From IMG/VR virus record IMGVR_UViG_3300042294_004693, positions 1 through 25,385 of that record: a DNA stretch of 25,385 nt; one strand, 5' to 3'. Each line of letters opens with the position of its first letter. Positions within the stretch are counted from its first letter, which is position 1. The translations under genes and the position numbers were made by a program. This document shows positions 1 through 25,385 of the stretch, piece by piece. This stretch comes from a virus. A model generated the notes under the pieces. The model was not told the origin of the DNA. It made no database searches and worked only from the letters and a program-made list of their open reading frames with translations.

Positions 1-127
1 GCTTTACGCTGTCAACAAGGCTGCCCGCCGTGATTTCTGCGTCGGTCAGTACGTTTACCGTGTCCTTCGCCGTCTGCGCCGAGGCGAGGGCAGGGAGGAG
101 GAGGAAAAAGAAAAGTATCCGTTTCAT
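1..127 (-). CDS. Secreted fibre-module protein, 5'-partial fragment (N-terminus only)
   Basis: The ATG at 127 opens a frame that runs off the left edge after 42 residues. The visible N-terminus is MKRILFFFLLLPALASAQ: two basic residues, a hydrophobic core and an A-S-A cleavage site followed by Gln, a textbook signal peptidase I signal in Bacteroidota style. The next residues (TAKDTVNVLTDAEITAG) are hydrophilic and resemble the start of the neighbouring fibre-like proteins. It starts 12 bases after the stop of the 1287-residue gene and is probably co-transcribed with it. The function cannot be read from 42 residues; by context it is another exported fibre or adhesin subunit. The frame and signal peptide are seen directly; the role is inferred. 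Confidence 0.7.
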   Translation of the reverse strand, partial: MKRILFFFLLLPALASAQTAKDTVNVLTDAEITAGSLVDSVK

Positions 128-139
128 TGTTTTATTTTT

Positions 140-3100
140 TTAATTACATGTTCGTTGTACTTGTATCGTCGCAGTCAAACCTATAAGTGTACCGGACAAA
201 GATACGGTTTTGACATGAATAAGGCTTCCTGACGATATGGAAATGTTTTGAGGTGTTAAGAATGCGTGCCCGTTTCCGATAGAAGAAAGCGTTACCTGTA
301 ATGAATTATCAACGTATAGCTCCAGTGATACGGTTCCAGCGCCCGTAAATCCTTTTGCGCTCATAGTCCTGATGCACCAGCTTTGTAAGTCTGCGGGCAC
401 TACAATGTAGTCCGCATTGTCGTAGTTGTTGGTAACGGTATCTTTTTGTCGAAACACAGGTATGGTAAAATAATGCCTTTGGCTGTCCCTTACCGTTGCA
501 GCAGATACTCCGTAATTTGGTATGTTAAGTGTCCTTCCGCTGAGTGTTGCCGCTCCGGTAGTGCCTGTTGTGGTAAGCGTAAGTTTATTTTGTATGCTTG
601 TCAAGGTGTCGGCGTAACTGATTTTGGTATTGATTCGGTTGGATAGCGAAACCGTATCTACCTTTCTCAAGTACGGCGTAAGCATTGTAGCCGTATCCGC
701 TATGTTGAGCTTGAGATTGATTCTGTTAGATAGCGAAACCGTATCTACTTTTCTAAGGTACGGCGTAAGCATAGCGGTCGTATCTGCTTTCCTTAGATAA
801 GGCGTTAGCATCGTAGCCGTATCCGCTATGTTGAGTTTGAGGTTGATGCGGTTAGATAGCGAAACGGTATCTACTTTTCTAAGGTACGGCGTAAGCATTG
901 TAGCTGTATCCGCTATGTTGAGCTTGAGGTTGATGCGGTTAGATAGTGAAACGGTATCTACTTTTCTAAGGTACGGCGTAAGCATTGTAGCCGTATCCGC
1001 TATGTTGAGTTTGAGGTTGATCCTGTTAGATAGTGAAACGGTATCTACTTTTCTAAGGTACGGCGTTAGCATCGTAGCTGTATCCGCTATGTTGAGTTTG
1101 AGGTTTATGCGGTTAGATAGCGAAGTCGTATCCGTTCCGCTTAACGTGCCCCCGCTAAGGGTTATGCCAGTTCCAAGAGAGATAGCATCGAACACTCCAT
1201 TTGCATCGGCGCCAACAACCTGCGTAGGTGTTGCGCCTGCGTCTAAATCTGTTACACGCATTTCACCGGCCACATGGAAATCCCGGGTTGGTGATGACAC
1301 CTTGATACCGACTTTGCCATTGACGGGGATTGCTTTACCAATGCTATCCATGTTTACGCCAAAAAGCAGGTTTCCGATTGCGAGTTGATTGTCTCCATTG
1401 TCTATTGGAGTGTATATATTGCCTCCAATAGCTATGTTGTTGCTTCCGGCAGCATTGTTAAATCCGCTGAGAGAGCCTAAAAAAATATTTTTTGATCCAC
1501 TTGAAGTGTTTGAGCCCGAAAAATAACCTATAAAAGTATTTTGATCCCCGGTTGATAAAGCACTTCCCGCAAAAAAACCTAACGAAACATTTTGTGTAGC
1601 GCTTAATGCAGAGCTATTGCCAGCGTTAGAGCCTATTCCAATGTTATACAAACCGTTGCCGCTTCGAGAAGAAGTATTAGATAAAAAATTTCCACCAATA
1701 TACACATTGTCATTTCCGTTTCTTGTGCCGCCGCCCCAAATGAAATTCCGATTGGTCGGATCGACGAAAAACGTTGTATCGAATTGCAGCCCTGTGCCAG
1801 TTGTGCCAGTACTGTATGGAACCCTACCCGGTCCTCCAAAATTCGTCAATCCCGTGCCGCCGTTAACAACAGGCACGGTATCTCTTTTGTCAAAGTATGG
1901 GGCAAGCATAGCAATCGTATCGCCTGCAACAATGCCTGCCGTTGCGCTTGTCCTCCAATACCCTGCGGCAGTGTCGTACCTCAAAACCTGATTATGGATA
2001 ACGCTATCCACTTTTACGTCGTTTAGCTCTGCAAGGTCTTCATTTAGCCACGGACGAACAAGCAGCGTAAGGTTGTTGGCGTTTTGCCTTCTTACCAGCA
2101 AAGCAACCGGAACCCTTATTGCAGGAGGAGAAGGCTCTATGTTGGTGTACTTGCCCGGTTGACTTGCGCTGAGATAAAGAATATCCCCGGCAGCAAGGGT
2201 TATACCGGTTTGCACAATGTCTGCTTCTTTTACATTTTCAATATAGCCAAACCAAGTTACAAGTCCTAAGCTATCAACTTCTAAGTTATTGGGCAAAACG
2301 CCCATAACTAATTTGCTTGGATATGTGCCGCTGCCGTCAGCAAGTGTTGCGCGGATATGGTCTCCTTGAACAGTGGTTGTAGGATTAACCATAACGACTT
2401 GTCCTTTTTTTAAAAGAGAACCAGTTTTGTTTATTACGTTAGGATAAAATGTTTCTTGTCCGATTTGCAGCGTAACAGTATCCCCGGGGAACCCGCTGCC
2501 CAAAGCGAGCGTACCGCTATTGTTGTCCCATTTCAACTCCCTTAGTTGAGGCGCAATATCGTTAGGGTTAAATGTTAAACTATCAACAGGCATTACGAAT
2601 TTCGCGGCATTGATGCTATCTTTTACCGCCTGTGTGAGTTTGCTCCAGCTTACGACTTCATCGTCAATCGTCCAAGTGTCTCCAGCTACCGTGATGTGGA
2701 ACTTGTCGCCGTCTGTTACCCCCACCTTAAAGGTTACTGTTGTATCGTTGATCGTGAGCGTAACGTCGTTTGACACAAACTCTTCTGTTACGGCGAGTAT
2801 TGAATTACCGTCCCACGGAAGGTTCAATGTAGTGATGCCGTCCACAACGGCATAAGCCTTGCCAACGCCCGTAATTTGTTGAATAACTACATTTGTTGCG
2901 CTGGTGATCGTAAGAATATCTCCGTCGTCATTTGCACTCATACTCATTGCGCCACCGCCCTGAACAAGCACGCTTTGCCCGTTTACCGTGAGGTAAACAG
3001 CGTTCTTAATCCCTGCACCACTGCTTATGTTTGCAATAACGGAGTTGCCGTCAAATGGAAGTTGTAAGTCGGCGAGGCTATTTACAATTACATAAGCGGT

Positions 3101-4003
3101 ATCTTGAGTAGTTGCGTCAACTACGCTTATACTGGTAACGCTATCAATAACGCCCGGGGCAATCATGCCGCTGGTTATATACCCTGCTGGTATTGAAGCA
3201 TCAATATTAATTGTGCCGCCCGGATTGGCCGCTGTTTCCGTAATATTTATAAGCCCGCTGCCTTGAAGTGTTACGCCCTGGGGAATGATTGTTCTCGTGA
3301 TAATGCCAATTACCGATCCCCCGTCCCACGGCATTTGAACGAATACCGTATCGGTTGCGACAACGGTTCCAGTAACCTGCTCTATATCGGTTCCGGTAAG
3401 CCTTATCCTTGCGGAGTTTGACCCGGCAGTATCAACGAAAATATCTTGCTCTTTAAAGGACGCCGTAATCGTACTGCCGTCCCTTTGATATAGATTGATT
3501 GTCTTTACATTGTCTCCGGTAAATTTCGCACTGTCTATAATCGAATCATACGCCTCGTTCCAAAGCGACGTGCTGTCAATCAAATCCTTTATGAGCTTTG
3601 AGTTCCAAGTGTCAACACCCTCCTGCATAGCCGCCGTTGCGCCATTTACAGCATATACGGTTTGAGGTGCGGCAATGCTTTTGTTGTTCTGAAACACCAT
3701 CACTTGACCGACCGGAGCGCCCCAGTTGCCTCCGCGTTCAACGACAATAATAAATGCAGAGGAGAAGGTTTGATTGTAAAACGAATCAAGGCGATAAAAT
3801 TGGCCTCGCTGGGTAATTACATACATGCTGTCGTTTAGCTGCGTTGGATTGTACGAATTACCGGTAAGGTCTGGACGGAAGTCAATCTTCGCCCGATAGG
3901 TGCTATCGTTTATAGTCGTAAAAAGCCCTGTACCGACAATTCTAAATTGCGCGGACAAAACAAGCGGGGACAACAATAAAAGTATAGCAAGGATTTTTCT
4001 CAT
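140..4003 (-). CDS. Long repetitive tail-fibre-like protein with Sec signal peptide
   Basis: 1287 residues. The reading frame opens further upstream, but the ATG at 4003 gives the N-terminus MRKILAILLLLSPLVLSAQ, a clear signal peptide with Gln at +1, and overlaps the upstream stop as ATGA, so this start is preferred. The body is Gly/Ser/Thr/Asn/Asp-rich and beta-prone with almost no Cys. Near residue 670 is a segment LRYDTAAGYW also found in the next gene upstream. Around residues 770-890 are Gly/Asn-rich repeats of the type NIGIGSNAG, VSLGFFAG, TFIGYFSG, which resemble beta-helical adhesin or fibre shafts. Around residues 950-1115 lies an array of 29-residue repeats. The C-terminal 120 residues lack repeats and may be a receptor-binding tip. 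No S74 chaperone/peptidase motif is visible. Phage fibre is the best reading; a secreted adhesin is the alternative. Confidence 0.75.
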   Translation of the reverse strand: MRKILAILLLLSPLVLSAQFRIVGTGLFTTINDSTYRAKIDFRPDLTGNSYNPTQLNDSMYVITQRGQFYRLDSFYNQTFSSAFIIVVERGGNWGAPVGQVMVFQNNKSIAAPQTVYAVNGATAAMQEGVDTWNSKLIKDLIDSTSLWNEAYDSIIDSAKFTGDNVKTINLYQRDGSTITASFKEQDIFVDTAGSNSARIRLTGTDIEQVTGTVVATDTVFVQMPWDGGSVIGIITRTIIPQGVTLQGSGLINITETAANPGGTINIDASIPAGYITSGMIAPGVIDSVTSISVVDATTQDTAYVIVNSLADLQLPFDGNSVIANISSGAGIKNAVYLTVNGQSVLVQGGGAMSMSANDDGDILTITSATNVVIQQITGVGKAYAVVDGITTLNLPWDGNSILAVTEEFVSNDVTLTINDTTVTFKVGVTDGDKFHITVAGDTWTIDDEVVSWSKLTQAVKDSINAAKFVMPVDSLTFNPNDIAPQLRELKWDNNSGTLALGSGFPGDTVTLQIGQETFYPNVINKTGSLLKKGQVVMVNPTTTVQGDHIRATLADGSGTYPSKLVMGVLPNNLEVDSLGLVTWFGYIENVKEADIVQTGITLAAGDILYLSASQPGKYTNIEPSPPAIRVPVALLVRRQNANNLTLLVRPWLNEDLAELNDVKVDSVIHNQVLRYDTAAGYWRTSATAGIVAGDTIAMLAPYFDKRDTVPVVNGGTGLTNFGGPGRVPYSTGTTGTGLQFDTTFFVDPTNRNFIWGGGTRNGNDNVYIGGNFLSNTSSRSGNGLYNIGIGSNAGNSSALSATQNVSLGFFAGSALSTGDQNTFIGYFSGSNTSSGSKNIFLGSLSGFNNAAGSNNIAIGGNIYTPIDNGDNQLAIGNLLFGVNMDSIGKAIPVNGKVGIKVSSPTRDFHVAGEMRVTDLDAGATPTQVVGADANGVFDAISLGTGITLSGGTLSGTDTTSLSNRINLKLNIADTATMLTPYLRKVDTVSLSNRINLKLNIADTATMLTPYLRKVDTVSLSNRINLKLNIADTATMLTPYLRKVDTVSLSNRINLKLNIADTATMLTPYLRKADTTAMLTPYLRKVDTVSLSNRINLKLNIADTATMLTPYLRKVDTVSLSNRINTKISYADTLTSIQNKLTLTTTGTTGAATLSGRTLNIPNYGVSAATVRDSQRHYFTIPVFRQKDTVTNNYDNADYIVVPADLQSWCIRTMSAKGFTGAGTVSLELYVDNSLQVTLSSIGNGHAFLTPQNISISSGSLIHVKTVSLSGTLIGLTATIQVQRTCN
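642..1133 (-). repeat. Tandem 87-bp coding repeats in the fibre gene
   Basis: Six copies of the SLSNRI-coding segment lie at 642, 729, 855, 942, 1029 and 1116 on the plus strand. The spacing is exactly 87 bases except for one step of 126, which contains an extra 39-base partial copy (13 residues, TTAMLTPYLRKVD). Each full unit encodes 29 residues (SLSNRINLKLNIADTATM, then LTPYLRKVD). Copies differ mainly at silent positions (gcattg/gcatcg, agccg/agctg, gcgaa/gtgaa). The last copy diverges into SNRINTKISYADTLTS. Such arrays can expand and contract by slippage or recombination and set fibre length. Confidence 0.93.
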
Positions 4004-5457
4004 CGAACGATTATTCGGAAGCCTGTTGAGCCAAATAAATTCATCCCCGGGAATACTAAGGTAGAAATATTTGACGAAACCGTTTGCGTGTGATTTGTAG
4101 ATGTTGCGTGCTGATCTATAAAAGCACCGGTGCCCACATCGTATAGCTGCGTACTGAGCCAATAATCACTTGAATTTGCGCTATTGTCAAACGTAAAAAT
4201 AAATTCATTGGACAGCGAAAGCTCGGTATTATTTGCAAAAACCGTTATGCTCCTGATATTTGTGTTCGCAGGCATTGTAATTTTAAAGCTACCTGCCGTC
4301 AGCTTTGTAATCGTAGGCGTCCCGCTGCCAAATAACGAATAAGCCATTGTTACCGCTCCGCTTGTCAACGTGCCGGAATTTACAAATGAATTTGAATTTA
4401 CTGACAACACGCCCCCACTAAGCGACAAGCCGCCTCCAACCCTAACGGTGTCTAATTGATTTGTAGAACCAACTGATCCGACAAGCCTTGAAGCGTCAAG
4501 ACCTCCAATGCCTTTGACTACATTGTTTTCTATTGCCACCCATCTATTGCCTAAAGATGTTTTTTGGGCAGACAAAATAAGCGCCTGACCGTTAAACATA
4601 TTGTATGTCAATTCTTGAACGTAGCCAACAAATATATTGGAGCCAAGCTGTATTCCATAAGTGCCGTCATCGTCCTCTGCGAAAATAACAAGTATTTTAC
4701 CAAGATCGTCGTCTCCTGGGTAATTCAAATTCATAATTAAATTTGAAGATGCAGGAGATTGTAGATTCAGATAAAACGAATGAATTTCGGCGAGATTTAT
4801 AATTGAATCCGTTACTGCTAAAGTTAAGTCTTGTCCGGATGAGGCGTAATATATGCCCTTAGCTTTAGCCGGTATAGAATCTGCAAGCCAATATCCTAAA
4901 GACGTGTCGTATCTAATGATGTCATTGTGCGACGGAGCAGCAGCGCTTACGTCCGTCAATCCGTCAAGTGTTGTGTTTCCTTGAACGCTGTCAATAGAAG
5001 TCTTTAGCACTTGAGCCAATGAATCTATCCTGACAATTACGCCCGACAACTTAACAAACTGAGCCTGCGTGCTAATTCCGTTATCGTTGTCAGGCGTAAA
5101 TGTGTATAGCTTATAGTTCTTTGTCGGCCTTGATATATCGCCTTTCCCAAACGGGATGCCTGTCGGTCCTGACAAGCGACGGATGACAACATTTGCACTG
5201 ACAAAATTTTTGCTTGACACCGTGTCAACAATGTATAGCGCCGTGTTTTGAGCATAGACGTAATCGCCGACAAGCACGCTGTCGGCAGAATATAGCCCCG
5301 TTTGATCGTTGACAGAAAGTGTGCCGGAAAATCGCCCGCTTCCTGTTTGCGAAAAACCGTTAAATGTTACCGTAGCGTTGAACGTGCGGATTAACGTGTC
5401 CTGAGCGCTCAACGACGCACATAAGAGCAGCGAAAAAACGAGGATGATGTTTTTCAT
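4000..5457 (-). CDS. Fibre-module protein with Sec signal peptide
   Basis: 485 residues. The N-terminus MKNIILVFSLLLCASLSAQ is a signal peptide with a predicted S-x-A cut before Gln. The start at 5457 overlaps the upstream stop as TAATG and its own stop overlaps the next start as ATGA, so three genes are translationally coupled. The protein is Ser/Thr/Gly/Asn-rich and beta-prone. Residues about 165-190 contain LDGLTDVS followed by HNDIIRYDTSLGYW, which matches LAELNDV and NQVLRYDTAAGYW of the 1287-residue protein and resembles the general LxDV-x(n)-QVLxYD-x(n)-W motif of phage fibre proteins. GGGLSLSGGVLSV near residue 343 parallels GTGITLSGGTLSG in the same neighbour. There is no enzymatic motif. 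Probably a fibre or accessory fibre subunit; the exact role is unknown. Confidence 0.75.
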   Translation of the reverse strand: MKNIILVFSLLLCASLSAQDTLIRTFNATVTFNGFSQTGSGRFSGTLSVNDQTGLYSADSVLVGDYVYAQNTALYIVDTVSSKNFVSANVVIRRLSGPTGIPFGKGDISRPTKNYKLYTFTPDNDNGISTQAQFVKLSGVIVRIDSLAQVLKTSIDSVQGNTTLDGLTDVSAAAPSHNDIIRYDTSLGYWLADSIPAKAKGIYYASSGQDLTLAVTDSIINLAEIHSFYLNLQSPASSNLIMNLNYPGDDDLGKILVIFAEDDDGTYGIQLGSNIFVGYVQELTYNMFNGQALILSAQKTSLGNRWVAIENNVVKGIGGLDASRLVGSVGSTNQLDTVRVGGGLSLSGGVLSVNSNSFVNSGTLTSGAVTMAYSLFGSGTPTITKLTAGSFKITMPANTNIRSITVFANNTELSLSNEFIFTFDNSANSSDYWLSTQLYDVGTGAFIDQHATSTNHTQTVSSNISTLVFPGMNLFGSTGFRIIVR

Positions 5458-7367
5458 TAGAATACGCCTTTTACGAAAAATTCACTAAGACCGTTGATTC
5501 CGGTAATGGTTGTTGTAGTAGCGTTTGCGGATATAGTCGGATGCGTAATTTGAAACCCTGCTCCGGTATTGTTGAGCTGCACACGGGCAGCCGTGCTTGT
5601 TTCGACAACTGTTATAGCCGGGACAAATGCAGTGTTTTCACTTGTATTCAAAGAGGACGGAGGACTTGTCCAAGAGCAGGTAATGTTTAAACTGCCGCCT
5701 CCTGTAAGGTCTGCGCTTGTGCCGTTGAATTGAAAAGAAATAGGCCGGCACGTAGAGGGTATGGTCAACGTATAGCTTCCAGACGATCCGCTCGCCGTTG
5801 GCGCAGCGCCTTGATAAGCTACAAAAATCCTTCCGCCCCCGGCAAACGTAGTAGTGTAAAAGCTATAACCCGATCCGGCAGATGCAAGTGCAAGTGTGCC
5901 GTTTGCCATTGTAAAGTCCGAAGATATGCTCACTTCTTGAGCTTGTCCAACACCGGAAGAAAAGCGGCCAATAAGTTTGTTTTGCGAGATTTGCTCGACC
6001 GGGGACGTGAACCAATACCATTTCGTGCCGTCCGAAACCAACTTGATAGGTACGGTCGCGTCAATGCTTGCCGTTGTCTGTGTGCCGGAGGAATTGTAAT
6101 AGGTAATGTAGTTGAAGCCCCCAAGTATTGCCACGTTCAATACAGGCGTTGTAGGCGTAGCATTTACCCTGATGGGGTAAAACCAAAGTACTTTGCCTTT
6201 CGCCGGTATAGTAGAGGGCAGGTAGATTGTGCGGTTGTTTTGCGCGATTAGCTGAACGTGCACCTCGTCGTACTTTGTAAAGGTATCAATTTCAATCGTA
6301 TCGCTTGTCGAAATGACGTTTATGATTGTCGAGAAAGTCGTTTTTTCAACGCCTGCATCGTTGTAAAGATTGCGTACTTCCCAGTAATAAGTGCCCTCAT
6401 ACAAAACGCCTGTAAGTTTTTTGGGAACCGTAATGATTGAACTCGAAGTGGTCGTTGTTGCAAAAGCCGTTGTCTCGCTAATTGTAAGTAGCCGTACCGC
6501 ATCGCAGGTAATTGTATTTGTGTAGGTACTTGTCTTTTGAGGGTAGTAGTAAAGTACTTTGCCGGCAAAGGAGCTATCTGGGATTGGCACTTTAAGCTGC
6601 GTATTGCCGCTTTCTGCTTCGGCATATACCGTAAATTCGTCCGTGTCGCGGAAGGTCGTATCGGTAAAGACAACGCTTTGCGAGTTGATGACCTGAGACT
6701 TTACGCGCTTTGAGGATGTAGCGGCAGCGGTAGGGGAATCCGGGCTTGAGATAAGTTGCCAGTTGTAGCCTCCGCTTGCAATAGATGCGGTCGAAACAAA
6801 TCGGTAATGACCCGGTGTGGCATTGTAAAAATTTTGGAAAGAATACGGAAGCCCGGAAATTACAGAAAACTTACCGCTCAAGGTAGCGTATTGGATACTT
6901 GCAGATGGGCCGATATAAACAAGCACGTCTATGATTTTGCCATTTGTTGCAGCGCTGGGCGTTGGAAAAGAAATGGTTGACCCGGCAGGCGTGATGTTGG
7001 TTTCGTATTGCACGAAAAGATAGTCGTACTTAGTCAGCGTGTCGGCGGGGATAGAATAAGAATCGCCGACAAGCGATCGCGCCCAGCTTTGTGAGCTTTG
7101 CACAAAGGCTTGAGCGGGCAGCTTTACGCACACCGTGCCGGTCGCCCTTGTGATGCAGACGCTATCGCCGCTAATTGATAGCGATTGATCCATGAATTTC
7201 TTTATCGTCGTCAGGCTTGCTTTCCTGGGAAGGCCAAAGCGCTGAGAGTAAACCTCGAAGGTCGAATCTGTTACCGTTGTGAGTTCGGTAAATTGGTTTG
7301 GCCGCACCCATTGGGCATTTAGGGCGAATGCGCAAAGGACGAATACCGCAAAAAGAATCCTTTTCAT
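5457..7367 (-). CDS. Fibre-module protein with Sec signal peptide, first gene of the unit
   Basis: 636 residues. The frame is open 22 codons further upstream, but those codons lie over a promoter-like box, while the ATG at 7367 gives MKRILFAVFVLCAFALNAQ, a signal peptide with A-x-A then Gln. The body carries repeated beta-sandwich-like stretches: segments such as DTLTKYDYLFVQYET, DTFRDTDEFTVYAEAE-like and DTFTKYDEVHVQL each precede a stretch of the form GKVLxFYP or GKIIDVLVY, suggesting three internal copies of one roughly 130-residue module. The C-terminal 150 residues are Thr/Ser/Ala-rich. There is no catalytic motif. It heads the fibre unit, with a TAnnTTTG box 15 bases upstream and a terminator behind that. 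Likely a structural or adhesive phage protein. Confidence 0.75.
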   Translation of the reverse strand: MKRILFAVFVLCAFALNAQWVRPNQFTELTTVTDSTFEVYSQRFGLPRKASLTTIKKFMDQSLSISGDSVCITRATGTVCVKLPAQAFVQSSQSWARSLVGDSYSIPADTLTKYDYLFVQYETNITPAGSTISFPTPSAATNGKIIDVLVYIGPSASIQYATLSGKFSVISGLPYSFQNFYNATPGHYRFVSTASIASGGYNWQLISSPDSPTAAATSSKRVKSQVINSQSVVFTDTTFRDTDEFTVYAEAESGNTQLKVPIPDSSFAGKVLYYYPQKTSTYTNTITCDAVRLLTISETTAFATTTTSSSIITVPKKLTGVLYEGTYYWEVRNLYNDAGVEKTTFSTIINVISTSDTIEIDTFTKYDEVHVQLIAQNNRTIYLPSTIPAKGKVLWFYPIRVNATPTTPVLNVAILGGFNYITYYNSSGTQTTASIDATVPIKLVSDGTKWYWFTSPVEQISQNKLIGRFSSGVGQAQEVSISSDFTMANGTLALASAGSGYSFYTTTFAGGGRIFVAYQGAAPTASGSSGSYTLTIPSTCRPISFQFNGTSADLTGGGSLNITCSWTSPPSSLNTSENTAFVPAITVVETSTAARVQLNNTGAGFQITHPTISANATTTTITGINGLSEFFVKGVF

Positions 7368-7382
7368 GCTGATAATTTTAAG

Positions 7383-7390
7383 CAAAGTTA
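7383..7390 (-). promoter_or_regulatory. Bacteroidota-type -7 box TAACTTTG for the fibre unit
   Basis: The minus strand reads TAACTTTG, matching the TAnnTTTG -7 consensus of the Bacteroidetes primary sigma factor. It lies 15 bases before the ATG at 7367 and just after a terminator (7432-7461), where a new transcript would be expected to start. No good TTTG lies at the usual -33 distance, so the call rests on the box and the location. Confidence 0.45.
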
Positions 7391-7431
7391 CTGATTTTTG
7401 CAACAATTTGCACACGCAAGGGCTGTAAAGC

Positions 7432-7461
7432 AAAAAGGCACGGCCTCATTTTAGCCGTGCC
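7432..7461 (-). terminator. Intrinsic terminator
   Basis: On the minus strand an 8-base-pair perfect stem (GGCACGGC / GCCGTGCC) with a 9-base loop is followed immediately by TTTTTG. It lies 32 bases after the stop of the 284-residue gene. This ends the head-side transcript and separates it from the fibre unit. Confidence 0.88.
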
Positions 7462-7493
7462 CCAAAGGTTATGCAACATCATATACAAACGAC

Positions 7494-8348
7494 TTATGCG
7501 TCAAGTGTTTTTCTCAATGTGGCGTACATCGCAGCGCCCTCCTGTGTGGTCTTAAACCAGCGGGCAAGCTGTGCGTTTGCAGCGCCGGGCAAAGCGTTTT
7601 TAGTTGCGGAGTAAAACTCCATTTTTGTTTCCGTCCACTTAAAGGCATTGCTCCTGCGGTCAAGCGAAATGATTTTGCCTTCGATTGCTTTTTCAATGTC
7701 CGAAACAAAACTGCCAAGATTGGATATTACCTCGTGCCCCGCCTGAGCCTTTGCAGGGTTCTTCTCTGCGTACTCGATTAGCTTTAGGCGCAATACCTGC
7801 GTCAAGTCTCCGACTTCGCCCACGCCGATTTGTGCGGCAAGCAGCGGCACTTCTTCGTCGGTCAAAGATGCAACCATTTTAATTGCGTCCGCGCCCTGTG
7901 ATTTTTCGCCGACTTTCTCCAGGGCAACAGCGTCGTCGTTGATTTGCTTGAACCACACCTTTGTGTTGGAATCGCGGTGCGGGTTAGTCTCGTTGTAGTT
8001 GCAGAGCATCAGATATTGGTACATAAGAATATCCGAAGAGGAGTATCTGCCATTTTCGTCGGGGCGAATAATGATATGCCCGGAATGATCGAAAAAGATC
8101 ATTGGCATAATGGGTTCGCCGGTTGAGGAAACATTGTGCACGTTGGCAATGGTATAGACATCGTTTGTCTCCGGGTCAACAATGCGGTCTGTTTTTGGGA
8201 CTGCCGTCATGTGCGGATAGCGCCAGCGGTTGTTGGCCTTGTCCCAGTATTTGCCCCGCACTTCAAACTTTACCATTTGTCCGGTAAGTTTTGGGATGCG
8301 GCTTAGGATGTTTTCGGGCAAATTGTTATACTGATCGGTGATGAACAT
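7494..8348 (-). CDS. Phage structural-region protein of unknown function
   Basis: 284 residues, start ATG at 8348 with an AAGGA-type ribosome site 10-20 bases upstream. I do not recognise the family. The N-terminal 135 residues are mixed alpha/beta and rich in aromatic residues (GKYWDKANNRWRYPH, IMPMIFFDHSGHIIIRP). Residues about 150-235 are helical and Ala/Glu-rich (LTDEEVPLLAAQIGVG, LKLIEYAEKNPAKAQA), and the C-terminal third is basic with FKWTETKMEFYSATKN. There is no signal peptide, unlike its neighbours on both sides. It is flanked by two intrinsic terminators, so it may be read partly by read-through. Its place after the capsid genes suggests a virion or assembly protein, which is inference only. 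Confidence 0.7.
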   Translation of the reverse strand: MFITDQYNNLPENILSRIPKLTGQMVKFEVRGKYWDKANNRWRYPHMTAVPKTDRIVDPETNDVYTIANVHNVSSTGEPIMPMIFFDHSGHIIIRPDENGRYSSSDILMYQYLMLCNYNETNPHRDSNTKVWFKQINDDAVALEKVGEKSQGADAIKMVASLTDEEVPLLAAQIGVGEVGDLTQVLRLKLIEYAEKNPAKAQAGHEVISNLGSFVSDIEKAIEGKIISLDRRSNAFKWTETKMEFYSATKNALPGAANAQLARWFKTTQEGAAMYATLRKTLDA

Positions 8349-8357
8349 AGCTTGTTG

Positions 8358-8368
8358 TGTTTTTCCTT
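8358..8368 (-). promoter_or_regulatory. Ribosome binding site AAGGAAAAACA
   Basis: The minus strand reads AAGGAAAAACA upstream of the ATG at 8348. The identical 11-mer precedes the genes starting at 20812 and 21867. Strong AAGGA sites are uncommon in Bacteroidota, so this shared leader is a phage signature of these genes. Confidence 0.6.
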
Positions 8369-8371
8369 TTT

Positions 8372-8406
8372 AAAAAAACCGGAAAGGGCACAAAGGCCCT
8401 GACCGG
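8372..8406 (-). terminator. Intrinsic terminator between two structural-region genes
   Basis: The minus strand shows a two-part stem (CCGG/CCGG outside, AGGGC/GCCCT inside, loop CTTTGT) followed by seven U residues. It lies 23 bases after the stop of the 146-residue gene and 24 bases before the next start. It may act as a partial terminator that lowers expression of the 284-residue protein relative to the capsid genes. Confidence 0.75.
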
Positions 8407-8429
8407 ATAGAGATAAAGATGGGGCATTT

Positions 8430-8870
8430 TTACTTGCTCAACTTGAGCCCGAGCCGCGTAGTAGATGAAAAAGCAATAGGAGAGGCATCGTTTACGCGGA
8501 TGCGGTAATAAGCGAGCGCGTCGGTAACTTTTACGACCGTATCGTTGGTGGCCGTCCACGTCCAGGTCGCAACGTCGTCCCAGAGGTTTAGGGTGCCGGC
8601 GAAGTTGCTGCCTTGCAGGGTAAATACGGCAGTGTCCGTACCGGAAGATTTGACGTGCTCGATATGGAAGAGCAGTTTTGAATCTTCCCTGAAAGGCCGG
8701 TTGAGGTTTGGCGTGATGTACTTGTCCGCGCCTGCACTGTCGCGGGAAATTACCGGAGGGTAAATCAGCTCATAAGAGGTCAGCGCCCCGGTTTGATTAG
8801 TCGAAGATTGCAGGATCAATGCCGTCAGGACAAAGACAATGCCCGCAATATAGAAATGGATTTTTTTCAT
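8430..8870 (-). CDS. Small exported or membrane-anchored beta-rich protein in the head module
   Basis: 146 residues. The N-terminus MKKIHFYIAGIVFVLTALIL is a positively charged start followed by a hydrophobic segment of about 18 residues: a signal peptide or signal anchor without a clean A-x-A site. The rest is a small beta-rich domain (DTAVFTLQGSNFAGTLNLW, then AYYRIRVNDASPIAFSSTTRLGLKLSK split over residues 120-146) that reads like a beta-sandwich. It lies 68 bases after the capsid gene, past a hairpin, and before a terminator. Position suggests a capsid decoration or accessory protein, but a membrane-targeting N-terminus is odd for that; a surface protein made late in infection is an alternative. 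No family recognised. Confidence 0.65.
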   Translation of the reverse strand: MKKIHFYIAGIVFVLTALILQSSTNQTGALTSYELIYPPVISRDSAGADKYITPNLNRPFREDSKLLFHIEHVKSSGTDTAVFTLQGSNFAGTLNLWDDVATWTWTATNDTVVKVTDALAYYRIRVNDASPIAFSSTTRLGLKLSK

Positions 8871-8902
8871 TGTGATGAATTTTTTGAATTGATGAATGAT
8901 AA

Positions 8903-8936
8903 TTTGCGGGGATTGGATTTCTCCTTTCCCCGCAAA
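8903..8936 (-). terminator. Hairpin after the capsid gene, possible attenuator
   Basis: A perfect 9-base-pair inverted repeat (TTTGCGGGG at 8903-8911, CCCCGCAAA at 8928-8936) with a 16-base loop starts 2 bases after the capsid stop. On the minus strand it is followed by TTATCATTC rather than a U-run. It could be a weak terminator or an mRNA-protecting 3' hairpin for the abundant capsid transcript. Confidence 0.5.
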
Positions 8937-8938
8937 CT

Positions 8939-10318
8939 TTACACAAGGTCAACTGCCATAAAGTGCTGCTTGCCGAGGACTTGAAGCCCTTGACGGCATT
9001 CGTAAACAATCTTGCGCTTGGAATCGCCGCTTGTCGCAACGCCGTCTGCAAGGCCGCCGAGGCTGATTTCCCGGTAACGGGTCATCGCGTCAGTGGTTGC
9101 GTTCGCCTGATTGGAGATAGGCATTTTGATGTAGCGGATCATGAAGCGGGGAAGCGTCTGACCGTCTGCCGTACGGATGTTGTCCATTGGCAGGAACCAT
9201 GCACGCTTTTCAAATCCGGCAGAACCGGTGAAATTGACGAGCACGGGGTGATCGAAGAACGGAATGCGCTTCTTGGTGAACCGATAGTCGTAAAGGTTGA
9301 AGGCATCAACGCCGAGGTCAATCGTGCGGCCGCCCACGTTGACCTGCGCGAAAGGCGAAATTGCGTCTGCTTGCGTCAGGGCGTTGAGCATATTGTCGTG
9401 CGCAATGCTCATTTCGCTGCCCATAAGGATCATGTAGTCCCGGGGCGCACGCGCTTTTGAAAGCAGGCGGGTGATGTCGGCATAGTTCGTCGTGTTGATT
9501 CCGGCAGCAGGGGCAACAATGCCTTCTTCAGCGTACTGGTTCAGGCCCTTAGTGGTGCTGACGATGTTGGAGTTGATGTCCGTGATCGTATTTGCGCCCG
9601 CGGTATCGTTGAACGTGTCGGTGGACTGACGGCCAAGAATCATAGCGGCGCTCACCGCAGAGAGGAACTTTGCGTACACCTGAGCCTGCTCGTAGCTGAA
9701 ATAGTACGACTGGCCGTTGTACTCAAATTCAACCTGAGAACCCATTTCGATATCCGTTACCTCGTAGCTTTCTTTGAAGATTTGGATATGGTTGGTCTCT
9801 TTGCTGATTTTGTAGCGACGCGAAGCGGGTTCGGCACTGCCTTCGCCGGCTGCATTGGAGAATACGGCGAGCTTGTCGGAAGCGGCAAGGCCAAGATCGG
9901 AGTTGTCAACGCTGAGGATGTGCAATTCGGTCGTGCCGTTCAAGGTGATAGAGCCGTAGGAGCTTTTGGCCTTGATGTAGCCCACTTTGCCGTCCGGGCA
10001 CATAACGAGTTCGCCCACGCGCACCTTTGCAAAATCATCGGTCGAAACGGCAACCTTCGGGTTGGCAGTAGAGAAGCTGCCAGTAGTCGTTACGGCTGTG
10101 GCAGTAACATTTACGGAGAGTTCTTCGTTGATGAAGTTGTGGTATTCCGGCTGCACGGTAGGTTCAGATCGGTTCATAAACTCAAGTAGTTCCAAGAAGG
10201 ACAAGTCCTCATTGGTTACGTTGAGTACTTTGTTGAGTATCTCGCGGCGATCCACAAGGTTCGGGACCATCAACGTCGAGACGTAATTTTTTGAAGTAGT
10301 TCCAAAATTAGAGGGCAT
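8939..10318 (-). CDS. Major capsid protein candidate
   Basis: 459 residues, ATG at 10318. The call rests mainly on position: it follows portal and scaffold-like genes with only 13 bases between it and the latter, the usual portal-scaffold-capsid order. The sequence fits: soluble, acidic-neutral, no signal peptide, an N-terminal helical arm (residues about 15-50, LVDRREILNKVLNVTNEDLS), then mixed alpha/beta with a central segment (FEYNGQSYYFSYEQAQVYAK) and a helical stretch with RQSTDTFNDTAG, as in HK97-type capsid proteins whose sequence conservation is low. The C-terminal part contains FLPMDNIRTADGQTLPRF and ends in GLQVLGKQHFMAVDLV. A hairpin follows the stop. The fold was not tested, so a different virion protein remains possible. 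Confidence 0.7.
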   Translation of the reverse strand: MPSNFGTTSKNYVSTLMVPNLVDRREILNKVLNVTNEDLSFLELLEFMNRSEPTVQPEYHNFINEELSVNVTATAVTTTGSFSTANPKVAVSTDDFAKVRVGELVMCPDGKVGYIKAKSSYGSITLNGTTELHILSVDNSDLGLAASDKLAVFSNAAGEGSAEPASRRYKISKETNHIQIFKESYEVTDIEMGSQVEFEYNGQSYYFSYEQAQVYAKFLSAVSAAMILGRQSTDTFNDTAGANTITDINSNIVSTTKGLNQYAEEGIVAPAAGINTTNYADITRLLSKARAPRDYMILMGSEMSIAHDNMLNALTQADAISPFAQVNVGGRTIDLGVDAFNLYDYRFTKKRIPFFDHPVLVNFTGSAGFEKRAWFLPMDNIRTADGQTLPRFMIRYIKMPISNQANATTDAMTRYREISLGGLADGVATSGDSKRKIVYECRQGLQVLGKQHFMAVDLV

Positions 10319-10331
10319 TGCTCTTTAATTT

Positions 10332-11330
10332 TTAGCGTTTAGAAATCGCCCCAAGCAATGCCTGCGAAAGCGTAGAAGGCGCTGAGGGCTTGATTGCATC
10401 GGGCTTTGCCGGGTTTTCAAGTTCATCGAGCAGCTTCCCTGTCGCGGCATTTTTGCCGGAGGCATAGATTAGGGATTCAAACCCTTCCGGGTCAAGTGCA
10501 TAGGCGACAACCTTTGCCCAACGCTTAAGGTCAATCGGGCTTTTTTCGTCGCCTGTTGCAAACACCTTGAAAAAAGAATTATCATCGAGCAATGCTTTTT
10601 TGAACCGCTCCACGTCTTTGACCCGATATGCGAGTTCGCTGTCGGCTTTCCCGACTTTCACTTCGCCCTCTGCCAAAGCCTTTGAAACAAAAGCATCGCC
10701 TGTAACCATCTTTTCCCAGGCAACAAGGTCATCTTCCGCCTTCTTTTTGGCTTCTGCCAACCTTGCCTCCTTTTCCGCTTTAGTTTCGACAGCGCTTTTT
10801 CGCTTGACTTTTGATTGTTCAGCCTCAAGGTATTTACGCAACTCGTTGGCCTTCCTACGAATCTGAGCGTCCCGCACCTGCTTTTCGCTTTGCGATTCCT
10901 CATCATCGTCATAGACCTCGATTTCCTCGCCGAAATTAGCGTCAAAGTATTTTTTTACCGCACGCTCAAAGGCAGCGCCTTTAAGCTCCGGCCATTCTTT
11001 TTGAAGTGAGGCGCGGATAACGTCTGCATCCGCCATTTCATTGTAATTCGTTTTCGCGATCCGCACCCGCTCAAGTTCCGCTTGCAACAAATCCTCCATT
11101 GCATCGTCCCCGGCAGAATACACATCCAAAAACTTTTGCACAAATTCGTCCTCAAGGATTTCGCCATAAGGATTTTGTGCCGGCGCTTGTGCCTCTGTGT
11201 TTGCCCCTTCCATTTGTTGCGCCGCCTCTTGTGGCTGCACATCATCGGTCGTTTCGTTTTCCTTATTTTCCGGCGGATTGCTTACAAGGCCCGGTAAAAT
11301 GTCCTCGATTTTTTTTCCTAATACTTCCAT
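10332..11330 (-). CDS. Capsid scaffolding-like acidic coiled-coil protein
   Basis: 332 residues. Highly charged, with no Cys and no hydrophobic core typical of an enzyme. Residues 18-60 are a disordered Glu/Gln/Asn/Pro-rich tail. Residues about 60-135 are acidic helices containing an acidic patch (EEIEVYDDDEES). Residues about 140-205 form a long Lys/Glu/Ala/Arg coiled coil. The C-terminal 100 residues have a small helical domain (DLKRWAKVVAYALDPEGFES) and a basic end (LGAISKR). Lying between portal and capsid with gaps of 12 and 13 bases, it fits a scaffolding protein, whose C-terminal helix usually contacts the capsid. No protease motif was seen. The role is inferred from composition and position. 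Confidence 0.65.
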   Translation of the reverse strand: MEVLGKKIEDILPGLVSNPPENKENETTDDVQPQEAAQQMEGANTEAQAPAQNPYGEILEDEFVQKFLDVYSAGDDAMEDLLQAELERVRIAKTNYNEMADADVIRASLQKEWPELKGAAFERAVKKYFDANFGEEIEVYDDDEESQSEKQVRDAQIRRKANELRKYLEAEQSKVKRKSAVETKAEKEARLAEAKKKAEDDLVAWEKMVTGDAFVSKALAEGEVKVGKADSELAYRVKDVERFKKALLDDNSFFKVFATGDEKSPIDLKRWAKVVAYALDPEGFESLIYASGKNAATGKLLDELENPAKPDAIKPSAPSTLSQALLGAISKR

Positions 11331-11342
11331 TTGTCCCCGTTT

Positions 11343-13631
11343 TTATTTCATTGTATCCGACGCTACCTGTGCCGGGTTGCGTCCTGCCCTTCTTACCGAA
11401 GCCATTGTTTCGGCAATATATTCTTTGCTTTCCGCCCTTAGTTGTTCGTTTGTCAGCGAAGCGTCCGCGATCATTTTGTTCTTGACAAATTCTGCCTCCA
11501 GGCGCATTTGCTCAACGGCCATTGCTTTTTGCACCTCTGCCTGTAAAAGCTCCATCTTGAGCTGATACTCCAACTGCAAAGTTTTGCGCTTTTCCTCTTC
11601 GGCGATCATTGCGCTTTGCTGCTGGATTTGCGCGTTTTGCTGTTGCATCATCATAGCCTGCTGCTCCGCCCGTTCCCTTTTCTTTTTGACCTTATAGGCC
11701 AAAATACCGTTCGCCGTTTTAAGCGAGCGCAAGCCCTCTATCATAATCGCATCGTCAATGTCAAGTTGCCCTGAATCAATAAATTTCTCCAGGCGCATTT
11801 TAAAAGCACCGCGCTCTTCCGGCGTAGGGATCGCGTCTAAGAAAATACCAAACTCGACACTTGATAGTTCCAAATCCCCTTGCTTCATAAAATCAAGGGT
11901 AGGCTTTCCAAGTGAGTACAGGTACGACTTATTGATGTTTTTTGTCCGGGCAAGGGTTTGAATGCGAAGGGAAATGCTCTCTGCGACACTTTGCATAAGC
12001 TCCCGGTCGGCCTCGATTATGCCATAAAGGGAATTGTTGGTCGCCTCTATTCCGGCGTTTACTGCCGCTGAGTACGTCCTTTGCCCGGCAAAGCTATCTG
12101 TTACCTCATTAAGCCCGATAACGTCCCTTAAAAGCTGTATGTTCTGCTGAATGATATTGAAGTACTCCTGAGCTTGAGCACCAATGCCGCCTTCGAGTTC
12201 CGTGATAGGCCGGTAATTTGCGGCATTGCCTTCCATATCGCGCAGGCGATAGTAGATATTCCCGGTACTTTCGTAAATGTCAATCAAGTCTTTTGCCGTA
12301 AAAGCCTGACCGCCTTTACCGATAGGCACATCTTCGAGTGCGCCTATTTCGATCATTATGCCTTTTGGCCGGGCTTTTGCGATAACGTGTTGCAGACGGT
12401 AGTACGCCAAGTTAATTTGGTCAACGACGTTCATGCTTTGCTCGACCTTACCCACACTTGACATATCGAAGTAGTCAAAGTTTGGCGCAAAGATGTGATA
12501 TGACAAGCTGGTTTCCTGGAGCGCACTTCTTTTGCGCTTCATGTTCGTAGCAAGGCCGAAGCCAAAAATATAATCCGTGCCCATTACCCATTTGGCCTGA
12601 TAGACAACCTTGACAAGTTTTTGCTTGTCGCCTTTGCCCGGGCTTGTCCTGATTAAATGGATGTTGCCGTACTTGTCAACACTTTCTTCATAAGCAAGGG
12701 AGTTGTATGACAACCATTCAATCTCCATGACACGCACCTTGCTATCGCGCATGTTGCTCCTTGCCCACATGTTGATGCCGGTAAAGGCGCTTTCTCCGTT
12801 GACGCTTTTCCTTGCTATATCCTCTAAGTCCTTGTCGTCAAGTTCGCCGTTTGCCATTTCGGCCAAATCCTGAATATTGATTTCAGTGATTTCGCCGATA
12901 AATTCCGCGTCCTTAAAATCGCGCCTTGTTACCCGGGAACAAATCATGTTGGCCGGGTTGACAGCGCGTATTTTTATAATGCCGTCTTGGTCAACATATT
13001 CTTTTACGCCACCAATACCGTAGTCAAAAAGACAGCGCTTTACTTCTGCACGCACCTGATCCATGTTGTTCATCAGGAAAATTTGCTGCATCCATTGCTC
13101 CATTTCCGTTGCAAGGGCGTGCTTAAACGAGTACATCCGCTGCACCTCGAGTTCCTCTAAATCCGCAGGTTCGCTTTCCTTCTGCCTTACCGGGGACATT
13201 TCTACCATATCCGGCGCAACTTTTTTAAGTGCGTCCCGCATACGGATTTTTGCCTCCTGCTCTTTAAAGTAGCGGTCAATTTGGCCTTGCGATTTTGGGT
13301 CTATCGGAGTAGCTAAGATGTCGTAATCTGAGCGCTTAGTAATGCTTAGGGCGAGTTCGCGGAATTTGGTCAGGATAGCAAGCGGCGCCCAGTTCATGTT
13401 GGAATAAGACGGGTCCGGGCTTTCGTCCGCTTTGATGATTTTCTTATAGCGGCTAATGCTTTGCTTTGATAGGGCGTAATCGGTAAGTTCCCGGTACTTA
13501 TTGCGGTTTGAATAAAGCGAGTTCCATCCGCCAGAAGAATAAGACTGCCATGCAGCACGACAGTACTGCAAAGCATAAGCCTTGTCTTTCTTACGCGGGT
13601 CAATATTTGCGGACGGAAATATCGGTTCCAT
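11343..13631 (-). CDS. Portal protein
   Basis: 762 residues, ATG at 13631 with a promoter-like box 14 bases upstream. Portal proteins form the dodecameric ring through which terminase drives DNA. The evidence is length, position directly before scaffold and capsid genes, and architecture: an N-terminal region with aromatic-rich helices (WQSYSSGGWNSLYSNRNKYR), a segment about 190-225 (VKRCLFDYGIGGVKEYVDQDG) and a following stretch (RAVNPANMICSRVTRRDF) resembling the PxxI/V-type wing region of large portals, then helices around residues 400-520. Residues about 650-745 are a long Gln/Lys/Glu/Met coiled coil (QQAMMMQQQNAQIQQQ), which matches the helical barrel or C-terminal tail of podovirus-type portals. 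It is larger than the roughly 450-550 residues of many portals. No conflicting motif seen. Confidence 0.78.
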   Translation of the reverse strand: MEPIFPSANIDPRKKDKAYALQYCRAAWQSYSSGGWNSLYSNRNKYRELTDYALSKQSISRYKKIIKADESPDPSYSNMNWAPLAILTKFRELALSITKRSDYDILATPIDPKSQGQIDRYFKEQEAKIRMRDALKKVAPDMVEMSPVRQKESEPADLEELEVQRMYSFKHALATEMEQWMQQIFLMNNMDQVRAEVKRCLFDYGIGGVKEYVDQDGIIKIRAVNPANMICSRVTRRDFKDAEFIGEITEINIQDLAEMANGELDDKDLEDIARKSVNGESAFTGINMWARSNMRDSKVRVMEIEWLSYNSLAYEESVDKYGNIHLIRTSPGKGDKQKLVKVVYQAKWVMGTDYIFGFGLATNMKRKRSALQETSLSYHIFAPNFDYFDMSSVGKVEQSMNVVDQINLAYYRLQHVIAKARPKGIMIEIGALEDVPIGKGGQAFTAKDLIDIYESTGNIYYRLRDMEGNAANYRPITELEGGIGAQAQEYFNIIQQNIQLLRDVIGLNEVTDSFAGQRTYSAAVNAGIEATNNSLYGIIEADRELMQSVAESISLRIQTLARTKNINKSYLYSLGKPTLDFMKQGDLELSSVEFGIFLDAIPTPEERGAFKMRLEKFIDSGQLDIDDAIMIEGLRSLKTANGILAYKVKKKRERAEQQAMMMQQQNAQIQQQSAMIAEEEKRKTLQLEYQLKMELLQAEVQKAMAVEQMRLEAEFVKNKMIADASLTNEQLRAESKEYIAETMASVRRAGRNPAQVASDTMK

Positions 13632-13645
13632 TAAATTCTTTGGCG

Positions 13646-13653
13646 CAAATATA
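13646..13653 (-). promoter_or_regulatory. Promoter-like TATATTTG box upstream of the portal gene
   Basis: The minus strand reads CATTATATTTG 14 bases before the portal ATG, a perfect TAnnTTTG -7 box. It follows the terminator at 13782-13828, so a new head-gene transcript would plausibly begin here with a leader of about 10 bases. The -33 element is weak (TTCTTTTC region). The rest of 13654-13781 is AT-rich and I see only a small dyad (TACGC/GCGTA, 13725-13740). Confidence 0.5.
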
Positions 13654-13781
13654 ATGTTATTTTGCGAATAGAAAAGAATTTACAGGACAACGCATTGAAA
13701 ACGATAACAGTGCTCAATAATTTTTACGCCTTTTTGCGTATATTTTATAAAAACAAGTTGCGTTTATATTCTTTTAGATAC

Positions 13782-13828
13782 AAAAAGACCCGCCCTGGGA
13801 CACTGATCTTACGGGAAGTGTGGCGGGT
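13782..13828 (-). terminator. Intrinsic terminator of the small-gene cassette
   Basis: On the minus strand an outer 7-base-pair stem (ACCCGCC / GGCGGGT) with an inner ACACT/AGTGT pairing is followed by CTTTTTG. It lies 30 bases after the stop of the 44-residue gene. Together with the box at 13646 it isolates the head genes from the cassette upstream. Confidence 0.75.
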
Positions 13829-13858
13829 ACTATTGGTTATGAAGCTAAAATCTTTTAC

Positions 13859-13993
13859 TTAGTTGTTGTAATCGTGATCGCAGCTTTCAATATCCTTTGC
13901 AGGGTATTTTTCAAGAAGCAGGCGATATGCGGTTGCAACATCCGGGGCTTCGATTGAAATGATTTGGTTTTTTACTTTGAAGTTGAATTTCAT
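13859..13993 (-). CDS. Small hypothetical protein, 44 residues
   Basis: The ATG at 13993 starts MKFNFKVKNQIISIEAPDVA and continues through a helix-like TAYRLLLEKYPAKDIE to SCDHDYNN and TAA. The frame is clean, starts 9 bases after the preceding stop and ends 30 bases before a terminator, which supports a real gene. The pattern (two short strands, one amphipathic helix, a polar tail) resembles many phage accessory proteins. A TATATTTG octamer lies 26 bases upstream, but inside the preceding gene, so it may be coincidental. No function can be assigned. Confidence 0.65.
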   Translation of the reverse strand: MKFNFKVKNQIISIEAPDVATAYRLLLEKYPAKDIESCDHDYNN

Positions 13994-14002
13994 TGGTTTG
14001 GT

Positions 14003-14164
14003 TTAAGATGGTCGTTTCCAAATATAATGAGCTCCGCCAATTATTTCCGCTTGTTCTTCTTTAACACGCGCACCGCAAGGATAAGACCACCAACAATTAA
14101 AATACGGGTCATAATCTGGCTCAGCACTCCAATAAGACATCCAACCATCTTTGTCCACTGTCAA
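14003..14164 (-). CDS. Small aromatic-rich hypothetical protein, 53 residues
   Basis: The frame reads TVDKDGWMSYWSAEPDYDPY then FNCWWSYPCGARVKEEQAEI and ends in IWKRPS. The preferred start is TTG at 14164, which overlaps the upstream TGA as TTGA, because the residues before the first ATG (14140, giving 45 residues) look coding (TVDKDGW). Trp, Tyr and two Cys are strikingly frequent for its size. It sits in a chain of overlapping small genes and is probably translationally coupled. I do not recognise the family; the coding call rests on composition and tight packing. Confidence 0.6.
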   Translation of the reverse strand: MTVDKDGWMSYWSAEPDYDPYFNCWWSYPCGARVKEEQAEIIGGAHYIWKRPS

Positions 14165-14664
14165 ATCGTGGTAAATGTTTGCGATGATTCTAAAAGATGT
14201 ATTTTATCCTTCAAAAGCTGTGCATATTCATATAGTCGCCTTACTTGGGTTACATAGTCAGCATTATGAAGTTCGGCATTTGATATAAATACTTCTTTTG
14301 TCTCGATTTTTTTATTTAGTTCGGTTAATTTACGCACCGGAACTTCCCAGATGCACTTTCCAAAAAATGGCTCATACCCATTATTGATAACAGATAACGC
14401 AACTTTTAAAAAATCACCTTCAATTACTAATTCCAAACAGCTCTTATCATGAGAGGACCATTTAATCTCATCTATTCTTATGCACGGACGATTTCTCGTG
14501 CTTACAAAAGAATAAGGCTTATCTACAAAATATCGTACAAGAATCTTTACTGTACTACATCCGCTTCCTTCGCCAAGTTCAGCAGTAATAAACTTTACTC
14601 CATCTGGAATATTTTCTAAAGGGATTGGGCATTTATAGCCCCAACTGTTTTCAAATATTGTCAT
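14161..14664 (-). CDS. Hypothetical protein, 167 residues
   Basis: The start ATG at 14664 gives MTIFENSWGYKCPIPLENIP. A longer frame up to 14736 exists but would run through the preceding gene. The protein is mixed alpha/beta, with strands about residues 25-60 (GVKFITAELGEG, STVKILVRYF), an SSHDKSCLELVIEGDFLKVA stretch and a C-terminal helix about 120-160 (ADYVTQVRRLYEYAQLLKDK). The start of the text (SWGYKCPIPLENIPDG) resembles that of the membrane protein at 21496-21867 (HGVECPVPLRFWPEGYD), a weak hint of a shared small motif. It overlaps its upstream neighbour by 14 bases. Function unknown. Confidence 0.65.
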   Translation of the reverse strand: MTIFENSWGYKCPIPLENIPDGVKFITAELGEGSGCSTVKILVRYFVDKPYSFVSTRNRPCIRIDEIKWSSHDKSCLELVIEGDFLKVALSVINNGYEPFFGKCIWEVPVRKLTELNKKIETKEVFISNAELHNADYVTQVRRLYEYAQLLKDKIHLLESSQTFTTI

Positions 14665-14836
14665 GGTTTTTTGTTTTTGCGCGTTTCGTATAGCCATATA
14701 TCTTTTGCAATTCAGGATAGAAATATCTTGGCGCACATTTATCGCAGAACTTTAAAGTCGAAGCCATACCTTTATGCTGAACCAACCATTCACTTGTGGC
14801 TTTTTTGCCACAATTATCGCATTTTCCTAGCATCAT
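14651..14836 (-). CDS. Small zinc-ribbon-like protein, 61 residues
   Basis: The ATG at 14836 follows the previous stop by one base (TGATATG). A TTG at 14863 would lengthen it inside the upstream gene. The protein starts MMLGKCDNCGKKATSEWLVQ and carries a second pair, FCDKCAP, about 24 residues later. Two CxxC knuckles with this spacing are the signature of a zinc ribbon, which can bind nucleic acid or another protein. The C-terminus is basic (YTKRAKTKN). It could be a transcription or translation modulator of the phage or only a structural zinc protein. The knuckles are seen directly; zinc binding is family knowledge; the role is unknown. Confidence 0.65.
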   Translation of the reverse strand: MMLGKCDNCGKKATSEWLVQHKGMASTLKFCDKCAPRYFYPELQKIYGYTKRAKTKNHDNI

Positions 14837-14837
14837 A

Positions 14838-15047
14838 TCAATCAACTTTTTCCAGTTTGTCAATAGGCGTTAAAGCCCCTGTTTTATTCTTCCATTCTAC
14901 ATCTCTGTTTGCATCGCGGACACCAACAACCCAAACTTTTAGCCCATCTTTGTCTAATCGTATTTGCTTTACAAATCCGTATTCTGGTTTAGCTCCAGAA
15001 TAAGCAGTATAGCGAACAAAATCGCCTACTTCAAATTTCTTTGCCAT
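14838..15047 (-). CDS. Small SH3/KOW-like protein, 69 residues
   Basis: Starts MAKKFEVGDFVRYTAYSGAK at 15047 after an A-rich leader (AAAAAAACAAT), a typical Bacteroidota ribosome site. The text VGDFVRYT, then GFVKQIRLDKDGLKVWVVGV and WKNKTGALTPIDKLEKVD, has the pattern of a five-strand SH3-like barrel as in KOW or hybrid phage proteins: a VGD turn, a charged strand, and a final LTPIDKLEKV of the kind found in many phage proteins of this type. It starts 13 bases downstream of the tRNA-like sequence and ends 2 bases before the next ATG. Function unknown. Confidence 0.65.
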   Translation of the reverse strand: MAKKFEVGDFVRYTAYSGAKPEYGFVKQIRLDKDGLKVWVVGVRDANRDVEWKNKTGALTPIDKLEKVD

Positions 15048-15060
15048 ATTGTTTTTTTGC

Positions 15061-15159
15061 CGCCGAGTCAGGAATCGAACCCGAACCTAATTCTATTGCG
15101 CTCCTCCTCTAATTAAAGCAGCGATCACATATTCGAGCTTACCAAAGCTCTTCCCGGCG
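15061..15159 (-). tRNA. Degenerate tRNA-like sequence lacking a usable anticodon arm
   Basis: Read on the minus strand, the acceptor stem CGCCGGG (15159-15153) pairs with CTCGGCG (15067-15061) over seven positions with one G-U. A D-arm GAGC-TTTGGTAA-GCTC (15150-15135) keeps the GG of the D-loop. A T-arm TCGGG-TTCGATT-CCTGA (15084-15068) is near-perfect. Between D- and T-arm lie 49 bases in which I find no 5-base-pair, 7-base-loop anticodon arm. Positions 8 and 14 are A and T instead of the conserved T and A, and no CCA is encoded (GCAA follows). The span is 99 bases. It is probably a decayed phage tRNA or a tRNA mimic, not a working tRNA. Confidence 0.45.
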
Positions 15160-15167
15160 TTAAATAA

Positions 15168-15260
15168 GCCTTGCCCGCATCCCCTGTCGCAGCGCAGTGG
15201 GGATAAACCTGCCTTTACGAAAAAACACCGCGCCCGGGGCCTGCATGGTGCGGGCAAGGC
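15168..15260 (-). repeat. Non-coding stretch with a perfect 12-bp inverted repeat and inner hairpin
   Basis: GCCTTGCCCGCA (15168-15179) and TGCGGGCAAGGC (15249-15260) are perfect reverse complements 69 bases apart. Inside lies a second perfect dyad, ATCCCC (15179-15184) and GGGGAT (15199-15204). On the minus strand TTTTTT (15225-15220) follows a GC-rich segment, so a terminator is possible. No reading frame here looks coding. Together with the tRNA-like sequence and the TGTTC/GAACA dyads this fills the gap 15061-15401; from 15291 to 15401 I see nothing further. It may be a structured RNA processed together with the tRNA-like element. Confidence 0.6.
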
Positions 15261-15262
15261 TA

Positions 15263-15290
15263 TGTTCTAAAATCGAACAACGTTATGTTC
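15263..15290. promoter_or_regulatory. Operator-like triple of TGTTC/GAACA half-sites
   Basis: TGTTC at 15263, GAACA at 15275 and TGTTC at 15286 form two overlapping dyads with spacers of 7 and 6 bases. The 9-mer TATGTTCTA occurs directly repeated at 15261 and 15284. The arrangement resembles an array of repressor half-sites. Which protein, if any, would bind is unknown. Confidence 0.35.
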
Positions 15291-15401
15291 TACCATCTTA
15301 CATACACTGTAAAAAACCCAAACCCTATCGAGAAAACGTTTTTCTTTTTGTGATAGTGCGTTTTGGTATAGCTCAACCCAAGATCAAACCACCAAGAGCC
15401 T

Positions 15402-15719
15402 TCAAGTTTGTTGATTGATGCTTCGATCATTTGACTTTCTTTGTTCGTGCAACATTTTGATTTTCTCCATATCGACCGTACAATCCACCCAAACAGGATC
15501 GAAATTCACCGGCCAAAAGCACCATCCGTTTTGAGCGCCGTGCGCGTTGAATTTTATAACCGGAACTTCATCCATCACAATAGCTTGTAATTTTCCAACA
15601 GATACCGCAATGGACGTAAGTATATTTACTTTCGGATCGTCAAACAGAGAACAGGAGCTATGTACGCTGCCCGCAACTTCGCCCCTCATTGGACATTCGT
15701 AGCAGTTATTCTTTTCCAT
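15402..15719 (-). CDS. Small Cys-containing hypothetical protein, 105 residues
   Basis: The ATG at 15719 gives MEKNNCYECPMRGEVAGSVH followed by SSCSLFDDP: CxxC plus a later Cys, with WCFWP and DCTVD further on. This is a possible metal site, but the Cys spacing is not a standard ribbon. The middle is beta-rich (ILTSIAVSVGKLQAIVMD). It overlaps its upstream neighbour by 14 bases, as do other pairs in this cassette, and is followed by the non-coding stretch. The start with CYECPMRG and a Cys shortly after resembles small phage proteins that may bind iron or zinc. No firm family. Confidence 0.6.
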   Translation of the reverse strand: MEKNNCYECPMRGEVAGSVHSSCSLFDDPKVNILTSIAVSVGKLQAIVMDEVPVIKFNAHGAQNGWCFWPVNFDPVWVDCTVDMEKIKMLHEQRKSNDRSINQQT

Positions 15720-15873
15720 CTTCGATACTTTTTTCGAGTAGTTTAGTGGCAAGGACGATTGCCTCGCTTAGTTTCTTCGGACTTACCGGGAAGTAGTCCG
15801 CCTTACCGGTGCGCCAGAGCTGATAGTCTTTTAAGATTTGCAGCGCTTCTTCCTTTGTCATTTCTTTTGTCAT
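15706..15873 (-). CDS. Small helical hypothetical protein, first gene of the cassette, 55 residues
   Basis: The start ATG at 15873 is chosen because the only upstream alternative (TTG at 15897) lies inside the -7 promoter box. The protein is MTKEMTKEEALQILKDYQLW followed by RTGKADYFPVSPKKLSEA and a helix ending SIEDGKE. It has two amphipathic helices around a short turn containing WR and YFP, as in many small phage proteins near the N-terminus of operons. No catalytic or DNA-binding motif is evident. It is expressed from the best-matching promoter of the window. Confidence 0.6.
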   Translation of the reverse strand: MTKEMTKEEALQILKDYQLWRTGKADYFPVSPKKLSEAIVLATKLLEKSIEDGKE

Positions 15874-15894
15874 AGTTTGCTGTTTTTGTTTTGA

Positions 15895-15926
15895 CAAAGG
15901 TAAAAAATCGTTACAAGTAAAGCAAA
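15895..15926 (-). promoter_or_regulatory. Bacteroidota-type promoter TTTG-N20-TACCTTTG
   Basis: On the minus strand TTTG (15926-15923) is followed after exactly 20 bases by TACCTTTG (15902-15895), which matches both the -33 and the TAnnTTTG -7 elements of Bacteroidota primary sigma promoters. It lies between the terminase stop (15936) and the ATG at 15873, giving a leader of about 18 bases. Confidence 0.7.
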
Positions 15927-15935
15927 TTTATCTGC

Positions 15936-18020
15936 CTAAAATAAATCGTTGATGTCAATTATTTTTAGCGCTTTTTCAGCGCCCTTCTTAAGCAAAATCT
16001 TAGAATCCGCCAAAAGCGTATAGCCACTGGCCATTGCCGCATCATAAGTCTGTGTGCGCTCGATATCAAAGTTTGCCCAGTCTTTAAGGAGTTCTATAAA
16101 ATAGACCTTATGAATGTTATCGTAAATGTATTTCTCGATTAGCTCGCACATAGCCTGCGTTGTTTTCCGCGAGGCGGCAATGCCGTAGTTTTTTTGATTC
16201 CTTAACTTGACCAAATAATTCTGCACGCGGGCATTTTCAAAATATCCGACAAGGCCAATTTTCTGATTCTCGATAAGCCCTAAGCAGCCGTAATGAAATA
16301 GCGTGATAAAGACATCCTCATAAAATGCCTCTACCTCTTGCGTCCTATAAATATACTGCACCACAAACATATCTGTCGTATCCGGCTTTAGCGGATCGTG
16401 CTTGCGTTTGATATAAAAAGCGCCGTCCGATTTTTGTTTACCTTCAACCTTAGAGTGCGAAAACGGGTCAATGCCGCAGCAATATAGATCAGTTGCGCCC
16501 GGTTGATAGTCCGTCCTATATCCGGGGCTTTCGGCGCTCAGGGATTCATGCGGGTGCACATCTGCCTTTACCCTTAACCATCTTCCTTTTTGCGTCGGCA
16601 CCCAGCGCACGTTTTTACCATAGCTTTCCCAGACGTAGTTCCCGCGCTCCGTAAATTCATCCTGCCTCCAGACGATAGCGTCAATTTGATCGGAGATTTT
16701 CGCCACATCAAAAATGCTTTCCCTGCCCAAAAACCGAAACGCCTCTTCAACCGTAAGCGGCTCTTTTCGGATGATACTATTATAGCCCATCACATCGTCG
16801 CTGTACGCTTTTCGCTCTGCAATAATCCTATCGCGGTTTTTCTCCCTATCTACCTGTCCGTACTTATCAAAGTCGCGCGCTTCATCTGCCGAAATAAAAT
16901 ACCGAAAAAGCCCTGTCTTTGTCCGGTGCGTTTCATCGTCGAGCTTTAATTGATCGCAGTCGGAATACATCTTGACGTAATTATCCGTGCTGCCTTCTAT
17001 TTCCTCAACAGTCGAGGTAAGCATCGCTTTTCCGCGAATCTTCCCGTCCACGATAAGGCAGAACTTGACAACGTTCCAGCGTTCGTACACGTCCACACCG
17101 GATCGCGTCTTAAAGACTTCATCGCCAACGTATCGAAGTAGCTTGGTTCCGTCAAATGCCGTCTCTGAACTACTCCTATGCTCTACCCAGCCGCCTAAGA
17201 AATTGCCCGACTTAAAGGTTTCCAGGTCGGTTTGTTTTGGCTTAAACATTAGGGTATTGGAGATATTGGCGAGGCGGCGATCGTCGTGCACGGGCTTAAA
17301 AAAGTCCGGCAGACGGGCAAACATGCGGATTGCGCTATCCTTAAAAACCACCTTATGTGCATCTTCGTCCGTCTTTGATTGAATGCCAAAGTTTGCAAAA
17401 CTTGTCCGGGTAACTGCCTCAAGTCCAAAGGCCACACTCATTTGTGTTTTGCCCATCCGACGTTTTGTAAGCAAGACCGTGCCAAAGCAATTCGGGTTTC
17501 GCATTACATGTTCCAGGAAAAGAAAAAACCGCCTATCGGTTTCCCGAAAAGACGGATAGCCCTTATTCCCATAAGCCGCAATAAAACACCACTCGAGATA
17601 AAAGTAATGAAGCCCGGTAATGTAGGTCGCGCTTCCGCCTTTGCCATTTGCAAACCAGCAGCCGCCCAAACGCCTAAGCCAAGCGCCTTGACGAAAATTC
17701 TCCACGTCCACGTCAAAATAGCCCGGGTCCTGCGCCTGCTTTATGGCCTCATCTGCAATCTTTTCGGCGTACCATTTTGGCAATCCCTGCCGCGTCCAGT
17801 AAAAGTCGTCCTCTTCCGTATTTTTTTTATCAACCCCTATATACACCATTTGCCTTGTCGTCGGGTCAAAGACGTACCCTTCCGGCGGAATGGCTATTTC
17901 AACGCCCTGAATTACCGTACTTGAATAGCCTGTCGGAACAGGACAAGCGACATAAGCCGATTTGCCCTCGCCGACAAGCTGCCAAGCTTTCTTATCACCA
18001 CTCAAATTCTTTTGCGTCAT
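15936..18020 (-). CDS. terL: Terminase large subunit (packaging ATPase and nuclease)
   Basis: 694 residues from the ATG at 18020; a TTG at 18050 would add ten residues deep inside the upstream gene. TerL pumps phage DNA into the prohead through the portal and cuts it. The ATPase domain shows a Walker A-like TKRRMGKT (residues 185-192), with KRRMGK in place of GxGK, and a Walker B LLRYVGDE (294-301) with the acidic pair D300/E301. The nuclease domain has CGIDPFSHSKVEGKQKSDGA with D518, an ENQ at about 584 and a C-terminal TYDAAMAS, giving the acidic residues of an RNase H-fold nuclease. Length is within the usual 450-700. It overlaps the preceding gene by 26 bases and is followed by a promoter rather than the portal, which is separated by 2.3 kb. 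Confidence 0.9.
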   Translation of the reverse strand: MTQKNLSGDKKAWQLVGEGKSAYVACPVPTGYSSTVIQGVEIAIPPEGYVFDPTTRQMVYIGVDKKNTEEDDFYWTRQGLPKWYAEKIADEAIKQAQDPGYFDVDVENFRQGAWLRRLGGCWFANGKGGSATYITGLHYFYLEWCFIAAYGNKGYPSFRETDRRFFLFLEHVMRNPNCFGTVLLTKRRMGKTQMSVAFGLEAVTRTSFANFGIQSKTDEDAHKVVFKDSAIRMFARLPDFFKPVHDDRRLANISNTLMFKPKQTDLETFKSGNFLGGWVEHRSSSETAFDGTKLLRYVGDEVFKTRSGVDVYERWNVVKFCLIVDGKIRGKAMLTSTVEEIEGSTDNYVKMYSDCDQLKLDDETHRTKTGLFRYFISADEARDFDKYGQVDREKNRDRIIAERKAYSDDVMGYNSIIRKEPLTVEEAFRFLGRESIFDVAKISDQIDAIVWRQDEFTERGNYVWESYGKNVRWVPTQKGRWLRVKADVHPHESLSAESPGYRTDYQPGATDLYCCGIDPFSHSKVEGKQKSDGAFYIKRKHDPLKPDTTDMFVVQYIYRTQEVEAFYEDVFITLFHYGCLGLIENQKIGLVGYFENARVQNYLVKLRNQKNYGIAASRKTTQAMCELIEKYIYDNIHKVYFIELLKDWANFDIERTQTYDAAMASGYTLLADSKILLKKGAEKALKIIDINDLF

Positions 18021-18639
18021 AATCTTCTGCTTCCGTAAGCCCTGCGACAAGTTCCGGCGAATACGACATCTTTTGCCCGATAAGTTCCTCTAATTGCTTG
18101 TCGCCACCGTATATCTTAGCATAAAGCCCTTCGAGTTCCTCGCTTGTCGCCTTCATGTATTTTCTAAGCCCGTCCTTGACAGTCATCGCGTCTAAGACTT
18201 TCTTTGCATCCATCTTGTCGCCCTCCTCGACAATGGCAAACATTTTCTCAACGCACTCGTCAAAGAATTTCTCTAAAGCAGAAATCCTTGAAAAATCGCG
18301 GTTGTGTTGCGCCCGGAGCATTTCAGTCGCTATGTCAACATAGACCTCTGCCGACAAGCCAAAAATCTGACTGACAAGATTGTACTCTTCAGCTTGTGTC
18401 AAGTCAAAGCCGGCAAGTTTTGCGGCAACTGCTTTGCGCTCTTTTAAATCCTGCACCCGTCTGGGCACCGGCGAGTTGGCATCGTACATATAGGCAAAGT
18501 ACGCCCCTACCTTCATGCGGTTTCTTTGCGTTATACGCCGCATAGCCATTACCGTATCAAGGCCGGTTGCGGCATAGTCTTTTGCCCGGTACACCTTATA
18601 TCGCATATAGCGAAAATCGCCGTCTTTAAAATATCCCAT
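17995..18639 (-). CDS. Candidate small terminase subunit or terminase-associated protein
   Basis: 214 residues, start ATG at 18639. Entirely soluble and helical: an N-terminal basic region (GDFRYMRYKVYRAKDYAATG, then MAMRRITQRNRMKVGAYFAY) followed by acidic helices (EYNLVSQIFGLSAEVYVDIA, ISALEKFFDECVEKMF) and an acidic tail (EAEDYDAKEFEW). The small terminase is normally encoded just before terL and has a basic N-terminal DNA-binding part and helical oligomerisation core, which this fits in outline. A clear helix-turn-helix is not visible, so the assignment rests on position and composition. It overlaps kinase-MazG upstream by 14 bases and terL downstream by 26. Confidence 0.5.
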   Translation of the reverse strand: MGYFKDGDFRYMRYKVYRAKDYAATGLDTVMAMRRITQRNRMKVGAYFAYMYDANSPVPRRVQDLKERKAVAAKLAGFDLTQAEEYNLVSQIFGLSAEVYVDIATEMLRAQHNRDFSRISALEKFFDECVEKMFAIVEEGDKMDAKKVLDAMTVKDGLRKYMKATSEELEGLYAKIYGGDKQLEELIGQKMSYSPELVAGLTEAEDYDAKEFEW

Positions 18640-19636
18640 CGAGCGTAAATTTTTCGTACGCCGGCCCTTTTTGAATTTTGCCCGTCTCTTTATTCACAAC
18701 GTAATAACGCCCGGATTCAGACTTTCTTACCTCGAGCTTGCCCCTGTTTTCTTCCTTATTGCACTCTGCATTAACTAAGTCCAAGCGCGTTGTCGCCTTT
18801 GACATATTGGCCTGGAACAACACCTTCATGTAAGCAACAATGTGCTCAACGTTCATACTGCAAAGTGCAAGGGCAATCGTTACCCAGAGCAAATCGCAAA
18901 TTTCCTCTGCCTGCCTTTGCGATCCGAATTTTTCGTTCATTACCTCGTTTAACTCCTCCTGAACGAGCTTTAAGTAAATCTTGTGCGCTTCGGCAGGACC
19001 ATTTTCAAAAACATCAAATTCGTTCATCCAATAATCAACCGCCTCGATAGGCGAGGCAAACTCAGGCAGCTCGACTTTTTTCTTTACCTCAAGGCCTGTG
19101 ATCGTCTGTAAAATACCTTCGACCGTAGCCTTAAAGCGCAGAAAACCGTCCTGCGAAAAATCATTGGCCACCGTAAAATCCCCCTTCACCCCGCCTTCGC
19201 TTTCATGGTTTGCCCAGATGCTTTTGGTCATACCGTCCGTTCGCTCCACGCGGATAATCGTTCCCCCGTTTTCCCTTATCCAAGCGGCTTCATTGTCAAA
19301 GCGGACATCAGAGATAATCAAGTTTTGCGTCGGATAGCGGTTTGCCAAGATATTGATCCAGATGTTTTTGTCAAAGTTGTTTCGCAGCGCGTCCGTTCCC
19401 ATGCGCTGTAAAACTTCCCGCACCGGTATTTTAAAAACCGGGCAGATGCTTTCCTTAAATTCCCTGTACGGCAAAAACTTTCTGCCCGTCAAGAGCGAAT
19501 AAGCCTCTTTTAACGCATCCGCAAAAGCAACATGCACAAAGCCAAGCTCAGGATAAGCGTGCTGGGCAATCACCGCAGCAGCGTCTTTACCGCTGCCTAT
19601 CTGCCCTGCAAAACCAATGATAAACCTTTTTTGCAT
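18626..19636 (-). CDS. Fusion of dNMP kinase and MazG-like NTP pyrophosphohydrolase
   Basis: 336 residues from the ATG at 19636; a TTG at 19645 overlapping the upstream stop as TTGA would add three. The N-terminal domain (1-180) is a P-loop kinase of the phage deoxynucleoside-monophosphate kinase type: Walker A GQIGSGKD (11-18), MGTDALRNNFDKNIW (79-93) and LIISDVRFDNEA (106-117). It would phosphorylate dNMPs to dNDPs. The C-terminal domain (about 195-335) has the all-alpha NTP-pyrophosphohydrolase signature EELNE (227-231) and EICD (245-248), followed by NKEENRGKL and a KGPAYEKFTLDGIF tail seen in phage MazG proteins. MazG enzymes hydrolyse non-canonical NTPs and, in some cases, ppGpp. A single chain coupling the two is unusual. 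It lies downstream of thyX in the same strand run. Confidence 0.8.
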   Translation of the reverse strand: MQKRFIIGFAGQIGSGKDAAAVIAQHAYPELGFVHVAFADALKEAYSLLTGRKFLPYREFKESICPVFKIPVREVLQRMGTDALRNNFDKNIWINILANRYPTQNLIISDVRFDNEAAWIRENGGTIIRVERTDGMTKSIWANHESEGGVKGDFTVANDFSQDGFLRFKATVEGILQTITGLEVKKKVELPEFASPIEAVDYWMNEFDVFENGPAEAHKIYLKLVQEELNEVMNEKFGSQRQAEEICDLLWVTIALALCSMNVEHIVAYMKVLFQANMSKATTRLDLVNAECNKEENRGKLEVRKSESGRYYVVNKETGKIQKGPAYEKFTLDGIF

Positions 19637-19641
19637 AAAAT

Positions 19642-19875
19642 TCAATTTTTGTCGTATCTATAAACCTTTGCCGGATATTTGCACATGTGCCCTTTGAAGC
19701 CTTCAGCGTACTCTAAGGGGAAAGTGCGCCTTTTCATATATTCCGAATAAGCGCTAACCGTCTTAGGGTTAGACTTATAAACCGTATAGCGAACATCCAT
19801 TCCGCTTCGCTGCTCGACAACAATATCGCCGACAAGGAGTGTGTCCCCGATATTTAGCTCAGTTAATTTCTTCAT
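19642..19875 (-). CDS. Small hypothetical protein, 77 residues
   Basis: The ATG at 19875 gives MKKLTELNIGDTLLVGDIVV then EQRSGMDVRYTVYKSNP. The frame is open to 20022, but the extra part overlaps the previous gene out of frame and is Lys-runs, so the short start is preferred. NIGDTLLVGDIVVEQ has a VGD-type turn that suggests a small beta-barrel similar to KOW/SH3 folds. The C-terminal half is basic and aromatic (KGHMCKYPAKVYRYDKN). It overlaps the previous gene by 17 bases and abuts the kinase-MazG gene. Function unknown. Confidence 0.6.
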   Translation of the reverse strand: MKKLTELNIGDTLLVGDIVVEQRSGMDVRYTVYKSNPKTVSAYSEYMKRRTFPLEYAEGFKGHMCKYPAKVYRYDKN

Positions 19876-20080
19876 AATAGGTATCCTTATGCCGCCTGAT
19901 TGGCCAGGAGGTAACAATCGCTTCTTTTTCTTTTTCCTGCAAGACAACATGCCGCTCATCTGCCTTCGGCTTAGTTCCGGCTTTTGCAGAGTAGTTGTCG
20001 TTATAAAAACCCAGCACCTCATAATCCCGTTCGCCGAGTTTGATGCGCTTAGGGAGTTTTGCGCTTTTTACGAATAGCAT
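19859..20080 (-). CDS. Small hypothetical protein, 73 residues
   Basis: The ATG at 20080 gives MLFVKSAKLPKRIKLGERDY then EVLGFYNDNYSAKAGT. The sequence is basic in the first half and ends IRRHKDTYYEEIN. No motif or membrane segment is visible. It starts 9 bases after the thyX stop, so the two are probably co-transcribed, and it overlaps the following gene by 17 bases. It may be a modulator of nucleotide or host metabolism by neighbourhood alone. Confidence 0.6.
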   Translation of the reverse strand: MLFVKSAKLPKRIKLGERDYEVLGFYNDNYSAKAGTKPKADERHVVLQEKEKEAIVTSWPIRRHKDTYYEEIN

Positions 20081-20089
20081 ATTTATTTT

Positions 20090-20812
20090 TCACTTTACCC
20101 CAAAAGCCTCCAGTGAAGCCTTAAAGGGATTGCCCGGAATATTCTTTACCTCTTCAACCATTGCCGCAACCATATCGCTGATTTCTTTTTGAGCGCCTTT
20201 GCTTGCTTGTCTTTTAAAATACACCTGCATAAGCCCGTCAAAAGAAAACATCTTGGTAGAGTTGATTTGTGAGTTGTACAGCTTAAAATACCGCGCTGTT
20301 TCCTTCGCCCTTGCTTTTGGCATTCCGACGGCGATCAGGTCTCGCAAACAGAAGTGGTATTTCCTGTTCATTATTTTTGCACTTTCACAGAGTTCATCGT
20401 ACCAATAAAGGCCAATATTCCCGTAGTCCTTCCAATCCTCCGGCAAATAAAACTTATCCTCCTTCAGTTCCTTATACCTTGCACTCTCTGCATTCTCTGC
20501 CTGCATCGCCACCGAATGCTTTAAAAACTGAATATGCGTTGCAATATCATTTGTCGTTGCAAACATAAAAAAAGAAGCGCGGAAGGGCGAAGTGTGCGGA
20601 TCGTGAGACGCATCCATTAACCAAGCGATAAGCTGCTCAGGGGTTTTTACTTTACCGCCTTTGGTTCTTATTGCATCAATTAAGCTATCCACGCGCCCTT
20701 CGATACTTGCCGGAATCTCCGTATCAAGATCAAGGAAAGTTGACGACCAAGCGGCGAGGGCGTGCGTTTTATCGCTTCCGCCGTATTCTAAAAGGGTTAC
20801 TTTGTTTTGCAT
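20090..20812 (-). CDS. thyX: Flavin-dependent thymidylate synthase (ThyX family), divergent
   Basis: 240 residues. ThyX makes dTMP from dUMP using methylenetetrahydrofolate and FAD. Seen: HTSPFRAS (73-80), matching the family HxSPFE-type motif; SARY (110-113), the end of the ThyX signature; and AQKEI (207-211), matching the C-terminal AQxEI. The signature itself is unusual: the usual RHRx7S reads KHS (98-100) with nine residues to S110, so the two Arg flanking His are Lys and Ser and the spacing is two longer. That could reduce or change activity, or represent a divergent clade. Its length fits the family (about 220-260). It would feed dTMP to the kinase domain encoded downstream. The ribosome site AAGGAAAAACA sits immediately upstream of the ATG. 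Confidence 0.8.
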   Translation of the reverse strand: MQNKVTLLEYGGSDKTHALAAWSSTFLDLDTEIPASIEGRVDSLIDAIRTKGGKVKTPEQLIAWLMDASHDPHTSPFRASFFMFATTNDIATHIQFLKHSVAMQAENAESARYKELKEDKFYLPEDWKDYGNIGLYWYDELCESAKIMNRKYHFCLRDLIAVGMPKARAKETARYFKLYNSQINSTKMFSFDGLMQVYFKRQASKGAQKEISDMVAAMVEEVKNIPGNPFKASLEAFGVK

Positions 20813-20823
20813 TGTTTTTCCTT
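20813..20823 (-). promoter_or_regulatory. Ribosome binding site AAGGAAAAACA of thyX
   Basis: The minus strand reads AAGGAAAAACA directly before the ATG at 20812. It is identical to the sites upstream of the genes starting at 21867 (21870-21880) and 8348 (8358-8368). The AAGGA core lies 6 bases from the start codon, a good Shine-Dalgarno distance. Confidence 0.6.
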
Positions 20824-20831
20824 TTGTCGGA

Positions 20832-20870
20832 GTTAAGATGGATAGTTAAGATGGATAGCTAAGATGGAGA
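20832..20870. repeat. Three tandem 13-bp repeats in the thyX leader
   Basis: GTTAAGATGGATA occurs twice in tandem (20832-20844, 20845-20857), followed by GCTAAGATGGAGA (20858-20870). They sit between the GroES-like stop and the thyX ribosome site, about 20-60 bases before the ATG. They could be protein-binding sites or a slippage product. Confidence 0.85.
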
Positions 20871-20884
20871 GCTTTAATTTTTTT

Positions 20885-21508
20885 TCAATCCAACAAAGCC
20901 AAAACTTCCCCTGTGTAAACAAAATCGTACTTCACCCCGTCCAATTCAATCCATTCGGCGAGTTTTTCTAAGTACACCACCTTTTGTCCAGGAGCATACT
21001 TTTCCCGCATCCCTTCGGCACAAGATACAACTTCGCCAACGCCGAGGTCTTTTTTCTTATGGAGGCTAAGTAAATACTGACTTTCAAATTCCGCTTTTTC
21101 TAAAGGCTTAATTAAGACTTTCCCGGCAATCGCTTGATAAGGTTGCGCTTCCTTTGTCTTTAGCGCAATTAAATGATGCACCGGGACAATGTAAAAATCG
21201 CCTTCCTCAGTCGAATAAAAAAAGTTTTCCCTGTCCGTTGCCATGTACGAAATTATCACTTCATCGCCCTGCTTTAAAGCGGTCAAACTCTTAGAGATAA
21301 TTTCAGCGTTGAGCATCGTAGAACCCGTATTCGAGGCAATACCAAATTGCTTAGTAAACTTCATAGGCGTTGCCTTAATCGTCCCGCTTACAGGACGCAA
21401 GACGCTTTCCTCTGCACCCTTTGCAATAGGAACGAACAATTTGCCCAACTTTTGTTCTTTTTCAACGCAGATCAAATACTTATTTGCAGGTGTCCTCATC
21501 TTTTCCAT
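20885..21508 (-). CDS. GroES-like co-chaperonin with two tandem Cpn10-type domains
   Basis: 207 residues, ATG at 21508. The C-terminal half (about 128-207) reads like a Cpn10: AGKVLIKPLEKAEFES, a middle loop region LLSLHKKKDLGVGEVVSCAE, then APGQKVVYLE, ELDGVKYDFVYTGEVLALLD, i.e. the family's RVLVKP, GxVxxxG, VxxGDxVxY and ExDGxxYxIV pattern. The N-terminal half (about 6-115) repeats the layout more weakly: NKYLICVEKE, VSGTIKATP, LKQGDEVIISY, DFYIVPVHHLIAL. This suggests duplicated or fused GroES folds. Phage co-chaperonins such as T4 gp31 replace GroES to fold large capsid proteins, so the capsid candidate is a natural client. Standard GroES is about 95 residues. Domain assignment is pattern-based; a single diverged Cpn10 plus another domain is possible. 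Confidence 0.65.
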   Translation of the reverse strand: MEKMRTPANKYLICVEKEQKLGKLFVPIAKGAEESVLRPVSGTIKATPMKFTKQFGIASNTGSTMLNAEIISKSLTALKQGDEVIISYMATDRENFFYSTEEGDFYIVPVHHLIALKTKEAQPYQAIAGKVLIKPLEKAEFESQYLLSLHKKKDLGVGEVVSCAEGMREKYAPGQKVVYLEKLAEWIELDGVKYDFVYTGEVLALLD

Positions 21509-21867
21509 TTTAAAAAATCAAGCGGAATTTTCATAAAACGCTCAACTTCAAAATCCTTAAAGGACTTTATCTCATAAGGATATTCCGCTATCCAATACTG
21601 CTGCCCGTCCTCTTCTGTCCAGAGCTGCGGTTCGCGATTGAAAAAGTAAGCCCGGTAGAAAGTCTTTCTTTTGTCTAAGACCATAAAGTCGTAGCCTTCA
21701 GGCCAAAAGCGCAAAGGCACCGGGCACTCAACGCCGTGCTCGTTTACATTTCGCCTTTCAAACTTTTTGTAGATCGTTCTAAAAAAAAATAGGATTTGCT
21801 TGTAGTAGATCAAATTCAGCGCAATAAAAGCAAAGGATATTGCGCCTTCGAGTAGGAGTGTTTTCAT
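21496..21867 (-). CDS. Small membrane protein with one N-terminal transmembrane helix
   Basis: 123 residues, ATG at 21867, ribosome site AAGGAAAAACA just upstream. Residues about 5-30 (LLLEGAISFAFIALNLIYYK) form one hydrophobic helix. It is followed by a basic stretch (RTIYKKFERR), which by the positive-inside rule would place the C-terminal domain in the cytoplasm. The soluble part is aromatic-rich (LRFWPEGYDFMVLDKRKTFY, WTEEDGQQYWIAEYPYEIKS). It overlaps the GroES-like gene by 13 bases. No family recognised; superinfection control or membrane tethering are only guesses. Confidence 0.65.
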   Translation of the reverse strand: MKTLLLEGAISFAFIALNLIYYKQILFFFRTIYKKFERRNVNEHGVECPVPLRFWPEGYDFMVLDKRKTFYRAYFFNREPQLWTEEDGQQYWIAEYPYEIKSFKDFEVERFMKIPLDFLKWKR

Positions 21868-21891
21868 GTTGTTTTTCCTTTTTTCTTTGTA

Positions 21892-22365
21892 TCAATTCAA
21901 CTTATAAGCATCCTTTACATCATTTCCGTTTCCGTCTATTAAGCCAACAAGTTCTCCGATAATGCGGCAATATCCAAGACCGGTATTTTGACAGAGGAAC
22001 TCCGCCTCTTCTTCATCACTTGCTATGATATGCGGCCCTGCAAAATTCTTTAAGCCGCCGTCTGTTGCATCCAATGCCACAATTTCGGTAACAAAAATCT
22101 TGTTTTTTCCGGGGATGTTTTCTTTTTTCGGCGTGTTTTTTTCTGAGGTGTTTTCTTTTTGGTTTTGGGTTTTGCTTTTTGCTTTGCTTTCTGCTTTGTT
22201 TGTTGCTTTGCTTGGGCTTTCTGTTTTGCTTGTTGCTTTGCTTTTCTTCTCCGTACTTAGCGTTGGCTCATATTCGCTATTCAGGCTTTGCCTTTGCCGG
22301 TATAGGTTGTAGAGTTGTGCTTGCATGTTGAGGTTATGCCTTTCCTGATTGGAGGCTTTGTCCAT
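21892..22365 (-). CDS. Lys/Ser/Thr-rich linker protein with a C-terminal folded domain
   Basis: 157 residues, ATG at 22365. Residues 1-35 contain a Gln/Asn/Leu helix (LNMQAQLYNLYRQRQSLNSE). Residues about 40-90 are a low-complexity linker made of SKATSK, ESKAKSK and QKEN type units with K, S, T, A, N and E only, resembling histone-H1-like or disordered tethers. Residues about 92-157 look folded: IFVTEIVALDATDGGLKNFA, HIIASDEEEAEFLCQNTGLG, YCRIIGELVG. The last two segments match a pattern I associate with short phage proteins of unknown function. It lies between the DNA-binding protein and the membrane protein, all on one strand. Possibly DNA-associated; no function assigned. Confidence 0.6.
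   Translation of the reverse strand: MDKASNQERHNLNMQAQLYNLYRQRQSLNSEYEPTLSTEKKSKATSKTESPSKATNKAESKAKSKTQNQKENTSEKNTPKKENIPGKNKIFVTEIVALDATDGGLKNFAGPHIIASDEEEAEFLCQNTGLGYCRIIGELVGLIDGNGNDVKDAYKLN
22171..22246. repeat. Simple-sequence stretch encoding the Lys-rich linker
   Basis: On the plus strand the kernel TTGCTTTGCTT recurs with variations (GCTTTCTGCTTTG, TTGTTGCTTTGCTTG) over about 75 bases. It encodes the SKATxK-type units of the linker and looks slippage-generated. Confidence 0.75.
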
Positions 22366-22406
22366 GATGTTTGTTTTTAGGCTTGTCGCAAAAAATGAAT
22401 TACTTA

Positions 22407-23393
22407 TTAGGTATAGCAGTCAGCAAAGGGATCAAAAGAAAAAGCATTGTTTACATCCCCAAACGGTCGAAAATCGGTCGAAACAAAAATTTTTTTAGGT
22501 TTGGAGACCTTTAAAGGCTTAATCTTTTCAGCTTTGAGCTGATGTGCTACACCTGAAATCACAATACTGAGCATCTCCGGCTTCACCTTATTATTGTTCC
22601 GATAGCCGAGCTCAACGGCGTTGCTGCCTTTGTTGACCCGTTCGCCTATGCAGACCAAATAATAGTTGCCCCGCTTTTTCAGGTAGCCCCTGTGAAAGCC
22701 GGGCAGGTGGGCGTTGCCAAACTGTACCGCTTCGCGTTCGCTCCTGAAGGTCATCCCTCCAAGTTCGTTCCATCGGTACCACTCTAAGCGCTCGTCCTCT
22801 GCGGTAACTTTCCTGATGTTGACCGTTGCAGGAGACATGTGCCAGTCCTGTGATTTAAGCGAAAAACTATAAGACCTTACCTGCGGCGCTTTTGCTAAAG
22901 CCGTACCTATAACAGCTTTGTTTTTTCGCTCCTGCGGTAGCAGGTCCCTGATAACTTTAGATTCGTTGCGCTTGATCTTGTCCCAGGTGAGGCCTGAGCA
23001 CAAGTTCGCTTTGAAGGTGCGCAGCATATAAGAGCGCTGCTCATTACCGCCCAAAATGCGCATCTTGCTTGTCCGCATGATACGTTTCCTTATTTGGAAA
23101 CCTTCGACGTGCGCCTGTAAAATTGCCTTGACCCGGAGTAGGCCATTGATGTGGACATTGCCTTTGCCGGCCTTAGATAACCAGCCCATTTCGATGAGCG
23201 TCTTAATGTGCCTCTGGGGAGTTGACCTTGAATACTTAAAAGTCTCGCTAAGTAGGGCAGCGCCCTGGGCGCGGTTCAAGTACCCGCTTTTATCTTTGGC
23301 GAAATCCCTCAAGCATAGATATGCCCTTAGCTCTTTTTCAAGCTTGTGCCGGACGGCAAAGAGGGCAATATCTGCGTCAATGGTATAAGACAT
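22407..23393 (-). CDS. Winged-helix-like DNA-binding protein, candidate replication or regulatory protein
   Basis: 328 residues, ATG at 23393. Residues about 38-90 read as a winged helix: NRAQGAALLSETFKYSRSTP, then QRHIKTLIEMGWLSKAGKGN and VHINGL, i.e. a helix, a recognition helix with SxxTxxRHI, and a wing. The rest is strongly basic (RIMRTSKMRILGGNEQRSYM, KIKRNESKVIRDLLPQERKN), fitting nucleic-acid binding. The C-terminal 60 residues are Lys-rich, ending in FSFDPFADCYT, an acidic-aromatic tail that could contact another protein. It is the first gene of the long leftward transcript, divergent from rusA, a typical position for a replication initiator or early regulator. No helicase or primase motif is visible. 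The wing and basicity are observed; the role is inference. Confidence 0.6.
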   Translation of the reverse strand: MSYTIDADIALFAVRHKLEKELRAYLCLRDFAKDKSGYLNRAQGAALLSETFKYSRSTPQRHIKTLIEMGWLSKAGKGNVHINGLLRVKAILQAHVEGFQIRKRIMRTSKMRILGGNEQRSYMLRTFKANLCSGLTWDKIKRNESKVIRDLLPQERKNKAVIGTALAKAPQVRSYSFSLKSQDWHMSPATVNIRKVTAEDERLEWYRWNELGGMTFRSEREAVQFGNAHLPGFHRGYLKKRGNYYLVCIGERVNKGSNAVELGYRNNNKVKPEMLSIVISGVAHQLKAEKIKPLKVSKPKKIFVSTDFRPFGDVNNAFSFDPFADCYT

Positions 23394-23397
23394 GGGG

Positions 23398-23431
23398 CAA
23401 ATATAGTGTTTTTTCGGAACAAATGCAAAAA
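23398..23431 (-). promoter_or_regulatory. Promoter TTTTTG-N20-TATATTTG, likely giving a leaderless transcript
   Basis: On the minus strand TTTTTG (23431-23426) is followed after 20 bases by TATATTTG (23405-23398), then CCCC and the ATG at 23393. Spacing matches the promoter at 15926. The -7 box ends 4 bases before the start codon, so transcription would begin at or next to the ATG. The facing plus-strand region has only an imperfect box, TAACTTTA (23449-23456), for rusA. Confidence 0.6.
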
Positions 23432-23479
23432 GAAAGGCTTTATTTTCGTAACTTTACATTAGCAAATAACTAAACACTT

Positions 23480-23857
23480 ATGGAGTACAGGGAGGACGTA
23501 TTTTATGTTGATCCGATGGGCGCGCCTCGAATGACGCAGCGCGACAAATGGAAAAAGCGCGATATTGTCGAGCGCTACTTCGCCTATCGCGACGCGGTGC
23601 GCCTTCAGGGCAACCTCTGTAACTACGAACTTACCGGCGTGATCGAAATGGAATTTTACATGCCGGCTCCGAAGGTCAAAGAAAAAGAGCGTGTACTTTA
23701 CGAAGGCGTGCCGCACACCAAAAAGCCGGACATAGATAATCTCATCAAAGCCTTCCTTGACTGCTTTGGCGAAGATAAAACCGTTCACACCATCAAAGCT
23801 AAAAAGATATGGACGACAGGAAAAGGGCGTATCGTAACGCGGTCTCCGCTTGTTTAG
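23480..23857 (+). CDS. rusA: RusA-family Holliday junction resolvase
   Basis: 125 residues, ATG at 23480 after an A-rich leader (AACTAAACACTT). RusA dimers cut four-way DNA junctions that arise in phage recombination or concatemer processing. The signature is clear: HTKKPDIDNLIKAFLDCF (79-96) with D84, D86 and K90, then GEDKTVHTIKAKKIW (97-111), where D99 takes the place of the third metal-binding Asp. The N-terminal strand pattern VFYVDPMGAPRMTQRDKW is also typical. Length fits the family (about 120). It is the first gene of a divergent plus-strand set; the next gene overlaps its end by 49 bases. Confidence 0.88.
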   Translation: MEYREDVFYVDPMGAPRMTQRDKWKKRDIVERYFAYRDAVRLQGNLCNYELTGVIEMEFYMPAPKVKEKERVLYEGVPHTKKPDIDNLIKAFLDCFGEDKTVHTIKAKKIWTTGKGRIVTRSPLV

Positions 23858-24507
23858 GCATCGTTTCGATTATTTCGTTTACCGTTGCAATGGGCAGGGC
23901 CGGGTTTGGAAAGCCAAAAGAGGCCGGCGAACAAATCAATATTGCACCAGTTTTGATAAGCAATAGCATTGGGCATGAGTTAAAACACATGGATGAGGCG
24001 CAACTAAGGACGTATTTGTCCGCAAGGGGCTTTAAAACCGATGCTATTTTAACCTTGCACGAGCTTAGGCGTGCCGTTCTTGCAAATTTTTATCAAGGGC
24101 TTTTTGATTCCACTTCAGTTCGCTGCGGCATATCGCAGGACGTGCTCTTTGCCTACTTTATTATGGAGGCAACTAAAGAGGGCGTTGAAAGCCCGATGTT
24201 CATGGCAACATGGAACCCGGGCGGGGTTAAGCACCGGGGCGTTTATAGCGCCTACTATGCCTACGATGATTGTAGGCAAAACGGTAAGGCCGTTCCTTGC
24301 GCTTTTGAAAATCCGGGCAGCTTTGAAAATGCGGTAGAGCTTTGGGCTTCGGTTTTTAATGCAGCTCGATATTCTGCGTGTAAGGACCTTCCGATAGATG
24401 CCACCTGTAAATGCTTAGAACAGGCCGGGTATCATAGCGCTAAAAATTACCGGCAGCGGGCAAGGATCGCAAAATCTTACCAACGCTACTTAAGCCTTTG
24501 CCCCTAA
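23809..24507 (+). CDS. Membrane-anchored glucosaminidase-type endolysin
   Basis: 232 residues. The start ATG at 23809 keeps a transmembrane or signal-arrest helix (residues 11-29, AVSACLGIVSIISFTVAMG) and overlaps rusA by 49 bases; no later Met keeps the helix. Residues about 40-100 are a helical spacer. Residues 105-230 match the glucosaminidase/FlgJ-like fold: GISQDVLFAYFIMEATKEG with E120 as likely catalytic Glu, MATWNPGGVKHRG in place of the usual NLFGIK, NPGSFENAVELWASVF, and AGYHSAKNYRQRARIAKSYQ, equivalent to the family's GYATDPNYxxKL. Six Cys in the domain hint at disulfides in the periplasm. It would cleave peptidoglycan glycan strands. The signal anchor suggests export through Sec, so lysis could be holin-independent or pinholin-triggered. 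Confidence 0.72.
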   Translation: MDDRKRAYRNAVSACLGIVSIISFTVAMGRAGFGKPKEAGEQINIAPVLISNSIGHELKHMDEAQLRTYLSARGFKTDAILTLHELRRAVLANFYQGLFDSTSVRCGISQDVLFAYFIMEATKEGVESPMFMATWNPGGVKHRGVYSAYYAYDDCRQNGKAVPCAFENPGSFENAVELWASVFNAARYSACKDLPIDATCKCLEQAGYHSAKNYRQRARIAKSYQRYLSLCP

Positions 24508-25007
24508 TGCTTGGCGTTAATACCGAAAAGGGCAAAGCGGCAGAGCAGGCCGTGCGCGAAGCGGTCTTGCGCCTACAAAAACCGCCATACGTTTTTGCTT
24601 GGTACCCTTCGGATAACTACTATGCAGTTGACGGCTTTATCATAAGCGGAAACGATATTGTTGGGCTTTTTGAGTGTAAGATTAGAGATGCCGCATTTCA
24701 AAATGGCGAAATCGTTTTTAAGGGCAAGGGCTTTGATTCGCTTATCTTGAGCGAGGATAAAATTATTAGCGGCGTGAGTATGGCAAAACAAATGCGGCTT
24801 GACTTTTATCTGATCGCTTATCTAAGCATAAGCCGCCACTATCTTATCTATAAACTCTATGATGTACAAAGCGATAAGGTGATGTCTTACGCATCTAAAA
24901 GCACGTGGACGCAGGAAAATGTCAACGGCGGGGAAGCGTACAGGAAAAATGCTTTCCTGAGCGTGAGTAGTGCGAAGGTAGTAAAGGACGAAAGTAAAGA
25001 GAGTTAA
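24507..25007 (+). CDS. PD-(D/E)XK-type nuclease candidate
   Basis: 166 residues. The ATG at 24507 shares its A with the preceding stop (TAATG), so translation is coupled; a TTG at 24498 is less likely. The N-terminal helix EKGKAAEQAVREAVLRL is followed by VDGFIISGNDIVGLFECKIR, giving D42, then E56 and K58 (ECK), the core D-x(n)-ExK of the PD-(D/E)XK fold. Later segments (LSEDKIISGVSMAKQM, DFYLIAYLSISRHYLIYKLY) fit a helix and strands packing on that core. Such small phage nucleases may act in recombination, host DNA degradation or restriction. Being beside rusA supports a DNA-processing role. The C-terminal tail is Ser/Lys-rich. Motif is visible; activity is inferred. Confidence 0.6.
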   Translation: MLGVNTEKGKAAEQAVREAVLRLQKPPYVFAWYPSDNYYAVDGFIISGNDIVGLFECKIRDAAFQNGEIVFKGKGFDSLILSEDKIISGVSMAKQMRLDFYLIAYLSISRHYLIYKLYDVQSDKVMSYASKSTWTQENVNGGEAYRKNAFLSVSSAKVVKDESKES

Positions 25008-25109
25008 AAATGGGAGGCGTTTTGGGTTTTGAAAGCGGGAAAGGTTGCAAAGGTGGTTTGGAGAAAAGGCAAGAGAGAGGGGGGAGAGGTAGGGGAGATC
25101 ATTGATTCG

Positions 25110-25173
25110 CCCGGGCGCGCGCACGCTCGGGCGCTCGGTCGCGCGTGCCCGGGTAGGCGCGCATTTCGCGCGC
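25110..25173. repeat. GC-rich double hairpin in the stretch after the plus-strand operon
   Basis: CCCGGGCGCGCGC (25110-25122) pairs with GCGCGTGCCCGGG (25141-25153) over 13 positions with one G-U, loop 18. A second perfect stem GCGCGC (25157-25162) / GCGCGC (25168-25173) follows with a 5-base loop. The stretch 25105-25180 is far richer in GC than the rest of the window. There is no U-run, so it is not a simple intrinsic terminator. 25008-25100 before it is G/A-rich (GGCAAGAGAGAGGGGGGAGA) with no convincing gene. Confidence 0.8.
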
Positions 25174-25218
25174 GATGCGATTTTCGACCGCACAACACGA
25201 CAAACACGCACTCCGAAC

Positions 25219-25385
25219 ATGACTTTTGCAAATAGTCAATTCCCTAACTTTTTGTTATCTAACACTTTAGGCGGGCAAAAATTAGACTGGTACAAAGTTT
25301 GCAATTTTGGGCAACTGAACGGATCAAAAAGCAAATATATTGGAAGTGTGCGCAGTGCCGGCACCCCTGCTTTTTGGGGTGCAAA
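25219..25385 (+). CDS. Possible partial gene running off the right edge
   Basis: The ATG at 25219 opens a frame with no stop to the end of the window, 55 residues: MTFANSQFPNFLLSNTLGGQ, then KLDWYKVCNFGQLNGSKSKY and IGSVRSAGTPAFWGA. Composition is protein-like, but the opposite strand also has an open, protein-like frame here (FAPQKAGVPALRTLPIYLLF and onward to LDNKKLGN), so coding on either strand is unproven. There is no clear ribosome site. It could be a gene beyond the phage, a non-coding repeat, or spurious. Confidence 0.3.
   Translation, partial: MTFANSQFPNFLLSNTLGGQKLDWYKVCNFGQLNGSKSKYIGSVRSAGTPAFWGA
25355..25382. repeat. Palindrome and hairpin at the right edge
   Basis: GTGCCGGCAC (25355-25364) is a perfect palindrome and overlaps a perfect 7-base-pair hairpin, GCACCCC (25361-25367) / GGGGTGC (25376-25382), loop TGCTTTTT. 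The two are alternative structures. They may mark a terminator, a repeat or a recombination site, but the sequence stops three bases later. Confidence 0.6.

Follow-up and report, generated by a model that had tools for sequence, protein, structure and literature searches.

Predicted Q-rule export signals on a fibre-like operon beside the head genes of a podovirus-like virus

The locus and its gene order

Here we describe a stretch of viral DNA, hereafter the window, which is a virus record of 25,385 bases and carries a podovirus-like head module on the minus strand. The genes of this strand are ordered as terminase, portal, a 332-aa gene, capsid, a 146-aa gene, a 284-aa gene and, finally, the four genes g1, g2, g3 and g4 that constitute the operon considered here. 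The main features are the following.

15936..18050, minus strand, terminase large subunit (phrog_6681)
11343..13631, minus strand, portal protein (phrog_6547), ~26% identical to that of Cellulophaga phi38:1
8939..10318, minus strand, major capsid protein (SU10_MCP family, E 6.5e-10)
8430..8870, minus strand, 146-aa protein whose hydrophobic N-terminal helix recurs in four contigs
7494..8348, minus strand, 284-aa protein of cytoplasmic type, lying between capsid gene and fibre operon
7435..7463, minus strand, predicted intrinsic terminator after the 284-aa gene, separating the head genes from the fibre operon
7383..7390, minus strand, -7 box TAACTTTG of the Bacteroidota type (TAnnTTTG), upstream of g1
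5457..7367, minus strand, g1, 636 aa, fibre-like and predicted to be exported, with beta-type repeats inside the protein
7314..7367, minus strand, g1 predicted signal peptide, MKRILFAVFVLCAFALNA, cut before the Gln of QWVR
4000..5457, minus strand, g2, 485 aa, predicted exported fibre-like protein, its start overlapping the g1 stop (TAATG)
5404..5457, minus strand, g2 predicted signal peptide, MKNIILVFSLLLCASLSA, followed by QDTL
140..4003, minus strand, g3, 1287 aa, predicted exported tail-fibre-like protein, its start overlapping the g2 stop (ATGA)
3950..4003, minus strand, g3 predicted signal peptide, MRKILAILLLLSPLVLSA, followed by QFRI
1..127, minus strand, g4, of which 42 codons are seen before the contig end cuts it
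77..127, minus strand, g4 predicted signal peptide, MKRILFFFLLLPALASA, followed by QTAK

The starts of g3 and g4 lie exactly at 4003 and 127, which corrects an earlier sequence-only reading of this DNA, and 12 bases separate the two genes. A family search with the 284-aa protein gave no match.

Two related contigs from other metagenomes, G001 (IMGVR_UViG_3300037502_002674, 50.4 kb) and G002 (IMGVR_UViG_3300044825_003108, 21 kb), allow the operon to be compared. Its 5′ side is marked by a hairpin with an 11-pair stem, 7 of the pairs being G-C, which is the strongest of the scan (dG -19.3 kcal/mol, z -3.5); both relatives have a hairpin of other sequence at the same place (z -4.0 and -4.4). The promoter box of Bacteroidota has the consensus TAnnTTTG. 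The TAACTTTG found upstream of g1 also stands in G001, and G002 has TATTTTTG, which fits the consensus too; since over the whole window the motif is not above chance, only the position and the recurrence of this box count. Altogether, terminator and promoter box suggest that the fibre operon is probably a transcription unit of its own.

Phage group and host

The portal protein is ~22-26% identical to those of phi38:1 and elemo (22-25% when the portals are aligned), and the named portal relatives infect Flavobacterium, Cellulophaga, Tenacibaculum and Maribacter. A portal scan of genome contigs returned only relatives of 24-27% identity and no close host. The portal relatives, as well as the TAnnTTTG box upstream of g1, are suggestive of a Bacteroidota-type host for this tailed, podovirus-like virus. 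The tail module lies at the other end of G001, on the opposite strand, and is devoid of signals; it comprises one protein of phrog_13977, one of phrog_14478 and a giant one. The phrog_14478 protein matches crAss_MUZ, the crAss muzzle profile, at E 5.6e-5, below the Pfam cut-off.

Signal peptides cleaved before glutamine

The sequence-only reading had proposed that all four genes encode Sec signal peptides obeying the Q-rule, and this proposal is borne out by a rule-based script (not SignalP) together with comparison with homologues. Each of the four N-termini presents a basic n-region, a hydrophobic core, an allowed residue at -3, a small residue at -1 and Gln at +1, and the g1-g3 homologues in G001 and G002 retain both the signal and the Gln. 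One detail has to be amended, as a basic residue pair had been ascribed to all four genes and g2, which starts MKN, has a single basic residue. Of 5000 shuffles of each gene's N-terminus, between 6 and 51 gave a signal followed by Gln, Gln making up 3.8% of the residues in the related contigs; the occurrence of this arrangement at g1-g4 is not due to chance. Judged by these features, it is very likely that the products of g1-g4 are exported by Sec and cleaved just before the Gln.

The same reading had pointed to a hydrophobic N-terminus in the 146-residue protein (8430-8870). The hydrophobic helix is indeed kept in four contigs, but no acceptable cleavage site was found before its conserved Gln, so that this protein resembles a membrane anchor rather than a Q-rule substrate. 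Its gene directly follows that of the capsid protein, and it carries a conserved QSSTNQ-G, which is unusual for a head-module gene.

Conservation on both sides of the predicted cleavage site

G001 and G002 keep the order capsid, 146-aa, 284-aa, g1 and g2 (g3 in one of them), and the overlapping starts of the operon genes are the same as in the window. Between homologues the signals are 12-47% identical (2-8 of 16-17 residues; 18-29% in the case of g1), and each is still a signal, with the hydrophobic core, the charge, the small residues and the Gln all retained. The Gln and the residues that follow it are kept across the homologue pairs (QWVRPN, QDTLIR/QDTINR and QFRIVGTGLFTT), and the mature residues 1-45 of g1 are 100% and 91% identical to those of its two homologues, the rest of the protein being 66% and 56% identical. 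This sharp jump from a drifting signal to a conserved mature sequence is the boundary that cleavage there would leave. Identity between the window and G001 is 53-67% for g1-g3 and 94% for the capsid protein.

Searches of viral contigs with g1, g2, g3 and the 284-aa gene revealed no close relatives beyond the contigs already known, and a plasmid search with g3 had no match. Every contig ends inside or near the operon, and a conventional fibre gene may therefore sit in the missing part. Within g3, positions 629-1124 of the window hold near-identical 87-base tandem repeats coding for 29-residue units (SLSNRINLKLNIADTATMLTPYLRKVDTV), present in a shorter version in g3 of G001; the contigs possibly break in or near the operon because of these repeats.

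Evidence for a fibre-like nature

All four genes had also been described as fibre-like, a claim that sequence homology sustains for g3, that is circumstantial for g1 and g2, and for which the 42 codons of g4 are too short. A domain of ~200 residues (g3 residues ~470-690) is shared, at about 32% identity and with E down to 1e-14, with proteins of Nitrincola phage 1M3-16 and Pseudomonas phage Rollin that are annotated as tail fibre or tail proteins; neither these nor the matching tail fibre proteins from other phages have a signal peptide. Residues ~760-960 of g3 are YadA-head-like and match Bacteroidota proteins.

Homology searches of g1 and g2 against known tail fibres were without match. Internal repeats are found in g1 (profile probabilities 87% and 70%), and the g2 homologues of G001 and G002 carry GIGTTSP / GINTVTP motifs with weak matches to phage families of unknown function. 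Furthermore, the g1-g3 homologues are the strongest S/T/G/N/V-rich and K/E-poor outliers of G001, and the only strongly fibre-like composition outliers in its 50 kb. Repeats, motifs and composition would make g1 and g2 fibre-like on circumstantial grounds. For g1 and the 146-aa protein, the predicted structures had confidences of 43-45, too low to be reliable, and sequence searches of the PDB gave no match.

How widespread the signals are

Among 180 ORFs of five related contigs, a signal followed by Gln was found only in the g1-g3 homologues, in 8 of the 8 complete N-termini available. In 80 more distant viral loci (portals 25-32% identical, 618 ORFs), many of them short and not always covering the fibre genes, it occurs in one 119-aa ORF, and 18 loci taken from assemblies of bacteria and archaea (234 ORFs) yielded none. 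The three named relatives have it in one ORF, the 97-aa hypothetical protein gp52 of phi38:1 (L008 1090-1383), whose signal is of the Q-rule kind.

The phage phi38:1 (Callevirus, Pervagoviridae), the Flavobacterium elemoviruses and the Crassvirales appear to be akin to this phage in portal, terminase family and tail module; unlike them, whose fibre genes are devoid of signals, here the signals stand on fibre-like genes in a separate operon. Indeed, the visible fibres of phi38:1, elemoE and MW202828 start with MAKI.NT...LIGTD and have no signal, and neither do those of crAss001. As far as the sequence collections show, the export signals are confined to a small lineage and are not general in the phage group. 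The correspondence of the mature N-termini of g1-g3 with the MAKI.NT-type anchor, with which the fibres of phi38:1 and elemo start, was plausible by eye, found no support in profile comparison and was discarded.

Sorting signals and chromosomal kin

No match to the T9SS C-terminal sorting domain (Por_Secre_tail or TIGR04183) was found in g1-g3, a tail that was detectable, as a control, in chromosomal kin of g3; likewise, the script found no lipobox Cys in g1-g4 or in the 146-aa protein. Thirty Bacteroidota proteins with readable N-termini were inspected, most of them having the head-like region of g3 and a few being phage-like or weak g1 matches; with a strict script, 25 have a signal and 19 a signal followed by Gln. 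Among the g3-type chromosomal proteins scanned (n=8), two carry a T9SS tail and five Peptidase_S74, and YadA_head is present in some. These tail-fibre-domain proteins (YadA_head / Peptidase_S74) thus have in common with g3 the signal before Gln and the head-like domain, whereas the S74 chaperone or the T9SS tail was not found in g1-g3. Outside the signal region they resemble tail fibres of many phages, which suggests that fibres and secreted host proteins share one domain pool. The simplest reading would be that the fibre operon of this lineage was assembled from such exported host proteins, or was exchanged with them.

Known systems with comparable signals

In Bacteroidetes, the Q-rule holds on average for 71% of signal peptidase I substrates (Bochtler et al., 2018, PMC5837995). 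These Sec substrates have the same signal and the Gln at +1 (PMC5837995, PMC10653852); in the present case, the proteins are encoded by a virus and the cyclisation is predicted. Phage-encoded Q-rule proteins have already been reported, since the Porphyromonas gingivalis phages (Nixviridae) encode five of them, of unknown function (Matrishin et al., 2023, PMC10367356), mentioned again by Szczesniak et al. (2023, PMC10653852). There, as here, signal peptides encoded by a phage of a Bacteroidota host are cleaved before Gln; those phages are temperate and inserted at tRNA-Pro (PMC10367356), whereas the window has a fibre-like operon beside podovirus-like head genes. In the open-licence literature we found no description of fibre genes with signals of this kind, nor of tailed-phage fibres crossing the periplasm.

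Virion fibres completed at lysis, or adhesins of the infected cell

The accepted view is that the assembly of tailed phages is completed in the cytoplasm, and none is known to us in which the fibres pass through the periplasm. The explanation that we prefer, with a probability of about 0.48 for the whole, is that the exported, Q-cleaved proteins of the operon become virion fibres at lysis. Host Sec would export at least four operon proteins, three of them fibre-like, and signal peptidase I would cleave them just before the Gln, which, once exposed, the host would probably turn into pyroglutamate. The mature proteins would then fold and accumulate in the periplasm and, as the missing sorting signals suggest, would be retained there until lysis. 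Virions would be made fibreless in the cytoplasm and, at lysis, the mature proteins would attach to them via their conserved N-termini and serve as receptor-binding fibres. The position of the operon, the conserved mature N-termini, the variable remainder and the lack of another fibre candidate are what suggests this last step; attached fibres usually combine a conserved front with a variable rear. Against this reading stand the lack of homology found between these N-termini and the fibre anchor of the relatives, the signal-less, cytoplasmic fibres of the wider relatives, crAss001 among them, and the stretch missing beyond g4, where a fibre gene of the ordinary kind may lie. Joining of the virions at lysis as receptor-binding fibres is, in our estimation, close to an even bet, and the completion of the particles outside the cytoplasm, with the Sec route, periplasmic folding, pyroglutamate N-termini and attachment only at lysis, is a tentative proposal whose chances fall somewhat short of even.

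The sequence is compatible both with virion fibres and with adhesins on infected cells. The proteins could be exported to the envelope of the infected cell or to the medium without being parts of the virion, acting as adhesins, as receptor blockers (superinfection exclusion) or as aggregation factors derived from secreted fibre-like host proteins; this is the main rival explanation, though a less likely one. The fact that Bacteroidota chromosomes encode proteins built in the same way leans in this direction, considering that 19 of 30 have the signal before Gln and that some of the g3 type carry Peptidase_S74, YadA_head or T9SS tails; moreover, the Q-rule proteins of the Porphyromonas phages have been suggested to modify the surface of the cell (PMC10367356). 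However, g1-g3 are devoid of the T9SS tail or lipobox needed to reach the surface or stay on it, four such genes adjoining head genes would be an odd setting for accessory functions, part of g3 is held in common with annotated tail fibres, and the 50 kb of G001 contain no other fibre candidate. The lack of T9SS and lipoprotein signals, along with the conserved front and variable rear, leans towards virion fibres.

It could also be argued that the N-termini are not used for export at all, being hydrophobic tails by which the fibres are anchored, to the virion or to one another, within the cytoplasm, where fibres normally assemble and where the signal-less fibres of the relatives would be built. 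Nevertheless, the letters of the signals drift freely, which speaks against a structural anchor, as this should keep its sequence, whereas charge, hydrophobicity and the small-x-small motif before Gln are kept and the adjoining mature residues are conserved; we consider this explanation improbable. A partial export, in which an internal start past the signal would also yield a cytoplasmic form, finds a candidate in the GTG at codon 21 of g1 in two of the three homologues, but g1 of G002 has no such GTG, and close to the cleavage site of g2 and g3 no internal start is conserved, which makes it very improbable. Finally, a contig chimera or host DNA beside the phage, which the head-like domain and the signal before Gln common to chromosomal proteins might evoke, is contradicted by the gene order and overlapping starts shared with G001 and G002, from other metagenomes, and is hardly credible.

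As regards the virion-fibre reading, the operon would plausibly have originated by module exchange with secreted fibre-like proteins of the host that share the signal before Gln and the head domain, in whichever direction between phage and host. More generally, a fibre-like operon with conserved export signals would either break the rule of cytoplasmic assembly or mean that the phage coats its host with fibre-like proteins. Both readings bear on host recognition and competitor exclusion by Bacteroidota phages, and the data point to modules having passed between the fibres of phages and the adhesins secreted by their hosts. One prediction, simple to check, is that virions or envelopes would bear pyroglutamate N-termini.

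Other genes of the window and its relatives

Elsewhere in the window, positions 20885-21508 encode a 207-aa protein with a GroES-like (Cpn10) C-terminal domain (a weak match, above cut-off), and GroES-like genes are also present in the relatives phi38:1 and elemo. Positions 18626-19645 encode a deoxynucleoside monophosphate kinase fused to a MazG-like C-terminal part. In the contig G004 (IMGVR_UViG_3300035670_000673), two adjacent ORFs at 23907-25234 share the starting motif MLTITNEDCMELMKRYPDKHFDLAIIDPPYGI, which suggests a duplicated DNA methyltransferase front end next to thyX.

Follow-up and report, generated by a model that had tools for sequence, protein, structure and literature searches.

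The fusion gene and its genomic context

The window considered here, the whole stretch of DNA analysed, is a phage record of 25,385 bases. Its minus strand carries a gene (18626..19636) encoding a 336-residue protein in which a putative dNMP kinase is fused to a candidate all-alpha NTP pyrophosphohydrolase, and which is kept in three related contigs (L001, L093, and L094). The start is an ATG at 19636, with an alternative in-frame TTG at 19645, and the translated open reading frame holds no internal stop. The ORF and its translation bear out the coordinates, the motifs, and the one-frame reading proposed in the initial annotation, and the joining of a dNMP kinase and a MazG/PRA-PH-type domain in a single frame is confirmed as genuine.

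Downstream, the stop of the fusion gene is overlapped by a gene for a 214-residue protein with no assigned function (17995..18639, minus strand), 86–87% identical in L093 and L094, and this is followed by the gene for the terminase large subunit (15936..18050, minus strand; phrog_6681, 6.8e-78). The order fusion, 214-residue protein, terminase large subunit is shared by all four contigs, and the protein in the middle is possibly the equivalent of a small terminase. The terminase is 29% identical to that of the Flavobacterium elemoviruses, phages in which the pyrophosphohydrolase gene is separate, and suggests a distant kinship that would place the phage near them.

On the upstream side lies a gene without family match (19642..20022, minus strand), whose product resembles in its C-terminal part that of an 81-residue gene upstream of the fusion in L093 and L094. 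Just upstream, too, is the gene for a ThyX-type thymidylate synthase (20090..20812, minus strand; PF02511, 5.9e-13), the proposed pathway partner of the fusion. Three of the four lineage records encode ThyX, and the remaining one is a fragment of 18 kb. The gene is unbroken in the window, whereas in record G001 (L001:3450-4226) an in-frame TGA splits it into open frames of 78 and 176 residues; in G002, the 50-kb relative, an intact ThyX is encoded elsewhere in the genome and does not adjoin the fusion. The same region of the window encodes a 207-residue protein (20885-21508) with a GroES/Cpn10-like C-terminal domain (PF00166, 1.8e-4) and counterparts in L093 and L094.

Domain structure of the fusion protein

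The N-terminal half (residues 1–178, end approximate; 19103..19636, minus strand) is a putative phage dNMP kinase with intact motifs, as the initial annotation had proposed. It matches PF21448 with an E value of 3.8e-13 (50 bits, curated cut-off 27.1) and phrog_139 with 2.5e-42 in profile searches, and its translation contains the P-loop GQIGSGKD (residues 11–18; 19583..19606, minus strand). Fourteen positions of this half (G8, G16, K17, R73, Q77, G80, T81, R85, W93, D110, R112, E116, H144, and S146) are invariant in 34 sequences. The kinase half is modelled confidently in the full-length structure prediction, and its top match in the PDB is the dNMP kinase of phage T4 (1dek), both by sequence (1.9e-6) and by Foldseek fold comparison (7.7e-8). 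The likeness to the T4 gp1-type kinases thus extends from the P-loop kinase fold to the conserved residues of the family. However, the T4 enzyme is a stand-alone protein of 241 residues, whereas the kinase of the fusion comprises about 178 residues followed by a second enzyme domain.

A linker of 15 residues (179–193; 19058..19102, minus strand) leads to the C-terminal half (residues ~194–336; 18629..19057, minus strand), for which motif and profile tests support the MazG-type assignment made beforehand, pointing to an all-alpha NTP pyrophosphohydrolase of the MazG/HisE/dimeric dUTPase superfamily. This half matches phrog_671, annotated as "nucleotide pyrophosphohydrolase", with 2.6e-9 (1.2e-14 for the copy of L093), while its matches to PF01503 (PRA-PH) and PF03819 (MazG) are weak and stay under the Pfam cut-offs. 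Both metal-binding motifs are intact: EELNE (residues 227–231; 18944..18958, minus strand), with E227, E228, and E231 invariant in 11 sequences, and EICD (residues 245–248; 18893..18904, minus strand), with E245 and D248 invariant in the same number. Further along, NMSK (residues 277–280; 18797..18808, minus strand) matches the ANLSKA stretch of the dUTPase DR2231 in a profile alignment.

The AlphaFold model of this domain on its own (mean pLDDT 78.5, pTM 0.47) consists of helices and a C-terminal beta hairpin, predicted by DSSP on the models at residues 301–315 (18692..18736, minus strand), and the signature EExxE...ExxD is borne by two predicted helices at domain residues 29–49 and 56–76. 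Fold comparison of the model retrieves DR2231, iMazG, HisE, DCTPP1, and MazZ with Z scores of 5–6, amid unrelated helical proteins and with all matches at Z <8; Foldseek gave no match for it at E<=0.001. Since the pLDDT of the C-terminal half is near 50 in the full-length model, that model is uninformative about how the two domains are placed relative to each other.

Conservation and selection

The same intact fusion is present in three other metagenomic contigs from IMG/VR, namely L001 (37 kb, record G001), L093 (50 kb), and L094 (18 kb), with full-length identities of 97%, 59%, and 57%, respectively. As these copies are uninterrupted, a frame error separating the domains is ruled out, and the fusion is neither a sequencing artefact nor a product of chance. 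Both halves are under purifying selection, with dN/dS values (Nei–Gojobori, close pairs) of 0.063–0.064 for the kinase and 0.049–0.135 for the pyrophosphohydrolase, which also rules out the chance joining of a kinase to a meaningless tail. Identity between groups amounts to 66–67% in the kinase half, 46–48% in the pyrophosphohydrolase half, and 20–27% in the linker (window against L093/L094). Together with the dN/dS values, this pattern indicates that both halves are maintained by selection, while the linker is free to vary.

Distribution of the fusion

The fusion is real, rare, conserved, and apparently undescribed, and each of its halves belongs to a standard phage enzyme family. At a criterion of 80% of the protein covered, a full-length match was found in 0 of 50,697 phage records and 0 of 72,556 plasmids, and a scan of bacterial genomes yielded no fusion. 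The second domain is likewise absent from 80 of 80 other dNMP kinase loci of IMG/VR, both in frame and within the few kb of flanking sequence available, and the stand-alone relatives of the pyrophosphohydrolase domain that were recovered are single-domain genes. In phage record G005 the dNMP kinase and MazG are separate genes, and so they are in Erythrobacter phage vB_EliS-L02, as ORFs 44 and 46 (PMC9127768). The two activities are thus usually found on separate proteins, as had been supposed from the outset. No account of a fusion between a dNMP kinase and a pyrophosphohydrolase was found in the openly licensed literature. Within its own lineage, it is present in all four contigs recovered, which span 57–97% identity. 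When the terminase or the 214-residue neighbour serves as the query, L001, L093, and L094 are the only contigs recovered; all four known members of the lineage therefore carry the fusion, and no unfused relative or intermediate is known.

Several apparent counterparts were rejected. Gp94 of Erwinia phage phiEa21-4, a dNMP kinase of 328 residues with a full-length Foldseek alignment, has a C-terminal part that is not MazG. In Klebsiella T5-like phages, matches that extend to residue 250 merely run on into the next annotated gene, and the "nucleotide kinase" that overlaps MazG in cyanophage P60 is a DUF3310 protein rather than a dNMP kinase. Apart from this, phiEa21-4 encodes in gp100 (L149:23643-24389) a MazG-like pyrophosphohydrolase with a glutaredoxin-like domain (PF00462, 6.4e-5). 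The overlapping DUF3310 and MazG-like genes of Synechococcus phage P60 (L150:1733-2291) lie beside a ribonucleotide reductase, and a DUF3310 gene likewise precedes the MazG-like gene of Roseobacter phage CRP-603.

Comparison with known systems

The closest parallels to the C-terminal half are the phage MazG-like proteins of PHROG 671 (from Roseobacter phages CRP-603 and CRP-2, the 103-kb record G004, and cyanopodovirus P60), which hold EExxE/ExxD motifs like those of the fusion and, for the most part, share its C-terminal signatures NxSK and KGPxY. In these relatives, however, the pyrophosphohydrolase is encoded by a separate gene of about 118–161 residues. MazZ of phage S-2L (PDB 7ody) is a member of the same superfamily and exhibits extra C-terminal beta strands, as does the model of the fusion (PMC8342488). 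Its gene, however, lies within a datZ-mazZ-purZ cluster and its activity is specific for (d)GTP (PMC8342488), while purZ was not found in the four fusion records, which may be incomplete. N-terminal fusions have been reported for MazZ-1 proteins (PMC8342488), although a dNMP kinase is not named among the partner domains in the available portion of that source.

DR2231, the MazG-like dUTPase of Deinococcus radiodurans, is a stand-alone bacterial protein, unlike the fusion, and the similarity between them is too weak to transfer specificity from one to the other. A precedent for the type of fusion is provided by DmtZ-DutZ of Arthrobacter phage Wayne, where a dNTP pyrophosphohydrolase domain is fused to an enzyme that uses dNMPs (PMC12884076). 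The folds are nevertheless different, since DmtZ-DutZ combines Dut-like and nucleoside deoxyribosyltransferase-like domains, and it comes from a Z-genome phage.

Proposed role in nucleotide metabolism

Tentatively, and with somewhat less than even confidence, the fusion is interpreted as a bifunctional enzyme of nucleotide metabolism in a Bacteroidota-type, podophage-like lineage, whose two activities flank ThyX and whose most likely substrate is dUTP. The C-terminal domain, with metal bound at EExxE/ExxD, would convert a dNTP into dNMP and PPi, most likely dUTP into dUMP; the separate phage ThyX would turn dUMP into dTMP; and the N-terminal kinase would phosphorylate dTMP, and probably other dNMPs too, to the dNDP. 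The fusion would thereby link the steps before and after ThyX while clearing dUTP from the pool, and its probable purpose would be to feed thymine production. The two activities are opposed on the phosphate ladder, and action on the same base would amount to a futile cycle; a stable fusion therefore implies that the halves differ in base preference or that an enzyme acts between them, a position that ThyX, with dUMP as its substrate, would fill. Such differing preferences would avert a pointless cycle between dNTP and dNMP. In favour of this role speak the two recognised domains with their intact motifs, the occurrence of the fusion in all four contigs, the selection acting on each half, the ThyX genes of three records, and the precedent of DmtZ-DutZ; in G002, moreover, no nucleotide-metabolism genes other than ThyX and the fusion have a Pfam match.

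The choice of dUTP fits the likeness to DR2231, weak as it is, and the finding that none of the four records, which may be incomplete, has a match to a trimeric dUTPase. The profile match of the C-terminal half to DR2231 is weak (E 0.01), with ELADLL and ANLSKA stretches common to both, and among the members of the superfamily DR2231 gives the longest structural alignments (103–116 residues, Z ~5.5–5.8). DR2231 is credited with exclusive dUTP activity in a title cited in the reference list of PMC10014863. Against the proposed role count the Pfam matches below cut-off and the weak structural matches, and the sequence does not reveal the substrate; caution is called for mainly because cyanophage MazG prefers dGTP and dCTP (PMC6850273) and MazZ is guanine-specific (PMC8342488). 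Against a coupling to ThyX count the distant ThyX gene of G002 and the in-frame TGA of that of G001. Catalysis by the fusion, its preference for dUTP, and the coupling of the pathway are all inferred. The channelling of dNMPs proposed in the initial annotation is plausible insofar as it means a role in dNMP flow, whereas channelling as such belongs to what is inferred, and it is rather unlikely that a two-headed enzyme is physically associated with ThyX and hands dUMP and dTMP on.

An unlikely reading, though one with a real chance of being correct, is a general recycling of dNTPs with no special link to ThyX, where the C-terminal half would degrade host-biased dGTP and dCTP and a broad kinase would recharge the dNMPs needed, rebalancing the pool toward the composition of the phage. 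The preference of the S-PM2 cyanophage MazG for dGTP and dCTP (PMC6850273) and the co-occurrence of separate dNMP kinase and MazG genes in G005 and vB_EliS-L02 (PMC9127768) are consistent with it; however, two sites that shared their bases would set up a futile cycle, and the weak sequence and structure likeness favours DR2231 over the guanine-specific MazZ. It is more doubtful still that only the kinase is catalytically important and that the C-terminal half serves as a dimerisation or dNTP-sensing regulatory module. Such a module would agree with the faster divergence of this half between groups, but not with its five invariant metal-binding acidic residues or with its dN/dS of 0.05–0.135.

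Unusual DNA bases, suggested at first, are improbable: in this view, MazG would supply a dNMP whose base is then altered, and the kinase would charge the altered dNMP. The dNMP kinase of T4 charges hydroxymethyl-dCMP, which counts in favour of this proposal. So does MazZ, which feeds PurZ in Z-genome phages (PMC8342488). However, the four phages (G000–G003; records that may be incomplete) have no match to PurZ (PF00709, a profile detected in 14 of 14 in the control) or to the thymidylate-synthase/hydroxymethylase family, and a Pfam scan of 40 ORFs of G002 returns ThyX and the fusion as the only matches from nucleotide metabolism, with no other family for the biosynthesis of modified bases; the proposal is therefore unsupported. 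Equally unsupported, and hardly credible, is the removal of ppGpp to blunt the host stringent response, also raised initially. Such a role was historically proposed for MazG, in cyanophages as well as in E. coli (see PMC6850273), but purified cyanophage and host MazG neither bind nor hydrolyse (p)ppGpp (PMC6850273), and the fused dNMP kinase would contribute nothing to it.

The opposed directions of its two activities make the fusion well suited to studying how the dUTP/dTTP branch is managed in phages; its pair of domains forms a "Rosetta stone" link between genes that are separate in some phages. Its impact is limited, as both halves belong to well-known families and the fusion is seemingly confined to one small lineage.

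As a further observation on this region, L001 holds two tandem genes for N6/N4 DNA methylases with near-identical N-termini (L001:4233-5554) between ThyX and the fusion, a pair that the window, L093, and L094 lack at this position. These methylases act on finished DNA and not on dNMPs.
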